64,000 bases of DNA, taken from Actinopolyspora lacussalsi (GTDB lineage: Bacteria > Actinomycetota > Actinomycetes > Mycobacteriales > Pseudonocardiaceae). Location: the NCBI GenBank assembly GCA_030803735.1, contig JAURUC010000001.1, forward strand, positions 1,559,501 through 1,623,500. The letters are read 5' to 3'. The notes beneath the pieces were generated by a model. That model searched no databases. It saw only the letters and a list, made by a program, of their open reading frames with translations, and was not told where the DNA came from. Below, piece by piece: positions 1-64,000 of the stretch (position 1 is its first letter; every line of letters starts with the position of its first letter). The translations under genes were made by a program, and so were the position numbers.

Positions 1-302
1 CCGTGTCAACGAGTTACGGAGGCCCGGTGTTCCCACCGGACGGCCAGTCGATCCGGTCGGCGGCGCGCGGCTCGGCCAGCAGCACTTCGTGGAGCTGGTC
101 GAAGACCCCGACCTCCTACCAGTCCCGTACCCGTCCCCTGCCGCACGCCCACCCCTCGGCATTGCTGGACGAGACGTCAACGGCAGAACTCCGCAGCCTG
201 CTGACCGAGCTCATCCCTCGCGTACCCACCCTGCCGAACGCATCCGGTACTCGGTCACACTGCTCCGCCGGCGATCGGCACCCGAAACGGTGCCGGTGCG
301 GC
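1..302. other. Left edge, no recognisable gene
   Basis: The first 302 bases lie downstream of the minus-strand SDR gene. Open frames run through on both strands, as expected at this GC content, but none gives a protein I recognise. Confidence 0.4.
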
Positions 303-1166
303 TCAGCCGGGGTGGGTTTCCCCTCCGACGGGCGAGAGCACCTCGCCGGTGTAATAGCTGGAGAGCCGATCGGAGGCGAAGAAAACGTAGGACGGCGCGA
401 TCTCGTCGGGGTCGGCTTTTCGCCCCATCGGCGTCTGTTCCCCGAACCCCTCGACCTTCTCCGCGGGAATCGTCGCGGGGATCAAGGGCGTCCACACCGG
501 CCCCGGAGCCACACAGTTCACTCGGATTCCGCTGCTGGTCAACGATTGGGCCAACGATTTGGTCAGGATGTGCACGGCACCCTTGCTCGCCGAGTAGTCC
601 ATGAGAGCTTTGTTGCCGCGCAGTCCGTTGACCGAGCCCGTGTTGATCACAGCCCCACCGTTCGGGAGATGGGCGAGCGCCGCACGGATCAGCCAGAAGG
701 GAGCGTAGACGTTGACCTTGAAAGTGCGATCGAACTGTGCGGTGTCGATGGTGGTGAAGTCCTCCCGATACGACTGGACCCCGGCATGGTTGACCAGCAC
801 GTCCAACCCGCCGAGATCATCCACCGTTCGCCCCGGCAACTCCGCGCAGTAGGTTTCCTCGGCGATATCGCCCTTGTACAGGACGCACCGGCGCTGTTGC
901 GCACGCACCAGACCTGCCGTGTGCTCGGCGTCGTCGTCCTCGAGATCGGCGAGGTAGGCGATCGCGACATCGGCGCCTTCCTTGGCGAATGCCACCGACA
1001 CCGCACGACCGATCCCCGAATCCCCGCCGACGATCAGGGCACGCTTACCGTCGAGCAGCCCATTACCCCGGTAATGTCGCATCTCGTCACGAGGTGTCGG
1101 CCGCATCTCATCGGTGCGGCCCGGCGGTTGCTGCTGTTGTGCGGGGACACTCTCCGGCTGCTCCAC
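303..1166 (-). CDS. SDR family oxidoreductase
   Basis: NAD(P)-dependent short-chain dehydrogenase of about 287 residues. It has the long hydrophilic N-terminal extension (Gln/Pro-rich, about 40 residues) seen in the YhdG/YdaD stress-type SDRs. The Rossmann glycine motif GGDSGIG lies at about residues 47-53, NHAG replaces the usual NNAG, and YSASK supplies the catalytic Tyr and Lys. I chose the GTG at 1166 because GGGAGG lies 6 bases upstream; an in-frame GTG at 1235 would add 23 residues without a clear ribosome site. It is a cytosolic oxidoreductase of unknown substrate, in a monocistronic setting. The family call is firm; the stress-protein subgroup is an inference from the extension. Confidence 0.85.
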   Translation of the reverse strand: MEQPESVPAQQQQPPGRTDEMRPTPRDEMRHYRGNGLLDGKRALIVGGDSGIGRAVSVAFAKEGADVAIAYLADLEDDDAEHTAGLVRAQQRRCVLYKGDIAEETYCAELPGRTVDDLGGLDVLVNHAGVQSYREDFTTIDTAQFDRTFKVNVYAPFWLIRAALAHLPNGGAVINTGSVNGLRGNKALMDYSASKGAVHILTKSLAQSLTSSGIRVNCVAPGPVWTPLIPATIPAEKVEGFGEQTPMGRKADPDEIAPSYVFFASDRLSSYYTGEVLSPVGGETHPG

Positions 1167-1518
1167 CGCTACCTCCCGGCACTGTTGAACCGTCTCGTGA
1201 ACAGGTATTTCCCGCTGTCGGAACCGTGAAACCACGACGGAAAGACGGTTTCGCCACCGCTCCGCCTGCCAGCGGCCCGGACGCCGTTTTTCGGCGCGAG
1301 TGCTCGATCAGGGGCGAGTGCCCCTCCCGGAAAGCGTTTCGCGAGTACGGACGAACCACATCGCGCCGCTCCGACTCCCTCCCCCGTGGCCCCCTGACCG
1401 TTGGCCGTTTTGGAGATCACCGGGCACTTTGAGCGCGTGGAACCGTCGAGCGAACCGTGGGCACGAATTCGCCGGCGGTATGCCACGTGCTTTTCCGGCG
1501 GAGGTGGAATGTCCCGGT
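1167..1518. other. Intergenic spacer
   Basis: About 350 bases between two minus-strand genes. It should carry the promoter of the SDR gene. I see no convincing gene, repeat or strong hairpin in it. Confidence 0.4.
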
Positions 1519-2607
1519 TCACCGCCGGACGCACAGCCATCTGTGGGCCCAGGCATTGTTCATATAACCCTTGGGGTTCCAGAGCTGGATGGGAGCTTCC
1601 GGCTGCACGGTGGCACTGGTGTCCCAGGCACGGGCACTGATCGGGACCTGTCCGGGTGGCAGATCGAGCGTCAGATGCCAGTGACGCCATGCCCAGGGGG
1701 AAGCCTGTTTCTCCATTGTCGCCTGAGTCCAGTTCCGGCCTTCGTCTGTGGAGACGTCCACCCTGGCGAGCCCGTGGGCCTCTCCCGCCAGGGCGTAGCC
1801 GCGAATCGTTTTCGGCCCCGCGCGGGGAATCTCGTCCTCGGACGGGACGAGGACATCGGAATTGACCGCGAGCGGACCCAGCGAAAAACCCATCTCGTGC
1901 CCGGGAATGCCCGGATCGGCTTCGGCAGGAAGCAGTCGGTATGCGGTGGTTTGGAAGAAATTGTCCGAAGGACGCGGCATCACGGTGATGCGATCCACCC
2001 ACTTGACGCTGCGGGCACCGATGTAACCAGGCACCACCACCCGAAGCGGAGCGCCGTGCACGGCGGGCAGTGGCTCTCCGTTCATCTCCCAGACCAGCAA
2101 CACTTCATCCCCGTGCGCCTTGGACATCGGCACCGACCCGCCGAAACGCTGCGGTGGCGACGCGATATGCGAAACGTCGCGTGCCTCGAACTCGACGTGT
2201 TCGGCGTGGGCCGTCGGCCCGGCGGCGGCCAGTACGTCCCGGAGTCGTACGCCTGTCCACGTGGCGGTGGAGACCGCACCGGCTCCCCACGGGAGTTCGC
2301 CCGGGATGTCGCGCACCCGCATCAGCCCATCGCGTCGGTTACCCGCGCACTGGATGGTGGCCACCGTCTCGCGCACGGGAAAACGTGAGCGAAGCTCGGA
2401 CAACGAGAGTTCCAGCGAGTGCTCCACCTCGCCCCGCACCCGCAAGCGCCATTCCCGAGGCTCGGTTTCCGGGATCGGACCGTGATTGCGCACGAAGAAC
2501 GTGCTGGTGTCGGTAACGATGCTCGCCGCGAGCGCCGCACGCGGTGGTTCTACGTTGAACGGTTCCACCGCGTGTACGATCATGTCTTCACGTTTTCCCC
2601 AGAGCAT
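1519..2607 (-). CDS. Sulfite oxidase-family molybdopterin oxidoreductase
   Basis: A 362-residue molybdenum-cofactor enzyme of the sulfite oxidase fold. The Mo-binding cysteine is in QCAGNRR (Cys87). Further signatures are GAPLRVVVPGYIGARSVKW, and the C-terminal dimerisation domain with the STDEGRNW element and the terminal tract ending ARAWDTSATVQPE. There is no N-terminal cytochrome b5 domain and no Tat signal, so it is probably a cytosolic enzyme using an external electron acceptor. The ATG at 2607 has a strong ribosome site (GAGGTGAT) about 5 bases upstream. The physiological substrate (sulfite or another oxo-acceptor) cannot be read from the sequence. Confidence 0.87.
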   Translation of the reverse strand: MLWGKREDMIVHAVEPFNVEPPRAALAASIVTDTSTFFVRNHGPIPETEPREWRLRVRGEVEHSLELSLSELRSRFPVRETVATIQCAGNRRDGLMRVRDIPGELPWGAGAVSTATWTGVRLRDVLAAAGPTAHAEHVEFEARDVSHIASPPQRFGGSVPMSKAHGDEVLLVWEMNGEPLPAVHGAPLRVVVPGYIGARSVKWVDRITVMPRPSDNFFQTTAYRLLPAEADPGIPGHEMGFSLGPLAVNSDVLVPSEDEIPRAGPKTIRGYALAGEAHGLARVDVSTDEGRNWTQATMEKQASPWAWRHWHLTLDLPPGQVPISARAWDTSATVQPEAPIQLWNPKGYMNNAWAHRWLCVRR

Positions 2608-2952
2608 TCACGATCACCTCTTCCCGTGTGCACCGCGAGCCGCCGAGCGCGGCGTGCCGGGTGTGAGAAGCCGAGGACGGCGTCCCTCTACCTTGCGGGG
2701 CCGAGCCGACCGGGGTGAGTGCCGTGCCGCCAAAAGGGAAACGTTGTGCGCGGGGAGGAACTCGTGCGCGGGCACCGGGAAGCACGAGATGCACAGGCAC
2801 CGGGAAGCACGAGCCCGGGCCTGCCCGCGCTTCGGGAACAGAAGGCACGACGGGGACGAACACGCACACCACCGGGTGTGGCACGGGCGAGCGAGTCCAC
2901 TGGCCGCCACGGCCGCGTTCCGGCCGAGTCCGCTCTTTCGCTCCGGGAACCG
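2608..2952. other. Intergenic spacer with a short direct repeat
   Basis: Spacer between two minus-strand genes. It holds an 18-bp perfect direct repeat (GGCACCGGGAAGCACGAG) at 2771-2788 and 2797-2814, separated by 8 bases. No gene is supported. Confidence 0.5.
2771..2814. repeat. Two-copy 18-bp direct repeat
   Basis: GGCACCGGGAAGCACGAG occurs twice with an 8-base spacer. There are only two copies, so this is not an array. It may be slippage-derived or a binding site for the gene upstream. Confidence 0.6.
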
Positions 2953-3930
2953 TCAACGCCCCGCGGCTCGTAGCGCGGGCAGCAGCTCTTCCCTGGCGAA
3001 GGCGAAAAAGCCCGCCGGATCGTTGTCCATCCCGATCTGCACCAGCGCCACATCGGTAAACCCCGCCTGCCGGAAGGACGAAACCGCCTCCACGATCGGC
3101 CCCACTTCCGGGCCGCACGGGATCGCCGAGGCCACGTCCTCGGGACGGACGTACTTGGTCGCCGCGGCGAACGAATCCGGCACGGGCAGCTCGGAATTAA
3201 CCTTCCAACCACCGGCGAACCAGCTGAACTGCTCGTGCGCCCGCTCCACTGCCGCATCCCGATCCGGGCCCCAGCAGATCGGCAACTGCCCGATCTTGCG
3301 GTCGCCGGTCGTGTCCGAGGCACGATCCCAGTCCTCACACAGCCCCGACTCAGGAGTAACCGCGATCATGGCATCGGAGGCCGCGGCGAACCGACGCACC
3401 GATTGTGGCCCCGACACAGCCGTGCCGATGGGCACCTTCCGCTCGGGCAGGTCCCAGAGCTTGGCCGAGTCCACCCGGTAATGATGTCCGACGTAGTCCA
3501 CGCTGCCGCCCTCGAACAACGCGGAAATGATCCCCACGGCCTCGGAAAGCATCTCGTGCCGCACGTTCACCGGCGGCCAGCCGTGACCGATCACGTGCTC
3601 GTTGAGATTCTCACCCGCACCGACGCCGAGCAGAAAGCGATCCCGGGACAGCAGACCGAGCGTCGCCGCCTTCTGCGCCACCACCGCCGGGTGATAACGC
3701 ATGATCGGAGCCGTCACATAGGTCATCAACTCGATGCCACTGGTCACCTGAGCCACCGCCCCCAGCACACTCCACGCGTACGGGGCGTGACCTTGCGGAC
3801 GCAACCAGGGGAAGTAGTGGTCGCTCATCACCGCGAAGTCGAACCCGGTACGTTCGGCCGAGGCCGCGTGCTCGACGAGGGAACGTGGTCCGGACTGCTC
3901 GGTCAGGAGCGTGTACCCGATACCCGTCAT
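2953..3930 (-). CDS. F420-type LLM class oxidoreductase
   Basis: A luciferase-like TIM-barrel oxidoreductase of about 325 residues, of the F420-dependent glucose-6-phosphate dehydrogenase-like group. N-terminal MTGIGYTLLTEQSGP, then SDHYFPWLRPQGHAP, GVGAGENLNEHVIGHGWPP and the C-terminal VALVQIGMDND are typical of that group. These enzymes use coenzyme F420 for hydride transfer; the substrate here is unknown. The start at 3930 follows a GGGGGTG tract. Longer in-frame reading adds residues with no family similarity. It lies 4 bases after a small upstream gene, so the two are probably co-transcribed. Confidence 0.85.
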   Translation of the reverse strand: MTGIGYTLLTEQSGPRSLVEHAASAERTGFDFAVMSDHYFPWLRPQGHAPYAWSVLGAVAQVTSGIELMTYVTAPIMRYHPAVVAQKAATLGLLSRDRFLLGVGAGENLNEHVIGHGWPPVNVRHEMLSEAVGIISALFEGGSVDYVGHHYRVDSAKLWDLPERKVPIGTAVSGPQSVRRFAAASDAMIAVTPESGLCEDWDRASDTTGDRKIGQLPICWGPDRDAAVERAHEQFSWFAGGWKVNSELPVPDSFAAATKYVRPEDVASAIPCGPEVGPIVEAVSSFRQAGFTDVALVQIGMDNDPAGFFAFAREELLPALRAAGR

Positions 3931-3934
3931 TTCG

Positions 3935-4216
3935 TCACCCCCGAGCCGAACGCACGAGCGCGGGACGAGATCCGCGTCCCGGTTTCGGGGCTCCCCGAGA
4001 TCGATATCGTGCGGCGGCCCGCGGCAGGACTCCTTCGCCGGCGGGTAGTGCACGGTTTTCGGCAACCGTGTCGCGTTCTTCGGGAGCCGGAGGAGTCGGC
4101 TCGTCCAACGTCTCCCGGCCGAACGTCACGCGGTGTTCGGTGCCCGGCCCCGCCTCGGGCACCTCTGCCGCGTAACGACGCTCTCGCCGCCACATAACCC
4201 CGGCATCCCCGCTCAT
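3935..4216 (-). CDS. Small hypothetical protein
   Basis: Potential 93-residue acidic/arginine-rich soluble protein starting MSGDAGVMWRRERRYAAE. A strong GGAGG lies just upstream of two tandem ATGs (4219 and 4216); spacing favours the second. It ends 4 bases before the F420-type oxidoreductase start, which suggests an operon. No domain is recognised. The strong ribosome site is the main reason for listing it. Confidence 0.45.
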   Translation of the reverse strand: MSGDAGVMWRRERRYAAEVPEAGPGTEHRVTFGRETLDEPTPPAPEERDTVAENRALPAGEGVLPRAAARYRSRGAPKPGRGSRPALVRSARG

Positions 4217-4585
4217 CATGACCTCCGTGTGCCGAATCGATCCCCCGCGCGAAACACCGATCCGTTCCTCTCGGGAAAACACTTCCTGCTCGGTGCGGTA
4301 CCCGGGAATCGGATAAACGACACACCGGCACACCCCCGTTCTCGTTCATCCGAGGAACGAAACCGTTCGGAATGATCCTCGTTTCCGACTCCGAGAACCG
4401 AGGGCCACCGCGAGCTGTGGTTCCGCGCGGGGCTCGACGATCATTACGGACGATTACCGGAGTGGGAATGCTCCGTCCACCATCGGAACGATCCTCGGAC
4501 AGTTCCGAGAGACGACGGGCGTTTACGTTCCTGCCGCGCGGGGGATGTAAAGCGGCAACGTCATCGGCTCACACGGGGGTGCCCA
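4217..4585. other. Divergent intergenic region
   Basis: About 370 bases between the minus-strand small gene and the plus-strand acyl-CoA dehydrogenase-like gene, so it should hold divergent promoters. A short inverted repeat GAACG-AAAC-CGTTC is present at 4355-4368. No gene is seen. Confidence 0.4.
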
Positions 4586-5614
4586 GTGTTGCGGATCGCG
4601 CGACCGACCACGTCCGAGGGAACCTCGAGCGGGTGGGGCGACGTTTTCGCGGCGCTGCGCGGGGCGCTGGAGGCCGGGGAGCTGGAGGTTCCGCTGCCCG
4701 GCGGCGGTGACACGGCCCACCGCTGGTCCGTGCTGTGCCGTTACGGGCGTGCCGACCTGGCGCTGGGACGTCTGGTGGAGGGCCACGCCGACGCCGTGGC
4801 GATCCTGCACGAGTCCGGTGCCAAGCCGGATCCGGGGGCGTTGTACGGGGTTTGGGCGTCTCGCGCTTCCGGCAAGGGCGCCGTGCTGACCGACAGGCCG
4901 GACAGTGTGCCGGTGCTCACTGGCACGATCCCGTTCTGCTCCGGAGCGGGGCAGCTGGACAGGGCGCTGGTCGTGGCACGGCCGGACGGCGCCGCCGGCG
5001 CGGCGGACGATGTCGTCATCAAGATCGCGCTGCCGGATGCGCGGATTCGGCCGCTGCCCGAGACCTGGCACGCAGCCGGGATGGCCGACTCGCGTACCTG
5101 GGACGTGGAGCTGCACGAAGTTCCCGTGCGGGAGGAGGACCGCGTGGGCCCGCCCGGCTTCTACACCGGGCGACCGGGCTTCCGGCTCGGGGCGATGGGG
5201 GTGGCGGCGGTGTGGCTCGGCGGCACGGCGGGTGTCGTGGACCGGGTCGCGGAGCACTTGGCCGCACGTACTCCCGACGAGCACCAGCTCGCGCATCTGG
5301 CGGCGATGCACGTGGCGGTGGAGGCGGCGGACAGCACGCTGGCGACAGCGGCCGAGACAGTGGACGCCTCCGGAACCGGGACGGACCGAGCGGTCACCGC
5401 TGGAACATGCCGCTCGGCGGCGGAACGCGCCGCGTGCGAGGTGCTGGCACGGGCGCCCCGAGTGACCGGGCCCGGACCGTTGAGCCGCGATGCCGCGTTC
5501 ACCAGGCGGCTGGCCGATCTGGAGGTCTACGTGCGACAGCACCACGCCGAGCGCGAACTGGCCGATCTCGGTAGAAGCATCCTGTTGGCACGGGCGGGTG
5601 AGCGTGCGACGTGA
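4586..5614 (+). CDS. Acyl-CoA dehydrogenase-like protein
   Basis: A 342-residue protein resembling the acyl-CoA dehydrogenase fold. The central beta-domain segment (SGAGQLDRALVVARPDG, then ALPDARIRPLPETWHAAGM) is followed by a helical C-terminal domain. It is short for the family (usually about 380) and I do not see a convincing catalytic glutamate, so the reaction is uncertain. GTG start at 4586 with GGGGGT upstream. It is the first of four genes joined by GTGA overlaps with a PIG-L deacetylase, a methyltransferase and a glycosyltransferase. That linkage suggests a role in making a modified sugar or glycolipid rather than fatty-acid breakdown. Confidence 0.72.
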   Translation: MLRIARPTTSEGTSSGWGDVFAALRGALEAGELEVPLPGGGDTAHRWSVLCRYGRADLALGRLVEGHADAVAILHESGAKPDPGALYGVWASRASGKGAVLTDRPDSVPVLTGTIPFCSGAGQLDRALVVARPDGAAGAADDVVIKIALPDARIRPLPETWHAAGMADSRTWDVELHEVPVREEDRVGPPGFYTGRPGFRLGAMGVAAVWLGGTAGVVDRVAEHLAARTPDEHQLAHLAAMHVAVEAADSTLATAAETVDASGTGTDRAVTAGTCRSAAERAACEVLARAPRVTGPGPLSRDAAFTRRLADLEVYVRQHHAERELADLGRSILLARAGERAT

Positions 5615-6345
5615 GTACCTACGACCCGCGCCCGATGACCTCGGAATCCGAGTGGATGCGCACCGTCTCGGACCTGCCGCCCGGGATACCGGAGCTGGGT
5701 AACCGAGTCGTCGTGGTGGCAGCGCACCCCGACGACGAGTGCCTCGCTCTGGGCGGAGTGCTCCAGGAGCTGCGGAGACTGCCCGGCGAGCTCCGGATCG
5801 TCGTGGCCACTGACGGCGAGGCCGCTTACCCGGGGCTGAACGCGACCGACCGCGCGGAGCTGGCACGAACCCGGCGCCGCGAACTGCACGCGGCGCTGCG
5901 CGTGCACGGGCTGCCCGCCGTGCCGGTGACCTGGCTCGGCCTGCCGGATTCGGAACTGGTCTCGCACGAAGCAACGCTGGCTGACCAGCTCCGAGCGTTG
6001 CTCACCGGCGCCACGGCGACCGTCGCGCCGTGGCCGCTGGACCCGCACCCGGACCACCAGGCGGCGGGGCGGGCCACGGCGAGGACGAGGCCGCCTGAAA
6101 GCCGGATGTGGTCGTATCCGATCTGGATGTGGCACTGGATGCGCCCGAACGAGGAGGTGATCCCGTGGCGACGTGCCGTGCTGCACCGGCTCTCCCCCGC
6201 ACAGCAGGCCAGCAAGAACGCCGCGCTGGAAGAGTTCGTCTCCCAGCGCGTCCCGCCGCCCGGCGTCGGCGGCGCCGTGCTTCCACCGGAGGCGCTGGCC
6301 CACTTCGGACGCGGCGTCGAGGTGCTGTTTCAGGAGCATCCGTGA
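5611..6345 (+). CDS. PIG-L (LmbE-like) deacetylase
   Basis: A 244-residue zinc-dependent de-N-acetylase of the LmbE/MshB/PIG-L family. The metal motif AHPDDE is at about residues 35-40 and the second motif HPDHQA at about 148-153. The family removes acetyl groups from GlcNAc-type sugars. The GTG start overlaps the preceding stop (GTGA), implying translational coupling with the acyl-CoA dehydrogenase-like gene. With the methyltransferase and GT2 genes behind it, it probably deacetylates a sugar intermediate of a glycoconjugate. The substrate is not predicted. Confidence 0.85.
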   Translation: MSTYDPRPMTSESEWMRTVSDLPPGIPELGNRVVVVAAHPDDECLALGGVLQELRRLPGELRIVVATDGEAAYPGLNATDRAELARTRRRELHAALRVHGLPAVPVTWLGLPDSELVSHEATLADQLRALLTGATATVAPWPLDPHPDHQAAGRATARTRPPESRMWSYPIWMWHWMRPNEEVIPWRRAVLHRLSPAQQASKNAALEEFVSQRVPPPGVGGAVLPPEALAHFGRGVEVLFQEHP

Positions 6346-6914
6346 GCACGCCGTCCAGTCGCTTCGAACAGCTCTACCAGGGCGACCCGGACCCGTGGCG
6401 GACGGCGAGCTCCTGGTACGAGTGGCGCAAACGCGCCGTGGCGCTGGCGTGCCTGCCCAGACCGCGCTACGCCTCGGCGATCGAGCCGGCCTGCGGCACG
6501 GGCGAACTCACCGCCGCGCTCGCCGGGCGCTGCGGTCGGCTCGCCGCCTCCGACGCCTCGAGAACCGCGACCGCGCGCGCCCGCCACCGGGTCGCGGACC
6601 AGGACCACGTCGAGGTGCGCCGCAGGCGGCTGCCCGACCAGTTCCCGTCCGAGTGCGACTCGGCGGAACTGGTCGTGCTCAGCGAGGTCCTCTACTACCT
6701 TGCCGAGGACGATGCCGCCGCCGTCCTCGCCGCCTCGGTGCGAGCGCTGCGTCCCGCCGGGGATCTCCTGGCGGTGCACTGGCGGCCACAGGCTCCTGAC
6801 GCGCCGTCCAACGGCGACAGCGCTCATCAGCGGCTTCGGGACCACCCCGACCTCGACGTGCTCGTTCGTCACACCGAACCGGACTTCCTCATCGACGTGC
6901 TGAGGCGAGCGTGA
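6342..6914 (+). CDS. NodS-like SAM methyltransferase
   Basis: A 190-residue class I SAM-dependent methyltransferase. The start region FEQLYQGDPDPWRTASSWYE and the SAM-binding segment IEPACGTGELT match the NodS-like family, whose founding member N-methylates deacetylated chito-oligosaccharide. GTG start at 6342 overlaps the deacetylase stop. A deacetylase followed by an N-methyltransferase is chemically consistent with N-methylation of a freed sugar amine. That reading is inference from family and order. Confidence 0.82.
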   Translation: MSTPSSRFEQLYQGDPDPWRTASSWYEWRKRAVALACLPRPRYASAIEPACGTGELTAALAGRCGRLAASDASRTATARARHRVADQDHVEVRRRRLPDQFPSECDSAELVVLSEVLYYLAEDDAAAVLAASVRALRPAGDLLAVHWRPQAPDAPSNGDSAHQRLRDHPDLDVLVRHTEPDFLIDVLRRA

Positions 6915-7681
6915 CGCGGCGCATCGAGGCGGTCACCATCGTGGTTCCCGCCCACGACGAGCAGGCACTGCTGCCGGGATGCCTGCACAGCCTCGCGGCT
7001 GCGCTGCGGTGTCTCAGCACGGAGGTCGGTGTCGTGCGCACCTGCGTGTGTGTGGTGGCCGACCGGTGCAGCGACACCACCGCGCGGCTGGCGCTGTCCT
7101 TCGCGGACCGTTTCGACCGCTTCGAGGTGCTGACCAACTCGGTTCCCTGCGGGCTCGGCGAGCTGCGCAACCGAGGTACCGCACACGCCCTACAGGCTCT
7201 GCGGTCGCCGGCTCCGGAGCGGACCTGGATCCTGCACACCGACGCCGACACCGTCGTCCCCACCCGATGGGCGGTCCAGCACGTCCGCTACGCCCGGAGT
7301 GGGGTGCACGCGGTGGCAGGTCGGGCGGTCATCCGCTGGTGGAGCGGGTCGGCCGTACGGGCACGGCCGAGTTACGAAGCGCTGGTCGCGGAAAAGATCA
7401 CGGTCGATCAGCACCGCCACGTCTACGGCGCCAACCTCGGCGTACGCGCCGACGCGTTCGTCGAGGCCGACGGGTTTCCGCCCCTCTACACCGGCGAGGA
7501 CCACGGGTTGTGGTCGCGGTTGCGGCGGGCAGGCCGGATCACGCGGCAACCCAACGAGTGCCCGGTACTGACCAGCGGTCGCACCAGGGGACGCGCCCCC
7601 GGTGGCCTGGCGACACTGCTGCACGAGCTGTCGCTGCGCTCCGGCACGACCGTCGAGTTTGGTCGCCCCTGGGACGGGTAA
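6911..7681 (+). CDS. Glycosyltransferase family 2
   Basis: A 256-residue GT-A fold glycosyltransferase. It starts with the nucleotide-sugar domain (VTIVVPAHDEQALLPGCL), has the DADTVVP metal-binding DxD-type motif, and GEDHGLW near the acceptor site. No membrane segment is evident. GTG start overlaps the methyltransferase stop, closing a four-gene coupled unit. It probably transfers a sugar onto, or builds, the product processed by the deacetylase and methyltransferase. Confidence 0.85.
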   Translation: MTRRIEAVTIVVPAHDEQALLPGCLHSLAAALRCLSTEVGVVRTCVCVVADRCSDTTARLALSFADRFDRFEVLTNSVPCGLGELRNRGTAHALQALRSPAPERTWILHTDADTVVPTRWAVQHVRYARSGVHAVAGRAVIRWWSGSAVRARPSYEALVAEKITVDQHRHVYGANLGVRADAFVEADGFPPLYTGEDHGLWSRLRRAGRITRQPNECPVLTSGRTRGRAPGGLATLLHELSLRSGTTVEFGRPWDG

Positions 7682-7691
7682 TCCCGCGGTC

Positions 7692-8588
7692 ATGCGCTCA
7701 CTCTCGGCCATGGACCGGATCGCCGAATGGACGTGGCTGGACAAACCGGCCGGCATGCTGCGTGACGCTGTCTCGCGGACCCTCCGGGGTCGGCGGCTGA
7801 AGGACGCGTTGCACGGCGTGTGGCTCGGTCACCCGGTGCACCCCGCCGTGGTGCAAGCCCCGATGGGCGCGTTCGCGTGTGCCGGTGTCGTCGACGCGCT
7901 GCCCGGACGCGGCGTGGGCGAACGGCGGGTGAGCCAGCTTTTGATCAAGCTCGGTCTGCTGGCCGGTGTGCCCGCGGCCGTGGCCGGGGCGGCGGATTTC
8001 GCCCAGGGCCACGAGGAACAACAACGCACCGGTCTGGTGCACGCGCTCGCCGGCACCGCCGCTCTGACCAGCTACCTGCTGTCGCTGCGCTGGCGGGCGA
8101 CGGGGCGCGAAGTCGCGGGCACAGCGGCGGGATGGACCGGACTGGGCCTGACCGTGGCAGGCGGCATACTCGGCGGGCACCTGTCGTTCCACCAGGCCAC
8201 CAGTGTCAATCACGCCGACGCGGTCCCGCACATCGCACCCGACGAGTGGACCGATCTCGGCGAGGTGGCCGACCTGCCCGAGGGCTCTCCGACCCGGCGC
8301 ATGGCCGGTGAGGTGCCGGTGTTCGTGCTGCGCGACCGCGGTGAACTGTATGTGCTCGCCGACCGCTGCGCCCACGCCTCCGGCCCCCTCAACCGGGGTT
8401 CGCTGTCGTGGCCCGACGGGTCCCCGTGCGTGGAGTGCCCGTGGCACGGCAGCGTGTTTCGGGTGGCCGACGGTGAGGTCGTACACGGCCCGGCCACGGC
8501 GCCGCAACCCACCTTCCACACCCGCGTCGTGGCCGGTCGCCTGCAGGTGCTCGTCCGCCGAATACCCGGCGTCCCGGCAGGCGGCTGA
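7692..8588 (+). CDS. Membrane Rieske [2Fe-2S] protein with DUF2231-like domain
   Basis: About 298 residues. The N-terminal half (about residues 40-165) is hydrophobic with roughly four membrane segments, including GHPVHPAVVQAP as in DUF2231 proteins. The C-terminal domain (about 185-290) is a Rieske ferredoxin: CAHAS (Cys226, His228) and CPWHGSVF (Cys249, His252) provide the cluster ligands. It is likely a membrane-anchored electron carrier; the partner is unknown. It starts 10 bases after the GT2 stop but may be a separate unit. A second in-frame ATG at 7710 is possible. Confidence 0.85.
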   Translation: MRSLSAMDRIAEWTWLDKPAGMLRDAVSRTLRGRRLKDALHGVWLGHPVHPAVVQAPMGAFACAGVVDALPGRGVGERRVSQLLIKLGLLAGVPAAVAGAADFAQGHEEQQRTGLVHALAGTAALTSYLLSLRWRATGREVAGTAAGWTGLGLTVAGGILGGHLSFHQATSVNHADAVPHIAPDEWTDLGEVADLPEGSPTRRMAGEVPVFVLRDRGELYVLADRCAHASGPLNRGSLSWPDGSPCVECPWHGSVFRVADGEVVHGPATAPQPTFHTRVVAGRLQVLVRRIPGVPAGG

Positions 8589-9317
8589 GGTCGGGGCTCG
8601 ACGATTCCCAGCGTGAGCACACGGCCGGGCAGCTGGGCCAATCGAGCCGCCCCTGCCGGACGAGGAAAAACGAGCCGTTTCCGAAAGTGCGTACCACCGG
8701 CAGCCGGGCGAGACTGGTGGAACTGGGGCCAATGGAACTGGGGACCAAGGGCCGGCGGACCGAGAGGACCACGGCGAAACAGCCACCGACGAACGGGAGC
8801 ACCACCCCTCATCGCTCTGGTGGGCCGGCTGCGGATGCCCATCACCGGACGTACTCGGTAACCCCCAACCACGTTCGTGGGACGGGGCGTCGAGGACCGC
8901 GCCTGCCTGATCGGGGCTCACCGATACCGCACGGCGGACGCTTGGAGGGGTGGGCGCATCGGTGCTCCAGGCGCAGGTGATACCGCGGGCCCGGGTCGTG
9001 GTGGCCAGCAGTGATGGCCCCTCTGAGAGTCTCTGACACATTGGTGACTTCGAGGCGGGATTCCTTGGTGCGGCTGCGCGGTGAACGGCCTCGGGTGGGA
9101 AGACCTGCCGCTGATCAGTGCCATCCTGCCCACCCGCGGCCGAACGAGGGCCGCGTCGGTTCCATTAGAGCAAGCCGCACCCCGACGAAGCTCCTTCGAG
9201 CGGAGGTTCCGCCGAGCGAGCACCCCACGATTCGAGCCCAGACTTCGATCAGCTCGCAGGACCGTAACGAGGGAGATGGGACGGGCGAGGCCCTGTCGGG
9301 CGGTGGCTCGGATCAGC
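8589..9317. other. Gene-poor region
   Basis: About 730 bases between two convergent genes. Long frames exist on the minus strand but show no family resemblance and have the composition of antisense reading. I see no gene. Confidence 0.4.
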
Positions 9318-9352
9318 GGCGGCGGGCCGGGATTCAGTCCCGACCCGCCGCC
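9318..9352 (-). terminator. Hairpin after the copper-storage gene
   Basis: Arms 9318-9332 (GGCGGCGGGCCGGGA) and 9338-9352 pair with one mismatch around a 5-base loop. It lies about 10 bases beyond the stop of the minus-strand gene. There is no T-tract, which is common for actinomycete terminators. Confidence 0.6.
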
Positions 9353-9360
9353 GTGCAGGC

Positions 9361-9765
9361 TTACTTCATCGCCTGCAGCAGTTGTTCGCAGGCCCGCTCG
9401 CAACGGCGGCAGGCCTCGGCGCACAACCGGCAGTGTTCGTGCATATCGGCATGGCTTTCGCATTCTTTGGCGCAAGTGGCGCAGGACTCGCGGCACGCCT
9501 CCAGTTGGCCTTTCGACGTCGGCGCGTCGTAGGCGGTCTGTCGGGACAGGACACGGGTGGTCACCGCACAGATGTCCGCGCAGTCCAGATCGAGACGCAC
9601 GCACCGACGCAGATTCTGCAGGTCGTCTTCGGACAGGCACGCGTCGGCACACGCGGTGCAGGCTTGGGCGCACTCCACGCACGCCTCGATACAGGCGCTG
9701 AGGACCTCGCGATCCACATGACCCGCCCAGGGGTGGGTCTCCAGAAGTTGTTTCGAGTACGGCAT
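9361..9765 (-). CDS. Four-helix-bundle copper-storage protein (Csp-like)
   Basis: A 134-residue protein with 18 cysteines. Many are in CxxxC spacing along predicted helices (for example SACIEACVECAQACTAC and CRLCAEACRRCERAC). That pattern and length match cytosolic Csp3-type copper-storage proteins, which bind many Cu(I) ions inside a helical bundle. There is no signal peptide, so it should be cytosolic. GGAGGAGG lies directly upstream of the ATG at 9765. No copper exporter or regulator is adjacent. Confidence 0.85.
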   Translation of the reverse strand: MPYSKQLLETHPWAGHVDREVLSACIEACVECAQACTACADACLSEDDLQNLRRCVRLDLDCADICAVTTRVLSRQTAYDAPTSKGQLEACRESCATCAKECESHADMHEHCRLCAEACRRCERACEQLLQAMK

Positions 9766-10726
9766 ACCCTCCTCCTTCCGCGATCAGCCACCGATCGTGG
9801 CGATCGGTCCCTGTCCGGCCCGGGTCAACTCGAGAACCCCCACTCCCGGGCCACCACGAGCGGTGGTCTCGCACGCGGATCCGTGAGGGCGCAGCATCGA
9901 ACCCCACGAGGAACCACCGAACACGGATTCTGCCGGGGCGTGGGCGGGTGTGGCCGGAAAACATCGCCGAGCCACCCATCTGCCGCCGCGGTCCCGGGCC
10001 CCCAGCCTCGTCTCGGCGGCAAGCTCAGCATGCTCGCGGAGCGGGCGTGACGCAACCGGTGGCTGGATCGGCAGGCGGTGGGACCGGCGGACCGGTTCCG
10101 TGCCGGTCCGGCAGCTTCGCCCCATCCGTTTCGTGCTCGAGGGAAGGAAAGCCCGTTCGAGTGTTCGACGCCCTGGTAGGGGTGGTGGTCGGTGTATCCG
10201 CTCCGTGCCCAGCCACGCCAGCAGGGCATCCAGCCGTTCATCGGTCGACGCGAACCCCGCGAAAGCAACCAGGCCGCTCGCTGGTTCGTCGAGCACGCCC
10301 CGCGCTACCGCACCGGTTCCGACGGTTGGCCGAACGCTGGGAACTCCGCGCCGAACTCCGCCCCAGCTTCCCCATCTTCGCCGCCGCCCTCGCCCGCTAC
10401 AAAGAACTCACCAAATGAGACACTGCCTTAAGTCACCCCACAGGGTGAATCTTACTGCCCCGAATGTGCACCGTGACCTGCTCAGTCACAAGTTCGTGAT
10501 TGCTCCATGTGGAGGATCCGACTACGTACACCTGGCTGAGGTACGATCTGCTTTCGCAAGATCACACAGGATAATCCATGCAATGGAGCTGCGAGGAGTG
10601 GCGGACATGGTCGGTGGCACCGTGTGCGGATACGTGGAACAGGGTGAGCCGGAGATGCCACGTTCATCGATTCAAATATGACGCCGTACCACCCGTCCGT
10701 TGCACATCGCTGCTTAGAGGACCTTG
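9766..10726. other. Spacer with a transposase scrap
   Basis: About 960 bases between the copper-storage gene and the conservon. Apart from the decayed IS5-type transposase end at about 10200-10418, I see only out-of-frame open reading. The last 300 bases should contain the conservon promoter. Confidence 0.45.
10200..10418 (+). pseudogene. IS5-type transposase C-terminal remnant
   Basis: One frame reads GIQPFIGRREPRESN and then ARWFVEHAP. A second frame continues HRFRRLAERWELRAEL and ends FPIFAAALARYKELTK-stop. Together these match the C-terminus of IS5-family DDE transposases (the catalytic-Glu helix followed by the 'RFRRL..RWE' tail). A frameshift separates the parts and the N-terminal catalytic region is missing. 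It is a dead fragment. Confidence 0.6.
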
Positions 10727-12244
10727 ATGTCTGCACTGTTACCTACTGCCGGCTGCCTTGAGGACGATGGTCCTGAGAGCTGTTCGGATCAAGCTGCCGC
10801 GGATCTACGGAACCGCATGCTGTGGCTTGCCCTGCTGCCGGTGGTGCCGTTACTCCTCGTGCTGGGTGCTGTCACGGCTATGCTGGTGACCGTCGATCGT
10901 TCGTTCCCGGGAGCCGCACTCGCCCTTTGTGCGTTGGCGATCGCGGCGGCACTGCTGGTCGGTTTCATCGCCCTCAAGCGGACCAGGAACGGTGTCGAAC
11001 AACTCCTGCGGAAGCGCGAGGCGGTCAGACACGAGGCGGCCAGAGTTGACGCTGCCGCCACCGCTGCTGACACGGGCTCCGCAGCCGATGAGCTCTTCTC
11101 CCCGTCGTACGGCAACGACGCGCTCCAGGCCGCGTTCGCCAAGTTGGCACGGGGGCTGGAGGCCATGGCCGACCGAGCGATCACCGAAATCGACGAAGCC
11201 GAACACCAGGTGGAAGACCCTGATCTTCTCGCGCGCCTGTTCCGCGTGGACCACCTCGTCAACCTGTCTCGCCGCCAGGCGGAAAGTCTGGCCATACTCG
11301 GTGGTAAAGCGCCGCAGCGACAAACACAGGAGGACGTGAGCCTCCAGACAGTATTGCGCTCCGCCGTGGCTGAGATCGAGCACTACTCCCGGGTGAAGAT
11401 GACCGCGGTGGAGGGAACACTGAAAGGGCCCGCCACCGCTGAGGTGATTCACCTGCTGGCGGAGCTGCTGGAAAACGCCACCCAATTCTCCAGTAACAAC
11501 ACTCCTGTGGTGGTGCGGACCGAAACCGTCACGGCCGGCGTGGCCATCGAGATCCAGGACCGTGGTCTTGGTATGACGAGCGATGAGATCCACCGGTACA
11601 ACCGCCTGCTCGAGGACGCCGATCGGGTCGACCTCGACGAGCTTCTCGCGGACGGACGGATCGGGTTGTCGGTGGTCCGAGTCCTCGCGCAGCGCTACAA
11701 CATCAGGGTCCGCCTGCAAAGCAGCATCTACGGAGGGATGGAAGCGGTCGTCCTGCTGCCGGACAGCTTGCTCACCACCTCGCCCCCGGAACCCGCGCAG
11801 CCCGGTCCAACTGCCCAAGAGCTGACGCCCACGCCGCCACCTTCCGGCGGGCCACCACCGCCGGTTTCCCGTGCTCACTCTCCCAGTCGGATGCAATGGA
11901 CCGGCGACGTAGCAGCGCCCGCTGCCGAACCTTCGCCCGAAAGACACACACCGGCACCACCCACTTCTGAACCGGCGTCGACACCACCGCCGGCGCGGAC
12001 CGCTCCCCCATCGGCGGAGACGACGAGCCCACCCACGGGCGGGGAGCGCCGTCGAGGTGACGCGTCACAGCTTCCGCAACGCAGGCCCGGCACGGACAAC
12101 CTTCCGGAAGAGTTGCGGACACGACAGGAGAGCGTCACCCCGATCCCCGGCCACAACACGGGGCTGTTGAGCGCCTTCAGCCAGTCCGAGTCCGACCAGT
12201 CAGCTTCGTCAGAAGATCGGCGAAACCCTTCGACGTCCGCCTGA
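10727..12244 (+). CDS. cvnA: Conservon sensor histidine kinase-like protein
   Basis: About 505 residues. Two hydrophobic segments lie near the N-terminus (about 30-58 and 62-88). A cytoplasmic dimerisation-like helix (LFRVDHLVNLSRRQAESL) follows, then an ATPase domain with HLLAELLENATQFS (N box) and IQDRGLGMT (G box). The C-terminal 150 residues are Pro/Ser/Thr-rich and disordered. This is the sensor subunit of actinomycete conservons, membrane-bound and signalling to the GTPase encoded downstream. The ATG at 10727, 6 bases after AGAGG, is preferred over the TTG one codon earlier. It heads the operon 10727-14176. Confidence 0.9.
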   Translation: MSALLPTAGCLEDDGPESCSDQAAADLRNRMLWLALLPVVPLLLVLGAVTAMLVTVDRSFPGAALALCALAIAAALLVGFIALKRTRNGVEQLLRKREAVRHEAARVDAAATAADTGSAADELFSPSYGNDALQAAFAKLARGLEAMADRAITEIDEAEHQVEDPDLLARLFRVDHLVNLSRRQAESLAILGGKAPQRQTQEDVSLQTVLRSAVAEIEHYSRVKMTAVEGTLKGPATAEVIHLLAELLENATQFSSNNTPVVVRTETVTAGVAIEIQDRGLGMTSDEIHRYNRLLEDADRVDLDELLADGRIGLSVVRVLAQRYNIRVRLQSSIYGGMEAVVLLPDSLLTTSPPEPAQPGPTAQELTPTPPPSGGPPPPVSRAHSPSRMQWTGDVAAPAAEPSPERHTPAPPTSEPASTPPPARTAPPSAETTSPPTGGERRRGDASQLPQRRPGTDNLPEELRTRQESVTPIPGHNTGLLSAFSQSESDQSASSEDRRNPSTSA

Positions 12245-12264
12245 AACGCCCCAAGGAGTCGACC

Positions 12265-12681
12265 GTGACCCAACCACAGGATCTGACCTGGCTACTCGCG
12301 AACCTGGTCAACCAGGTTCCCCACACCCGAAGCGCCCTCTTACTGTCCACCGATGCGATCCCGCGGTTCTACCATGGTCTGGAGCGCGATGACGCGGACC
12401 GGCTGGCTTCCCTGGCCAGTCCCCTGTGCTCGCTGGTCCAGGAAGTGGGCAAATGCTTCGGGGGTGGGCACGGGATGCGCCAGGCCAATGCCGAACTCGG
12501 TGACGGCAGTATCCTGGCGATCACGGCCGCCAGCTCAGGCAGCATCCTCGCCGTCCTGGCCGACAGCACGGTCAACGCCGGGGTTCTCAGCTACGAGATG
12601 CAGCAGCTCGGCAGGAAAGTGCCCAGCAGTCTGGCCACGCCGTCACGACGTTCCCCGGCGGAGGAGAGTCGGTCGGTATGA
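12265..12681 (+). CDS. cvnB: Conservon roadblock/LC7 protein
   Basis: A 138-residue roadblock/LC7-domain protein (start TQPQDLTWLLANLVNQVP, with VLADSTVNAGVLSYEM near the end). In conservons this small subunit acts with the GTPase as a modulator. GTG start 20 bases after the kinase stop. Its stop overlaps the next start (ATGA). Confidence 0.9.
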   Translation: MTQPQDLTWLLANLVNQVPHTRSALLLSTDAIPRFYHGLERDDADRLASLASPLCSLVQEVGKCFGGGHGMRQANAELGDGSILAITAASSGSILAVLADSTVNAGVLSYEMQQLGRKVPSSLATPSRRSPAEESRSV

Positions 12682-13034
12682 GCGCATTCAACGGTCACCC
12701 GCCGCGGGAACAGGGGATACGGCCCTACCTGGTCACCAACGGGCGCACCCACCCCAGTGCGCCACTGGACCTGCTGTCCATGGTGCGCAGCACGGGGCAG
12801 GTGTCCCACGACGTGCTGGGACCCGAGCACTCCCAGACGTTGCTGCTGTGCCGTTCCCCGACCACTGTCGCCGAGGTAGCAGGACACTTGCGGCAACCCG
12901 CGGTGGTCGTCAAAATTCTGCTTTCCGATCTCATCGGCACCGGTGCGGTAACCACTCACGATCCAACCGCGACCGCTGACGTCACCCCGGACCTGATCGA
13001 GAAGGTACTCCATGGGCTTAGAAACCGACTCTGA
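12678..13034 (+). CDS. cvnC: Conservon DUF742 protein
   Basis: A 118-residue DUF742 protein. The tracts IRPYLVTNGRT and LLCRSPTTVAEVAGHLRQP, the latter a winged-helix-like part, identify it. It is a standard third member of conservons with no established enzymatic role. Its 3' end overlaps the GTPase gene by 23 bases. Confidence 0.9.
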   Translation: MSAFNGHPPREQGIRPYLVTNGRTHPSAPLDLLSMVRSTGQVSHDVLGPEHSQTLLLCRSPTTVAEVAGHLRQPAVVVKILLSDLIGTGAVTTHDPTATADVTPDLIEKVLHGLRNRL

Positions 13035-13599
13035 CGCATTCCCCTGGCAGCTCAAAATTCTCGTCGCGGGCGGATTCGGCGCCGGGAAGACAACCTTCGT
13101 CGGCGCGTCCAGTGAGATCGAGCCGTTGAACACCGAGGAGCACCTCACCACGGCCAGTGTCGACACGGACAGTCTGGCCGGTGTGGAAGGAAAGTCCACC
13201 ACCACGGTGGCCATGGATTTCGGCCGCATCACCTTCCCCGACGACAACATCGCGTTGTATCTGTTCGGCACTCCGGGCCAGGACCGCTTCTGGTTCATGT
13301 GGGACGAGCTCTCCCGCGGCACCGTCGGTGCGATAGTGCTCGCCGACACGCGTCGACTTCAGGACTGTTTCGGAGCGATCGAATTCTTCGAGCAACGGGG
13401 TATCTACTTCCTGGTCGCCGTCAACGAATTCGACAACGCGATGTACTACACCCCCGACGAGGTGCGGAACGCCCTCGCGCTGCACCTGAACGTTCCGCTG
13501 GTGATGTGCGACGCCCGCGACTCCCAAGCCGCGACCCGAACACTCATCACGCTGCTCGAACACGTATCGACGACGTCCTCACCACACCCCATCGGCTGA
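13012..13599 (+). CDS. cvnD: Conservon small GTPase
   Basis: A 195-residue Ras-like ATP/GTP-binding protein. The P-loop GGFGAGKTT is near residues 20-28, the switch-II equivalent is FGTPGQDR, and NEFD stands where NKxD is usual. This is the output switch of the conservon, thought to associate with the sensor kinase at the membrane. Its start lies inside the DUF742 gene. Confidence 0.92.
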   Translation: MGLETDSDAFPWQLKILVAGGFGAGKTTFVGASSEIEPLNTEEHLTTASVDTDSLAGVEGKSTTTVAMDFGRITFPDDNIALYLFGTPGQDRFWFMWDELSRGTVGAIVLADTRRLQDCFGAIEFFEQRGIYFLVAVNEFDNAMYYTPDEVRNALALHLNVPLVMCDARDSQAATRTLITLLEHVSTTSSPHPIG

Positions 13600-13612
13600 C
13601 CCCAGGGAGAAC

Positions 13613-14176
13613 ATGATGTCCGCCAGCAATATGCGCCTCGTAGGCACCCCACCGGATCCGAACGCTCAGCACCGGATGGAACGGTTGCGAGAACTCGGCA
13701 TCCGGGAAGAACCCGACCCGCAGTTCGATGCCCTCGCGCGCAGGCTCGCCGACGCCGCGGGCGCCCCCTACGCGATGGTGAACATCATCAGCGGACAACG
13801 GCAGTACTTCACCGGGCTGTACACGCGAGCCGAGTCCCAGACCAGTGCCGCGATGGAAGCGGCACAAACGGCCGTGTCACCGGGACGGGAGATGCCGAAA
13901 GACCACGGTTTCTGCCCGCACGTGGTGTCCCGCGGACTGCCACTCGTCCTCGGCGATGTCTGCTCCTACCCACGGTTCACCAGCAATCCCGTGGTGGATC
14001 AGATCGGGATCCGGTCCTACATGGGGGCCCCGCTCATCGACCACACCGGCCTCACACTGGGCACGGTCTGCACCGTCGCACCGGAGACCCACTCATGGGG
14101 CCGCCGCGAACTGGAGACGATCAAAGACTTCGCGGCCGAGGTGATGGAGCTGGTACACGGCCGCGAGCGGCCGTGA
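13613..14176 (+). CDS. GAF-domain protein at conservon end
   Basis: A 187-residue single GAF-domain protein (FDALARRLADAAGAPYAMVN, FCPHVVSRGLPLVLGD, YMGAPLIDHTGLTLGTVC). Many described conservons end in a cytochrome P450 (cvnE); this position here is taken by a GAF protein. It may be a small-molecule or redox sensor feeding the GTPase switch. The start follows AGGGAG; two tandem ATGs (13613, 13616) are possible. A 7-bp GC-rich hairpin (14157-14174) overlaps the stop. Confidence 0.85.
   Translation: MMSASNMRLVGTPPDPNAQHRMERLRELGIREEPDPQFDALARRLADAAGAPYAMVNIISGQRQYFTGLYTRAESQTSAAMEAAQTAVSPGREMPKDHGFCPHVVSRGLPLVLGDVCSYPRFTSNPVVDQIGIRSYMGAPLIDHTGLTLGTVCTVAPETHSWGRRELETIKDFAAEVMELVHGRERP
14157..14174 (+). 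terminator. Hairpin at the conservon end
   Basis: ACGGCCG-CGAG-CGGCCGT overlaps the GAF gene stop codon. It may assist termination of the conservon transcript, but no T-tract follows. Confidence 0.35.
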
Positions 14177-14321
14177 CGACCGAGAAGCGCACAACGTAGC
14201 GCTCATGCGGGAGTGGCGGGTCACGCTCCGGGACGCACCGGTCGACACGTCGCCCCGTTGCGGGTCCGTGTCCGCGGCGGTAGGTACATACCGGCGGACA
14301 CGGATCTCGACCGCGGCGGCG

Positions 14322-15539
14322 TCAGCTCGAACGTGGAAAGACACCGAGCTGCGAGGCCAGTCGCTCCGACCACGGGGTACGCGAGTTCCCCAGGGCCGTT
14401 TCGGCCAGCCGCAACCGTTGGATGTCGGAGGTGCCGGCGGGAGCGAAGATGTGGTGCGCGTCGCGGAGGTAACGTTCCACCGGGCTGTCGGTGCCGAGCC
14501 CGTACGCGGCGTGCACCTCCATCGCGGTCCGTGCCGAGTCGAGCGCGTACTCCACGTTGACGAGTTTGGCGTTGATCAGCTCCGCATCACACGGCACGGC
14601 GTTGTCCAGCGAGTGCGCGGCGTGATAAGCGGCCAGCCGGGCCGTCATCAGCTGGGACTGCATCTGCCCCAGTTTCTGCTGCACCGTCGGCAGCTGGGAC
14701 AACGGTTGGCCGTAGCGGTAGTGCCGCGCCGCGAAGTCGACAGTCTCCTCCACCAAGGCGCGGTGGATCCCCAACGCGACAGCGGTCAGATTGGGCCGCC
14801 CGTAGAGGATGCTGGAGCTGTAGGCCACCGCCAAGCCCTGTCCTTCGTCGCCGAGCCGGTTCTCGGCCGGGACGCGGCACTCGTCGAAGACGAGTTCGCC
14901 GTAGCTGAACCCGTGCAGCCCCATCGACGCCTGGTGCTCCCCGAGGGAGAAGCCGGGCCGGTCCGACTCCACCAAAAACGCCGACAACCCCCGGGAGCCC
15001 TCCCCGGTGCGGGCCACCACACCGTGCACGTCGCCCACGTGGCTGTTGCCCACGAAGACCTTGTGCCCGTTGAGCACGTACTCGTCACCCTCACGACGTG
15101 CGGCCGCCGTCATGCCGAGTACGTGGCCGCCGGAGTCGGGCTCGGTGACGGCGATGGTCGGTAAGCAGTGTCCCGCACTGATCTCCGGAAGCCACCGGTG
15201 CTGTTGATCCGCGTTCCCGAAGTGCAGGAGCTTCGCTACCCCCAGCTGGGAAGCCTGCACCATCGCGCCCATCGCTCCACTGACCCGCGAGAGCTCTTCG
15301 ATGATGATGGACTTCGCCAGGTGCCCCAGGCCCATTCCACCGTGCTCGGGCCCGATCGTCACTCCGATCCAGCCCTGTTCGGCGATCAGACGGGAGAGCT
15401 TGTACTGGACCGACCGAGACTGCTCCATGTCAGGAATTTGCGGGCGCACTTCGGTCTCGGCGAAGTGACGCACCTCGTCACGAAGGCGATCGTGGCTCGC
15501 AGTGGTGAACAGGCCGTCCATCTGGACTGCAACGCTCAT
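14322..15539 (-). CDS. Acyl-CoA dehydrogenase
   Basis: A full-length (about 405-residue) FAD acyl-CoA dehydrogenase. An N-terminal helical domain precedes the FAD/substrate beta domain (LPTIAVTEPDSGGHVLGM, then the tract ending YVLNGHKVFVGN). The C-terminal helical domain has YGLGTDSPVERYLRDAHH and IFAPAGTSDIQRLRLAE. I placed the start at 15539, after GGAGA; upstream in-frame codons add non-family residues. It is transcribed divergently from the lipid-synthase operon starting at 16053. It could introduce a double bond in a precursor or in the product, but that link is only positional. Confidence 0.85.
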   Translation of the reverse strand: MSVAVQMDGLFTTASHDRLRDEVRHFAETEVRPQIPDMEQSRSVQYKLSRLIAEQGWIGVTIGPEHGGMGLGHLAKSIIIEELSRVSGAMGAMVQASQLGVAKLLHFGNADQQHRWLPEISAGHCLPTIAVTEPDSGGHVLGMTAAARREGDEYVLNGHKVFVGNSHVGDVHGVVARTGEGSRGLSAFLVESDRPGFSLGEHQASMGLHGFSYGELVFDECRVPAENRLGDEGQGLAVAYSSSILYGRPNLTAVALGIHRALVEETVDFAARHYRYGQPLSQLPTVQQKLGQMQSQLMTARLAAYHAAHSLDNAVPCDAELINAKLVNVEYALDSARTAMEVHAAYGLGTDSPVERYLRDAHHIFAPAGTSDIQRLRLAETALGNSRTPWSERLASQLGVFPRSS

Positions 15540-16052
15540 ACTTCTCCAATCCCCGATCCGGTCTCCGTCGCTGCCCGCCATCCGGGGTGCACGGATGATC
15601 AACAGGCTCGCACGGGTGCTCCAGCCGAGGTACCACCTTCATGGGGATTGACCCGAGAACTCGCACCACGCGAGGTGTGATAAAGGCGACTGCTCAACGC
15701 GGCACCAGGTGCCGTGCTCCGTACTGAAAGCACACCCCTCGGAATCGCTGCGCCCCGCCGCCACACCACCTGGGCACCACCAGACCGCGATCACACCAGC
15801 CCGCTGATCGTCCACGTGCGACAGCGGCCGAAAGCACGAGGCTCGACGATTTCGACGCGACGCCGGTGCACGCGTATCCCATGAACGCCTCGCAGTACCA
15901 AACACATCAAACCGTCGCAAGAGTTTTCATTTTCACATGGCCGGATCGAGCATTTTCAAGATCAATAACTCGCAGAGTTGCTAACATGCCGGGCGCAAGA
16001 TCACGAACGACGTTTCCGACAGCGATCACGTCGTGAATTCGAAGGGCTCGGG
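15540..16052. other. Divergent promoter region
   Basis: About 510 bases between the divergent acyl-CoA dehydrogenase and the EF-hand gene, presumably holding both promoters. No gene is supported. The 15900-16000 part is noticeably AT-richer than its surroundings, consistent with a promoter. Confidence 0.45.
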
Positions 16053-16784
16053 GTGGCTGAAGCACCGAAGGACGACGAAACGACAGAGGTGACGCACGGG
16101 TCGACACTGCGCGATACCGCGGAGGTGGCGGCCGGGTCCGTGTCCGGAATGGCCATGGCGGGCGAGACAGCCGCCGAGTCCAAACCGGACGCGGCGACCA
16201 CCATCGCCGCGGCGGAGCGACTGGCGGCGAACCAGGACTCGTACCTGCGGCGCAAACAGCTGTGGATGTTCGACGTGCTGGACGACGACGGCGACGGCGC
16301 GGTGACGCCCGCCGACACGATGCAGTTCGCGCACCGCCTCGCACGGCTGACCGGCCACACCGAGGACTCGCCGCGGGCACAGCAGCTGGAAGCCACGGTG
16401 AACCGGATCTGGCACGCGCTGGTGGTCAAACCCGCGTGGGTACCGGACCCGGAGCGGCTGGACAGGGAGCAGTTCGTCACGGTGATGGCGAACAGCGTGG
16501 CGGAGACGCCGGACAAGACGCTGCAGTACATCGGCGTGGTCACGAACCTGGCTTTCGCGATGGCTGACGAGGACAACGACGGACGGGTCACCCGGGACGA
16601 CGGACTCCGGCTCGTCACGGAGGTGCTGCGCGTGGAGCGGGAGCACGCCGAGCACGCGTGGTCGGTGATGGACTCCGACGAGAACGGTTACCTCGGCTAC
16701 CCCGAGAGCCTGATGGCGGTCACCGACTTCATCATCAGCATCGACCCGCAGGCACCGGGCAACCTGGCGCTCGGACGCATCTGA
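16053..16784 (+). CDS. EF-hand calcium-binding protein
   Basis: About 243 residues with three visible EF-hand loops: DDDGDGAVTPAD, DEDNDGRVTRDD and DSDENGYLGYPE. The length and spacing suit a calmodulin-like or sarcoplasmic-type four-hand bundle with one degenerate hand. GTG at 16053 is the likely start (AAGG upstream). An earlier in-frame ATG at 15978 would add basic residues without similarity. It ends 4 bases before the PfaD-like gene, so it is the first gene of the synthase operon. A role as a calcium-dependent or structural partner of the synthase is inferred. Confidence 0.85.
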   Translation: MAEAPKDDETTEVTHGSTLRDTAEVAAGSVSGMAMAGETAAESKPDAATTIAAAERLAANQDSYLRRKQLWMFDVLDDDGDGAVTPADTMQFAHRLARLTGHTEDSPRAQQLEATVNRIWHALVVKPAWVPDPERLDREQFVTVMANSVAETPDKTLQYIGVVTNLAFAMADEDNDGRVTRDDGLRLVTEVLRVEREHAEHAWSVMDSDENGYLGYPESLMAVTDFIISIDPQAPGNLALGRI

Positions 16785-16788
16785 CGCC

Positions 16789-18312
16789 GTGACAGGAGTG
16801 TTCGACGGCGCCGGCCTCGTCGAACTCGCCCAACGGGTGACGAAGCCGGCGCACTTGGTGGCACACGAGCGGGACGGCACACTGGGACTCTCGGAACGGC
16901 CGATTCCGGGAGCTGTCGGTACGGTGCCGGCCTTGTACCCGGAGTGGCTGGGCGACCAGAGCTTCACCGAGGCGCACGACGTGCGGTTCCCCTACGTCGC
17001 GGGCGAGATGGCGCACGGCATCACCGGCCTCGAACTGGTCGAGGCCATGGCGCGGGCGGAGATGCTGGCCTTCTTCGGGGCGGCAGGGCTCGGCCTCGAA
17101 CGGCTCGACCGGGAACTGGAACGACTGCGGACCCGTCTCGCCGGGCGACGGAACTGGGGCGTCAACCTCATCCACCACCCCGACGACGCGGCCATGGAGG
17201 ACGCGGTCGCGGCGCGCCTGTTACGCGCCGGAGTACCGAAGATCTCCCTGTCGGCGTTCCTGGACATCACCCCCGCGGTGGTGCGCTGCGCGGCCTCCGG
17301 ACTGCGCACCGACGCGACGGGCCGGATCATTCGGAAGACCGCGCTGTTCGCCAAGGTCTCACGCCCGGAGACGGCCGAGCTGTTCATGTCGCCGCCCCCT
17401 CCCGGGCTGGTTCGTCGGCTCGTGGACACCGGCGAGATCACCGAGGAGGAGGGCCGTCTGGTCACCCGGATACCGGTGGCGGACGACATCACCGTCGAGG
17501 CGGACAGCGGTGGGCACACCGACGGCAGACCGCTGGTGTCGATCCTGCCCGCGATCCTGTCCCTGGCGCGGCGGAAGAGCCCGGGAGTGCGGGTGGGCGC
17601 GGCGGGCGGACTCGGCGATCCGGCCGCGGTGTCCGCGGCGTTCTCCCTCGGCGCGGCCTACGTGCTCACCGGCTCGGTGAACCAGATGTCGCGCGAGGCC
17701 GCGGTAAGCGACGAGGCGAAGGCCATGCTCGCGCAGGCCGGGGTGGCGGACGTGGCGATGGCGCCGGCGGGGGACATGTTCGAACTCGGCGCCAAGGTCC
17801 AGGTGCTGCGCCGAGGCACCATGTTCGCCGGCCGGGCGGCCCGGCTGTACCAGCTTTACCTCGAACACCCGTCGCTGGACTCGCTCCCCGCCGAGACCAG
17901 GGACTCGTTGGAACGCGAGGTCCTCGGGGCCGGCCTGGACGAGGTGTGGCGACGCACCGAGGAGTACTGGACGCAGCGCTGCCCGAGCGAGATCACCCGG
18001 GCGCAGGCGGACCCCAGGCACAGGATGGCGCTGATCTTCCGCTGGTACCTGGGTAATTCGGTCACCTGGGCGGTCGACGGCACGCCCGGCCGCCGCAGCG
18101 ACTACCAGCTGTGGTGCGGCCCCGCCGCCGGAGCGTTCAACACCTGGACCGCGGGCAGCTTCCTGGCCGAACCCGGCGGACGCACGGTCACGCAGCTCGC
18201 CCGCAACCTGCTCCAGGGAGCCGCCGTGCTCACCCGCGTGCACCAGCTGCGCACTCTCGGGGCCCGCCTCCCCTCCGATGCCTTCGACTTCCGCCCCCGC
18301 CCACTGGTTTGA
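16789..18312 (+). CDS. PfaD-like enoyl reductase
   Basis: A 507-residue flavin enoyl reductase of the PfaD/nitronate-monooxygenase-like TIM-barrel group. The barrel carries GVNLIHHPDD, IPVADDITVEADSGGHTDGR and VGAAGGLGDPAAVSAAFSLG. The C-terminal tract DPRHRMALIFRWYLGNS and QLARNLLQGAAVLTRVHQLR is characteristic of PfaD proteins working with PUFA-type synthases. It supplies the trans-acting ER for the megasynthase. GTG start 4 bases after the EF-hand stop; the next gene starts 17 bases downstream. Confidence 0.9.
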   Translation: MTGVFDGAGLVELAQRVTKPAHLVAHERDGTLGLSERPIPGAVGTVPALYPEWLGDQSFTEAHDVRFPYVAGEMAHGITGLELVEAMARAEMLAFFGAAGLGLERLDRELERLRTRLAGRRNWGVNLIHHPDDAAMEDAVAARLLRAGVPKISLSAFLDITPAVVRCAASGLRTDATGRIIRKTALFAKVSRPETAELFMSPPPPGLVRRLVDTGEITEEEGRLVTRIPVADDITVEADSGGHTDGRPLVSILPAILSLARRKSPGVRVGAAGGLGDPAAVSAAFSLGAAYVLTGSVNQMSREAAVSDEAKAMLAQAGVADVAMAPAGDMFELGAKVQVLRRGTMFAGRAARLYQLYLEHPSLDSLPAETRDSLEREVLGAGLDEVWRRTEEYWTQRCPSEITRAQADPRHRMALIFRWYLGNSVTWAVDGTPGRRSDYQLWCGPAAGAFNTWTAGSFLAEPGGRTVTQLARNLLQGAAVLTRVHQLRTLGARLPSDAFDFRPRPLV

Positions 18313-18329
18313 GAAACGGCAGAACGAAC

Positions 18330-21300
18330 ATGGACCACCGGATCGCGATCGTCGGCGTCAGCGCGATCATGCCGGGCGCGCCGGACGTGGACGCCTTCTG
18401 GCGCAACGTCGTCGAAGGACGCGACCTCATGACCGACGTACCGGCCGACCGCTGGCTGATCGAGGACTTCTACGACCCCGCCCCGGAGGCGCAGGACAAG
18501 ACCTACGCCCGCCGCGGGGCCTTCCTGCCCGAGGTCGAGTTCGACCCGATGGCTCTGGGGGTGCCGCCCCGCAACCTGCCCGCCACCGACACCGCCCAAC
18601 TGCTGGCCCTGGTAGCCGCGGAACGTCTGCTGGCCGGGCTCTCCGACGCCGGGCTCGGCCAGATCGACGGCGAACGGGTCAGCGTGTTCCTCGGTTGCGC
18701 CTCCCTGCAGCTGCTCGGCGAGATGGCGATGCGGTCCGGACGCCCGCAGTGGCGCCGGACACTGCTGGACAGTGGACTGTCCGAAGCCGACGCCGACGCC
18801 GTCTGCGACCGGATCCTCGAGTACTCGCCACCGTGGCAGGAAGCGACGTTCCCCGGCATGCTGAGCAACGTGGTCGCCGGGCGGATCGCGAACCGCTTCG
18901 ACCTGCACGGCACCAACTTCACCGTCGACTCCGCCTGCGCGAGCTCGCTGGCCGCCCTCTCGGTCTCGGTCGACGACCTGCTGCTCGGCCGCTCCGACAT
19001 GGTGATCACCGGCGGGGTCGACACGCTCAACGACGCGATGACCTTCCAGTGCTTCAGCAAGACCCCGGCCCTCTCGCCCACCGGCGACTGCCGCCCGTTC
19101 GACGAGCACGCGGACGGCACCATGCTGGGCGAGGGCCTCGGTCTGTTCGCCCTGAAACGACTCGCCGACGCCGAACGCGACGGCGACCGGGTGCACGCCG
19201 TCATCCGCGGCATCGGCTCCTCCTCGGACGGCAGCGGCACCTCGGTGTACGCGCCGCTGGACACCGGGCAGGCGCGGGCGCTGCGCCGGGCCTACGAGAC
19301 CGCCGGCTACGGACCGGACACGGTCGGTCTGGTCGAGGCGCACGGCACCGGCACCGCCCCCGGCGACGCCACCGAAACAGCCGCCCTGCACTCGGTGTTC
19401 GAGGCGAGCGGGCGGACGGACCGCCAGTGGTGCGCGCTCGGGTCCGTCAAATCCCAGATCGGACACACCAAGGCCGCCGCCGGCGCCGCGGGCCTGCTCA
19501 AGACCGCCCTGGCACTGCGGCACAAGGTGCTACCGCCGACGATCAAGGTCGACCGCCCGAACCCCGCGCTGAACCTGGAGAACAGCCCCCTCTACCTCAA
19601 CACGCGGGCACGGCCTTGGATCAACACGACCGAGCACCCCAGGCGGGCCTCGGTGTCCAGCTTCGGCTTCGGCGGCTCGAACTTCCACGTCACGCTGGAG
19701 GAGTACACCGACGAAACGGCGGGAGCCCGCCCCGCGGTGCGCTGCGAAGCACGACCGGGAGAACTGGTGGTGCTGTCCGCCGCGACGCCGCAGGAGCTGT
19801 TCTCACTCGACCTGTCGGGAAGCCTCACGGCGATCGCGCGGCGCTCCCAGAACGCCTTCCAGCACACGCGGGAGCACCGGCTGGCGGTGGTCGCCTCGTC
19901 CACGGAGGACCTCGAGCAGAAACTGGAGCAGGCCCGGGGACTGGTCGGCACGAAGCCGTTCTCGACGCCCTCCGGCCTGCACTACGGTGTCGGGCGCACG
20001 CCGGGGCGGATAGCGTTCCTCTTCCCCGGTCAGGGAGCCCAGTACGTCGGCATGGGGGCCGACCTGGCGATGCACTTCCCCCAGGCCCACGCGGTGTGGG
20101 ACCGGCACGAGGTCTCACCGCTGGTCTTCCCACCACCGGTGTTCACCGACGCCGAGCGGCAGGCACAGCAGCACGCGCTCACCGACACCGGCGTCGCGCA
20201 ACCCGCCATCGCCGCGCACAGCCTCGCGCTGCTGAACGTGCTGGAGACCGCGGGGGTGCGGCCGGACTGCGTGGCCGGGCACAGCTTCGGCGAGCTGGTG
20301 GGGCTGCACGCGGCACGCGCGTTCGACGAGGACACGTTGATGCGGCTCGCCGTCCGGCGGGGCGAGCTGATGCGGGAGGGCTCCGGCGTCATGATCGCCC
20401 TGGACGCGGGCGTGGACGAGGTGACCAACCTCCTCGAGCAGCAGAACCTCGAGCAAGCCTGGATCGCCAACCACAACGGCCCGCGCCAGGTCGTGGTGGC
20501 CGCGACCGCCGAGGCGGGCGCGCTCGTGCGCAAGCACGCCAACGCGGCCGGAATGACCGCACGGACGCTCGACACCTCGGCTGCCTTCCACAGCCCTCTC
20601 GTCGCCCCCGCGACCGAACCGCTGCGGGACTTCCTGTCCGCGGAGACGGTGCGCGCACCGCTGCTGAACGTGTACGGCAACGCCGCGGCAGCCGTGCATC
20701 CGGTGCGGCCGGCCGAGATCCGGCAGGCGATCGCCGACCACGTCGCCTCACCGGTCCGGTTCGCGGACATGGTGCACGCGATGCATGCCGACGGGGTGCG
20801 GATCTTCCTGGAAGTGGGCCCGGGGGGCGCGTTGACCAGCCTGGTCAAGGAGAACCTCTCCGACGTCCATGCGATCGCCCTGGACCGCGCGAGCTCCAAC
20901 GGGGTGACCGGGCTGCTCGACGCGCTCGGACAGCTCACCGCGCTCGGCGTCCCGCTCGACTTCGCCGGGCTGTGGCACGGCCCGGAGGAGCCCGAGCCCG
21001 CACGACCGGCGATGCCCATCATGATCAACGGAGGCAATCACGGCGGGTCCTACCCACCGACACCGGAGTCCGCGCCGACCACACCGGCCCCTGCGCTGTC
21101 CGGGACCGGATCCGGCGGCCAGGACGACGAGACGCTGCGCGCGGTCGCCGAAGCCCAGCAGGAGGTCGCCCGCGCCCACGCGGCGTACCTGAGCATGGCC
21201 GAGAAGTCGATCGACGCGCTGACCTCGCTGGACCCGGCCTCGGGCCACGGCCTCGGGCAGACTGCCGCTCCCTCGTCGACCTTCCGGACCACCACCCCAC

Positions 21301-23018
21301 CACCCGCACCGCCCGAGCCACCCGCGTCCCCCGAACCCCCTGCGACCTCCGAACCGCCCGCCGCCTCCGTCGCCCCGGTGACCGCCACGGCCCCGGAACC
21401 CGTGCCGTCGCGCGACATCGAGGAACTGGAACCCCAGGTGCTGGCCGCCGTGGCCGAGAAGACCGGCTACCCGGTGGAGATCCTGGAACCGCACATGGAG
21501 CTGGAGGCCGACCTCGGCCTGGACTCGATCACCCGCGCGCAGGTTCTCTCGGCCCTGCGCCCGATGTTCCCGCAACTGGAGGGAATGGACCGGGAACGGC
21601 TCACCCCGCTGCTGACGCTGCGCACCCTCGGCGAGATCGCCGACCGCTTACGCGAGCTGCTGAACGCACCCGCCCAGCCCGTCACCACCGTCCCCGACGG
21701 GACGATCCACCGGCACGTGCCGGCGCTGCGGCACGCGCCCGCACCGGGCGGCGCCATGCAAGGGCTCGGAACCGTCCTGGTCACCGACGACGGAACCGGA
21801 GTCGCCGAGGAGACCGCACGACTGCTCACCGAGCGCGGCGTCCACGCGCGGGTCGGCACCGCGGCCGACATCACCACGCTGGAGGCCGACGGCCTGGTGT
21901 TGCTCGGCGGACTGGCCGAGACCGCGTCCGCGGACGAGGCCCTGGCCATCCAACGGGACGCCTTCCGAGCCGCACAGGCGATCGCGCCCCGGCTGCGCGC
22001 CGCGGGCGGTGTCTTCGTCACCGTGCAGGACACCGGAGGCGGATTCGGCCACCGCGACGCGCAACGGCCCTGGATCGGCGGCCTGGCCGCACTCGCCCGC
22101 ACCGTCCGCTGGGAATGGCCGCTCGCCGCGGTCAAGGCCATCGACTGCCAGCGTGCGAACCGCTCGGCGACCGAGACCGCCACCGCCCTCGTCGACGAAC
22201 TGCTCACCGGAGGCCCGGACCTCGACGTCGCGCTCGCCGCGGACGGCACCCGGTGGACACTCGACACCACCGAGGCCCCGGAACCGGCCGCGGCCGATGA
22301 CTGGGCCGGTGCTTGGGAAACCGACCCGGTGATCGTCGTGTCCGGCGGTACCGGGGCCGTCACGGCGGCGGCCCTGCGAGAGCTCGGATCCCGGCACCGC
22401 GCACGCTTCGTCCTGCTCGGCCGCGGCTCCGACCGCGAGGTGGACGGGCTGGACCAGGTCCACTACATGCGCGTCGACGTCCGGGACGAAAACGCCGTAC
22501 GGACGGCGCTCGCCGACGTCCGGCAGCAGTGGGGACCGATCACCGGCATCGTCCACGCGGCCGGGGTGCTGAACGACCAGCGGGTGGAGGACAAGACCGA
22601 GGGCCAGTTCGAGGCCGTGTTCAGCACCAAGGTCGACGGGCTGCGAGCACTGCTGGACGCCACCCGCGAGGACCCGCTGCGACTGCTGTGCGTGTTCTCC
22701 TCGGTCGTCGCCGCGACCGGCAACGCCGGGCAGTGCGACTACGCGATGGCCAACGAAACCCTCAACCACGTGCTCGCCACCGAGCAGAACGCTCGGCCGG
22801 AAGCGGTGGTCCGCTCGCTGCTGTGGGGACCGTGGGAAGGCGGCATGGTCACCCCCGAACTGGCCGAGGTGTTCCGCCTCGGCGGCGTCGACCTGATCCC
22901 CCTGCGAGACGGAGCGCGCGTCTTCGCCCGGGAACTGAGCTCCCCTGCCGACGACCCGCGCGTGCTGCTCACCGCCGGCCGCGCGCTGACGCGACTCGGG
23001 GAGGCCACCAATGGATGA
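18330..23018 (+). CDS. Type I PKS/secondary lipid synthase, KS-AT-ACP-KR
   Basis: About 1562 residues. KS (about 1-430) has active-site Cys in VDSACASSLA (about 202), EAHGTGT (His about 336) and GHTKAAAGAAG. AT (about 555-860) starts FLFPGQGAQYVGMGAD and has GHSFGE (about 650). A Pro-rich linker leads to one ACP (about 1035-1100) with LGLDSI carrying the phosphopantetheine Ser. KR (about 1325-1555) has VSGGTGAV, FSSVVAATGNAG and the catalytic Tyr in CDYAMANE. The order follows PfaA but with one ACP instead of a tandem array. DH and ER activities come from the flanking genes, so chain extension should be iterative. The ATG at 18330 is immediately followed by family sequence. Confidence 0.9.
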   Translation: MDHRIAIVGVSAIMPGAPDVDAFWRNVVEGRDLMTDVPADRWLIEDFYDPAPEAQDKTYARRGAFLPEVEFDPMALGVPPRNLPATDTAQLLALVAAERLLAGLSDAGLGQIDGERVSVFLGCASLQLLGEMAMRSGRPQWRRTLLDSGLSEADADAVCDRILEYSPPWQEATFPGMLSNVVAGRIANRFDLHGTNFTVDSACASSLAALSVSVDDLLLGRSDMVITGGVDTLNDAMTFQCFSKTPALSPTGDCRPFDEHADGTMLGEGLGLFALKRLADAERDGDRVHAVIRGIGSSSDGSGTSVYAPLDTGQARALRRAYETAGYGPDTVGLVEAHGTGTAPGDATETAALHSVFEASGRTDRQWCALGSVKSQIGHTKAAAGAAGLLKTALALRHKVLPPTIKVDRPNPALNLENSPLYLNTRARPWINTTEHPRRASVSSFGFGGSNFHVTLEEYTDETAGARPAVRCEARPGELVVLSAATPQELFSLDLSGSLTAIARRSQNAFQHTREHRLAVVASSTEDLEQKLEQARGLVGTKPFSTPSGLHYGVGRTPGRIAFLFPGQGAQYVGMGADLAMHFPQAHAVWDRHEVSPLVFPPPVFTDAERQAQQHALTDTGVAQPAIAAHSLALLNVLETAGVRPDCVAGHSFGELVGLHAARAFDEDTLMRLAVRRGELMREGSGVMIALDAGVDEVTNLLEQQNLEQAWIANHNGPRQVVVAATAEAGALVRKHANAAGMTARTLDTSAAFHSPLVAPATEPLRDFLSAETVRAPLLNVYGNAAAAVHPVRPAEIRQAIADHVASPVRFADMVHAMHADGVRIFLEVGPGGALTSLVKENLSDVHAIALDRASSNGVTGLLDALGQLTALGVPLDFAGLWHGPEEPEPARPAMPIMINGGNHGGSYPPTPESAPTTPAPALSGTGSGGQDDETLRAVAEAQQEVARAHAAYLSMAEKSIDALTSLDPASGHGLGQTAAPSSTFRTTTPPPAPPEPPASPEPPATSEPPAASVAPVTATAPEPVPSRDIEELEPQVLAAVAEKTGYPVEILEPHMELEADLGLDSITRAQVLSALRPMFPQLEGMDRERLTPLLTLRTLGEIADRLRELLNAPAQPVTTVPDGTIHRHVPALRHAPAPGGAMQGLGTVLVTDDGTGVAEETARLLTERGVHARVGTAADITTLEADGLVLLGGLAETASADEALAIQRDAFRAAQAIAPRLRAAGGVFVTVQDTGGGFGHRDAQRPWIGGLAALARTVRWEWPLAAVKAIDCQRANRSATETATALVDELLTGGPDLDVALAADGTRWTLDTTEAPEPAAADDWAGAWETDPVIVVSGGTGAVTAAALRELGSRHRARFVLLGRGSDREVDGLDQVHYMRVDVRDENAVRTALADVRQQWGPITGIVHAAGVLNDQRVEDKTEGQFEAVFSTKVDGLRALLDATREDPLRLLCVFSSVVAATGNAGQCDYAMANETLNHVLATEQNARPEAVVRSLLWGPWEGGMVTPELAEVFRLGGVDLIPLRDGARVFARELSSPADDPRVLLTAGRALTRLGEATNG

Positions 23019-26000
23019 CCAGGACTTCGAGGTCATGCCCCGCCCTCCGCGGTCCCACCAGCCGACACCGGCCCCGAGGAGTGCCGCGGCGCTGATCTCC
23101 GAGCAGTTGCGGCAGGCCACCGAGCTCCACGAGCGCTTCCTGGCCACTCAGACGAGCTTTCACCCGCCCACCACCGGGAGGGTCACCGGAACGGCGACCG
23201 GGACGGCCGTCGAGCCCGTCACCGAACCGGCCCGCACGGCCCGGGCCACCGTCGAGCTCGACGGCTGGTATCTCGACCGGGCCGGCCGGATGACGGCCGG
23301 AGCCGTACTGGACGAACCGCTGGCGCTGTGGCCACAGCGCGATGGCGCGCTCGACGGCGAACTCACCTTCCACCACGCTCTACCCGCACCGGGCGATCAG
23401 CTGCTCAGCTCGCTGACCGTCACCGAAGCGGCGCTGCGAAGCGAGGTCGACGGCCACCTGTCGTTGCGCGGCAGCCTGTCGGACGGCTTGGACGTGCCAC
23501 TGCCGACGGAGCACCCCGGTGCCGCGTTCGACACCGACGCGGTCACGGCGTTCGCCGAGGGCCGCCCGGCCGACTGCTTCACCGGCCCCGAGTGGGAACT
23601 CACGCGCGCCCACGTCCGAACCCCCGGAATCGGGTCGCGACGCACCCTGCTGCTGCGCGAGGTCACCGCGTTCGATCCCGACCGCGGGCTCACCGCGACC
23701 GGCCGCACCCCGCCGAGCACGTGGCACTCGCCCGCCGCGCTGCTCGAAGGCGGCCTCCAAGCGATGGCGTTCCACCTCGCCGCCACCGGGAGCACGATCC
23801 ACCACGACGGCTGGCGCTTCGAACCGCTGCCGGAGGCGCCCACCCGCCTGCGGGTCCTGCTCAACGCACCGAGCGGCACACCCCGGTACCACCTCACCGT
23901 GCGGTCGCTCACCGGCACGACCGCCCACGCGGACGTGGTCGTCACGATCGACGAGCAGGTGGTGCTGTGCGCCGAAGGGCTCGCCGTTCACCTCGTCGCC
24001 GACACCCCCCTGCCGCACTGGAAGCTCCTCGGACCACCCGCGGTCCAGCGCACCGGCGATCCGGTCCCGCTCAGCGCACTGGCGGGCCTGCGCGGCCACG
24101 ATGATCCGGCCGCAGCGAGCACGGGCCGAATCCGCTACGACCACGCCACGATGCTCACCGCCGCCTGGGGGCCGCGCGCCGAGATCCTCCCCGACGCCAG
24201 CGACGACGCGTTACGGCTGCCCGGACCGCCGTACCTGTTCCTCACCCGGGTCACCGAGCTGTCCGTCACCCACGGGGACTTCCGCCTCGGCAGCAGCCTG
24301 GTCGCCGAGTACGACGTGCCCCGGCACGTGTGGTTCCGCGAGCAGAGCGGGACGGTGCCGGTCGCCGTGCTGATGGAGATCGCGCTACAGCCCTGCGGCT
24401 TCCTGACCGCCCTGATGAACGGCGGCACGGCCGACGAGCAGCTGCGGATCCGCAACCTCGACGGTCGACTCTCGACGGTCCGCGAGGTGCCCCCCGACGT
24501 CGGCTCGTTGCGCACCACGGTCGAGCTCACCGACATCGAGCACTGGGACGGCACGACGATCGAAACGTTCCGGGTCCACTGCGAAGCCGACGGCGTCACC
24601 GCCCTGGAGGGCACCACGGTCTTCGCCCTGACCTCGGCGGAGCAGTTGACGACCCAGACCGGTCTGCCGGTGACCGACCACGACCGCTCCCGCCTCGCCC
24701 AACCCTGCGAACACCCCGTTGTCGACCTGCGATCCCGCCCCGCCCGCTTCTTCGGGCGCTCCGCCCGCCTGCCCGGTCAGATGCTGCTGATGCTCGACCG
24801 GCTCGCCGGCTACTGGCCCGACGGCGGCCCGGCCGGACTCGGACGGCTACGCGCCGAGTGCGACGTGCGGGCCGAGGCCTGGTACTTCAAAGCGCACTTC
24901 TTCAACGACCCGGTGCAGCCCGGTTCCCTCGGTGTCGAGGCGATGTGCCAGCTCCTGTCCTGCTACCTGATCCAGCGCGGCGTCGACGACGGGTTCCGCC
25001 TCGAGCCCGTCGTGCCCGACTCGTGGAAGTACCGCGGCCAGGTCCTGCCCTCCGACGCGCTCGTCACCGTCGAACTGGACGTGCTGGACATCGAACTGAG
25101 CCCCGACGGCGGGTACGCGGAGGCCGAGGCCTGGCTGTGGGTGGACGGTCGCAAGATCTACCACGTGCCCTGCCTGCGGGTGCGCGTGGTGCCCGGCGCG
25201 CCGGACTCGCCCTCCATTGTCGACACCGCGCTCGACCCTCGGGCGGACACGTGGCTGGCGGACCACTGCCCCACCTGGACAGTCCCCGCCGTGCCGCTGA
25301 TGTCGACCGCCGAGCTCCTCGCCCGGTCCGCCGGGGACCGCGCCGGACGCCCGGTGCGGGTGCTGCGCGACCTGAGCATGCAGCGCTGGCTGCCCGTCGC
25401 CGACCCGGTCCGGCTTCGTGCCACCTGCACCGACGAGCAGACGCGGCTCGCGGTGTGGCACGAGGCCGGTTCGCTCTCCAGATTCGTCCCGGTGGCCACC
25501 GCGACGATCGACTTCGAACCCCCACCCCGGCCGGCTCGCTTCACCCCGCTGGCGAACCTCGCGGACGCGCCGGACCCGTACGAGAACGCGAACCTCTTCC
25601 ACGGACCGAGTTTCCAGTACCTGACGAGGCTGCGGATGGGCTCCACCGGGGCCAGCGGCGTCCTCGACGCCGAACGCGGGTCGGTACCCCGCGGCGCGCT
25701 GCACCAAGGGTTGCTGGACGCAGCGCTGCACACCATCCCGCACGACGCGCTGCACCGGTGGGACCCGGCGATCGGCTCCGACCGACTGGCGTTCCCGCAC
25801 CGGCTCAGCCACCTCACCGTGTACGAGCCCCTGCCCGACCACGGCGAGATCGAGGTCGAGGCCCGTTTCGCCGGCACGCTGCCCGACGACCTCGTCGCGA
25901 TCGACATCCAGATGTGCCGCGGAGAGCACGTGCTGGTCGCCTTCCGGACCGTGGTCATGCACATCCCGATCGGAGCCCTGACCGCGGTTTCCGGCCCGGA

Positions 26001-26286
26001 GCGACGCGCCTACCTGCGCGACGCCGCGCCCGACTCCCGCCTCCTGCTGATCGGCTCGGACGGAGTGCTGCGCAGGCGCGACGTGGAGCGGGCCGACACG
26101 GTGCCGGGCACCGTCAACGCCGTCTACGGCCTGCCCGCGGACACCCGCGCCGCGGACTGGCTGGCCCACATCGCCGTCAAGGACCACGTCGCCCGAACCG
26201 CCGGCGTCCACCCGAGCACGGTCGAGGTGACCACCCTCGACGACGTCAGCTGGGACGAGGACTCCGCCACCGTGAGGACCCCATGA
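23011..26286 (+). CDS. PfaC-like multi-hotdog dehydratase
   Basis: A 1091-residue protein made mostly of hotdog-fold dehydratase domains. A first unit spans about 180-420. A second, about 430-720, includes VAVLMEIALQPCGFLTALMN and the FabA/PfaC-type motif HFFNDPVQPGSLGVEAM with catalytic His near 627. A third PKS-DH-type unit, about 735-990, has DHCPTWTVPAVPL and LLDAALHTIP as its His/Asp pair. The last 60 residues include a tract vaguely like the core helix of a phosphopantetheinyl transferase, not complete enough to call. Its start overlaps the megasynthase end by 8 bases. It should dehydrate beta-hydroxyacyl-ACP intermediates. Confidence 0.85.
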   Translation: MDDQDFEVMPRPPRSHQPTPAPRSAAALISEQLRQATELHERFLATQTSFHPPTTGRVTGTATGTAVEPVTEPARTARATVELDGWYLDRAGRMTAGAVLDEPLALWPQRDGALDGELTFHHALPAPGDQLLSSLTVTEAALRSEVDGHLSLRGSLSDGLDVPLPTEHPGAAFDTDAVTAFAEGRPADCFTGPEWELTRAHVRTPGIGSRRTLLLREVTAFDPDRGLTATGRTPPSTWHSPAALLEGGLQAMAFHLAATGSTIHHDGWRFEPLPEAPTRLRVLLNAPSGTPRYHLTVRSLTGTTAHADVVVTIDEQVVLCAEGLAVHLVADTPLPHWKLLGPPAVQRTGDPVPLSALAGLRGHDDPAAASTGRIRYDHATMLTAAWGPRAEILPDASDDALRLPGPPYLFLTRVTELSVTHGDFRLGSSLVAEYDVPRHVWFREQSGTVPVAVLMEIALQPCGFLTALMNGGTADEQLRIRNLDGRLSTVREVPPDVGSLRTTVELTDIEHWDGTTIETFRVHCEADGVTALEGTTVFALTSAEQLTTQTGLPVTDHDRSRLAQPCEHPVVDLRSRPARFFGRSARLPGQMLLMLDRLAGYWPDGGPAGLGRLRAECDVRAEAWYFKAHFFNDPVQPGSLGVEAMCQLLSCYLIQRGVDDGFRLEPVVPDSWKYRGQVLPSDALVTVELDVLDIELSPDGGYAEAEAWLWVDGRKIYHVPCLRVRVVPGAPDSPSIVDTALDPRADTWLADHCPTWTVPAVPLMSTAELLARSAGDRAGRPVRVLRDLSMQRWLPVADPVRLRATCTDEQTRLAVWHEAGSLSRFVPVATATIDFEPPPRPARFTPLANLADAPDPYENANLFHGPSFQYLTRLRMGSTGASGVLDAERGSVPRGALHQGLLDAALHTIPHDALHRWDPAIGSDRLAFPHRLSHLTVYEPLPDHGEIEVEARFAGTLPDDLVAIDIQMCRGEHVLVAFRTVVMHIPIGALTAVSGPERRAYLRDAAPDSRLLLIGSDGVLRRRDVERADTVPGTVNAVYGLPADTRAADWLAHIAVKDHVARTAGVHPSTVEVTTLDDVSWDEDSATVRTP

Positions 26287-27287
26287 TTCTGATCACCGGA
26301 GCCTCCGGGGCCGTCGGCTCCGCCCTGCTGCGCGAGCTGGACGGCACCGAGGAGGTCATCGCGCTCACCCACCACAAACCGGTCGATACCACATCCGTGC
26401 GCGGCGACGTGACCCGTCCCTGGCTCGGGCTCCACCCGGCCGAGTACCGCGAGCTCGCGGCCAAGGTCGACGTGGTCGTGCACTGCGCGGCGGCCGTGAA
26501 CTTCTCGGCCTCGCACGAGCACCTGCACCGGGTCAACGTCGTCGGCACCGGCCACGTGCTGCGGTTCGTGGCGGACGCGGGCGCCCGCCTCGTGCACGGC
26601 TCCACGGCGTTCGTCGCCCGCGCGGGCGACGGCACCCCCTTCGACGCGTACGCCGCCACCAAGGCCACGGGCGAGACCCTGGTCCGCGAATCCGGCCTGC
26701 CCGCCTGCATCGCCCGCATCTCCACCGTGATCGGCGACGTCCCGCGGCTCCAGGCGTTCCACTACCTGCTCGGCTTCGCGCTGTCCGGCCAGCTCCCCTT
26801 CCTGCCCTGCACACCCGGCACCCGTGTCGACCTCGTTCCCCGGGACGCCGTCGCCGCCGCGCTGGCCGCCCTCGCCCACGACCACGAGGCGCACGGTGAC
26901 CACTGGCTCACCGCCGGCCCGGCCGCCCTGCCGATGGAACGCGTCATCGAGATCGCCATCGACGCCGCTGCCGCCCGCGCCCAGGACGACGAAGAACTGC
27001 GCGACATCGACCAGACGATCTTCCACACCCGGCTGATCGACCCCGCGGTGGCCTCCACGGTGCTCACCGCCGTCCTCTCCCGCTCCTCCAGCTCCGCGGC
27101 GCCCAGCGTCATCGAGCGTGCCGCCAACCTCATGGCCGCCTACGACAACGCCGAACCGTTCCCCACCTCCCTGGGCCGGATTCCCTCCGGCCCACCCGCT
27201 CCCACCGTCGAATCGAGTGAAACAGCCCTGCGCCACCTGACCGACTACCTCACCGGACTGCCCCGGCAGACCTGGGAACTGTCCTAG
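26283..27287 (+). CDS. Thioester reductase / NAD-dependent epimerase-like protein
   Basis: A 334-residue Rossmann protein of the male-sterility/thioester reductase type. It has ITGASGAVGSALLREL, VVHCAAAVNFSASHEHLHRVN, GSTAFV and the catalytic YAATK pair. Such stand-alone or C-terminal reductases release ACP-bound chains as aldehydes or alcohols; HglB of heterocyst glycolipid synthesis carries one. It overlaps the dehydratase stop (ATGA) and closes the operon, so reductive release of the finished chain is the most likely job. A simple sugar-epimerase function is less likely. Confidence 0.78.
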   Translation: MILITGASGAVGSALLRELDGTEEVIALTHHKPVDTTSVRGDVTRPWLGLHPAEYRELAAKVDVVVHCAAAVNFSASHEHLHRVNVVGTGHVLRFVADAGARLVHGSTAFVARAGDGTPFDAYAATKATGETLVRESGLPACIARISTVIGDVPRLQAFHYLLGFALSGQLPFLPCTPGTRVDLVPRDAVAAALAALAHDHEAHGDHWLTAGPAALPMERVIEIAIDAAAARAQDDEELRDIDQTIFHTRLIDPAVASTVLTAVLSRSSSSAAPSVIERAANLMAAYDNAEPFPTSLGRIPSGPPAPTVESSETALRHLTDYLTGLPRQTWELS

Positions 27288-27804
27288 ATGGACGCTATAC
27301 CGCGGACACGTCGGGAAGTCGCCACTTTCGTTCGAAGGTCACCGCGCGGGCGCTGAGAACGAATTCCACGCGGCCCGAGAACGGAAGTGAACCCATTACC
27401 TTTTGGGTGGTCCCGCGATGGAGTTCCCGGCTTGTGAGTCCGGCCGGACTTGTCCCCCTGTCATGCATGATCCGGGGGTGTTACCGGGTTCACTGGTGCC
27501 GGCTGTGCTGGAACCAGGCCCGTGTCCTGCTCGATGGTCACACCGCGCTATGCGGTCCTGGTACCGGTTGGAACCCTGCACGAATTTCGCCACTCCGCAC
27601 TGCCCCGACTCGGTGGGCAGGGCGCTAGCCTGTTGTTGCTGATAGCGAAATCCCGGCACGAGAATCCGGAGAACATCCGCCGCTACTTCAAGCCCTCCGA
27701 ACGGGCGTTTGTCGAAGTCACCAGCTTGCTGGCACCCGATAACCGCCAGCGCTGAAGCTACGGCGGCGAGTGCATCAACGTATGGTTCACTCTTCGAGCA
27801 CTGC
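27288..27804. other. Spacer with an integrase scrap
   Basis: About 500 bases downstream of the lipid operon. It holds an integrase-like C-terminal fragment at about 27620-27755; otherwise nothing is recognised. Confidence 0.45.
27620..27755 (+). pseudogene. Integrase/recombinase C-terminal remnant
   Basis: The frame reads [20 protein letters not shown] and continues [14 protein letters not shown] before its stop. This resembles the end of tyrosine-recombinase or transposase proteins, where the RYF/RY tract carries the catalytic Tyr. Nothing upstream in frame matches a recombinase, so it is a scrap. The exact family is uncertain. Confidence 0.4.
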
Positions 27805-29052
27805 TCAGCATTCGGCCGAGGCCGACACGGGGGCACGCTCGACACCGGGGCGCGTTGAATGGTCGGGCACGACTCGGTCGATGAGCCAGATCCCCAGCGC
27901 GGCGCAGGCGAAACAGGCACCGGCGACCGAAGCAGCCGTCCACCCCATGCTGTCGTAGAGACTCGACGCTGTGACGGCGCCCAGGGCTGATCCCAGGGAG
28001 TAAAAGATCATGTAGGCGCCGATGATCCTGCTGCTCGAGTCCGGATCCCGGGCGACGACGAGGTTCTGGTTGGTGACGTGCACGGCTTGGACGGCGAAGT
28101 CGAGCAGCACCGCGCCCAGAACCACGAGCCACAACGACCATTCGGCCTGTCCGATGAACCACCACGAAGCGATCAGCACGATCAACGACACCACTGTGAC
28201 CACACCTGAATGCCCGCGATCGGCCCACCGACCGGCCCGTGCCGCACCGAGAGTCCCGGCCAGCCCGGCGAACCCGAACAGACCGATCTGAGCCGGGGAA
28301 AGGTGCCAGGGCGCGTTGCTCAGCGGCAAGGCCAGTCCGCTCCAGAGCACACCGAAGGAGGCGAACAGGAAGAACGTGATGAGCGAGCGAGTCCGGAACA
28401 CCCGGTCGGTCGCTCCGAGAACGAGGATCGAGGCGACCGCGGACCCGTACGAGCGTGGGGCCCGACTCGGTTGATCGTCGGGCAGAGCCGTCCAGATCAG
28501 GACAGCCATGATCACGGCCATGACGGCCGCGGCCGCGTAGACGGCGCGCCAACCGGCCACGTCGGCGATGAAACCGGCGACGGTGCGGGCCAGGATGATC
28601 CCGACCACCACTCCGGAGGTAATGATCCCGATGTTGCGGCCGCGGTGTTCGGGAGGGGACTTCGCCGCGGTGTAGGCGACCGCGGTCTGCACGACCACGG
28701 CGAAGAGACCGGCGATCGCCACTCCGACATAGAGGACCGCGGCAGTCGTCGAGAGCGCCGCCACCGTGGTGCCCACCGCGATCAGCAGCAGATGCGCCGG
28801 AATGAGCATCCGGCGGTTCAGCCAGTCCCCCAGCGGGACGAGCGCGGCGAGGCCGACCAGGTAACCGGCCTGTCCGAGGGCCACCACCCAGCCCACCTGT
28901 CCGGTCGAGATCGACAGGTCGGAACCCATGCGTTCGAGCAGGGGCTGTGCGTAGTAGACGTTGGCCACCGACACCCCGCACAACACGGCCAGCAACAGCA
29001 GGCGTGGCCGGGTAAGGAGCGCGGCGGGCGCGGTAGACGCCGAGGACGGCAC
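27805..29052 (-). CDS. MFS transporter
   Basis: A 12-TM major facilitator of about 415 residues, of the drug/sugar efflux type. A first hydrophobic segment has LLAVLCGVSVANVYYAQPLL, and the cytoplasmic loop motif GDWLNRRMLIPAHL corresponds to the conserved D-R-x-G-R/K region. Two GTG codons are possible; the one at 29052 is 6 bases from GGAG and is preferred over 29058. It is divergent from a HxlR regulator, the classic arrangement for a regulator-controlled exporter. Confidence 0.88.
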   Translation of the reverse strand: MPSSASTAPAALLTRPRLLLLAVLCGVSVANVYYAQPLLERMGSDLSISTGQVGWVVALGQAGYLVGLAALVPLGDWLNRRMLIPAHLLLIAVGTTVAALSTTAAVLYVGVAIAGLFAVVVQTAVAYTAAKSPPEHRGRNIGIITSGVVVGIILARTVAGFIADVAGWRAVYAAAAVMAVIMAVLIWTALPDDQPSRAPRSYGSAVASILVLGATDRVFRTRSLITFFLFASFGVLWSGLALPLSNAPWHLSPAQIGLFGFAGLAGTLGAARAGRWADRGHSGVVTVVSLIVLIASWWFIGQAEWSLWLVVLGAVLLDFAVQAVHVTNQNLVVARDPDSSSRIIGAYMIFYSLGSALGAVTASSLYDSMGWTAASVAGACFACAALGIWLIDRVVPDHSTRPGVERAPVSASAEC

Positions 29053-29059
29053 CCTCACT

Positions 29060-29088
29060 CCAATCGGTAGTAGTATGAAACCAATCGG
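29060..29088. promoter_or_regulatory. Direct-repeat operator candidate (HxlR/MFS)
   Basis: CCAATCGG occurs at 29060-29067 and again at 29081-29088, a 21-bp periodicity (two helical turns). It sits between the MFS start and the HxlR start. HxlR regulators commonly bind direct repeats in such regions. Confidence 0.45.
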
Positions 29089-29139
29089 AATGTAGCTGTA
29101 AAGGTAGCAATATGCAACCGACCTGTTTGGGGGTCTGCC

Positions 29140-29616
29140 GTGACCACAGCACCCGCCGGGTCAGGACACCCAGCCGCGCCCTCCGACGGGTGGTCCGACC
29201 CTCCCTGCGCTCTCGCGCGCGCCGTGGACCTCGTCGGGGACAGGTGGAGCCTGCTGATCCTCCGCGACTCCTTCGACGGGACCCGGGCGTTCACCGATTT
29301 CCAGCGCAACCTCGGTGTCGCCAAGAACATCCTGAGCGACCGGCTCCGCCGGCTCGTCGCCCACGGCATCCTCGACCGACAGACCGCCGCGTCGGGCAAA
29401 CGGCAGGAATACGTCCTCACCAACTCCGGTGAACAGCTGTTCACCGCCATGGTGGCCCTACGGCAATGGGGCGAAGCACACGCTTTCGACACCGGCGAGC
29501 CTCACTCGGTACTGGTCGACGACGAGACCGGCACACCGGTACCGACACTGCACCTGCAACGCCCGGACGGCACCACCCTCACCGCCAACAACACCCACGT
29601 CCAAAAGCTCAGCTGA
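29140..29616 (+). CDS. HxlR family transcriptional regulator
   Basis: A 158-residue winged-helix regulator of the HxlR type. CALARAVDLVGDRWSLLILR with FQRNLGVAKNILSDRLRRLV forms the HxlR DNA-binding core (about 25-115). The C-terminal 45 residues are an extra segment. GTG start at 29140. It probably represses or activates the divergent MFS exporter through the direct repeats in the shared promoter. Confidence 0.88.
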   Translation: MTTAPAGSGHPAAPSDGWSDPPCALARAVDLVGDRWSLLILRDSFDGTRAFTDFQRNLGVAKNILSDRLRRLVAHGILDRQTAASGKRQEYVLTNSGEQLFTAMVALRQWGEAHAFDTGEPHSVLVDDETGTPVPTLHLQRPDGTTLTANNTHVQKLS

Positions 29617-30455
29617 CGATCGATCTCCCATCGCAGGAGCGTTCACGTGAATTCCCCCTGAAGACACGGGGGCAAGCTGCCAGTGCCACCGGGGCCTCAC
29701 ACCGGAAACACACGCGGCGACACCCCACCGGGCTCCGGGCGGACTCACCACGCCCCACACCGAGAATCACCGCGGACACGAGCGACTCAACCACGCCGAT
29801 CCACCACACCGTTGGCCACAGCACGCCCCACGCACAGCCAGCGCGTCAAGACATGAGAAAAGGCGGCATCCGCGGTGCCACGAGAACAGACCTACGAACC
29901 TCGCACATCGGGGAATTTTCCCCTGACAGTGTGTCGGAGGGGCGAGATACACACTATCCACCCGCGTCCGATTGCCGGAAGCTGGACGACGTCTTGCTGC
30001 ACGCTCTCGGTCGACCCCTCCTGACATCTCGAGGTAGCCGGCATCCCAACATGAGCACTATTGACAACATCGCAGCTCAGGGGCCGACCAATAATCGGAT
30101 GCCCCCAACGAACATGACCCGTACTCGCCCTCAGCAGCACTACTCCTGGTCACGGCGGGTTCTTGGGTTTGGCGAGTATCCGTTACTCCTCAGGCACATC
30201 GGTGTGCTGTATTCCTCAACGTCTTCCACGGGAAGATACGGCCCGCGTGAAAGGCCACGATGGTGTCAAAAGCGCCCGTGTTCCTCGACCGTTCCACCCG
30301 CTCGCGGGTGATCACCCGGTCCCGATGTCCTCGGGGGTCTGGCCGGGGCGGGTTGGTAGCCCCCGAGGAGGTGCGAGCGTGCCGCGAGATGATGACTCGC
30401 GGCACGCTCGCACATTGTTTCGGCGTGGTGCCCGTGTTGTGCGGAGTCCTGTCCG
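29617..30455. other. Long intergenic region
   Basis: About 840 bases without a recognisable gene. It contains a weak CCCCC/GGGGG hairpin at 29654-29672 after the HxlR gene and the 18-bp perfect inverted repeat at 30371-30413. Confidence 0.45.
30371..30413. terminator. Perfect 18-bp inverted repeat downstream of the beta-helix gene
   Basis: Arms GTGCGAGCGTGCCGCGAG (30371-30388) and its exact complement (30396-30413) surround a 7-base loop. It is 43 bases past the minus-strand stop, so a terminator is most likely. A protein-binding palindrome cannot be excluded because no T-tract follows on the minus strand. Confidence 0.6.
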
Positions 30456-32255
30456 TCAGGGGTAGGAGATGACGGTGGAGGGCACGGTGTCCGATCCGGA
30501 GGTGGCGGCTCCGGTGTCGTTGATGACGTGGTCGTATTGCCCCTTGCCACCGAGTGAGACGACGAGCAGGTCGTGGAAGACCACGCCCGGCGTGTTCGGT
30601 GCGGTGAAGCCGCGCCCCTGGCGGATGGTCGGGTCCGTGGTGTAGTTGCAGTAGCTGCCCATCCCCCAACCCTCGTGGGTCGTCACGGAGTCGCCGACCT
30701 TGTAGGCGGCGTAGCCGCGGATCCCGTCGTGGTTGATCGCTGCCTGGTCGGGGGCGTCGTAGGCCTTCTCGTTCTGGAAGAACACGGTCCGGCCGTACTC
30801 TCCGTACCACTGCACGTCGTACTTGTTGAAGTGCTCGGCGAACAGGCCGGTGGCCAGCACGTTGTCACCGTTGACGATCAGGCCGTAGTCGGCGCGGTTG
30901 GTTTCCCAGCCGACGCCGCTGCCGTGGTCGGCGCGCCAGAGCCAGGTGTGGTCGATGAGCGTGTCGTGGGCGTTGACCACCACGCTGGTGGTAGCCTTAC
31001 CGGCCCCTGCCCCGCCGATGCGGACGAACAGGTCCTGCAGCGAGATCGGATTGGCCGCGTGGTCGGCAGAGGAGCCTTCGGGACCGACCTCCACCAGGGT
31101 CTCCGAGTTGACGGTTCCGGCGTCGACGAGGAGCCCGGCGATCCGCACCCCGTCCACGTCGGCTATCCGCAGGGCCGTGACCCCGTTGTCCGGAATGAGC
31201 GTGGCATAGCCGAGCCCGAGGACCACGGTGTTGGCCCGGTTGATCCGGATCGGCTGGTCGAGGTGGTAGATGCCTGGCGTGACCAGCAGGTGCTTGCCCT
31301 GATCGAGCGCGGCGTTGATCGTGGCCGCGGTTTCCCCGGGCCGGACGATGTGGAACCGCGACAGCGACAGCGACTCGCCCGCGGGCGCACCGCCCTCCCA
31401 CGTGGTGCCGCTGGCTCCGGTACGCAGCGCGGGCAGGAAGACCCGGAACTCGCCGCCGTCGAGATACATGAACGGCTTCTCCCGCGAGATCGGGGTGGTC
31501 GCCAGCGTCGTGTACGGCGGTTCGGGGAAGCTCTGCGCCGGAGCCCCCGCGACACCGGAGAAGACCATGTTCCACACGCCGTTGCTCCAACCGCCCACAG
31601 CACTGTCGCGGGTGTACCACTGCTGCTGCGAGTACGGAGACACCGTGCCGTCGATACGGCTGTCGGCGATGTAGCCACCGCTGGCCCAGCCGTACCCGCT
31701 CGGTGCCAGATTGAGCCCGCCCTTGATGTGCATCCGCCGGAAGGGCGCGGCCTGGGCGACCGCCCAGCGATCCGTTCCACTCACCGGCCGCAGCGCGAGA
31801 TTCTCCGCGGAACGCCAGAAGTTCTGCGTCGCGTTGCCGTCGAACCAGCCGGCGTCGACGGTGACATCACCGTTGATCGTCGTGTCGTCGGGAGACAGCC
31901 CCAGACCCGCGATCGTGGTGTAAAAGCCCAGCTGGGCGTTGAGCCCGTTGTACGTGCCGGGCTTGAAGAACAGCTGGTAGCGGCCCGTGCCGAACTGGGA
32001 CGACTCCTGCTCGGCGAAGATCTGGTCCAGTCGCGCCTGGATGTCGGGGGTGCTGGGGTCGAAAACCAGCACGTTCGGTCCCAGGTCGACGTCGGCGGTC
32101 GAGGACGAGGTAGTCGTGGCGGCCTGCGCGGAGCGCTGCGACGAACCGGCCAGCACGGCCGGAGTCGCCACGGCGGCGGCCATCGCGCCGAGGGCGCTTC
32201 GGCGGGAGAACGCGGTGCCGCCGGATTCCTGGTTCTCGGATGAAGAGGTGGACAC
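30456..32255 (-). CDS. Tat-exported right-handed beta-helix protein
   Basis: A 599-residue secreted protein. The N-terminus has a Tat signal (SRR followed by a hydrophobic Ala-rich run and GSSQRSAQA). The mature part contains DLGPNVLVFDPSTPDIQARL, TVVLGLGYATLIPDNGV, FVRIGGAGAGKATTS and DHTWLWRADHG. This beta-helix family is common in Streptomyces and is often labelled adenylyl cyclase or coagulation factor 5/8-like. It resembles GH55-type exo-beta-1,3-glucanases in organisation, so a secreted carbohydrate-active role is plausible but unproven. GTG start at 32255 with GGAGG upstream. Confidence 0.8.
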   Translation of the reverse strand: MSTSSSENQESGGTAFSRRSALGAMAAAVATPAVLAGSSQRSAQAATTTSSSTADVDLGPNVLVFDPSTPDIQARLDQIFAEQESSQFGTGRYQLFFKPGTYNGLNAQLGFYTTIAGLGLSPDDTTINGDVTVDAGWFDGNATQNFWRSAENLALRPVSGTDRWAVAQAAPFRRMHIKGGLNLAPSGYGWASGGYIADSRIDGTVSPYSQQQWYTRDSAVGGWSNGVWNMVFSGVAGAPAQSFPEPPYTTLATTPISREKPFMYLDGGEFRVFLPALRTGASGTTWEGGAPAGESLSLSRFHIVRPGETAATINAALDQGKHLLVTPGIYHLDQPIRINRANTVVLGLGYATLIPDNGVTALRIADVDGVRIAGLLVDAGTVNSETLVEVGPEGSSADHAANPISLQDLFVRIGGAGAGKATTSVVVNAHDTLIDHTWLWRADHGSGVGWETNRADYGLIVNGDNVLATGLFAEHFNKYDVQWYGEYGRTVFFQNEKAYDAPDQAAINHDGIRGYAAYKVGDSVTTHEGWGMGSYCNYTTDPTIRQGRGFTAPNTPGVVFHDLLVVSLGGKGQYDHVINDTGAATSGSDTVPSTVISYP

Positions 32256-32402
32256 GAAAAATCCTCCAACTACGAAGGTGATCGGTCACAGTGCTCGGGA
32301 ATTCCCGTTTGCGAAAAAACGGGAAAACCGCGAAAACACGACTTCTCTCGCCGCTTTCGGGTTTCGAGTGGAACGACACGATCCCCGAATAAGCGATGTT
32401 TC

Positions 32403-32860
32403 TCAGGATTCGACGCGGAGCCGGTCGACGAGGTAGCGGAAATCGCCCGACTTCCCGGGCGAGCTCGCGCCCTCGGGGAGTTCGAGCCGAACCGAACAGG
32501 TGCCGTGGGCGAAGTTCATCCTGCCCAGGCTCTGCGACCGCCCGGCGACGAAGTCGTAGGCGTTGCCGTCCGGAGCCTGACAGCCAGGCCCGTAACGCGG
32601 ATGAATGGTCGGGGCGCCGTTCCGGGAACCAGCGGCGTCCTGGTGGATGTAGCGCGTCTCCGGAGAATCGACCCAAGCCTGCTGCTCGGAGTTGACCGCC
32701 CCGAAGTTCTCCCCGGTCACCTCGGCCATCCACTTCGATCGATCGTCGAACCGGAGAAGTCGTCGAAGGAACCCCCCTGCTCGGCCACGGCCGCCGGAGC
32801 CGCCGACAACGGCGGCAGGGCTGTCGCCACCACGATCGCGAAACGGTTTCGCGCGGACAT
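32403..32860 (-). pseudogene. Frameshifted secreted GH16-like protein
   Basis: One frame gives a Sec signal (MSARNRFAIVVATALPPLSA) and then GGSFDDFSGSTIDRS. A second frame continues KWMAEVTGENFGAVNSEQQA, PETRYIHQD and GRMNFAHGTCSVRLELPEG. The joined sequence looks like the start of a glycoside hydrolase 16-type lectin fold ('FDDF..DRSKW...NSEQQ'). The shift is near 32735. The protein would end at about 150 residues, short of the catalytic region, so it is also truncated. Confidence 0.6.
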
Positions 32861-33469
32861 GGAACTCCTCATTCCTGGAGGGGCGGACCGCTCCGGCCCA
32901 CCGGGCAACCGAAGGAGAGCGCTCTCAATGCATAAAGAGGGAAACGTCTAGACCACCAGTCGGTAAAGGGCCCATGCTTTCCGAATCGATTCACCAACTC
33001 GCAGATTGGCGCCCACGGAGTCCCGTTCGTACTCCCCCCGACGGAATCGCTTGGTCCTCATCACCACGATCGACCGCCGAAGCGGGAAGGAATCGCGGTG
33101 CGAAGCCGCTGCCGCGGGCTGCATCCCATCTCGGTCTAGAAATGCCGCCACTCCAGCAACTCGGCCGCCCGAAGCCGAGGCAGCTCAGTCCAGCGCGGGC
33201 ACCTCAACGACGAAACACCCTCGGTCACAGAACCCATCTGTGCTCTCCCCGAAAGGCATACCGCGGTGATCACAGGCCGCCCATCCCCCAACCCACCTCA
33301 GGAACAGAGCAGTAATCCTGGAGCCTCACAGCAGGTGCATTGCCGAGCAGACCACCGCCGAGGAGGCCGCTGACGAGCGCGATCACGATGTCGCGCCGTC
33401 GCCGCACGCGCGCCGAGGACGCCGAATGACCCACTGCCACGCAAGGAGGCCGCCGAGCACCCGCGGTCG

Positions 33470-33545
33470 TATCCACGGCGCGCTGCCCCGGGAGACGATG
33501 CGCCGCGTCGACGAGGCCCTGCGGGCCGCCCTACTGGCACTGTAG
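33470..33545 (+). pseudogene. MazF-like toxin C-terminal remnant
   Basis: About 25 residues (RIHGALPRETMRRVDEALRA plus a short tail) match the C-terminal helix of MazF-type endoribonucleases. No upstream N-terminal part or antitoxin was found. Short, so uncertain. Confidence 0.3.
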
Positions 33546-33584
33546 CTCGACCGGCACAGCACCGACCCCCTTTCTGTCAGAATG

Positions 33585-33599
33585 ACGTTAAGCTAACGT
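33585..33599 (+). promoter_or_regulatory. Palindromic operator before the Nudix gene
   Basis: ACGTTA-AGC-TAACGT, ending 7 bases before the GTG start of the NrtR-like gene. Its position suggests autorepression by that regulator. It overlaps where the ribosome would load. Confidence 0.5.
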
Positions 33600-33606
33600 A
33601 GTCGTC

Positions 33607-34335
33607 GTGATCGAAGAGTCGTGGTCGCCGCCGGAAGTTCTGGTCACTGTGGACCTGCTGATCTTCACCCTGCGGGAGCAGGAATTTCGCGTGCTGCTGG
33701 TCGAACGTGGTGTGGACCCGTATCGGGGTGCGCGGGCGTTACCCGGTGGATTCTTGAACCATGCCGGTGAGGACATCCTCGATGCCGCCCATCGGGAGCT
33801 GCGGGAAGAGGCGGACTTGGACGTGGCACGGCTGCACTTGGAGCAGCTGAGCACCTACGGGGCTCCTGGTCGCGATCCGCGGGGGCGGGTCATCTCGGTG
33901 GCCTACCTGGCGATCGCGCCCGAGCTTCCGGACCCCGTGGCCGGTACCGACGCGGCCAACGCAGGGTGGGAATCGGTGCAGGACGTGCTGTTCGGCCGGA
34001 CGAAGTTGGCCTTCGACCACCTCCGGATCGTGACCGATGGCATCGAGCGGGCGCGGACCAAGCTGGAGCATTCGGCGTTGGCGACCGCTTTCTGCCGGGA
34101 GACCTTCACGATCGCCGAACTGCAGCAGGTCTACGAGGCCGTGTGGGGGGTGCGGCTGGATCCGCGGAACTTCTACCGGAAGGTGCAGAAGGTCCCCGGA
34201 TTCATCGAGCCGGCCGGACAGGAACGCAGGGCCACGAAGGGACGGCCTGCGCGGTTGTTCAAGGCCGGGCCGACGACTGTGCTGCATCCACCGCTGGTGA
34301 GACCTGAATCCATCGACTCCGAAGAAGCGAGATGA
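33607..34335 (+). CDS. NrtR-like Nudix domain transcriptional regulator
   Basis: A 242-residue protein. A Nudix domain (about 10-150) has the box GFLNHAGEDILDAAHRELRE, with one extra residue before the first Glu and no terminal Gly. It is followed by a winged helix (about 160-235: FTIAELQQVYEAVWG, NFYRKVQKVPGFIE). This is the NrtR architecture, in which the Nudix part senses ADP-ribose or related nucleotides and controls NAD genes. The altered Nudix box suggests ligand sensing rather than hydrolysis. It overlaps the following gene by ATGA, so it is co-translated with a nucleosidase-like protein. Confidence 0.83.
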   Translation: MIEESWSPPEVLVTVDLLIFTLREQEFRVLLVERGVDPYRGARALPGGFLNHAGEDILDAAHRELREEADLDVARLHLEQLSTYGAPGRDPRGRVISVAYLAIAPELPDPVAGTDAANAGWESVQDVLFGRTKLAFDHLRIVTDGIERARTKLEHSALATAFCRETFTIAELQQVYEAVWGVRLDPRNFYRKVQKVPGFIEPAGQERRATKGRPARLFKAGPTTVLHPPLVRPESIDSEEAR

Positions 34336-35480
34336 CGGAGAACATGGTGGTGGTGCTCACCGCCTTGAATCTCGAGTACGACGCCGTGCGGCGCAGACTG
34401 GTCGACCCGCAGCTTCAGCTACATGAGTGAGGCACCCGGTTCGAGGTCGGTTCCCTGCGCGATACGGGCTGTCAGCTCGCGCTTGCCTTGACCAGTAAAG
34501 GAAATCACTCCGCGGCGGTCTTGGCCGAGCGAGCGATCCACGAGTTCGATCCGGCGGCCGTGCTGTTCGTCGGCGTGGCCGGGGCGTTGTGGGACGCCAC
34601 GCCGCTGGGCGACGTCGTGGTGGCCACGCACGTCTACGCCTACCACGGCGGCACCAGCGAGGACGACGGACTCAAAGCCAGACCTCGGGTGTGGGAAGCC
34701 GAACACGGGATCAGCCAGCTCGCCTCGCACGTGGCCCGCACCGACGGCTGGACCGGCCACGCGGGTTCCGGCCGACACCACCACAACGTCCACTTCGGAG
34801 CGATCGCTGCCGGAGAGATCGTGCACAACTCCCGGATCTCTTACGAGGCGGCATGGATCCGCCGGCACTACAACGACGCGCTGGCCATCGAGATGGAATC
34901 AGCCGGTGTCGCCCAAGCCGGCCACCTCAACGGCTCCCCGGTGGCCGTCGTGCGCGGAATCAGCGACAAGGCCGACGGGACCAAGAACACCGACGGCGAC
35001 GGCACCTGGCAACCGCGGGCCGCCGACAACGCCGCGGCATTCGCCACTCGGCTCGCCGAAGAACTCATCACTGAACAGGAGAACAGCCCGATGCGGCATC
35101 GGAACAGGCCCGGCAACGGCGATGTCACCCACATCGCGCACGGCAGCACAGTCGGCATCCAGGCCAGAGACGTCACCCACAGCACCGTCACGATCGGCGC
35201 GGCACAACCGGACACGACGCCCGACGATCTCGCGGCCAAGCTTGCCTCCCTCCGCGACGAGCTCGAACGTGCCCGTTCGAGCGGCACGCTCGACTCCCCC
35301 ACTTACGAAGACGCGCAGCATGAGCTCGCCCTCGCCAGCAAGGCGCTGGAGGAGGACACGTCCGAGAGCAAGAACAGGTCCGTACGCGCGCTCAAGCGTC
35401 TGGGCGGGCTGACCGACGAGGCTGCCGAGGTGGCCTCCAAGGTCGCGATGTTGATCACAGCGGTGAACGGCCTGTCATGA
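34332..35480 (+). pseudogene. MTA/SAH nucleosidase-like protein with in-frame stop
   Basis: The frame opens MTENMVVVLTALNLEYDAVR and hits TGA at 34428-34430 (codon 33). It then continues in the same frame with TRFEVGSLRDTGCQLALALT, FDPAAVLFVGVAGALWD and AIEMESAGVAQAGHLNGSP, typical of the PNP/MTA-SAH nucleosidase fold (Glu-Met-Glu ribose site). After about 240 residues comes a linker with the tract HGSTVGIQARDVTHSTV and a helical C-terminal segment. The fold cleaves or phosphorolyses nucleosides. Either the gene is inactivated by a nonsense mutation or a downstream start (GTG or ATG near 34488) makes a shortened protein. Confidence 0.7.
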
Positions 35481-37468
35481 GTGGGAACGAGACCACCACG
35501 ACCAACACCGCCGGATCCGGCTCCAGCGTGGGGATCCAGGCCGAATGGGTACACAACTCCACCGTGTACATGGTCTCCTCCGACGACCCGCCCGAACAGA
35601 AGTACCAGGTCGGCGTGAACTACCTGGACAACGGGGTGCCCCTGCGGGCCCGCGAGTGGATCGACGAAGCCATCGCCCGCGACTACGACGGTGCCGAAGT
35701 ACGCTTCCACTGGGCCCTGGCCCTGCTCAGCAAGCGCTCGTACCGCGAACTGAGCGCCGACGAGCGGGGGTTGCTCGGTGAGCTGCCCGACCACATCGCC
35801 ACGTATCCGGACAGCGAATGGACACGAGCACTCGAAGCGCTGTGCGAGCTACTCGGCCATCTCGACGTCCCCGACCCCGATCCCGCGCCGGTGTTGGAAA
35901 AGTTGCGGTCCCTTCCCTTCCGACAACGCGAGAAGATCGTGCGCCACTGCGATCTCGTCCTGACCAGCGGGGTGAAGGACAGCCTCTGGGCGGAGAACCG
36001 ACGCACCGCCGGGCGGGGACAGCGCGCCGGAAATCGCGAGAACCGCGTGTGGGCCTACTTTCAACCCGAGCCGATCCCGCCGCGGGCCCAGTATCCTGAC
36101 CCGAACGGTGCCACTCCCCAGCACTGGCTTCGCGCCGTCCTCGCGAGCGCACTGCTCGCCGGATCCCTGGGAATCCTCGGTTGGATTCTGCTGCAACGCC
36201 CGACAGCGATATCAGTAATCGCTTACTCGATGACGTTGGCGGTCGGAGCGCTCGCGGCCAGGACGGGATTCGAGTGGCGGTACCGCACACAACGCCTCCG
36301 CGCCAAGGAGCGCGAGTACGCCGGCGAAGTCGCTGCCCATGCGGCACCCGGTTCGGGGTTCGCCAATCAGGTCGATCACGACTTCCAGTACTACGCCCAC
36401 AAGTACGCGCCCAAGGGAGTCGACCGCTCGGTCTGGCTGGCCGATACCAGAGGCATCCGCGCCGCGTTGCGCAACGAAGTCGTCGAGCTGTACCGCGAAA
36501 ACAGAATCCAGGTCGGCCGGGTCAGGTGGCTCATCCGGCACCTGATCCAGGACGTCCAACGACAGTGGAGCAAGAACATCCTGTTCTCCTACCGGCAGCA
36601 GTACCGGACGCCCTTGTCCACACGAGCCTGGTGCCTGTCCGCGCTCGTGGTCGGTGTCCTCGCGGCTTGTGCCGTCGTCGATGCGGCCGTACGGACGGCC
36701 CCGTTGTCGGCGCTGGCCAGCGTGTTCATCGCAGTGATAACCGGTCGGGTCGTCACGTTTCGCTGGTGCTACATCCTCGGTGAACGCCGACGATTCGCCG
36801 AGGAGGATCAAGAGCACGCACGCAAGATGGAAGCTCGCCAAACCGCGTACCAGCGGTGGAAAGACAAGCTGGCCGCCACCTGCCCCACCGAGGAGGAGAT
36901 GGAGACCTGGCTGGAATGCGATCGAGTCCTACTCGTCGACGAGGCGCTGCGCCACTACCGCCTCGCCTGGCGCGACATCACCGCCCACACGATCGTGCGA
37001 ACCCCGGCGAAGAGCTGCAAGCGAGCACGCGTCAACGGCGGGCCGTGGCGCTACTCGAAGTACGACCTCCAACTGTTCCTGATCACCGCTGAAGGGGTGC
37101 GGGAGCTGGCCAAGCAGCTCGACGTCGAGCACGGAACCTTCCACGGCAACGAACGCGGGCACTTCCGCTTCGACGCCGTCTCATCGCTCCGCGTGGTCGA
37201 ATCCGGCGACTCCAAATACACGCTGGAGCTGACCCTGAGCAACGGTCCCTCCCGCACCATCGAAGTCACCGAACCCGAGCGGAAGTTCGAACCGGCCAGT
37301 CCTGACGAACCGGGCCTGTCCCGGATCAGCCTCGACGCCACCGGATTCACGCACGCCCTCCACGTCCTGGAAGGAATCTCCGCCGAGGGCAAAGCATGGA
37401 TCCAACGCGACACCGCCGCGACACAGCGGAGCAACCCGGTTCCCTTCGGCATCGAGTCCGCCGCTTAG
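35477..37468 (+). CDS. Two-part membrane protein linked to the nucleosidase gene
   Basis: A 663-residue protein not assigned to a named family. The N-terminus carries GSSVGIQAEWVHNSTVYMV, the same motif as the preceding protein's linker. A helical repeat-like region (about 50-190) follows, then hydrophobic segments near 230-275 and 400-430. A cytoplasmic region with a C-terminal beta-rich domain (about 540-640, LFLITAEGVRELAKQL; SKYTLELTLSNGPSRTIEV) resembles a PH-like fold. It overlaps the nucleosidase stop (ATGA). The shared VGIQA motif suggests that the two proteins associate. The TAG stop coincides with the end of the adjacent insertion sequence, so the natural C-terminus may be lost. Confidence 0.65.
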   Translation: MSGNETTTTNTAGSGSSVGIQAEWVHNSTVYMVSSDDPPEQKYQVGVNYLDNGVPLRAREWIDEAIARDYDGAEVRFHWALALLSKRSYRELSADERGLLGELPDHIATYPDSEWTRALEALCELLGHLDVPDPDPAPVLEKLRSLPFRQREKIVRHCDLVLTSGVKDSLWAENRRTAGRGQRAGNRENRVWAYFQPEPIPPRAQYPDPNGATPQHWLRAVLASALLAGSLGILGWILLQRPTAISVIAYSMTLAVGALAARTGFEWRYRTQRLRAKEREYAGEVAAHAAPGSGFANQVDHDFQYYAHKYAPKGVDRSVWLADTRGIRAALRNEVVELYRENRIQVGRVRWLIRHLIQDVQRQWSKNILFSYRQQYRTPLSTRAWCLSALVVGVLAACAVVDAAVRTAPLSALASVFIAVITGRVVTFRWCYILGERRRFAEEDQEHARKMEARQTAYQRWKDKLAATCPTEEEMETWLECDRVLLVDEALRHYRLAWRDITAHTIVRTPAKSCKRARVNGGPWRYSKYDLQLFLITAEGVRELAKQLDVEHGTFHGNERGHFRFDAVSSLRVVESGDSKYTLELTLSNGPSRTIEVTEPERKFEPASPDEPGLSRISLDATGFTHALHVLEGISAEGKAWIQRDTAATQRSNPVPFGIESAA

Positions 37469-38472
37469 AAGCTGTTCCTGAACTTAGGTGAGGCGTTTGC
37501 TGGTGGTGTGGATCATGGCCCAGCGGACCATGGCTTCGTGGTGTTCGGGGAGTCGTTCGTAGTCGCGGACGCAACGGCGATGTTGGGCGATCCAGGACAG
37601 TGTTCGTTCGACGACCCAGCGTCTGGGAAGGACGACGAACCCGGTTTGGCCTGCGATTTTCGTGACGATGGTGATCGTGATTCCGAACAGGGTCCTCGCC
37701 CAGTCGAGAAGACTTCCGGTGTAGCCGCCGACGGCCCACAGGTGCCGGACTGTCGGACAGAGGTAGCGCAGCCGCGCCAGCAAGTTCCGCGCGGCGGTGC
37801 GATCCTGAACGCTGGCCGGGGTGACCAGGAAACACAGCACCAACCCGAGAGTATCCACGGCTAGATGGCGTTTGCGGCCATCGACGCGCTTACCGGCATC
37901 GAATCCCCGGGTGTCGCCGGTGACGGTCTCGGCGGCTCTCACCGAGGCGGAATCGATGCTGCCCGCGATCGGGGCGGCTGTGCGGCCTTCGACAAGCCGG
38001 ACGCGGTCACGCAACCCATCGAGCAGATCGTGGGTGATGCCCGCCTGTTCCCACTCGGAGAAGTGGTTGTACACGGTGGACCAGGACGGGAAATCCGCCG
38101 GTAACGCACGCCATTTGATCCCGTTGTCGACCACGTACGCAGATCGCGTCGACGATCTCACGGCGACAGCGCTTCGCCCGGCGACCACCCCCGCCCGGCT
38201 AGCCAAGCTGGGACGGGCAACAAAGGCTCGATCAACGCCCATTGAGCGTCGGTGGTGTCCGACGGATAACGCCGTGACCCGGAAGAAAGCTGGTGCGTGG
38301 TGGTCAGCAAGCAGCACGATCCACCCCGCGCGCCAACGATCGCCGAACTCGGGCACGATGACACCCGGGACTCCTCGGTAGGACGGTTGACTAGACACCA
38401 CCCGATCTACCAGGAGTCCCTTCTCATCCCGCCATGACCCCGAACACCAACATCAGTTCAGGAACAGGCTCT
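37467..38472 (-). mobile_element. IS5-family insertion sequence, inactive
   Basis: About 1.0 kb bounded by imperfect 18-bp inverted repeats (AGAAGCTGTTCCTGAACT at 37467-37484; AGAGCCTGTTCCTGAACT read from 38472 to 38455, 16 of 18 identical). It carries one minus-strand transposase with a frameshift and a catalytic substitution. No clear target duplication is visible. The left end supplies the last bases of the stop codon of the 663-residue membrane protein gene. Confidence 0.8.
37484..38401 (-). pseudogene. IS5-family transposase, frameshifted and catalytically altered
   Basis: The C-terminal two thirds read NGIKWRALPADFPSWSTVYN, IDSASVRAAETVTGDTRGFD, KRHLAVDTLGLVL and WVVERTLSWIAQHRRCVRDY, the IS5-type DDE core. 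The position normally DGGY in the second catalytic motif is VGGY (HLWAVGGYTG, near 37723-37725), a one-base Asp-to-Val change. The true N-terminus (SDTTDAQWALIEPLLPVP) is in another frame (about 38260-38330). The protein is therefore dead on two counts. Confidence 0.8.
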
Positions 38473-38881
38473 GAGTGAGCTGGTGGATGTGACAGTCCCG
38501 GTCGAGAGTGAGAACAGTCTCCAGCATGGTTGCCCGCGGTGTCGAAGAGTGCGTCACGATCGACAATTTCCCGGTTCATCACCGCGTCTGTGGGGATTAC
38601 GTTCACGTGAAGAGCGGACGCATCGACAGTCCCGCCGCGATGAACAGCTCGTGCCTACAGCACGCCGACCCCCACCTGGCGCTGCTGACCAACATGGAAC
38701 ACTCCCCGTTCTCCGAATGCATCCCCGACCACCGCGACCTCGAACCACTCCATGTCGAACTCGCTTCGGAAGGCTGATGGGGAGAAAATGACGAGTCCAT
38801 CCACGAGGACACTAACGAGTGATCTCATGCGTTAGCTAGCGTCCATTCTGCACGGTCTCCCGCGCTCTCCGATCGGGCCGA
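38473..38881. other. Spacer after the insertion sequence
   Basis: About 400 bases. A plus-strand frame at 38508-38777 could encode 89 residues (ending HRDLEPLHVELASEG) but has no ribosome site or family match. I do not call it a gene. Confidence 0.35.
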
Positions 38882-40192
38882 CTATGCGGTGAGAACGCCG
38901 CGGTTGTGGCGGAGAATCCACCCGACGAGAGCGAGAACGGCCCCTGCGATAATGGCCGTCTCGGCGATCGATCCGTTGGCTGCGTACATGCCACCGAACC
39001 CGGCCACTCCCAGAGCTGCACCCACCGCGAGGCTGGTTTCCTGGAGGGCTGCGGCACGCGCGACGTCCCTGGGTCCGACGCTCCCAAGCAGGTATGCGTC
39101 GCCGGACGCCATGGTGACTCCCACTCCCAGGCCGATCAGGAAGCTGGCAGGCCACACGCTGGTGAAAGCGGCTGCGAGAAGCCCGACGGCGCACGTGGCC
39201 AAGCTGACCTGCACGAGGTGCACCGGGGAAAACCGGGATTGCAGCTTGTGGAAGGCGAACCCGCCGAGCGAGACCCACAAAGCCAGAACAGAGACCGGCA
39301 CGATGGACAGCACTGAGCTGGCCTCTACGCTGAGAAGGAAGATCGATCCGGTGTAGCACGCAGAACCGAAGACGAGCGCGAGCGAACAGGCACCCACTCG
39401 GGAGAAGCTGAGCATGCGCACATCGATCAGCGGGTCGCTGGAGCGGAATTGACGTATGCAGAACACCGCCAGGATCGCACATCCGGCGCTCGTCGCCAGT
39501 ACTCGTACAAATCCCACGCCATGGCTCTGCAGGCCTCCCACAAAGAGCCCGAATCCGAGAAGAGCCAGGACCGACGACGCGACGTCGATCTTCGTCGACA
39601 TGGCTTGCCGCAACGTGATACCGCGCAACAACAGGGTCGTGAGCGATCCACACGTCAGGGCGACCACGGCAGGCAGCCAGAACAGCAAGGTGTATGCGCC
39701 GATGTCGACGAACACCCGGCCGAGCAATGGCCCCGTACCGGCTCCGATGCTGTATGTGGTGATCCACAGGGAATAGCCCAGCGTGCGCTCGGTGGTCTCC
39801 GGGAGACCACCGATAACCGAGGCGACGCTGGAGACGACCAACGCGTAGCCGAAACCCTGCACGAACCGGGTCGCTGTCCACGTCGCGGGTGAATCCAGTA
39901 GAGCAGGACCAGCGCTGGCGATCCCGAACACGAAGAGCCCAACCGACAACGTGACGCCAGGGCCCATTCGGGCACCAAGTCGGGATCCGAGAACGACACT
40001 CGCGGCAAGGGCGATCGTGTACCCGTCGATGAACCAGAGACGCCACGAATCGGTCAGCACCGGCAGGTCGTAGGCGACAGAGTTGAACAGTGTGGAGTCC
40101 ACACCGCCGAGGAATATGGGAATCAGAAGCAGCGGAAACAGAATCTTCTTGGGCACGGTGGGCCGTGCTGAAGCAAGAGTGATTCCCGTCAT
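38882..40192 (-). CDS. EmrB/QacA-type MFS exporter
   Basis: About 436 residues and 12-14 membrane segments of the DHA2-like major facilitator group. FIDGYTIALAASVVLGSRLG opens the typical second-helix region, and GFGYALVVSSVASVIGGLPE and TYSIGAGTGPLLG correspond to the drug-efflux motifs. Start set at the ATG 40192 (AAGG 6 bases upstream); an in-frame GTG at 40231 adds 13 residues. It lies beyond the ectD-type gene on the same strand and borders the hybrid ectoine cluster, so it probably exports that cluster's product or confers self-protection. Confidence 0.85.
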   Translation of the reverse strand: MTGITLASARPTVPKKILFPLLLIPIFLGGVDSTLFNSVAYDLPVLTDSWRLWFIDGYTIALAASVVLGSRLGARMGPGVTLSVGLFVFGIASAGPALLDSPATWTATRFVQGFGYALVVSSVASVIGGLPETTERTLGYSLWITTYSIGAGTGPLLGRVFVDIGAYTLLFWLPAVVALTCGSLTTLLLRGITLRQAMSTKIDVASSVLALLGFGLFVGGLQSHGVGFVRVLATSAGCAILAVFCIRQFRSSDPLIDVRMLSFSRVGACSLALVFGSACYTGSIFLLSVEASSVLSIVPVSVLALWVSLGGFAFHKLQSRFSPVHLVQVSLATCAVGLLAAAFTSVWPASFLIGLGVGVTMASGDAYLLGSVGPRDVARAAALQETSLAVGAALGVAGFGGMYAANGSIAETAIIAGAVLALVGWILRHNRGVLTA

Positions 40193-40300
40193 TGGCGGAC
40201 CTTCTGTCGGTAGGAATTCTGTGGCGATCACGAGAGAAGAGAGGGCAAGCCGACGTAATCCGGCGGCACCGTCGAGCTAGCCGTCCACCTCCGAGCCCGG

Positions 40301-40327
40301 CGTGGCGCACGATAGACATGCGCCACG
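40301..40327. promoter_or_regulatory. Inverted repeat upstream of the exporter
   Basis: CGTGGCGCA (40301-40309) and TGCGCCACG (40319-40327) form a perfect 9-bp inverted repeat with a 9-base spacer. It lies about 110 bases upstream of the exporter start and about 140 bases past the ectD-type stop. It could be an operator or a terminator for the latter. Confidence 0.4.
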
Positions 40328-40468
40328 TCGAGGCCGGATGTGGACGACATGAGCCTTCAACTCTGACATGGAACCACCATAGCCAGTTCCGCGCCTCCAG
40401 TGGCAACCGGCCACGTCGGAGCATCGCGGCGAAGTGCTGGCGCACGCGCTTTGTCGACCACGTGGACG

Positions 40469-41371
40469 CTATGTGGACGACACGGACGGGAACTCGCGGT
40501 TGCTGATGTGCTGCGGACGCGGTTTGACTGCGGCGAATGGGGCTTCCAGCGTGTTCTCCACGCTGTTGTAGACGATGAAGATGTTGGAGCGCGCGAACGG
40601 TGAGAGGTTCCCGTTGGAGCCGTGCAGCATGTTCGAGTCGAACATCACCGCGGACCCGGCGTCGCCGGTGATCTGCGCGATCCCGTGCTCGTCGGCCATG
40701 CGCGTGAGGTGCCGGTGATCCGGAGAGCCGACGCTGGGGCTGGCCACTTGCAGTGACTCCTTGTGATAATCCGGCGGCGTCTCGCCGATCGTGGGAAAGA
40801 ACAACTTGTGGCTGCCAGGGATGACCATGAGTGGGCCGTTGAACGGGAAGTTCGCGGTCAGCGAGATCGAGAGGCTGAACGCGCGCGGCTGCGGCATGCC
40901 ATCCTCCGAATGCCACGTCTCAAAATCAGAGTGCCAGTGGAACGGGGCGCCGCCGAATCCAGGCTTGTAGTTGACCCGGCTCTGGTGGATGTACACCTCG
41001 GAGCCGAGCACCTGGCGGGCGATGTCGGTGAGTCGGGGCGAGTGAAGCAGTTCGGCGAAGAGCTCGCTGACCTTCTCGACCTCGAAAAGGGATCGCATCT
41101 GATCGGAATCCGGCTCCAGGACTGCGCGCTCGCTCGCGCGCACCGCCGGATCCTCGCTGAGCCGCTTGACCTCTGCGAGATAGGTCTGCACCTCCTCGTC
41201 GGACAGCAATTCGTCGAGGACCAGGTAACCGTTGGACTCGTAATGGTCCAGCTGCTCCTTGTCGAGCGGGGTCAGGGCCTCTCCCCACACTGTCGGATCG
41301 ATTCGCGACTGAGGAACGGATTCACCGGTGATTCGGGTCGGATACAGGTCAGTGCGCACGGTGGCAGTCAT
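40469..41371 (-). CDS. ectD: Ectoine 5-hydroxylase (EctD-type)
   Basis: A 300-residue Fe(II)/2-oxoglutarate dioxygenase of the EctD/PhyH family. The metal site is His147 and Asp149 in FHWHSDFETWHSEDGMP, with the distal His250 in MLHGSNGN and the 2-oxoglutarate Arg following in FARSNIF. The conserved EctD tract continues into the MVIPGSHK loop. It would hydroxylate ectoine, or the ectoine-like product of the neighbouring operon. The start at 41371 has AAGGAG 8 bases upstream. It is divergent from the CGNR gene and detached from ectABC, unlike the usual ectABCD order. Confidence 0.92.
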   Translation of the reverse strand: MTATVRTDLYPTRITGESVPQSRIDPTVWGEALTPLDKEQLDHYESNGYLVLDELLSDEEVQTYLAEVKRLSEDPAVRASERAVLEPDSDQMRSLFEVEKVSELFAELLHSPRLTDIARQVLGSEVYIHQSRVNYKPGFGGAPFHWHSDFETWHSEDGMPQPRAFSLSISLTANFPFNGPLMVIPGSHKLFFPTIGETPPDYHKESLQVASPSVGSPDHRHLTRMADEHGIAQITGDAGSAVMFDSNMLHGSNGNLSPFARSNIFIVYNSVENTLEAPFAAVKPRPQHISNREFPSVSST

Positions 41372-41634
41372 ATGACGGTCTCCTTCACAGAATAATGTCG
41401 ATGGAAATGGCCATGCTCGGTCTTGCATCGCTCGTCTCGGGCTGGTCGTGCTCCGGCGTTGCTGATTCTGCGAGCTCCGGCGTGGCGAAGGAAGTGAGAG
41501 CGCGCGGACTGAATCGGCCCTGACCTAATCAGGCCCGTTGTCGGATCAGGCCGTCGTCGCTCCGCGCCGGGACGCTGCAGGACGTTCTCTGCTGTTGCAC
41601 TTGCGCTTCACGCGGAACCGTCTATGATGGTTCT
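41372..41634. promoter_or_regulatory. Divergent promoter region ectD / CGNR gene
   Basis: About 260 bases between divergently transcribed genes. It contains two AATCAGGCCCG/GATCAGGCCG-like half-repeats near 41526-41552 that could be regulator sites. No gene is seen. Confidence 0.4.
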
Positions 41635-42210
41635 ATGTCGGCCAGAGCATTTCCTGAATTCCGCCTGGGCAAGGTGTTGGCGACCAGCTTCACGGCGACT
41701 CTGACGGAACGATGCGGCGAGCCAGTGGAGCGCATCCCCGCGCCGTCCCGCCTCGTGGATTGGTTGGCGGTCTGGGGACTCATGGTCGACTCCTGCACCG
41801 AAACTCAGCTCGACCACGCTCGAGAGCTACGGGAGACAATCCATGCGGCCGTCACAGCAGCCGGCAATCAGAAGCCTGTTCCCTTCTGGGCTGTCCAGGG
41901 CATCAACGACTACAGCGTCGGCGGACAGGCCTCGGCGATCTTGACGTCCGAGGGCAGCCGCGAGTGGCGCCTGGGCTCTGCCTCCGTGGAAGACGCGCTC
42001 AGCGTGATCGCTGCCGACGCGATCAGCATCCTTGCAGGAGAGCGCCACGGACGGATCGCCTTGTGCGCGTCACCGACGTGCCAGGCCGCGTTTTTCGACA
42101 CCAGTCGAAGTGGCACACGGAGATGGTGCGAGATGAACACGTGTGGGAACCGCGAGAAGAAGTCACGCTTCTTCGCTAACAAGCGCAACAACTCGAGTCC
42201 GGTCGGCTGA
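41635..42210 (+). CDS. CGNR zinc-finger (ABATE-type) regulator
   Basis: A 191-residue protein. An N-terminal ABATE-like helical domain (DWLAVWGLMVD, LRETIHAAVTAAG) is followed by a C-terminal CGNR zinc finger: four Cys in CASPTCQAAFFD and RRWCEMNTCGNREKKSRFF. These proteins bind DNA and often sit next to biosynthetic genes. It lies between ectD and the LuxR-type gene and probably regulates the cluster. A strong hairpin 20 bases past its stop ends the transcript. Confidence 0.85.
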   Translation: MSARAFPEFRLGKVLATSFTATLTERCGEPVERIPAPSRLVDWLAVWGLMVDSCTETQLDHARELRETIHAAVTAAGNQKPVPFWAVQGINDYSVGGQASAILTSEGSREWRLGSASVEDALSVIAADAISILAGERHGRIALCASPTCQAAFFDTSRSGTRRWCEMNTCGNREKKSRFFANKRNNSSPVG

Positions 42211-42229
42211 CCACCATTGCCGGTGCGCC

Positions 42230-42252
42230 GCACTGTCCAAAGCGGACAGTGC
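42230..42252 (+). terminator. Hairpin terminator after the CGNR gene
   Basis: GCACTGTCC-AAAGC-GGACAGTGC, a perfect 9-bp stem 20 bases downstream of the stop. Confidence 0.6.
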
Positions 42253-42320
42253 CCGTTTAGCAATCTGGTCGATGGTGCGCGCGGTCGTCATACGTCGCAC
42301 AACATTTCGGAGATGATTGC

Positions 42321-43301
42321 ATGCTCGGCGTTCTGAAGATGGACACCACGGTCAAGACTGTCTACCGCGAGATGCTGGCGCACCCACAGAACGGTGTGGT
42401 CGATCTGATGCGCCGCCTCGAGCTGAGCGAGAAGTCGGTCCGCGCAGCGCTCGACACGCTCGGTGAGCTGGCTCTAGTGAGGCATTCTCCCGAAGATGCC
42501 CAGAGCTATCGCGTGGTCGACCCGTCGCTGGCCGCACAGATCCTGCTGGCCACGCAACGGGCCGAGTTCGCAGCGCAGGAGCAGCGTTTGCGGGAAGCTC
42601 AGGCCATCGCCGCGCAGCTCAAGTCAGAGTTCACGCTGGAAGGCGTCGGACACGACTCGCATCGTCTGACAGGGATCGACAGCATCCGCGAATACCTGTC
42701 GGCGCTGTGCAACGATGTCGAGAACGAGCTGTTGACGTTCGCCCCGGGTGGAGCCCAGACGGCGACCAATCTGCACAGTTCACGGCCGCTCGCCGAGAAC
42801 CTCCTGGAGCGGGGCGTGCAGATACGCACGGTGTACCTCGACAGCGTCCGCAACGATCCGCCCACGGTGGCGCACGCCGACTGGCTAGCCGCGCGTGGCG
42901 GGCAGGTAAGCACCGCCCCGTCGCTGCCGAACCGCATGATCATCTGTGACAGGCGAATCGCCATCGTCGCCGTCGACCCCGACGACACGGCCGCGGCGGC
43001 AGTGGTCCTGGAGACTGCAGGAGTGGTCTCGTCGCTGCACGCCCTGTTCGAGAGCGTCTGGCAGTCGGCCTCGTCGATGGGCACGACCGCACCTGCCGAG
43101 GCCTCGAGCCTGAGCCCGCAGCAGATGGAGACCTTGCGGCTCTTATCTCTGGGACACACCGACGACTACGTCGCGAAGCGGCTGGGCGTCTCGACTCGCA
43201 CGGCACGTCGCATCGCCACGAAGATCATGGAGCACCTCGGCGCGAGGAGTCGCTTCCAGGCCGGTGTGAAGGCGACCACAAGGGGATTCATTCGGTCTTG
43301 A
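42321..43301 (+). CDS. TrmB/LuxR-type transcriptional regulator
   Basis: A 326-residue regulator. An N-terminal winged helix (VVDLMRRLELSEKSVRAALD) is followed by a phospholipase D-like effector domain similar to TrmB-type proteins. The C-terminal LuxR helix-turn-helix (LSPQQMETLRLLSLGHTDDY, RLGVSTRTARRIATKIMEHL) is clear. Regulators of this layout are frequent pathway-specific controllers in actinomycete gene clusters. The ATG at 42321 has GGAG 8 bases upstream. It precedes the hybrid ectoine operon on the same strand. Confidence 0.85.
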   Translation: MLGVLKMDTTVKTVYREMLAHPQNGVVDLMRRLELSEKSVRAALDTLGELALVRHSPEDAQSYRVVDPSLAAQILLATQRAEFAAQEQRLREAQAIAAQLKSEFTLEGVGHDSHRLTGIDSIREYLSALCNDVENELLTFAPGGAQTATNLHSSRPLAENLLERGVQIRTVYLDSVRNDPPTVAHADWLAARGGQVSTAPSLPNRMIICDRRIAIVAVDPDDTAAAAVVLETAGVVSSLHALFESVWQSASSMGTTAPAEASSLSPQQMETLRLLSLGHTDDYVAKRLGVSTRTARRIATKIMEHLGARSRFQAGVKATTRGFIRS

Positions 43302-43366
43302 TCGTCAGTGCAGTCGCCGGTCGACAAGCAGCCGAAGGGACTCGACTATTCGAACGGAACTTCCTC

Positions 43367-43657
43367 ATGTATCTCGTACATCTCACTATCACGACCGCAG
43401 GCGACATCGCCCTGCCTGCTGAGATCAAACAGATGCTCGCGACTACCGCACCGGACGCTCTCGAACACGTTAGCCTGCATCTCCAGGCGAGGCCGCACCC
43501 TGTGATCAGCCTCTTTCTCCGCGCTGTCTCTCTGCAGGAGGCCGAGACGATGGCGAGGCAAATCTGGGAATGCGCTGTCGACGCAATACCCCAGTTGTCC
43601 GAATGGTCGCTTCTACGTGCTGAAGTTCCGCTTATTCCCTGCGAAGACGTAGAATGA
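43367..43657 (+). CDS. Small hypothetical protein
   Basis: About 96 residues starting MYLVHLTITTAGDIALPAEI, soluble, with no recognised domain. The ATG at 43367 is a guess; the frame is open from 43298, overlapping the regulator stop by 4 bases, so translation from an upstream codon is possible. It is followed by a 17-bp perfect hairpin, so it ends the regulator transcript. Confidence 0.55.
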   Translation: MYLVHLTITTAGDIALPAEIKQMLATTAPDALEHVSLHLQARPHPVISLFLRAVSLQEAETMARQIWECAVDAIPQLSEWSLLRAEVPLIPCEDVE

Positions 43658-44010
43658 GGTCACAGGTCGGCCGCCGAATTAGTGCTGCGTGCCGATCACA
43701 GTTCCGCCAAGCAGGTCATATTCACTCCCCTGCTTGGCGGAACTGATGTGCGCGAGTGCAGAACAATACTGCTGATCATTCGCCTCATCGCCAGAATCTG
43801 CAATCCGACAACAGTCCTGAATGGGCCAGGACCGGTTCAGGCCAGTTCTCGCTCTTCCTTCGCAGCACAGGAACTCGCATAATCGGAATCTCTGAAACAC
43901 GCTGGCGAGGAGACGAGCGATGACTTACAGGACATTCTCCCCACGTATCCCACTAGCAACGGAGCGAACTGCATGCCGTTTACTCGACGACGGCGGATGG
44001 CAGTGAATTC
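43658..44010. promoter_or_regulatory. Promoter region of the hybrid ectoine operon
   Basis: About 350 bases between the small gene and the decarboxylase start. After the hairpin at 43699-43745 the remaining 260 bases are AT-richer than the flanks and should hold the operon promoter. No gene is seen. Confidence 0.45.
43699..43745 (+). terminator. Strong 17-bp hairpin
   Basis: Arms 43699-43715 (CAGTTCCGCCAAGCAGG) and 43729-43745 are exact complements with a 13-base loop. It insulates the hybrid ectoine operon from the regulator transcript. Confidence 0.65.
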
Positions 44011-45291
44011 ATGAAAACCGAGACTATCGACATTCAAGGGAATGCAATTTCGGCGCTCGTCGAGGAGTTCGGCACACCGCTGTTCGTCTACGACGCAGAC
44101 GTCATGGAACGCACTTATCACGAACTGCGTGACTTTCTCCCCGTCGGCGCCGACATCTTCTACTCGCTCAAGGCGAATCCGAACGTGAGTGTCTGCGCAA
44201 TGCTGAACTCGTTGGGTACCGGAGCTGAGGTCTCCTCCTACACCGAACTCGTCACCGCGCTGCGAGCCGGGGTCGCGCCCCGGGACGTCATCTTCCTCGG
44301 CCCTGGCAAGGACGAGCAGGAGCTCGCCGCGTGCATCGAGTCAGGTATCCACGCGATCGTCTGCGAATCACTGGACGAGCTCGACCTGCTGGACTCGCTG
44401 CTGGCGACGGCCGGACGGAACGAATTCCCGGTGCTGATGAGGATCAACCCCGCTTTCGGCAGCAAGGGATCAGGCTTGGCCATGGGAGGCAAGCCTCGGC
44501 AGTTCGGCATCGACGAAGTCGAACTACGCGACTCAAAGAGTCGGCTCGCAGCCCTGCAGAACATCCGAGTGAAGGGCGTGCACGCCTACATGGGCACGCG
44601 CTTCCTGAACCACGAGGACGTCGTCCACAACACCCGGCAGATCCTCGCTACCGCGGAGGAACTGGCTGGAGTGCTCGGTTTCCCTCTGGAGACCGTGGAC
44701 TTCGGCGGCGGCCTCGGCGTCGCCTACTTCGACAACGAGAACGACGTGGAACTCGCCGCGCTGGGTACCGGACTGACCGACGTCCTCTCCACTTTCTCCG
44801 CGCGCAACCCCCGGTGCCGGATGATCATGGAGTTGGGCCGGTTCCTCACGGCCATGGCAGGCACGTACATCGTCCGGGCCCGCTACGTGAAGGACTCCAT
44901 GGGCGAAAAGTTCGTGGTCGCCGACGGCGGCACCAACCACCACATGGCGGCCGTGGGAGTCGGAAGCTTCGTCAAGCGCAACTTCCCGATCCGACACCTG
45001 AGCAACACCGGAGCGCTGCGGACCTACACGGTGACCGGACCGCTGTGCACGCCCAACGACGTGGTCGGAAAGAAGGTCCAACTACCGGAAGTGCGGCCCG
45101 GGGACCTGCTGGCGGTGGAGCGGTCTGGTGCCTACGGGCCCACTGCGTCGCCCGGGCTCTTCCTCAGCCACGGATTCCCAGCCGAGGTGTTGGTGCACGG
45201 CGGGCAGCCCCATCTGGTCCGGGAACGCGACAGCGTCGAGGACCTGCTGGCCAAGCAGCACCTCGTCGATTTCCACCCGGCATTCCGATGA
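44011..45291 (+). CDS. PLP decarboxylase, BtrK/VinO-like
   Basis: A 426-residue fold-type III PLP enzyme of the diaminopimelate/ornithine decarboxylase superfamily. PLP lysine Lys54 is in FYSLKANPN; FGGGLGVAYFD is the phosphate-binding glycine region; ELGRFLTAMAG replaces the usual EPGR; and SGAYGPTASPGLFLSHGFP is the C-terminal active-site tract. The GAYG form, plus adjacent ligase and ACP genes, fits BtrK/VinO/FlvO-type enzymes that decarboxylate an amino acid while it is bound to an ACP. The alternative, a free diaminobutyrate or diaminopimelate decarboxylase, is less consistent with the neighbours. First gene of the operon; overlaps the next by ATGA. Confidence 0.83.
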   Translation: MKTETIDIQGNAISALVEEFGTPLFVYDADVMERTYHELRDFLPVGADIFYSLKANPNVSVCAMLNSLGTGAEVSSYTELVTALRAGVAPRDVIFLGPGKDEQELAACIESGIHAIVCESLDELDLLDSLLATAGRNEFPVLMRINPAFGSKGSGLAMGGKPRQFGIDEVELRDSKSRLAALQNIRVKGVHAYMGTRFLNHEDVVHNTRQILATAEELAGVLGFPLETVDFGGGLGVAYFDNENDVELAALGTGLTDVLSTFSARNPRCRMIMELGRFLTAMAGTYIVRARYVKDSMGEKFVVADGGTNHHMAAVGVGSFVKRNFPIRHLSNTGALRTYTVTGPLCTPNDVVGKKVQLPEVRPGDLLAVERSGAYGPTASPGLFLSHGFPAEVLVHGGQPHLVRERDSVEDLLAKQHLVDFHPAFR

Positions 45292-46175
45292 GCACCGCAG
45301 CACGTCGGGCCGCCCGGGTCGGAGTGGACGTCCTCGACCGCGCAGAACTCCATCGCCTGCTCGAACGCCCTTGGTTTCTGCGCTTCGGCTTCGCCCCGAA
45401 GGAACTCGCCCATGCCGAGACCTTAGGTGCCGAACGGCGCCTGGAGTTCCTGGCCGGCCGGTTCGCCGCGAAAGAAGCCGTTCTCAAGACCCTGGGAATC
45501 GGCTTCCTCCAGGGAGTGGCACCGCGGGAGATATGCGTCGAGCACGCACCTCATGGTGGTCCTGTCGTCCATTTTCAAGGGCGGGCCGCTGAACTGTCTC
45601 AGGGCTCCGTCGCGGTGTCGATCACCCACAAACAGAACGTCGTTGCCGCAGTCGCCGTCAGCCTTATCGCGAATGCCGATGCAGCAGCTAGGAACGGCCG
45701 ACCAGAACCGACTGAGTCAAAGGAGCCTGACGCCGTGTCGCCTCCGAGCACCACCACGACCGCTCAGACCACAGCCTTCCTCCGCGTGCGGATCGGTCAG
45801 GAAGAGGCCCACTACGGGGGTGATCTGGTGGATGGCGCCCGCATCCTGCGGATGTTCGGCGATCTGGTCACCGAGATCACTATCCGCACCGATGGCGACG
45901 AGGGCATGCTGTCCCAGTACAACGACCTCCGCTTCACCGCACCAGTGAAACCCGGCGACTACATCGAGGCCCGCGCGCGACTGGTGCGACAGACCAGACT
46001 GCGCCGAGTCGTCGAGCTCGAGGCGCACAAGGTGCTCAGCGCTCGCCCAGAAGCAGGAGAGAGCGCCGTCGCCGTCCTCGACGCGCCCCAACTCGTGTGC
46101 GCCGCCACCGCCATCACTGTCGTGCCTCACCGCAGGACGGACACAGCACGCACCCTCATCGCCGAGGAGAACTGA
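45288..46175 (+). CDS. Holo-ACP synthase fused to 3-aminobutyryl-CoA ammonia-lyase-like domain
   Basis: About 295 residues in one frame. Residues 10-130 are an AcpS-type phosphopantetheinyl transferase: VGVDVLDR, FAAKEAVLKTLG and VSITHKQN. Residues 165-290 are a hotdog domain matching 3-aminobutyryl-CoA/beta-alanyl-CoA ammonia lyases: EEAHYGGDLVDGARILRMFG, DEGMLSQYNDLRFTAPVKPG. The transferase would prime the ACP encoded at 47760; the lyase domain would eliminate ammonia from a beta-aminoacyl thioester. A GTG at 45735 with AAGGAG upstream lies at the junction, so the lyase may also be made separately. A real fusion and a sequence error joining two genes are both possible. Confidence 0.8.
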   Translation: MSTAARRAARVGVDVLDRAELHRLLERPWFLRFGFAPKELAHAETLGAERRLEFLAGRFAAKEAVLKTLGIGFLQGVAPREICVEHAPHGGPVVHFQGRAAELSQGSVAVSITHKQNVVAAVAVSLIANADAAARNGRPEPTESKEPDAVSPPSTTTTAQTTAFLRVRIGQEEAHYGGDLVDGARILRMFGDLVTEITIRTDGDEGMLSQYNDLRFTAPVKPGDYIEARARLVRQTRLRRVVELEAHKVLSARPEAGESAVAVLDAPQLVCAATAITVVPHRRTDTARTLIAEEN

Positions 46176-47710
46176 TGAGCCGCACAGCACAGCTGCTGCA
46201 CGGACTTCTGGACGCGGCGGCCGACCGTAGCCCTCAATCCACCGCGTTGAGCTCGCGAAACCACAGCCTGACTTACCAGGAACTCGCCACAGCGAGCACA
46301 ACCATGGCCGCTCTCCTGCAGCGCGAAGGACTGCGGCGTGGCGACCGGATCGTCGTCACCGCAGCCGACGGAATCGGCATCACCATGCTGGTCTACGCGG
46401 CCTCCCGGCTGGGTGCCGTCTTCAGCGTGCTGCACGAACAGGCACGCGGCGGACCACTCGAGCACGTGCTGCGCGATTGCGAACCCACACTGTTGGTGTC
46501 CGACGACCCCGAAGCAGGGCGGACTGCCGCCGAGCAGTCCGTACCGTTCCTCGACCTCGACGAGCTCGTTACGACAGCGCTCGACACAGGGAGCACACCC
46601 ACGCCCACCGGCCAGAACGTCCTGGCCGTGGATCCCGTCAGCCTGATCTACACCTCCGGGACCACCTCGCTGCCCAAGGCAGTGGTCAGTACTCATCAGC
46701 AGGTTCTCTTCGCCGTGTCCGCGATCCAGGAGTGCCTGGAGTATCGGGGCGACGACGTCGTGTACTGTCCGCTGCCGCTCTCCTTCGACTACGGCCTCTA
46801 CCAAATCTACCTGGCAGCCCTGAGCGGTGCCCGCCTGCACCTGGGCACTGTCGCCGAGTCCGGTCCACCGCTGCTGCGCAGCCTGGAAGACGTCGGAGCG
46901 ACCGTGCTGCCCTCGATGCCCTCCATCGCGGATCGGCTCGCCTGGCTGCTCAACCGCAGCAGCGAGGGACCGAGCCGGCTGCGCCTGCTCACCAACACCG
47001 GAGCGGCGTTGTCCGAAACCACCATGTCCGCGCTGCGCGCCGTGCTCCCTCATCTGCGGATCCAGGTCATGTACGGGCTCACGGAGTGCAAACGCACGGC
47101 GATCATGCCGCCGGACGGCGACCTCGACCACCCGGGCTCATGTGGATTGCCGCTGCCCGGCACCGAGGTCGTCGTCGTCGACGACGGCGGGAACCGGCTG
47201 CCTCCCGGCGAGATCGGCCAGTTCGTCGTGCGCGGTCCGAACGTCATGACCGGCTACTGGCGGCGTCCCGAGCTGACCGCCGAGCGCTTCCCCCGCACGG
47301 AGGGACTGTTCCCCGAGCTGCGCACCGGCGACTACGGCTGGCAGGACGACGAGGGTTATCTCTACTTCTCCGGCCGCCACGACGACCTCTACAAGGAACA
47401 GGGATTCCGGCTCAGCACCACCGAGGTCGAGGCCGCCGCGATCGGCGTCGACGGGGTGACCTCGGCCACGGTCCTGCCGCCCGAAGGTAAGCAAACCGCG
47501 CTCCTCGTGGTGGTCGCCGACATCACCGCCGACGAGGTGCGCGAGCGCATGCGCGACCACATTGAGCCCTTCAAGATCCCGCGGCGCTGCGTTCGCCTCG
47601 ACACCCTGCCCACCAACAGCAACGGCAAGGTCGACCGCAAGCAGCTGGCCGCTCTGGTCGATCCGACCCCGGCAACATCGGAGCCCTTGCGGGCCCATGT
47701 CTCCCACTGA
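46175..47710 (+). CDS. Acyl/aminoacyl-AMP ligase
   Basis: A 511-residue adenylate-forming enzyme. Core motifs: YTSGTTSLPKAVV (A3), FDYGLYQ (A4), YGLTECKR (A5), LRTGDYG (A7) and NSNGKVDRKQL (A10 with catalytic Lys). It resembles stand-alone ligases that load beta- or omega-amino acids onto discrete ACPs (VinN/FlvN type) and exosortase-associated ligases found beside similar decarboxylases and ACPs. It would activate an amino acid, perhaps aspartate through its beta-carboxylate, and load it on the following ACP. ATG 46175 shares a base with the previous stop; GAGGAG lies 6 bases upstream. Confidence 0.85.
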   Translation: MSRTAQLLHGLLDAAADRSPQSTALSSRNHSLTYQELATASTTMAALLQREGLRRGDRIVVTAADGIGITMLVYAASRLGAVFSVLHEQARGGPLEHVLRDCEPTLLVSDDPEAGRTAAEQSVPFLDLDELVTTALDTGSTPTPTGQNVLAVDPVSLIYTSGTTSLPKAVVSTHQQVLFAVSAIQECLEYRGDDVVYCPLPLSFDYGLYQIYLAALSGARLHLGTVAESGPPLLRSLEDVGATVLPSMPSIADRLAWLLNRSSEGPSRLRLLTNTGAALSETTMSALRAVLPHLRIQVMYGLTECKRTAIMPPDGDLDHPGSCGLPLPGTEVVVVDDGGNRLPPGEIGQFVVRGPNVMTGYWRRPELTAERFPRTEGLFPELRTGDYGWQDDEGYLYFSGRHDDLYKEQGFRLSTTEVEAAAIGVDGVTSATVLPPEGKQTALLVVVADITADEVRERMRDHIEPFKIPRRCVRLDTLPTNSNGKVDRKQLAALVDPTPATSEPLRAHVSH

Positions 47711-47759
47711 TCTCCACGCCCGATCACAGCAATCCTGCACCGAACGAAAGGACATCACC

Positions 47760-48023
47760 ATGGACCGCCAGAACGTCGTCACCGCGCTGGAGGACGCCCT
47801 CACCGAGGTGCTGGAGCGACCCGTCACCGGCCTCACCGGTGATGTGAAGCTCTTCGACGACCTGCACCTCGACTCCACGACCATGCTCGAAATGCTCATG
47901 GCGCTGGAGGATTCCATCGGCCTGGTCGTCGACCCCGAGGACCTGGACGTCGACGACTTCCTCTCGGTGGAGACCTTCACCGACTTCGTCCTCGCCGCGA
48001 CGTTCAAGGAGATGACGGCATGA
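47760..48023 (+). CDS. Discrete acyl carrier protein
   Basis: An 87-residue ACP with phosphopantetheine site Ser39 in DLHLDSTTMLEML and acidic helices II-III. GAAAGG precedes the ATG by about 7 bases. It overlaps ectB by ATGA. As the only free carrier protein in the operon, it is the expected partner of the ligase, decarboxylase and ammonia-lyase domain. Confidence 0.88.
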   Translation: MDRQNVVTALEDALTEVLERPVTGLTGDVKLFDDLHLDSTTMLEMLMALEDSIGLVVDPEDLDVDDFLSVETFTDFVLAATFKEMTA

Positions 48024-49282
48024 CGCTCACTCAGCCCGATTTGAGAGCATTCACGACCCTGGAGTCGGAGGCGCGCAGCTACTGCCGCAGCTGGCCCACC
48101 GTGTTTGACCGCGCGCAGGGCAGCCGCATGTACGACGAAGACGGGCACGAGTACCTGGACTTCTTCGCTGGCGCCGGAGCCCTCAACTACGGCCACAACA
48201 ACGCAGTGTTGAAGCGCGCCCTGCTCGACTACCTGGAACGCGACGGAGTCACTCACGGCCTGGATATGTCGACCATGGCCAAGCGCGCGTTCCTCGAACT
48301 CTTCCAGAACACGATCCTGGGTCCACGGCAACTGCCCTACAAGGTCATGTTCCCGGGCCCGACGGGCACCAACGCCGTCGAGTCCGCCCTCAAGCTAGCG
48401 CGCAAGGTAACCGGCCGCGAGACGGTCGTTTCTTTCACCAATGGCTTCCACGGCATGTCGCTGGGCTCCCTCGCGGTGACCGGTAACGCGTTCAAACGGG
48501 CAGGCGCGGGCGTTCCGCTCGTGCACACCACGACGATGCCCTTCGACAACTACCTGAACGGGACGACACCTGACTTTCTGTGGTTCGAGCGGTTGCTCGA
48601 GGACCACGGATCCGGGCTGGACCAGCCGGCCGCGGTGATCGTGGAGACTGTCCAGGGTGAGGGCGGCATCAACGTGGCAAGCCCGCAGTGGCTGCGTGCC
48701 CTCGCCGAGCTCTGCCGACGACAAGACATGCTGCTGATCGTTGACGACATCCAGATGGGCTGCGGTCGCACCGGAGCATTTTTCTCATTCGAGGAATCCG
48801 GCATCACCCCGGACATCGTCACTGTCTCCAAGTCCATCAGCGGCTACGGATTGCCCATGTCCCTCTGTCTGTTCCGACCAGAACTGGACGTCTGGGAACC
48901 GGGCGAACACAACGGCACCTTCCGCGGCAACAACCCCGCGTTCGTCACCGCGGCCGCCGCCCTCGGGACCTACTGGGCCGACGATGAGCTGGAGCGGCAG
49001 ACCGCGGTACACGCCCTGACCATCGAGGCTGTGCTGCGCGACATCGTCGCCCACCACAGCGGATCCGCCTACCGCGGCCGCGGAATGGCCTGGGGTCTGG
49101 AGCTCGACGATCACCGGCACGCCGGCCGCGCCGCCAGTCGGGCCTTCGAACACGGACTACTCGTCGAAACCGCTGGAGCACGTGGCGAGGTCGTCAAGCT
49201 GCTTCCCCCACTGACCATCACCACCGACGATCTCGACGACGGACTACACATCGTTCAGCGCGCCGTCGACGAAACGGCATGA
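48020..49282 (+). CDS. ectB: Diaminobutyrate-2-oxoglutarate transaminase
   Basis: A 420-residue class III PLP aminotransferase with EctB-specific features: FFAGAGALNYGHNN, MFPGPTGTNAVESALKLARK, IVDDIQMGCGRTGAFFSFEE (PLP-ring Asp) and Schiff-base Lys271 in VTVSKSISGYG. It forms L-2,4-diaminobutyrate from aspartate semialdehyde. It is translationally coupled to the ACP gene, which ties diaminobutyrate supply to the acyl-carrier machinery. Nothing suggests loss of function. Confidence 0.93.
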   Translation: MTLTQPDLRAFTTLESEARSYCRSWPTVFDRAQGSRMYDEDGHEYLDFFAGAGALNYGHNNAVLKRALLDYLERDGVTHGLDMSTMAKRAFLELFQNTILGPRQLPYKVMFPGPTGTNAVESALKLARKVTGRETVVSFTNGFHGMSLGSLAVTGNAFKRAGAGVPLVHTTTMPFDNYLNGTTPDFLWFERLLEDHGSGLDQPAAVIVETVQGEGGINVASPQWLRALAELCRRQDMLLIVDDIQMGCGRTGAFFSFEESGITPDIVTVSKSISGYGLPMSLCLFRPELDVWEPGEHNGTFRGNNPAFVTAAAALGTYWADDELERQTAVHALTIEAVLRDIVAHHSGSAYRGRGMAWGLELDDHRHAGRAASRAFEHGLLVETAGARGEVVKLLPPLTITTDDLDDGLHIVQRAVDETA

Positions 49283-49322
49283 GCGCACCCGGCACTGCGG
49301 ACAGCGAAAGGACTCACTCACC

Positions 49323-49862
49323 ATGACGACCACCGATGTCTCTGCGGCTCGCGCAGACCACGACACTGTCGGAACCAAGCAGGCGGCATTTCGGGCACCG
49401 ATGCCCCAGGACGCGCACGCCGTGTGGCAACTGGTCGAGAACACTCCCGGCCTGGACTCCAACAGCCGCTACCAATACATGCTGTGGTTCCGGGACTTCA
49501 CTGACGGTTCGCTGGTCGCGACCGTGGACGACGAGCTAGTCGGCTTCCTCACTGGCTACCGCCGACCCGATGAGCCCGATACCTACTTTGTCTGGCAGAC
49601 CGCTGTCAACGCGCGCCACGGCATCCCCTTTCTCGGCGTAAAACTCTTCCAGGCCGCAGCCGATCAGCAGGTAACCAATGGCGCCCGGTACGTCGAGGCC
49701 ACAGTCTCCGCAGAGAACAAGGCGATCATCATGGTGCTGAAGCAGTTCGCCAAGAAACACTCGGCCCCTATCGAGACGCGTGTGCTGTTCCCCAGCAGCC
49801 TCTTCTCCGACGGTCACCACGACGAGATCCTCTACCGGATCGGTCCGTTGACCGCTGCCTGA
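49323..49862 (+). CDS. ectA: Diaminobutyrate acyltransferase (EctA-like, altered donor motif)
   Basis: A 179-residue GNAT protein clearly of the EctA family: FRAPMPQDAHAVWQLVENTP, LDSNSRYQY, YRRPDEPDTYFVWQTAV, EATVSAENKAI and YRIGPLTAA. EctA normally acetylates diaminobutyrate from acetyl-CoA. Compared from memory with the Halomonas EctA, an ungapped alignment puts G100-I-P-F103-L-G105 where RGTGLA (the R-x-x-G-x-A pyrophosphate loop) is expected, so both the Arg and the central Gly are lost. The acyl donor may therefore not be acetyl-CoA; an ACP thioester from the same operon is an attractive alternative. Confidence 0.88.
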   Translation: MTTTDVSAARADHDTVGTKQAAFRAPMPQDAHAVWQLVENTPGLDSNSRYQYMLWFRDFTDGSLVATVDDELVGFLTGYRRPDEPDTYFVWQTAVNARHGIPFLGVKLFQAAADQQVTNGARYVEATVSAENKAIIMVLKQFAKKHSAPIETRVLFPSSLFSDGHHDEILYRIGPLTAA

Positions 49863-49907
49863 CTCCGTCCGCGTTCCTAAAACTGGGTCCGATTGGAGAG
49901 ATCTGCC

Positions 49908-51113
49908 ATGGCTCGGCAACCCACGACGTCATACCTCGACATCACCGGCGAGCACTTCCGCATGAACTCGGAAGAAGTCCGCAAAGCGCGAACCACACAC
50001 TGGTACGCGCGAACCGAATGGGGCATCGCCGTCCTGACCTACGAGGACAGCAGCTTCCTGCTGAAGCATCCCCAGCTGACCCAGGGGTCGGCGAAATGGC
50101 CGGCTCAACACGGAGTGGTCGGCGGGCGCTTCGACACGTGGTGGCAGAAGACGCTGCTCGTCCTAGAAGGAGACGAACACAACCGGATTCGGCGCCTGGT
50201 CAACCCGGCGTTCTCCGCGCGCCAGATAGAACCGATGCACGACCGGTTCCGGTCGCTCGCGGACGAGCTGATCGACGACTGGATCGACCACGGACAGACC
50301 GAGTTCGCCAGTGGTTTCGCCGCACCGTATGCGACAAGGATCCTGTGCATGATGCTGGGGATCGCCGAGCACGACTGGAAGAAGATCCACGAGCTCGCGG
50401 CCACCATCGGGCTGGGTCTCGGTGTCACCATCAAACAGAACATCGCTTCGATTGACGACGCCGTCGTCGAGCTCACTCGGTACGCGCGGTCCCTAGTCCA
50501 GAGTAGGAGAGAGTCACCTCGGAATGACGTCCTCAGCACGTTGGTGGCAACGCGGGACGCCGACGCCGGAAAACTCTCGGACGAGGAGCTGGTCAATCTC
50601 GTCATCCTGCTCATCTTCGCGGGGATCGACACTACCCGAAACCAGCTAGCACTGAGTATCGAGTCATTCTCGAAGCAGCCCGACCAATGGGAGAAACTGG
50701 CCGCAGATCCTGATCGATACGCCACCAAGGCGGTCGAGGAAGCGCTTCGGGTCAACCCGATCGGCCGATGGATCTCGCGCGAAGCTGCGGAAACCTTCCA
50801 GCACCGGGAGCGCACAATCGAGAAGGGTTCGACAGTGCATCTGTTCACCCTGATATCCGCCACCGATCCTGCCGAGTTCGGCAACCCGGACCGCATCGAC
50901 CTCGAAGTCGAGCGCTCGCCGCATTTCGCGTTCGGTGGCGGGATACACCATTGCCTGGGCCATTTCGTGGCCAGGGCCGACATCGGTGTGGCGCTCTCGG
51001 CGATGGCCACGCGCATTACCGACCTGCGCATCGGAGAAGGAGCCGAGTGGCTGCCCGACTCCGGAAACACAGGTGCGGTCACGTTGCCGATCACATTCGC
51101 CCAGCGTCACTGA
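49908..51113 (+). CDS. Cytochrome P450
   Basis: A 401-residue bacterial class I P450. The I-helix oxygen motif AGIDTT is at 238-243, ExxR is EALR at 278-281, and the heme-thiolate Cys349 is in FAFGGGIHHCLGHF. Start at 49908 with GGAGAG about 8 bases upstream. It is followed by its ferredoxin and a ferredoxin reductase, giving a complete three-component system inside the ectoine operon. Its substrate is probably the cyclic or acylated diaminobutyrate product. No P450 belongs to the known ectoine or 5-hydroxyectoine route. Confidence 0.93.
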   Translation: MARQPTTSYLDITGEHFRMNSEEVRKARTTHWYARTEWGIAVLTYEDSSFLLKHPQLTQGSAKWPAQHGVVGGRFDTWWQKTLLVLEGDEHNRIRRLVNPAFSARQIEPMHDRFRSLADELIDDWIDHGQTEFASGFAAPYATRILCMMLGIAEHDWKKIHELAATIGLGLGVTIKQNIASIDDAVVELTRYARSLVQSRRESPRNDVLSTLVATRDADAGKLSDEELVNLVILLIFAGIDTTRNQLALSIESFSKQPDQWEKLAADPDRYATKAVEEALRVNPIGRWISREAAETFQHRERTIEKGSTVHLFTLISATDPAEFGNPDRIDLEVERSPHFAFGGGIHHCLGHFVARADIGVALSAMATRITDLRIGEGAEWLPDSGNTGAVTLPITFAQRH

Positions 51114-51133
51114 GCTACTTTAGGGAGAACATC

Positions 51134-51331
51134 GTGAAGATCGTCGTCGACCAAGTAAAGTGCCAGAATCACGGACTGTGCGCGATTTCGGCTCCGGCCA
51201 ACTTCGCGCTCGACACTGACGGGAAACTCCAGTACCACGAGTCGTTCAATGAAGAGAACATCGACGACATCGAGGACGCTGTCGACTCCTGCCCTCTGCA
51301 GGCCATCACTCTGAGTCGTGATGCAGCATGA
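51134..51331 (+). CDS. P450-type ferredoxin, Cys-to-His ligand variant
   Basis: A 65-residue small ferredoxin. The cluster motif is C-x2-H-x2-C (CQNHGLC) with a final Cys in SCPL, the [3Fe-4S]/His variant common in actinomycete P450-associated ferredoxins. GTG start with AGGGAG 6 bases upstream. Its stop overlaps the reductase start (ATGA). It should pass electrons from the reductase to the P450. Confidence 0.9.
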   Translation: MKIVVDQVKCQNHGLCAISAPANFALDTDGKLQYHESFNEENIDDIEDAVDSCPLQAITLSRDAA

Positions 51332-52548
51332 CTGTCGACGGGCCAGTGGTTGGCGTGGTCGGCACCGGTATCGCCGGACTGCAGTCAGCGAACGCGGTAC
51401 TCGAGCGCAATCCTGATGCCAGGATCGTCATCTTCGGAGACGAGACCCACCGCACCTACAACCGGCCGGGTCTGACAAAGAAGAGGTACCAACTACTGAC
51501 CTCCGGCACGACCATCACCGACGAACTGAAGGTCGATGGAGCCGCAAGCGACAGCGCGACCTGGCGCCTGGGGACCCGGGTCGAATCCGCCGACCTGTAC
51601 AACAAGGTCCTGCAACTGAGGACCGGCGAGACATTCGACTACGACAGTCTCGTGATCGCCACAGGTGTACGCCCGCGGATCTCGGCCGAGGACGCCAGGG
51701 AGTGCGCGATCCACATGCACAAGACCCTGCGCGATCTCGACGACGCGCATCACATCCACCGTGATCTCCGGACGGGCACAGAACTGACGATCGTGGGTTC
51801 CGGATTCGTCGCCTGTGAGTTGGCCTCCCTAGCCACGGAGTACGGCTGTGCCGTCGCCATGCTGGAAGCGCGGCGACGTGGCCCATTCGAGCGCGTTCTG
51901 GGTGAACGCATCGCAACGGCGCTCGGGCGTTGGATGACCCGGAACGGCGTCACGTTCCTGACCGGCGATTCCGCGAGGGATCGGCTCTGCAACGGCGATT
52001 CCTCGGCGCACTCGGAGCCCTCGTCGGACCGATCTCTGCTCGTCGAGGCGATCGGCAGTGTTCCCAACGTGGAATGGCTGCACGGGAACGGTCTGGATCT
52101 GTCCGACGGTGTGCGCGTCGACGAACACATGCGCGTGCCAGAGTGCGCGGACGTGTACGCGGCTGGGGACGTCGCCCGCTACCCCGACCCGTGGACAGCG
52201 GAAAGCCTCACGCGCAGGGAGTTCTGGAAGAACGCGATCGACACCGGCGATCTCGCGGGTAGGTCGTTGGCGTCATCCCTGGGGTGCGGATCGAAGATCT
52301 CCCACATCAGGTACTTCCCTCTCATGAGCACCGAGGTCTTCGGACTGCGTATCCAGATCGCGGGAAACCCGAAGGCAGCCACCTCCATGGAGGTCGTCCG
52401 CGGAGATCTGGACCGGCTGGATCACGGAGTGGTCGTCACGTTCTCGAAGGAGGATCTATTGGTCGGAGTCGCTTATCTGGACAAGGGTGCTCGACTCAAC
52501 AGCATCTACATCGACCTTGTGAAAACGCTGAAGGCGCATCGGCGCTGA
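51328..52548 (+). CDS. FAD-dependent ferredoxin reductase
   Basis: A 406-residue pyridine-nucleotide-disulfide-type oxidoreductase. The N-terminal FAD motif is VGVVGTGIAGLQSA, the NAD(P) motif is LTIVGSGFVACELASLA, and the second FAD motif DVYAAGDVARYPD is near residue 275. This is the ferredoxin reductase of class I P450 systems. It is coupled to the ferredoxin gene and precedes ectC by about 40 bases. Confidence 0.9.
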   Translation: MTVDGPVVGVVGTGIAGLQSANAVLERNPDARIVIFGDETHRTYNRPGLTKKRYQLLTSGTTITDELKVDGAASDSATWRLGTRVESADLYNKVLQLRTGETFDYDSLVIATGVRPRISAEDARECAIHMHKTLRDLDDAHHIHRDLRTGTELTIVGSGFVACELASLATEYGCAVAMLEARRRGPFERVLGERIATALGRWMTRNGVTFLTGDSARDRLCNGDSSAHSEPSSDRSLLVEAIGSVPNVEWLHGNGLDLSDGVRVDEHMRVPECADVYAAGDVARYPDPWTAESLTRREFWKNAIDTGDLAGRSLASSLGCGSKISHIRYFPLMSTEVFGLRIQIAGNPKAATSMEVVRGDLDRLDHGVVVTFSKEDLLVGVAYLDKGARLNSIYIDLVKTLKAHRR

Positions 52549-52590
52549 TTCGGCTCATGCCGTACATAATTAATAATCAGGAGGATTATC

Positions 52591-53001
52591 ATGCAGGTTC
52601 GTAGGCTTTCGGACATCGAGGGCACAGATCGGGACGTCATGGCCGAATCCGGCACCTGGCGGAGCAAGCGCATCCTGCTCGCATCGGACGGGTTCGGTTA
52701 CTCCGTAGCCGAGACCGTGGTCTATGCCGGCACCGAAACGGACATCTGCTACGCGAACCACGTGGAGGCGGTGTTCTGCATCTCCGGCAAGATGATCCTG
52801 GTCGACCGGGACGAGGACGAGGAGCACGTCATCGAACCCGGCACCCTCCACATCCTCGACGATGCCGACAACCACACGATCAAGCCCATCGTCGACAGCA
52901 CGTTCCTGTGCATCTTCACGCCGCCGCTGACCGGACGTGAGGACCACGACGAGAACGGCGTGTACCCGCTGCTGACCGACGAGATCGTCGAATCGAAGTA
53001 G
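52591..53001 (+). CDS. ectC: Ectoine synthase (EctC) with altered metal-ligand position
   Basis: A 136-residue cupin of the EctC family: RRLSDIEGTDRDV, TWRSKR, YANHVEAVFCISG (Glu59) and FTPPLTGREDHDENGVYPLL. It closes N-acetyl-diaminobutyrate to ectoine. From memory, iron ligands in the Paenibacillus lautus enzyme are Glu57, Tyr85 and His93. The offset here is +2, so they map to Glu59, His87 and His95: the Tyr is replaced by His (GTLHILDDADNHT). This may alter metal or substrate preference. AGGAG lies 7 bases before the ATG. Confidence 0.9.
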   Translation: MQVRRLSDIEGTDRDVMAESGTWRSKRILLASDGFGYSVAETVVYAGTETDICYANHVEAVFCISGKMILVDRDEDEEHVIEPGTLHILDDADNHTIKPIVDSTFLCIFTPPLTGREDHDENGVYPLLTDEIVESK

Positions 53002-53045
53002 ATCATCGCCCATACCGCATTCCCGTTCGGAAAGAGGCGAGGTTC

Positions 53046-53159
53046 GTGTTCGTTCTGTGGATCGTTCTGCTCAGTGTGAGTGGCCTGGGCGTGCTCCTGG
53101 CCGGTGGAGCCGCAGCCTGGGCCCACACCCGAGGTAGGAGGACGACCGATGAGCCGTGA
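53046..53159 (+). CDS. Small single-TM protein
   Basis: A 37-residue frame from GTG 53046 (purine-rich AAGAGGCGAGG upstream). One hydrophobic helix (FVLWIVLLSVSGLGVLLAGG) is followed by a basic/acidic tail. It overlaps the following luciferase-like gene start by 11 bases. It may be a membrane microprotein or a leader for translation of the next gene. Evidence is limited to composition and the ribosome-like site. Confidence 0.35.
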   Translation: MFVLWIVLLSVSGLGVLLAGGAAAWAHTRGRRTTDEP

Positions 53160-54129
53160 CATGCCGCGGTTCAGTGTGGTCGTGGCCGGGCGGGAAGACG
53201 ATCGCCCGCCCACCGAGGCTCTCGCGGTGGCCCGACTGGCCGACCAGTTGGGTTACCGGCATCTGTGGGTCGGGGAAAGCGGGCCCACCTGGGACGGATT
53301 TGCCCTGGCCACCGCGATCGGGCAGGTCACAAACCAAATAGCGATGACCATCGGACCGCTACCGGTATCGCTACGCGACCCGGCCACGATTATCCGTGCC
53401 GCGGCCTCGGTCGCCGTCCTGTCCGCACGCCCGATCGGGATCGCGGTGGGCACCTCCAGCACCCGGATCGTGGAGGGGATCCATGACCGCCCCAGAACCC
53501 GCCCGGCCACCGTGCTGGCCGAGACCTCTCAGGTCCTGGCTCGATCGCTGCACGAGTCCGATGACCAGGAGCTGCGGGCACACGGGTTTCGGCGGCGGCT
53601 TCCCCCACCTGATGGTGGCCTGACCGTGGCGGCCTTCGGCGAGCGGGCGATCGCCGTCGCGGCCCGGTATGCCGACTGGATGCTGCTCGACCTGGTCTCT
53701 CCCGAGCAGGTAGCCGGTCTGCGGTGCAAGCTCGACGCCGCTGCGCGGGCCGCCGGTACTCGCCCGCCGCGCTTGGCCGCATGGCTGCCGGTCGCCGTCG
53801 ACCCCGACGAGGGTGCCTACACCCAAATCCTGGGCAGCATCGCCGGATATCTGACCGTGCGCGGCTACGCCGACATGTTCACTCAGGCCGGTTACGGCCA
53901 CGCCGTCCATCTCGCCCACACAGGCGCCGACCGCGACCAGCTGATCCAAGCGCTCCCGCAGGAAGCCGCACACGATGTCGGCCTCGTCGGGGACCTGACT
54001 ACTGTACGCGCCCGCAGCCAGGCTTACCACCAAGCCGGCCTCGACGAGATCGCCATCCTGCCCGCTACCAGAAGCGACCACCACGGCCAACGCACTCTCG
54101 GCGCGCTCGCCTCGCCGCACGCGCCATAA
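53149..54129 (+). CDS. LLM class flavin/F420 oxidoreductase
   Basis: A 326-residue luciferase-like TIM barrel: FSVVVAGREDDRPPTEALAV, LGYRHLWVGESGPTWDGFAL and MTIGPLPVSLRDP at the N-terminal half, ending GLDEIAILPATR. The group uses FMN or F420. AGGAGG precedes the ATG by 6 bases. It is downstream of ectC on the same strand and could act on the same product, though the gap and the small TM frame leave the operon link open. Confidence 0.82.
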   Translation: MSRDMPRFSVVVAGREDDRPPTEALAVARLADQLGYRHLWVGESGPTWDGFALATAIGQVTNQIAMTIGPLPVSLRDPATIIRAAASVAVLSARPIGIAVGTSSTRIVEGIHDRPRTRPATVLAETSQVLARSLHESDDQELRAHGFRRRLPPPDGGLTVAAFGERAIAVAARYADWMLLDLVSPEQVAGLRCKLDAAARAAGTRPPRLAAWLPVAVDPDEGAYTQILGSIAGYLTVRGYADMFTQAGYGHAVHLAHTGADRDQLIQALPQEAAHDVGLVGDLTTVRARSQAYHQAGLDEIAILPATRSDHHGQRTLGALASPHAP

Positions 54130-54171
54130 ACCCGGACGTAACGACGGAAGACGGGGCGAATATGCAGGGAA

Positions 54172-54420
54172 CGCGGCGTCATCCTGGCCACCTTCACCGA
54201 GTTCGAGGTCAACCTCCTGCGGGCCAGAACGAAGGAAGGCATGGCCGTAGCCAAAGCCAAAGGAAAGCTGCGCGGCAAACAGCCCGAGCTCTCGACGAAG
54301 CAGCAGCGCGAGCTCATGCGCATGTACGGCACTGGCGAGTACACATCGCCGACCTCGCCGAAGTCTTCACCCCAGGCAGTGCCCGCACCACTGGATCACC
54401 AGCATGGCCGCCGCACCGCC
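54172..54420 (+). pseudogene. Serine recombinase (resolvase) C-terminal fragment
   Basis: The frame reads RGVILATFTEFEVNLLRART, KEGMAVAKAKGKLRGKQPEL and STKQQRELMRMYGTGEYT. A -1 shift near 54345 then gives IADLAEVFTPG. This is the end of the catalytic domain and the start of the DNA-binding domain of Tn3-type resolvases; the N-terminal catalytic Ser is absent. A closely similar piece lies inverted at 56651-56835. Confidence 0.75.
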
Positions 54421-54429
54421 GTCGACCAG

Positions 54430-54838
54430 CGAGCTGATCTACGCCGTGCACCAGGATGGCTTCGCCGGGCACATGCTGCGGACTCCGGAAGTCGGCCGTT
54501 TCCACCTGCAGTGCGCCCGACTGCCACCACACGGGACTGGCCGCAAGAGCGGATCGAAGCGGAACTGTGCTAACGGCTGGCCATCGGCGATGCACTCAGA
54601 TCGCGGTTGCGTGACAGGGATACCACCGTTCTGGACATCTACTCCGACCGCAGATCGCGCGTGGTCTGGCAGGCTCAGCAGTTCGCCGACTGGCTGCTGC
54701 ACCTGATCAACCTCTCCGCCAAGGATTCTGTCTTCACTCATCAGTTGGCCCGCTCTCGGCTCGCCGAGCTGCGCAGGAAACAGAAACGAGCAAGTGGCCC
54801 GATGGTTCGCGGAGAACTATGTGGGAATCGAGGAGTGA
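54430..54838 (+). pseudogene. pobA: 4-hydroxybenzoate 3-monooxygenase remnant
   Basis: Several frames in series match the C-terminal half of PobA flavin hydroxylases: SELIYAVHQDGFAGHMLRTP and EVGRFHLQC, then DWPQERIEAEL, then VVWQAQQFADWLLHL, ending FAENYVGIEE-stop. At least two frameshifts separate these pieces and the FAD-binding N-terminus is missing. It is a broken catabolic gene wedged between the resolvase scrap and the aspartokinase. Confidence 0.7.
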
Positions 54839-54841
54839 ACG

Positions 54842-56188
54842 ATGAGCCTGTTAATCCAGAAGTTCGGCGGTACCTCGGTGGCGGACTCAGAAGGTCTGCG
54901 CAACGCCGCGCGGCGGATTGCCACCGCGCGGGAGGCCGGCCACTCGGTGGTGGCAGTCGTCTCGGCGATGGGCGGGTCCACCGACAACCTGGTCGGCCTA
55001 GCGGCCCAGCTCTCACAACGGCCCGCCGATCGGGAACTGGATCTGCTGCTCAGCACCGGAGAACTGGCATCGGCCTCGGCGCTGTCGATCGCACTGTGTG
55101 AGGTGGGTGTCAGCGCGGTGTCGTTCACCGGTCATGACGCCGGAATCATCACCGACGGGGTACACGGCCGGGCGCGCATCGTCGACGTCGACCCTTCGTT
55201 GCTGAAAATGCATCTCGACGAGGGCACAGTGCCGGTTGTGACCGGCTTCCAGGGGATTTCGAGTACTAGCGGCGAGCTCACAACGCTGGGTCGCGGCGGC
55301 TCGGACACCACCGCGGTCGCGCTGACCGCAGCACTGGGCGCAACAGCCTGCGAGATCTACACCGACATCGAGGGCGTGTTCACCGCCGACCCCCGCCATG
55401 TACCGGGCGCTTACAAGCTCGACTGCCTTGCCTACGAAGACATGTGTGAGCTCGCCGTCGGCGGTGCGAAGATCCTCGCGCACTCATCGGTGGAATACGC
55501 CAGCACTTACCAGGTGCCGGTGCACGTCCGCTCCAGCTTCGGCACCTCCGACGGCACATGGGTGAACAACCACTTCTGCAGGGGTCCGGCGGAGATCTTC
55601 AGCGAACGCTTCGTACCCACTGGCGTCGCGCACCAGACTGGACAGTCACACTGCAGACTCGGCGGTGTCGAGGAAGGTACGGCCGCCGCGGTGTTCGCTG
55701 CGCTGGCCGACGCCGCCATTCCCTTGGACATGGTCAGCTTCCGCACCCAAGAGGACGCCCTGCTGTTCACCGTGCAGACTGGCGACCAGCCGCGGGTGAG
55801 TGGTGTACTCGGCGAAATGCCTCGCAGCGCCTTCACCTCGTGCGACTGGTCGGAGCCGGTTGGCAAGGTCTCCCTGGTCGGGCGGGCGCTCAGCGCGCAC
55901 CCGCGGATACTGTCGCAGGTGCTGGAGTCCCTGCGCGATAGCGGCATAGTACTTGGCGACGTGGCCGTCTACGCCAAGCGTATTTCGGTGACCTGCCGCG
56001 AGGACGCCGTGATCAGTGCGGTCGCGACGTTACACAAGGCGTTCCTGGAGCGACAGCTGGAGAACGCCGGCACCGGATCGGCCAGGCTGGGCTGGCAGGA
56101 GTCGAAGGCTCTGCCAGTGCGGAGTCCGGACAAGGCCATGCGTGCGGCCGGGAACACGTTGGTGCGGACTGCGAAACGAGCGAACTGA
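54842..56188 (+). CDS. ask: Aspartate kinase (ectoine-associated type)
   Basis: A 448-residue aspartokinase: IQKFGGTSVADSEGLRNAAR at the N-terminus, TLGRGGSDTTAVALTAALGA at the substrate site, then two C-terminal ACT domains (VSFRTQEDALLFTVQ; KVSLVGRALSAHPRI). It phosphorylates aspartate, feeding aspartate semialdehyde to EctB. A dedicated copy next to ectoine genes usually serves to bypass feedback control. GAGGAG precedes the ATG by 6 bases. It lies between inverted resolvase fragments, so it may have arrived on a mobile element. Confidence 0.9.
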   Translation: MSLLIQKFGGTSVADSEGLRNAARRIATAREAGHSVVAVVSAMGGSTDNLVGLAAQLSQRPADRELDLLLSTGELASASALSIALCEVGVSAVSFTGHDAGIITDGVHGRARIVDVDPSLLKMHLDEGTVPVVTGFQGISSTSGELTTLGRGGSDTTAVALTAALGATACEIYTDIEGVFTADPRHVPGAYKLDCLAYEDMCELAVGGAKILAHSSVEYASTYQVPVHVRSSFGTSDGTWVNNHFCRGPAEIFSERFVPTGVAHQTGQSHCRLGGVEEGTAAAVFAALADAAIPLDMVSFRTQEDALLFTVQTGDQPRVSGVLGEMPRSAFTSCDWSEPVGKVSLVGRALSAHPRILSQVLESLRDSGIVLGDVAVYAKRISVTCREDAVISAVATLHKAFLERQLENAGTGSARLGWQESKALPVRSPDKAMRAAGNTLVRTAKRAN

Positions 56189-56389
56189 TCGACACACCCT
56201 GATCACTATCAGGTCGTTCGGTAGCACACGCCGAAAAACCAACGGTTAGCTCTGTTTCACCAGGTCAGAGACGGGGGTGAGTGGCATGTGCTCGGCGATT
56301 CCAGTGCTGCCCCCGGTCTCGGCTTGCTCTTCGCCTGTGGTGACGATGTCGCTCGTTAGTGATCACGTGGTGAGCGGAGCGAGCGGGTG

Positions 56390-56598
56390 TCGACACGGTT
56401 TTTCTCTACCGACGAGATTCGGCGGTTGTGATCGTGGCCGGAGGAGATCGGCCGGAACGAGCTGATCCGGTACTTCACGCTGGGTTCGGATGACCGGGCG
56501 TGGTTACAGCGGTCGGCGCGGAGTTCGGGCAACCGGTTGAGTCTGGCGGTGCAGCTGTGTGCGTTGCCGTGGTTGGGGTTCGCGCTCGATGACGTGCC
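56390..56598 (+). pseudogene. Tn3-family transposase N-terminal fragment
   Basis: The frame reads STRFFSTDEIRRL, an internal TGA, then ELIRYFTLGSDDRAWLQRSA and SSGNRLSLAVQLCALPWLGF. This is the DUF4158-type start of Tn3 TnpA. It is cut at 56599 by a Tn3-type inverted repeat, suggesting one Tn3 element inserted into another. Confidence 0.65.
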
Positions 56599-56636
56599 GG
56601 AGTCTGGGGAAGAACCGTGCAAGATTGAACGCTAAG
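56599..56636 (+). repeat. Tn3-family 38-bp terminal inverted repeat
   Basis: A 38-bp segment beginning GGAGTCTGGGGAAGAACC and ending TTGAACGCTAAG. It has the Tn3 hallmarks (GGxGTCTGA-like start, ACGyTAAG end). The last 15 bases and the following 10 match the copy at 62639-62685 exactly (25-bp identity at 56622-56646 and 62661-62685). Confidence 0.65.
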
Positions 56637-56650
56637 CCCTTGATCGTAGG

Positions 56651-56835
56651 TCAGTGCGCTTGCCAGTTCGGCTCGCGCTGCAGGGTGCGGTAGATCGTGG
56701 TCCGGGAGACGGTGAAGACCTCGACGAGGTCGGCGATGGTGTACTCGCCGGTGCCGTACATCCGCACGAGTTCGCGCTGTTGCTTAGCCGAGAGCTTGGG
56801 CTGCTTGCCGCGCAGCTTGCCCTTCCTCTGTGGAT
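56651..56835 (-). pseudogene. Serine recombinase C-terminal fragment, inverted
   Basis: The minus strand reads KGKLRGKQPKLSAKQQRELV, RMYGTGEYTIADLVEVFTVS and RTTIYRTLQREPNWQAH-stop. This is the helix-turn-helix end of a Tn3-type resolvase. It is a close inverted relative of the fragment at 54172-54420. Confidence 0.75.
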
Positions 56836-57000
56836 GGTCGGACCGATGGCTGGTGGGAGCTCATCAGCCTCGGGCGGTCTGGTGCTCCTGCCTCCGGTGA
56901 GGAACCGGAACGTGATCATGTTTCAGGCTTCAGGGTGCCGGAAGAACACCTCGCCGTGGCCAATCTTGCTGGGAGATCGCCCGAGCGGAGCAACGGTCCC

Positions 57001-57050
57001 CTCCAGTCCACTTGTCTGATAATGGCGTTTATCAGACAAGTGGACTGGAG
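57001..57050. repeat. 22-bp perfect inverted repeat, candidate recombination core
   Basis: Arms 57001-57022 and 57029-57050 are exact complements around a 6-base centre (TGGCGT). It sits 9 bases before the start of a tyrosine recombinase. This geometry matches a tyrosine-recombinase crossover site with a 6-bp overlap, as at TnpI-type resolution sites. It could also be the recombinase operator. Confidence 0.65.
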
Positions 57051-57059
57051 GGGGCGTCG

Positions 57060-58169
57060 ATGGCCACACGGCGGCATTTGCACACCGTCGAGGCCGGACA
57101 GTCGGAGGGGACGCCGATCGCCGAAGCGATCGCGAGCTACCTGCGGTGGCTCTCGACCAAGCGCGGCCGCTCCGGACAGGTAACCTCGTCGCAGACCGTG
57201 CGCTCCTACAAGGCGGCCCTGCCGGTGGCGTTGGCCGGGCTGGCCACGGTCGAGGGACTGGCCACCGAGGAGGGTGCGCGACGCCTGCGGACCAACCTGG
57301 CTCAGGCGTGGGACTCGAAGACCGCGGCGACGTTCAACGCCAAACGCGTCGCCGTCGTCGGTGCGCTGTCGTTCTTCGCCCGCGAAGGCTGGCTGCCCGC
57401 CGACGTGTCCCCACTGTCCGGGATCGACCGCGAGCCCGAACCGACATCGGCCGACCGGGTGCGCGACCGCGCCGCGATCGATCGGCTCATCACCACCAAG
57501 AGCAGTCCGCTGCAGGACCGGGCGCTGTTCTCACTGCTCTACAGCACGGCCGCCCGCTGCGAGGAAGCACTTCAGCTCGATGTCGACGACCTCGACCGGC
57601 CCGATCGGCGAGCCCGGGTCATCCGCAAAGGCGGCCGCCCGGATGAGCTCATGTACGACACCCGCACCGCCGCCCGGCGCCTCGCCGCCGCCACCGGCGG
57701 CTGGTCTCCCCACGATCTGCGGCACTCGCGGCTGACCCACGCCGGCGAAGACGGCGCGACCGAGGCCGATTTGATGAACCTGTCCGGTCACGAGGATCGC
57801 CGCAGCCTGCAGCGCTACCTCCGCCCCTCCAAAGAGGGTGCCCACCGGCGGCTGGACGAGCTCGACCTCGCCCGCGGCTTCTGGAATCCCGGCGCCGACG
57901 AGATCGCCGCCCGACTGGCCGAGCTGGACCACCAGCAACTACCCGGCCAAACCACGGTTCCCGTGCCCGGCTACGACACCGCGCCACCGGTCGAAACGCG
58001 AACCGAGACGACGAGCACGAGCTCACTCGCCGCCTCGGGAGAGCATCAGCACGCTCCGGGAGCCCGGAACCCCGCCAGGTCCCAAACCTCCCACCGGAGG
58101 GGGCGCTACACCGAGACTGAGATCGACAACTACCAGCTCGACCCGTTGCGCAACGACGTTGGACAGTGA
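57060..58169 (+). CDS. Tyrosine recombinase
   Basis: A 369-residue integrase. An N-terminal SAM-like core-binding domain (about 20-130) is followed by the catalytic domain with the full set: Arg in YSTAARCEEALQ, Lys in RKGGR, HDLRHSRLTH (His-x-x-Arg), SGHEDR (His) and LQRYLRP (nucleophilic Tyr). A 90-residue Pro/Thr-rich tail follows. The start follows GGAGGGGG at the edge of a 22-bp palindrome. With Tn3-type inverted repeats nearby, a TnpI-like resolvase role is more likely than phage integration. Confidence 0.88.
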   Translation: MATRRHLHTVEAGQSEGTPIAEAIASYLRWLSTKRGRSGQVTSSQTVRSYKAALPVALAGLATVEGLATEEGARRLRTNLAQAWDSKTAATFNAKRVAVVGALSFFAREGWLPADVSPLSGIDREPEPTSADRVRDRAAIDRLITTKSSPLQDRALFSLLYSTAARCEEALQLDVDDLDRPDRRARVIRKGGRPDELMYDTRTAARRLAAATGGWSPHDLRHSRLTHAGEDGATEADLMNLSGHEDRRSLQRYLRPSKEGAHRRLDELDLARGFWNPGADEIAARLAELDHQQLPGQTTVPVPGYDTAPPVETRTETTSTSSLAASGEHQHAPGARNPARSQTSHRRGRYTETEIDNYQLDPLRNDVGQ

Positions 58170-58501
58170 ACCGTTCCGGCGACGACACAGCGGCACACAC
58201 GAATCGCTGATCGCCGCACACAGTCGTTCGCAGTCCGGTCCCGGCGTGGATTCACTCTGGGATCGTACACGAAAACGGCCCCGAGGAACGGTTCTTGTGG
58301 CCGCAGGGGGCGAGTCAGTCTGACTCGGGGCGCCGGTAAGGGATGTGTCATGAACCGCCACTGCGCTGCAGGGCGTTAATGAACGTCCCCATCGAGCACT
58401 GCACCGTGGGGCGCCTGCCCATACGATCGAACGTCGAGGTTTTCGCAGTTCATGACTTGAACGAGAAGCCGCATCGACCAGCGATGAAAGTAACGGTAGT
58501 C
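58170..58501. other. Spacer after the recombinase
   Basis: About 330 bases with no recognisable gene or strong repeat. Confidence 0.4.
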
Positions 58502-58865
58502 ATGACCAACGAACCAGTTGCAGAGCTCCATCCGGACTACAGCAGTGCGGGAGCCAGGGCGACACCGTGGCATGCGGTGGTCGCACTCCTTGAGCAGGCG
58601 GAGATCTTTTGGCTCTCGACTGTCCGGGCCGATAACCGACCGCATGTGACACCACTGCCGGCGATGTGGCTCGACGGCGCGCTGCACTTCAGTACCGGCC
58701 TCGAAGAGCAGGAGGGCGGCAACCTCTCAACGAAACCCGCACTGCATTCTCACCACAGGGAACAACTCGTATCGGGACGGTCTCGACGTCATCGTCGAGG
58801 GGCAGGCCGAGCGCGTCACCGAGCGAACGAAGCTGGAACGCCTCGCCGATCTGGGGGTTGAGTAG
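58502..58865 (+). pseudogene. PNPOx-like FMN-binding protein, frameshifted
   Basis: ATG 58502 opens a frame with TPWHAVVALLEQAEIFWLST, VRADNRPHVTPLPAMWLDGA and LHFSTGLEEQ, the start of a pyridoxamine-phosphate-oxidase-fold protein. After about 58735 the match moves to another frame: CILTTGNNSYRDGLDVIVEG, then TERTKLERLADLGVE-stop. A frameshift and a missing C-terminus make it non-functional. Confidence 0.7.
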
Positions 58866-59367
58866 TACCGGTACAAGATCCTCCGGTAACGACGATTAAT
58901 CCTGTTCAAGGCACCTGCCGAGCGACAGGTGCCGAAACGGTCTTACCTCACCGTTTGCCGACATTGTTTGTCGCCACGGGTTATCGACACTGGCGATCTG
59001 GTAAAACGCCAGGGCTTCTGAGCGTGTCGACAGACGAGAGTTTTCCGACACTGGCGGCCCGCTGCTCTACCGAAGGATCTTGTACGTCTGCTACTCGGGC
59101 CCATTTCTGTCTACCTGGTTGTGACGTCACAAGCGCTGCTGCGGATTCGTTTCCCCCTTCGGAGTCTGCCACCACACCGCGTGGTCTCGGAGCTTCACCA
59201 CGTTCTTTTCACCGACCGTGTGGCACACCGGTCGCCACACGAACTCATCGACTCGAGGGTGAACCATCGCACCAGGCATCTCTCGCCGGTGTACGAGCTC
59301 GGGGTCGTCAGCGACCCGGTCAATCCGGGTACTCTCCGAGAGGGAGGCAGTGACGGAGGTGAACACT
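58866..59367. other. Spacer upstream of the XRE gene
   Basis: About 500 bases without a supported gene. It should contain the promoter of the XRE regulator. Confidence 0.4.
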
Positions 59368-60582
59368 GTGGACCAGGATGCGCTGGGACGTCGGCTTCGC
59401 GAGGTGCGCTCGTGGCGGCAGCTGAGTCTGCGCGCGGCCGCGGAGCTGGCCGGGCTCTCCCACGGTTATCTCGGTGAACTCGAGCGGGGCGAGAAGGTGG
59501 TCACCAGCCGTGCCACGCTGGAAGGGCTGGCCACCGCCCTGCGGGTGAGTCCGCAGGAGTTGACCGGCACCCCGTATCCGCCGACCAACCCGGTGGGCAG
59601 CGACGCGCACGCGGCCCTGGCCGAGGTCGAGCACGCGCTGTCGACCCTCAACCTCGGGATCGATCCCGGCGTGGCCGCCCGTCCGTGGGCCGAACTCGCC
59701 GCCGAGGTCAACCATCTCAACACCGTGCTGCGGGCCAGCGCCGACTACGCCGCCCAAGGCCAAGTAGTTCCCGAGCTGCTGCAACAGCTGCACGCCGCCT
59801 ACCTCCAGCAGCCCCACCACCGGGCAGCGATCCTGATCGGACTGCTGCACACCTACCATTCCGCGGCCGTGCTCACGAAAAACCTCGGCGTGCGCGGCCT
59901 ACCGGTGGTGGCCGCCCGAGAAGCCGAACACTGCGCCGAGCGGTTGGAGATGCCCGAATGGCGCGCGTTCGCCGCCTGGCTGCGCGGGCATGCCGCCGGA
60001 GCACACGGCAGGACGTTTCAGTACGAGGTCAGCCTGCGCGCCCTGGATGAGCTACGCGGGCACCTCGACGGTGTCAACACCCGGCAGATCGCCGGGATGC
60101 TGCACCTCAACGCCGCGCTGGCCTGCGCCGCCCGCGCCGATGCCGACCGCACCTACGAGCACCTCGGCGAAGCCAGCGAGCTCGCCGCACGGTTGCCTGA
60201 AAACCGTGAGAACTTCGGGTACCTGCACTTCGGGCACAACAACGTCGGGGTGTGGCGGGTGAGCTTGGGCACCGAACTCGGCCGCGGACCGGCGGTCGCC
60301 GAGATCGCCCGCCACGTTCGGGTCGATCTTCTGCCGGCCAAAGCGCGGCGGGGCATGTTCTACGCCGACCTCGGCCGCGCCCTTGCCACCGACCGCAGCA
60401 CCCGCGAGCAGGGACTGCGCTCGTTGATCACCGCCGAATCCATCGCCCCCCAGCGAGTGCGCAACAGTCCTCTCGTACGCGAAACCGTGGCCGACCTGCT
60501 GGGCCGCTCACCCCGTGATTCCCGCTCCGACCGCGATCTGCGTGGGCTGGCCTGGCGCATGGGCGTTGCCCCGAGCGGGTGA
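59368..60582 (+). CDS. XRE family regulator with helical C-terminal domain
   Basis: About 404 residues. An N-terminal XRE helix-turn-helix (about 5-65: LREVRSWRQLSLRAAAELAG, LSHGYLGELERGEK) is followed by about 320 residues of predicted TPR-like helices. This layout is common in actinomycete regulators that respond to small ligands or developmental signals. GTG at 59368 is preferred because GGAGG lies 8 bases upstream; GTGs at 59350 and 59359 are in frame. Two small genes follow, the first frameshifted. Confidence 0.83.
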   Translation: MDQDALGRRLREVRSWRQLSLRAAAELAGLSHGYLGELERGEKVVTSRATLEGLATALRVSPQELTGTPYPPTNPVGSDAHAALAEVEHALSTLNLGIDPGVAARPWAELAAEVNHLNTVLRASADYAAQGQVVPELLQQLHAAYLQQPHHRAAILIGLLHTYHSAAVLTKNLGVRGLPVVAAREAEHCAERLEMPEWRAFAAWLRGHAAGAHGRTFQYEVSLRALDELRGHLDGVNTRQIAGMLHLNAALACAARADADRTYEHLGEASELAARLPENRENFGYLHFGHNNVGVWRVSLGTELGRGPAVAEIARHVRVDLLPAKARRGMFYADLGRALATDRSTREQGLRSLITAESIAPQRVRNSPLVRETVADLLGRSPRDSRSDRDLRGLAWRMGVAPSG

Positions 60583-60643
60583 TCTTTCCGCGTGTGCGCC
60601 ACCAGCGCACACCATGCGTAATACCCGGGGCACACTGCGTGTC

Positions 60644-60963
60644 ATGGCACACCGCGGGGCAGAACAGGCCCGCACGGTCGAGCCCACCGGCTCCCTGACG
60701 ACCCTGTCGACATCCGAGATTCGGGAATACCTGCCGGGCATCTTCGCCGCACGGCTGCACACCACCGTCGCCGGTGGCCAAGCGCGACGCGTCGTGCACC
60801 TGCTGGAAACGCCCGAGCCCGGCGGCATCCCGGAGTCGCTGCGCGCTTACTGTAGCACCGCGATCTACCCCGCCAGGCCGAACTGGTCACCGAGATCACC
60901 GGGATGCCCTGCATGACCTGCCTGCTGCACACGCCGGTCTCCAGTCAGGACGACCGCCGGTGA
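60644..60963 (+). pseudogene. Small protein next to XRE gene, frameshifted
   Basis: ATG 60644 opens AHRGAEQARTVEPTGSLTTL and EIREYLPGIFAARLHTTVAG, reaching YCSTAIYPA. From about 60880 the sense passes to another frame: AELVTEITGMPCMTCLLHTP and a short tail, stop at 60963. One base appears lost. The next small gene starts at the intended stop (GTGA overlap), which supports the reconstructed frame. Function unknown. Confidence 0.55.
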
Positions 60964-61148
60964 TCCGCCCGACCCGACGGATCACGCTGCACGGCCACCT
61001 GCCCGACACGCCGCCGAACTCAGCACGACCATCGGTGGCCACCAGCGTGCGAACCCTCGAACAGCAGGCTCTGGCCGTGGCGTTTCCCGACGGAATTCCC
61101 CACGGCTACGACGTACGCCTGCACATCCACACCAGACCCTCGGAATAA
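60960..61148 (+). CDS. Small hypothetical protein
   Basis: A 62-residue protein (IRPTRRITLHGHLPDTPPNS, then LEQQALAVAFPDGIPHGYDV) whose GTG start overlaps the stop of the preceding frameshifted gene. It is followed within 7 bases by a strong hairpin. It appears to be the last member of the XRE-linked transcript. No domain is recognised. Confidence 0.5.
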   Translation: MIRPTRRITLHGHLPDTPPNSARPSVATSVRTLEQQALAVAFPDGIPHGYDVRLHIHTRPSE

Positions 61149-61154
61149 CCCCGG

Positions 61155-61192
61155 CACGTCGGCCCCGGAGCTCCTGTTCCGGAGCCGACGTG
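61155..61192 (+). terminator. Hairpin terminator
   Basis: Outer arms CACGTCGGC (61155-61163) and GCCGACGTG, inner arms CCGGA and TCCGG, one mismatch between them. It lies 6 bases after the small-gene stop. Confidence 0.65.
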
Positions 61193-61339
61193 TGTCCACA
61201 GCACGTTCCCCGTTGATTGAGTGACCCCGAAACTTGTTTCCTGGTGAGCGGGAGCGGCAGTAATGGCCGAGAGAACAACGTATATGCAGGTCAGCGTAGC
61301 ATACGAGGTGGCCCGCCAGCGCTGTCTTCGTCGGTCCTG

Positions 61340-61460
61340 ACTTGGCAATCCGCCGGTTCCACCCCCGGCGCTGCCGCAACCCCACGAGGTGGTATTCGCG
61401 GTATACGAACACCACCATCGCATGCCACCGGACAAGAGCGGCGTGAAGGAATCGGTTCAT
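61340..61460 (-). CDS. Possible truncated third gene of the halocin-like operon
   Basis: The minus strand from ATG 61460 reads MNRFLHAALVRWHAMVVFVY and REYHLVGL, and the ATG overlaps the preceding stop by ATGA. The frame stays open to 61020 but the later residues look like antisense of the small plus-strand gene and its terminator. I list only the part that looks coding; the gene is probably truncated. Confidence 0.3.
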
Positions 61461-61750
61461 CGGTGCCGGTGGGAGGCGACTGTGCTGGGAAACGGCACGC
61501 CGCCCAGGGCGAAGGTGGCCACGAATCCCACCATGCACATCCCCAGCAGAATCAGCCCCCAGGTCACCGAGTAGGTCCCAGCGGCGAACAGCGTGCTGGG
61601 CATACTCAGGAAGCAGTACCCCCCCAGCAGGGACAGGATCCTGTAGCGGCGACCGACCTCGGCTGCCCACAGGGCACGGGCATACCACGCCGTGCCAGCC
61701 AGGGCGACCAGTTGCGCCAGCACAGGCAGCCAGTCGAGGACCTCGGACAC
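61457..61750 (-). CDS. Small membrane protein, candidate immunity protein
   Basis: A 97-residue protein with about three hydrophobic segments (LDWLPVLAQLVALAGTAWYA, RILSLLGGYCFLSMPSTLFA, WGLILLGMCMVGFVATFALG). GTG start at 61750 with GAGAGGGA upstream. It lies 53 bases after the Cys-rich halocin-like gene on the same strand. Small multi-TM proteins in this position commonly give self-immunity; that role is inference. Confidence 0.6.
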   Translation of the reverse strand: MSEVLDWLPVLAQLVALAGTAWYARALWAAEVGRRYRILSLLGGYCFLSMPSTLFAAGTYSVTWGLILLGMCMVGFVATFALGGVPFPSTVASHRHR

Positions 61751-61803
61751 GAGTGTTCCCTCTCCTCTCGCGGGCGCCTCTCCGAAGTGGTGCTTCCGGC
61801 GGG

Positions 61804-62460
61804 TCAGGTGAAAGACGTGAGGCACTGGTAGATGACCCCGGTGGGGGCTCCCAGCGCCGCACCGATACAGCCAGCACACACAAACGGTGCGATCGCCGCG
61901 GTCGCGGTCCCCACGATCAGCGCTGAACAGATCGTGCCACAACCGATCGCGGCCAACACCAACCCGGTGGCGGTCACAATCACGCCACCAGCCACGAGGC
62001 AGTCGGTGACGTTGGTGATCAGGTTCTGGGCCTGCACGTCGGGCACACTGGCCGTGCGGCGCTGGGCGGCAACGTGGTCGGCCAGTTCGGCCCCGGTGAA
62101 AGACTGCTTTTCACCAAAGGTGAAGCTGTTCAGCTGGCCGGCGCGCGCGGTGATGCTGGCCTCGGCCGACATCGTCACGGCCCGGTCCACCGAGACGCTC
62201 TCGCGCGAGGGCACAATGTTGATCCCCCCGGCGCTGAAGGCCTCCGTCGACGGGGACGGGAAGGCAACCTCGATGAACTGGCCATCGGGGCCGTGCACCA
62301 TGTTGCGGGTCGAGCGCGCCACCACGTCGGCCACCGGTACACCCCGAGCATCGGCCACGATCGTCGCCGCGTGAGATTCCGTGGCCAGCCGGGTGGCCAA
62401 CGCGTCCTGCTGGGCATCCAGGGCAGTACTGGTTACCGCATTGGACTCGTTCACAGTCAT
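61804..62460 (-). CDS. Cys-rich halocin-like precursor candidate
   Basis: A 218-residue protein starting MTVNESNAVTSTALDAQQDA, with GGGAGAG 4 bases before the ATG. The first 150 residues are soluble and polar. The last 65 are hydrophobic, Gly/Ala-rich and carry six cysteines (DCLVAGG, IGCGTIC, VCAGCIGAALG, YQCLTSFT). This two-part form resembles precursors of halocin C8-like Cys-rich bacteriocins, in which the C-terminal part is released. There is no obvious Sec or Tat signal. The assignment rests on layout and Cys pattern, not on a firm family match. Confidence 0.5.
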   Translation of the reverse strand: MTVNESNAVTSTALDAQQDALATRLATESHAATIVADARGVPVADVVARSTRNMVHGPDGQFIEVAFPSPSTEAFSAGGINIVPSRESVSVDRAVTMSAEASITARAGQLNSFTFGEKQSFTGAELADHVAAQRRTASVPDVQAQNLITNVTDCLVAGGVIVTATGLVLAAIGCGTICSALIVGTATAAIAPFVCAGCIGAALGAPTGVIYQCLTSFT

Positions 62461-62638
62461 CAGACTCTCCCTAGCATCGTTGATCAACTTTCGGTTGGAA
62501 GCTAACAAACACCACTCCCAGGTCGAGGGAAAATCACAAAAACAGTGCGGTTTCAAGATCAGTCCGAGCGTTGGGCGGGTAAAACGACGTTCACCCGTGG
62601 GTTCGGGCGTCGTACGAGGATTCCCGCTATCAGCCTCT

Positions 62639-63009
62639 GGGTCTGAAGAAGAACCGGGACAGATTGAACGCTAAGCCCTTGATCGCAGTTCAGCGTGCGG
62701 TGTGGGGTGCGGGAGTGTGTCGCTGGAGTTTCTGAGTGATGAGCAGGTAGAGGAGTTCGGGTGGTCTACGTGGGCGCCGTCGCAGCCGGAGTTGGACCGG
62801 TTTTGTGTGCTCAGCGATATCGACGTGACCCGCGTGCGGCAGCGGCGGCGTCCGCAGAATCGGCTGGGGATGGCCGTGCAGCTGGTGACGATGCGCATGC
62901 TCGGCCGGTTTCTGCCCGATCCGTTGGAGGTGCCCTGGCAAATCGTCGAGCGGCTGGCGGGGCAGGTCGACATCAATGATCTGTCTGTCCCGGTTCTTCC
63001 TCAGACCCC
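62639..63009 (+). mobile_element. Miniature Tn3-derived element
   Basis: The left end (62639-62675) is a Tn3-type terminal repeat, GGGTCTGAAGAAGAACCGGG through GAACGCTAAG. The right end (63009 back to 62984) is its inverted partner for the first 26 bases, with one mismatch in the shared part. Between them is only the 5' end of a Tn3 tnpA. This matches the layout of Tn3-derived inverted-repeat miniature elements. No 5-bp target duplication is seen. Confidence 0.55.
62717..62983 (+). pseudogene. Tn3-family transposase N-terminal fragment
   Basis: GTG 62717 opens SLEFLSDEQVEEFGWSTWAP, SQPELDRFCVLSDIDVTRVR and NRLGMAVQLVTMRMLGRFLP, the DUF4158 N-terminal domain of Tn3 TnpA. It runs directly into the right inverted repeat after AGQVDIND, about 90 residues in. 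The rest of the roughly 1000-residue transposase is absent. Confidence 0.75.
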
Positions 63010-63097
63010 GAGTGCCACGCCGGTTGATCAACGACAACCGCCCAGGTCTCCACACGGGAACCGAGGGGCGAGGCGTGGTCGACGGTGCCAGTGTCGG

Positions 63098-63310
63098 CTA
63101 GGTACTCCGTTGGGCCACGGCCATCTCGTCGAGAGTGATGCCGAGGTGCCCGCAGTGCGCGGTGGCCATGGTCATCACGGTCGTCACCGGCAGTCGAGGA
63201 AGTCGTTCCTGCGCGACGCACCTGCCGCACAGGGTCAGGCAGATGATGCCCACGGTAGTGTCGAGGGTGGCCACGTCGAGGTCGTCGGTGCGCCCGCAGC
63301 GTGCGCGCTG
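63098..63310 (-). pseudogene. Fragment of a small conserved-looking protein
   Basis: The minus strand reads DDLDVATLDTTVGIICLTLC, GRCVAQERLPRLPVTTVMTM and ATAHCGHLGITLDEMAVAQ-stop. The sequence is coherent and Cys-containing, like short accessory proteins near actinomycete integrative elements. No start codon or ribosome site is found in frame, so it appears to be a fragment. Confidence 0.35.
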
Positions 63311-63389
63311 CTCCTTCAGGGGAGAATCGGGTGGTGTCGTCCACGTCCATACTCTCGGTCGCTTTCGTGTCGTCGTCTCGGTATTGCGT

Positions 63390-63795
63390 CACCTTGACGT
63401 ATGTCCGTCGCGCAATTCCTTGCGCTGTACCTGACGTGGCTAGGGATATCCGTTCGTTTCACGGGCCTCTCGGGCGCGGGTGGTGGCGTGGATGGCTTCC
63501 CGGGTGATGGCGAGTTCGGGGTTTTGCGCTCGACTTGGGTTTCGTCGCGGTCGGCCAGCAGGGCGAACGTCCAGTCCCGGGCCTGGTGGTATTCGAGCCC
63601 GTCCGGGGCGGCGTGGCCGAGGAGGTTGCGCATAGGTTCCACTGTGGTCCGCAGGTCCTACCAGGCTGCCTGGCCGGCGAGGTACAGCTCGGCGCCGTGG
63701 CGGGAGCTGCGGATGCTCATGCGTTCCAGGATGGGCAGTGTTTCCACGCTGTCGCCTTCCAGTTCCACCAGCTCGATCTGCTCGTGCACGCCGCC
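63390..63795 (-). pseudogene. Interrupted minus-strand frame, unknown
   Basis: The frame reads EQIELVELEGDSVETLPILE and MSIRSSRHGAELYLAGQAAW, meets TAG at 63658-63660, then continues in the same frame with TVEPMRNLLGHAAPDGLEYH and ARDWTFALLADRDETQVERK. The composition looks coding, and the stop makes it a likely pseudogene. Family not recognised. Confidence 0.4.
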
Positions 63796-63985
63796 GACCA
63801 CGACCCCGGCCGGCACCGGTTGCGTACCGCCGCGCTCGTGGCGCTGCTGACCGGCACCGGCTGCCTCGTGGCCGAAGCGCTGCACCTGGATGTGGGCGAC
63901 TACTACACCCACGCCGACTACCGGGTGGTCGAGCTGACCCGCAAAGGCGGCAAGCACCAACGCGTGCCGGTTGGGCTTGTCAAGT
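63785..63985 (+). pseudogene. Tyrosine recombinase fragment
   Basis: The plus strand reads DPGRHRLRTAALVALLTGTG, CLVAEALHLDVGDYYTH, then VVELTRKGGKHQRVPV before similarity ends. This is the start of an integrase catalytic domain, but the position of the first catalytic Arg (GTGLRVSEAL in relatives) reads GTGCLVAEAL. It is a decayed, truncated piece running to the window edge. Confidence 0.55.
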
Positions 63986-64000
63986 TTTTGTGTAAGGCCT

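What the first reader, a model, noticed from the sequence alone, without database searches (positions are those of the whole stretch)
44011..53001. Hybrid ectoine/acyl-carrier operon: a candidate new ectoine-derived natural product pathway
Seen: ten consecutive same-strand genes, most overlapping by ATGA: BtrK/VinO-like decarboxylase, AcpS-ammonia-lyase fusion, AMP ligase, ACP, ectB, ectA, P450, ferredoxin, reductase, ectC. Ordinary ectoine operons (ectABC with ectD/ask) need no ACP, ligase or P450. Known: VinN/VinL/VinO and FlvN/FlvL/FlvO load an aspartate-type amino acid on an ACP and decarboxylate it to a beta-aminoacyl-ACP; 3-aminobutyryl- and beta-alanyl-CoA ammonia lyases eliminate ammonia from such thioesters. 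Inference: aspartate -> beta-aspartyl-ACP -> beta-alanyl-ACP -> acryloyl-ACP (or homologues), transfer to diaminobutyrate by the EctA-like enzyme, cyclisation by EctC to a 2-substituted ectoine, then P450 and EctD-type oxidation and MFS export.
Basis: partly seen in the sequence, partly recalled or inferred. Interest (0 to 1): 0.94.

Follow-up and report, generated by a model that had tools for sequence, protein, structure and literature searches.

The report
Ectoine enzymes rewired for carrier-bound acrylate
In at least 23 bacterial genomes, copies of genes for the salt-stress compound ectoine sit beside a carrier-protein gene set that is predicted to make a reactive acrylate unit from aspartate and would likely attach it to the ectoine precursor diaminobutyrate, a branch of ectoine chemistry for which our literature searches found no report.

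Summary
In detail: ten same-strand genes lie at 44011-53001, though 4 of 9 junctions overlap, not most. The unit recurs: decarboxylase, AcpS, Kal-type lyase, VinN-like ligase, ACP and EctA occur together in 24 genomes (one split over two contigs), in three layouts. Of the 13 genomes first checked, 12 have further EctC matches elsewhere (in one only fragments).

The nearest solved relatives are VinN (ligase), BtrK (decarboxylase) and beta-alanyl-CoA:ammonia lyase; no glutamate mutase was found in this genome. New here: all 23 cluster EctAs checked lack the GNAT CoA-binding motif that 13 of 14 other EctAs in the same genomes keep. They fall in a separate clade, which also holds two EctAs beside a chloramphenicol-type halogenase set. 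I read it as a carrier-protein-dependent branch of EctA.

Ring closure is not universal: of 13 P450-bearing loci, 4 lack both cluster EctC and EctD, and one of those genomes has no EctC match at all. In the readable P450 loci with EctC, iron ligand Tyr84 is His. Likely products are N-gamma-acryloyl-diaminobutyrate and 2-vinyl-ectoine-type rings. No chemistry was tested.

The parts
38885..40231 (-). MFS exporter (conserved beside EctC-bearing layout I clusters)
   Evidence: PF07690 1.4e-18; relatives in L003-L007, L010, L108, L133
40469..41371 (-). EctD-like ectoine hydroxylase, cluster type
   Evidence: TIGR02408 395 bits over 336.5; best PDB 4mhr; H/D/H iron residues kept; only copy over cut-off in this genome
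41635..42210 (+). CGNR zinc-finger-like regulator
   Evidence: present in layout I loci except L109; family name from its CGNR motif, recalled
42321..43301 (+). LuxR/GerE-type regulator
   Evidence: PF00196 6.5e-07; present in layout I (except L109) and II loci
43298..43657 (+). small conserved protein of unknown function
   Evidence: 11 relatives aligned with it; no Pfam; AF2 pLDDT 79.9, no convincing fold match
44011..45291 (+). BtrK-like PLP decarboxylase, predicted aspartyl-ACP decarboxylase
   Evidence: best PDB BtrK 2j66/7ru7 281 bits, next DAP decarboxylase 178; PLP Lys and Cys found
45288..46175 (+). AcpS phosphopantetheinyl transferase joined to a Kal/beta-alanyl-CoA:ammonia-lyase-like hot-dog domain (internal GTG start at 45735 possible)
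   Evidence: PF01648 and NF052388; best PDB 4mtu 9.3e-14; start analysis
46175..47710 (+). VinN-like AMP ligase, predicted to load the beta-carboxyl of L-Asp on the ACP
   Evidence: best PDB VinN 3wvn 390.5 bits; VinN specificity positions D-Y-T-K-R
47760..48023 (+). stand-alone ACP
   Evidence: PF00550 1.8e-05; carrier Ser39 kept in 31 of 31 loci examined
48020..49282 (+). EctB diaminobutyrate transaminase
   Evidence: TIGR02407 653.6 bits over 552.2
49323..49862 (+). EctA variant without the Q/RxxGxG/A motif (residues 98-105 RHGIPFLG), predicted ACP-dependent DAB acyltransferase
   Evidence: AF2 pLDDT 85, Foldseek to EctA 6sll/6sk1/3d3s
49908..51113 (+). cytochrome P450
   Evidence: PF00067 3.6e-22; heme Cys found; best PDB 3p3l 194 bits
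51134..51331 (+). ferredoxin
   Evidence: PF13459/PF13370
51328..52548 (+). ferredoxin reductase
   Evidence: PF07992 7.4e-42
52591..53001 (+). EctC variant, iron ligand Tyr84 -> His
   Evidence: PF06339 148 bits; residue table; own branch 100/100 with the other layout I EctCs
54842..56188 (+). aspartokinase, possible supply of the diaminobutyrate precursor
   Evidence: NF005154 392.3 over 376 bits; aspartokinase relatives also directly upstream of the decarboxylase in L109 and L113

Best explanation
The operon most likely builds N-gamma-acryloyl-diaminobutyrate and a ring-closed ectoine analogue of it: a VinN-like ligase would load L-aspartate on the ACP through its beta-carboxyl, a BtrK-like decarboxylase would turn it into beta-alanyl-ACP, an ammonia-lyase-like domain would eliminate ammonia to give acryloyl-ACP, and an EctA variant that lacks the CoA-loop motif would pass the acryloyl group to diaminobutyrate, which EctB would supply. 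In layouts II and III an ordinary-looking EctC would then close the ring to 2-vinyl-ectoine, and in II a dedicated EctD would hydroxylate it. In layout I (this window) the P450 with its ferredoxin and reductase would oxidise the acyl-diaminobutyrate or the ring, and the Tyr84His EctC and EctD would act beside it, with MFS export. Where EctC and EctD are missing the product would stay an open-chain acylated amino acid. Shown by calls: gene content, recurrence, nearest relatives, kept residues, EctA motif loss and clade, co-absence of EctC and EctD. Inferred: every chemical step, the order of P450 and EctC, and the product.
For: (1) Recurrence: decarboxylase, AcpS, Kal, ligase, ACP and EctA occur together in 24 genomes (window, L003-L014, L108-L110, L112, L113, L130-L133, L139, and L134+L187 on two contigs of one draft). 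In L011 the decarboxylase is cut by the contig end, and L010 is frameshifted. (2) Loader: VinN is the best solved relative by a wide margin (390.5 bits; 236 for the next protein). VinN positions D230/F231/S299/K330/R331, named in PMC11253843 (passages), read D-Y-T-K-R in 22 of the 23 loci tested, L010 not being readable. (3) Decarboxylase: BtrK 281 bits against 178 for the next. (4) Lyase: beta-alanyl-CoA:ammonia lyase 4mtu is the best PDB hit, E 9.3e-14, next 0.028. (5) No glutamate mutase E match in G000, nor in 7 of the 12 other genomes searched, so Asp rather than 3-methylaspartate. (6) EctA: 22 of 22 cluster copies tested plus the window's lack Q/RxxGxG/A, 13 of 14 other EctAs of the same genomes have it; cluster EctAs form one side of a 100/100 branch. 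(7) A search with EctA instead of the lyase gave 20 genomes at E <= 1e-45: 15 with the module, 2 with apparent cluster remnants (L182, L183), 2 with a CmlS-type halogenase, AMP ligase and small DSM-motif protein (L185, L186), 1 other (L184). (8) Among the 13 loci with the P450 set, cluster EctC and EctD are both present in 9 and both absent in 4; those 4 have a LysE-family gene, as does L110 (Pfam on the L130 copy).
Against: No reaction tested. The lyase scores below the NCBIfam cut-off for 3-aminobutyryl-CoA ammonia lyase (137.9 of 160). Three of the five VinN positions are identical (D, K, R); the other two are similar (Y, T). Glutamate mutase is present in 5 of 13 host genomes. The motif test is not absolute: L061, an EctA outside the cluster, lacks the strict motif and so, by eye in the alignment, does the Bordetella EctA 3d3s. 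The EctA tree carries the program's warning that long branches meet at the split between cluster and other EctAs. Cluster EctC is missing from 4 of 24 loci. EctB was not found in 5 of 24 (L011, cut by its contig end, L013, L014, L110, L139), where DAB would have to come from elsewhere. Decarboxylase, ACP, AcpS and Kal also occur without ect genes within the 20 kb fetched in 8 loci, 4 of them with the ligase (L135-L138).
Confidence: 0.6

Rival explanations
1. The transferred group is beta-alanyl, not acryloyl: EctA* would make N-gamma-beta-alanyl-diaminobutyrate and EctC a 2-(2-aminoethyl) ectoine; the Kal domain would then do something else or act later.
For: Ligase and decarboxylase alone would suffice for beta-alanyl-ACP; the lyase match is below its curated cut-off.
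Against: The lyase accompanies the set in all 24 genomes, and 15 conserved positions are kept in most loci, with changes in L112, L113, L134, L138, L141 and a gap in L010; known Kal enzymes need a thioester, so elimination after transfer is unlikely (recalled chemistry).
Confidence: 0.15
2. The P450 acts while the acyl group is on the ACP, or directly after transfer, so that the group carried forward in layout I is oxidised acrylate (an epoxide or hydroxy acid) and the Tyr84His EctC works on that.
For: The P450 set stays in the 4 loci that have no cluster EctC and EctD, so its substrate probably arises before ring closure; among the EctCs compared, only those of layout I have the changed ligand.
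Against: No substrate can be read from sequence; the closest solved P450 is only distantly related.
Confidence: 0.13
3. Two unrelated neighbours: the ACP set makes a starter unit for another pathway and the ect genes are a spare ectoine operon.
For: The decarboxylase-ACP-AcpS-Kal set occurs in 8 loci without ect genes; PKS domains (L138), a KAS III-like protein (L135) and an ATP-grasp protein (L111) were identified on one representative each.
Against: Intercalated gene order kept across layouts, ACP/EctB overlap in the window, a separate EctA clade without the CoA-loop motif, further EctC matches elsewhere in 12 of 13 genomes.
Confidence: 0.07

Closest known systems
Ectoine/5-hydroxyectoine pathway (EctB, EctA, EctC, EctD)
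   Same: all four over their curated cut-offs; likely acceptor-side residues of EctA and most EctC substrate residues kept
   Different: EctA lacks the CoA-loop motif; EctC of layout I has His for the iron ligand Tyr84; an added ligase, ACP, decarboxylase, lyase and P450
Vicenistatin/fluvirucin beta-amino acid loading (VinN-VinL-VinO, FlvN)
   Same: Ligase nearest to VinN; stand-alone ACP; PLP decarboxylase predicted to act on the ACP-bound amino acid (VinN/VinL/VinO: PMC11284099, passages)
   Different: an ammonia lyase and an EctA-type acyltransferase are present; VinM, VinK and VinJ relatives were not searched for
Butirosin BtrI/BtrJ/BtrK
   Same: decarboxylase nearest to BtrK
   Different: loader is a VinN-like AMP ligase; predicted substrate aspartyl, not glutamyl
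Beta-alanyl-CoA:ammonia lyase and 3-aminobutyryl-CoA ammonia lyase (Kal)
   Same: hot-dog lyase domain, shared motif residues
   Different: in an operon with an ACP and an AcpS, so ACP thioester predicted rather than CoA
Chloramphenicol halogenase CmlS route
   Same: CmlS equivalog (1052.4 over 900 bits) and AMP ligase beside a motif-less EctA and EctB in L186
   Different: not in this window; shows only that sister EctAs sit beside another predicted carrier-bound acyl group

Membership tests
Ectoine biosynthesis gene cluster | EctB, EctA and EctC homologues together | tested here: met
   but cluster EctC absent from 4 of 24 relatives
Ectoine biosynthesis gene cluster | EctA with a GNAT acetyl-CoA binding motif (Q/RxxGxG/A, recalled) | tested here: not met
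   0 of 23 cluster EctAs including the window; 13 of 14 others
Ectoine biosynthesis gene cluster | EctC iron ligands Glu57, Tyr84, His92 (PMC6344544, passages) | tested here: not met
   Glu57 and His92 kept, Tyr84 is His in 8 of 8 readable layout I EctCs, window included
VinN-type beta-amino acid loading | D230, F231, S299, K330, R331 pocket | tested here: inconclusive
   D, K, R identical; Y and T at the other two
BtrK/VinO-type acyl-ACP decarboxylases | closer to BtrK than to DAP decarboxylase; PLP Lys | tested here: met
   281 against 178 bits; Lys found; activity untested
3-aminobutyryl-/beta-alanyl-CoA ammonia lyases | curated family score | tested here: not met
   137.9 bits against cut-off 160, E 2e-40; best PDB is the beta-alanyl enzyme
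3-aminobutyryl-/beta-alanyl-CoA ammonia lyases | elimination of ammonia from a beta-aminoacyl thioester | not testable with these tools
   needs an assay

The most novel reading that the evidence does not exclude
The motif-less EctAs are a distinct class of carrier-protein-dependent diaminobutyrate acyltransferases that arm diaminobutyrate with electrophiles: acryloyl in the 24 genomes found here and dichloroacetyl in CmlS-halogenase loci (L186, L185). EctC then converts some of them into reactive 2-substituted ectoines.
Probability: 0.45. Interest if true: 0.9.

Novelty: new variant of a known kind. Interest (0 to 1): 0.83.

Why it matters
Ectoine chemistry is known as stress protection with one acyl donor, acetyl-CoA. 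If this reading is right, the same enzymes have been recruited to specialised metabolism with an ACP-bound, thiol-reactive acyl group made from aspartate. That would give a new amino-acid and tetrahydropyrimidine scaffold class, an ACP-based way to keep acrylate sequestered, and a sequence marker (the RHGIP loop in EctA) with which such clusters can be found in genomes where they could otherwise be filed as ordinary ectoine clusters.

Tried and rejected
3-Methylaspartate as the loaded amino acid: rejected for this genome because no glutamate mutase E match was found; it stays possible in the 5 of 13 hosts that have one.

An ordinary second ectoine operon: rejected because of the EctA motif loss, the separate clade and the conserved ACP module.

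EctC as an obligate step: rejected by L109, L130-L132 and by genome G235.

Small protein 43298-43657: AF2 and Foldseek (no match at E <= 0.001) gave nothing useful. The P450's substrate cannot be read from sequence.

Literature: ten searches, all in an open-licence PMC library; judged by titles and starts of abstracts, none of the papers listed reports an ACP-linked ectoine pathway. Only listings were seen, except passages of PMC6344544, PMC11284099 and PMC11253843; PMC8072286 was searched for the GNAT loop without a match. The GNAT Q/RxxGxG/A motif is recalled.

Controls: EctC family PF06339 rang in 0 of 14 control genomes; EctA family TIGR02406 rang in 7 of 14, none over its cut-off, so weak EctA matches were not counted. 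The L184 EctA (111.2 bits) is under that cut-off of 120.6, L185 (121.1) just over it.

Rows dropped or mislabelled: L010 (frameshifted) was left out of trees and some residue counts. EctA tree used 22 of 23 cluster and 13 of 14 other sequences. Tree one search used 21 cluster rows, three of them new (L182, L183, L187), and left out L004, L007, L010, L013 and L132; it used 12 of 14 others. In EctC tree, 4 of the 31 'other' EctCs were left out (L033, L035, L162, L166), and L155, labelled ordinary in both calls, is the layout II cluster copy of G510. L163, a second EctC of G640, is counted as ordinary without having been looked at. The motif scan printed looked at the wrong WQ for some rows (window, L108, L011, L012, L014, L182, L186); for these I use. 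Pfam searches of neighbour genes were run on one representative per gene family in most cases.
Full report
CHECK OF THE OBSERVATION. Corrections: 4 of 9 junctions overlap (3 ATGA, 1 TGATG); the others have gaps of 20-49 bp. The ligase starts at 46175. The AcpS-lyase frame is continuous in the window, but holds an in-frame GTG at 45735 behind AAAGGAG, and AcpS and Kal lie in different frames in L011-L014 and L139. The window's genome (G000, one contig, 5.03 Mb) has a second EctA-EctB-EctC set at 4.17 Mb.

RECURRENCE. A pattern scan of the species-genome collection with the AcpS-lyase protein returned 18 loci; 12 of them (L003-L014, all Streptomyces) have the ligase, ACP, EctA and EctC around it, and 6 (L015-L020) have only the lyase domain, apart from weak EctB- and ligase-like matches in L017 and L020. 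In a sample of 297 genomes of the window's own family, 129 match at E <= 1e-10, mostly through one domain only; 5 match over nearly the full length at 61-100% identity, G297 has both parts in one 301-residue open frame, and in G229 and a second place of G064 the two parts are adjacent. The other 8 genomes sampled from the genus, one of the same species, have no match, so the cluster is patchy. In 391 genomes of the Streptomyces order, 15 match at E <= 1e-40, of which 3 (G001, G005, G011) were already held. Neighbourhoods were fetched for 7 places of the first set and 12 of the second. Together 24 genomes have the module with EctA: layout I (ectD, CGNR, LuxR, decarboxylase, AcpS-Kal, ligase, ACP, EctB, EctA, P450, Fd, reductase, EctC) in 9 (window, L003-L007, L010, L108, L133); layout I without EctC and EctD in 4 (L109, L130-L132; Fd and reductase lie upstream in L130-L132, and L109 lacks the regulators); layout II (no P450; EctB, EctC, EctA, ectD) in 3 (L008, L009, L134+L187); layout III (no closely related P450, no ectD; EctC, EctA, mostly with AraC and MFS) in 8 (L011-L014, L110, L112, L113, L139).

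THE LOADING MODULE. The ligase's best solved relative is VinN (390.5 bits; next protein 236). VinN recognises its substrate through D230, F231, S299, K330 and R331 (PMC11253843, passages); the cluster ligases read D, Y, T, K, R in 22 of 23 loci, L010 not being readable, and so do the 4 ligases of ect-less loci L135-L138. FlvN takes Asp and VinN 3-methylaspartate (PMC11284099, passages); this genome has no glutamate mutase E match. The decarboxylase is nearest to BtrK (281 bits against 178). The lyase domain's best PDB match is beta-alanyl-CoA:ammonia lyase. The ACP serine is kept in 31 of 31 loci, the PLP lysine in 30 (L011 is cut there), and the heme cysteine and EctD iron residues in the loci that have those genes. 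Of 15 lyase positions most are kept; changes: L112 (I, H), L113 (G), L134 (H), L138 (R, C), L141 (V), and a gap in L010. Predicted: Asp -> aspartyl-ACP -> beta-alanyl-ACP -> acryloyl-ACP.

THE ACYLTRANSFERASE. The canonical GNAT stretch Q/RxxGxG/A (motif recalled) is absent from all 22 cluster EctAs tested and from the window's, which read RHG(I/V)PxLG; 13 of 14 other EctAs in the same genomes have it. Exceptions on the other side: L061, and by eye the Bordetella structure 3d3s. The columns invariant between cluster EctAs and this genome's second EctA include D45, N47, S48, Y50, W91, Q92, E125, H165 and E168, which fits a kept acceptor side and a changed donor side (inference). The predicted structure (pLDDT 85) matches DAB- and CoA-bound EctA structures. 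The tree separates cluster from other EctAs at 100/100, with a long-branch warning.

TEST THAT COULD HAVE FAILED. Searching with EctA instead of the lyase gave 13 of 391 and 7 of 297 genomes at E <= 1e-45. Of these 20, 15 have the module; G659 and G529 hold apparent cluster remnants (L182: EctA with a cut EctC; L183: cut ligase, ACP, EctC, EctA; both with AraC and MFS). G561 and G200 (L185, L186) hold an AMP ligase, a halogenase (CmlS equivalog, 1052.4 bits over 900, tested in L186; CmlS_C domain in L185) and a small DSM-motif protein that no family model recognised, with a phosphopantetheinyl transferase and EctB found in L186. G530 (L184) has EctB, an ATP-grasp and a lysine/ornithine hydroxylase. 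These three EctAs fall inside the cluster clade at 100/100, and 5 of 5 of those genomes have a further, higher-scoring EctA. So the EctA clade, not only this operon, tends to sit with carrier-type acyl supply.

RING CLOSURE AND OXIDATION. EctC of layout I keeps Trp21, Ser23, Arg25, Thr40, Tyr52, Glu57, His92, Cys104 and Phe106 (numbering and roles from PMC6344544, passages) but has His for the iron ligand Tyr84 in 8 of 8 readable cases (window included; L010 not readable), and Ala or Ser at position 38, where 30 of the 31 other EctCs compared have His. Tyr84 is kept in the 10 layout II/III EctCs tested and in all 31 others, one of which (L155) is the layout II copy of G510. Layout I EctCs form their own branch, whereas II/III nest among Streptomyces EctCs. 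Cluster EctD accompanies cluster EctC in layouts I and II, not in III. Both are missing from L109 and L130-L132, whose genomes have one other EctC and EctD each (G634, G479, G413) or no EctC and no EctD over the cut-off (G235). A LysE-family gene is present in all four, and in L110 (Pfam on the L130 copy), which would fit an open-chain amino-acid product (inference). The P450 set stays in all four, so its substrate probably arises before ring closure.

WHAT IS NEW. I found no report of an ACP-linked ectoine pathway in ten full-text searches of an open-licence library (listed under Tried and rejected); subscription papers are not covered. The parts are known families, the combination and the EctA change are not known to me; hence 'new variant of a known kind'.

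SHOWN AND NOT SHOWN. Shown: gene content, recurrence, relatives, residues, trees, co-absence. Not shown: any reaction, expression, product or bioactivity.

Noticed in passing
L186:7856-15739 and L185:9972-16080: EctA of the motif-less clade next to a CmlS-type halogenase, AMP ligase and small DSM-motif protein (EctB and a phosphopantetheinyl transferase seen in L186): possible dichloroacetyl-diaminobutyrate pathway; L186 is in the window's own genus.
   Followed up: partly
L111, L114, L135-L138, L140, L141: Decarboxylase, ACP, AcpS and Kal without ect genes, the VinN-like ligase in 4 of the 8; PKS domains (L138), KAS III (L135) and ATP-grasp (L111) identified on representatives: possible acryloyl starter-unit clusters.
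   Followed up: partly
L006:18696-19898 and L005:1412-2590: AlkZ-like DNA glycosylase (Pfam on the L006 copy; the two are about 90% identical) near two layout I clusters; could be self-protection against a DNA-reactive product or an unrelated neighbour.
   Followed up: no
L007:18047-18820: Flavodoxin_2-fold quinone-reductase-like gene after EctC in 6 of 9 layout I loci (L003-L007, L133), not found in L108 or L010; the window has an F420-type luciferase-like gene at that place instead.
   Followed up: no
window 43298-43657: Small protein conserved between the LuxR gene and the decarboxylase; AF2 suggests a compact alpha/beta fold, no convincing structural match.
   Followed up: yes
window 45735: Internal GTG with AAAGGAG upstream inside the AcpS-Kal frame; the lyase may also be made as a separate protein.
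   Followed up: partly
window about 16789-26286: PfaD-family and FabA-like genes: a polyunsaturated-fatty-acid/polyketide synthase-like cluster upstream.
   Followed up: no
window 57012-58169: Tyrosine-recombinase-like gene downstream (matches below curated cut-offs); with the patchy distribution in the genus it hints at mobility.
   Followed up: no
L011 (Streptomyces torulosus draft): The cluster EctA and EctC are the only copies found in this genome, and no EctB is in the fetched stretch, which is cut by the contig end.
   Followed up: no
L015-L020: Kal-type lyase in other actinobacterial contigs without the rest of the module.
   Followed up: no
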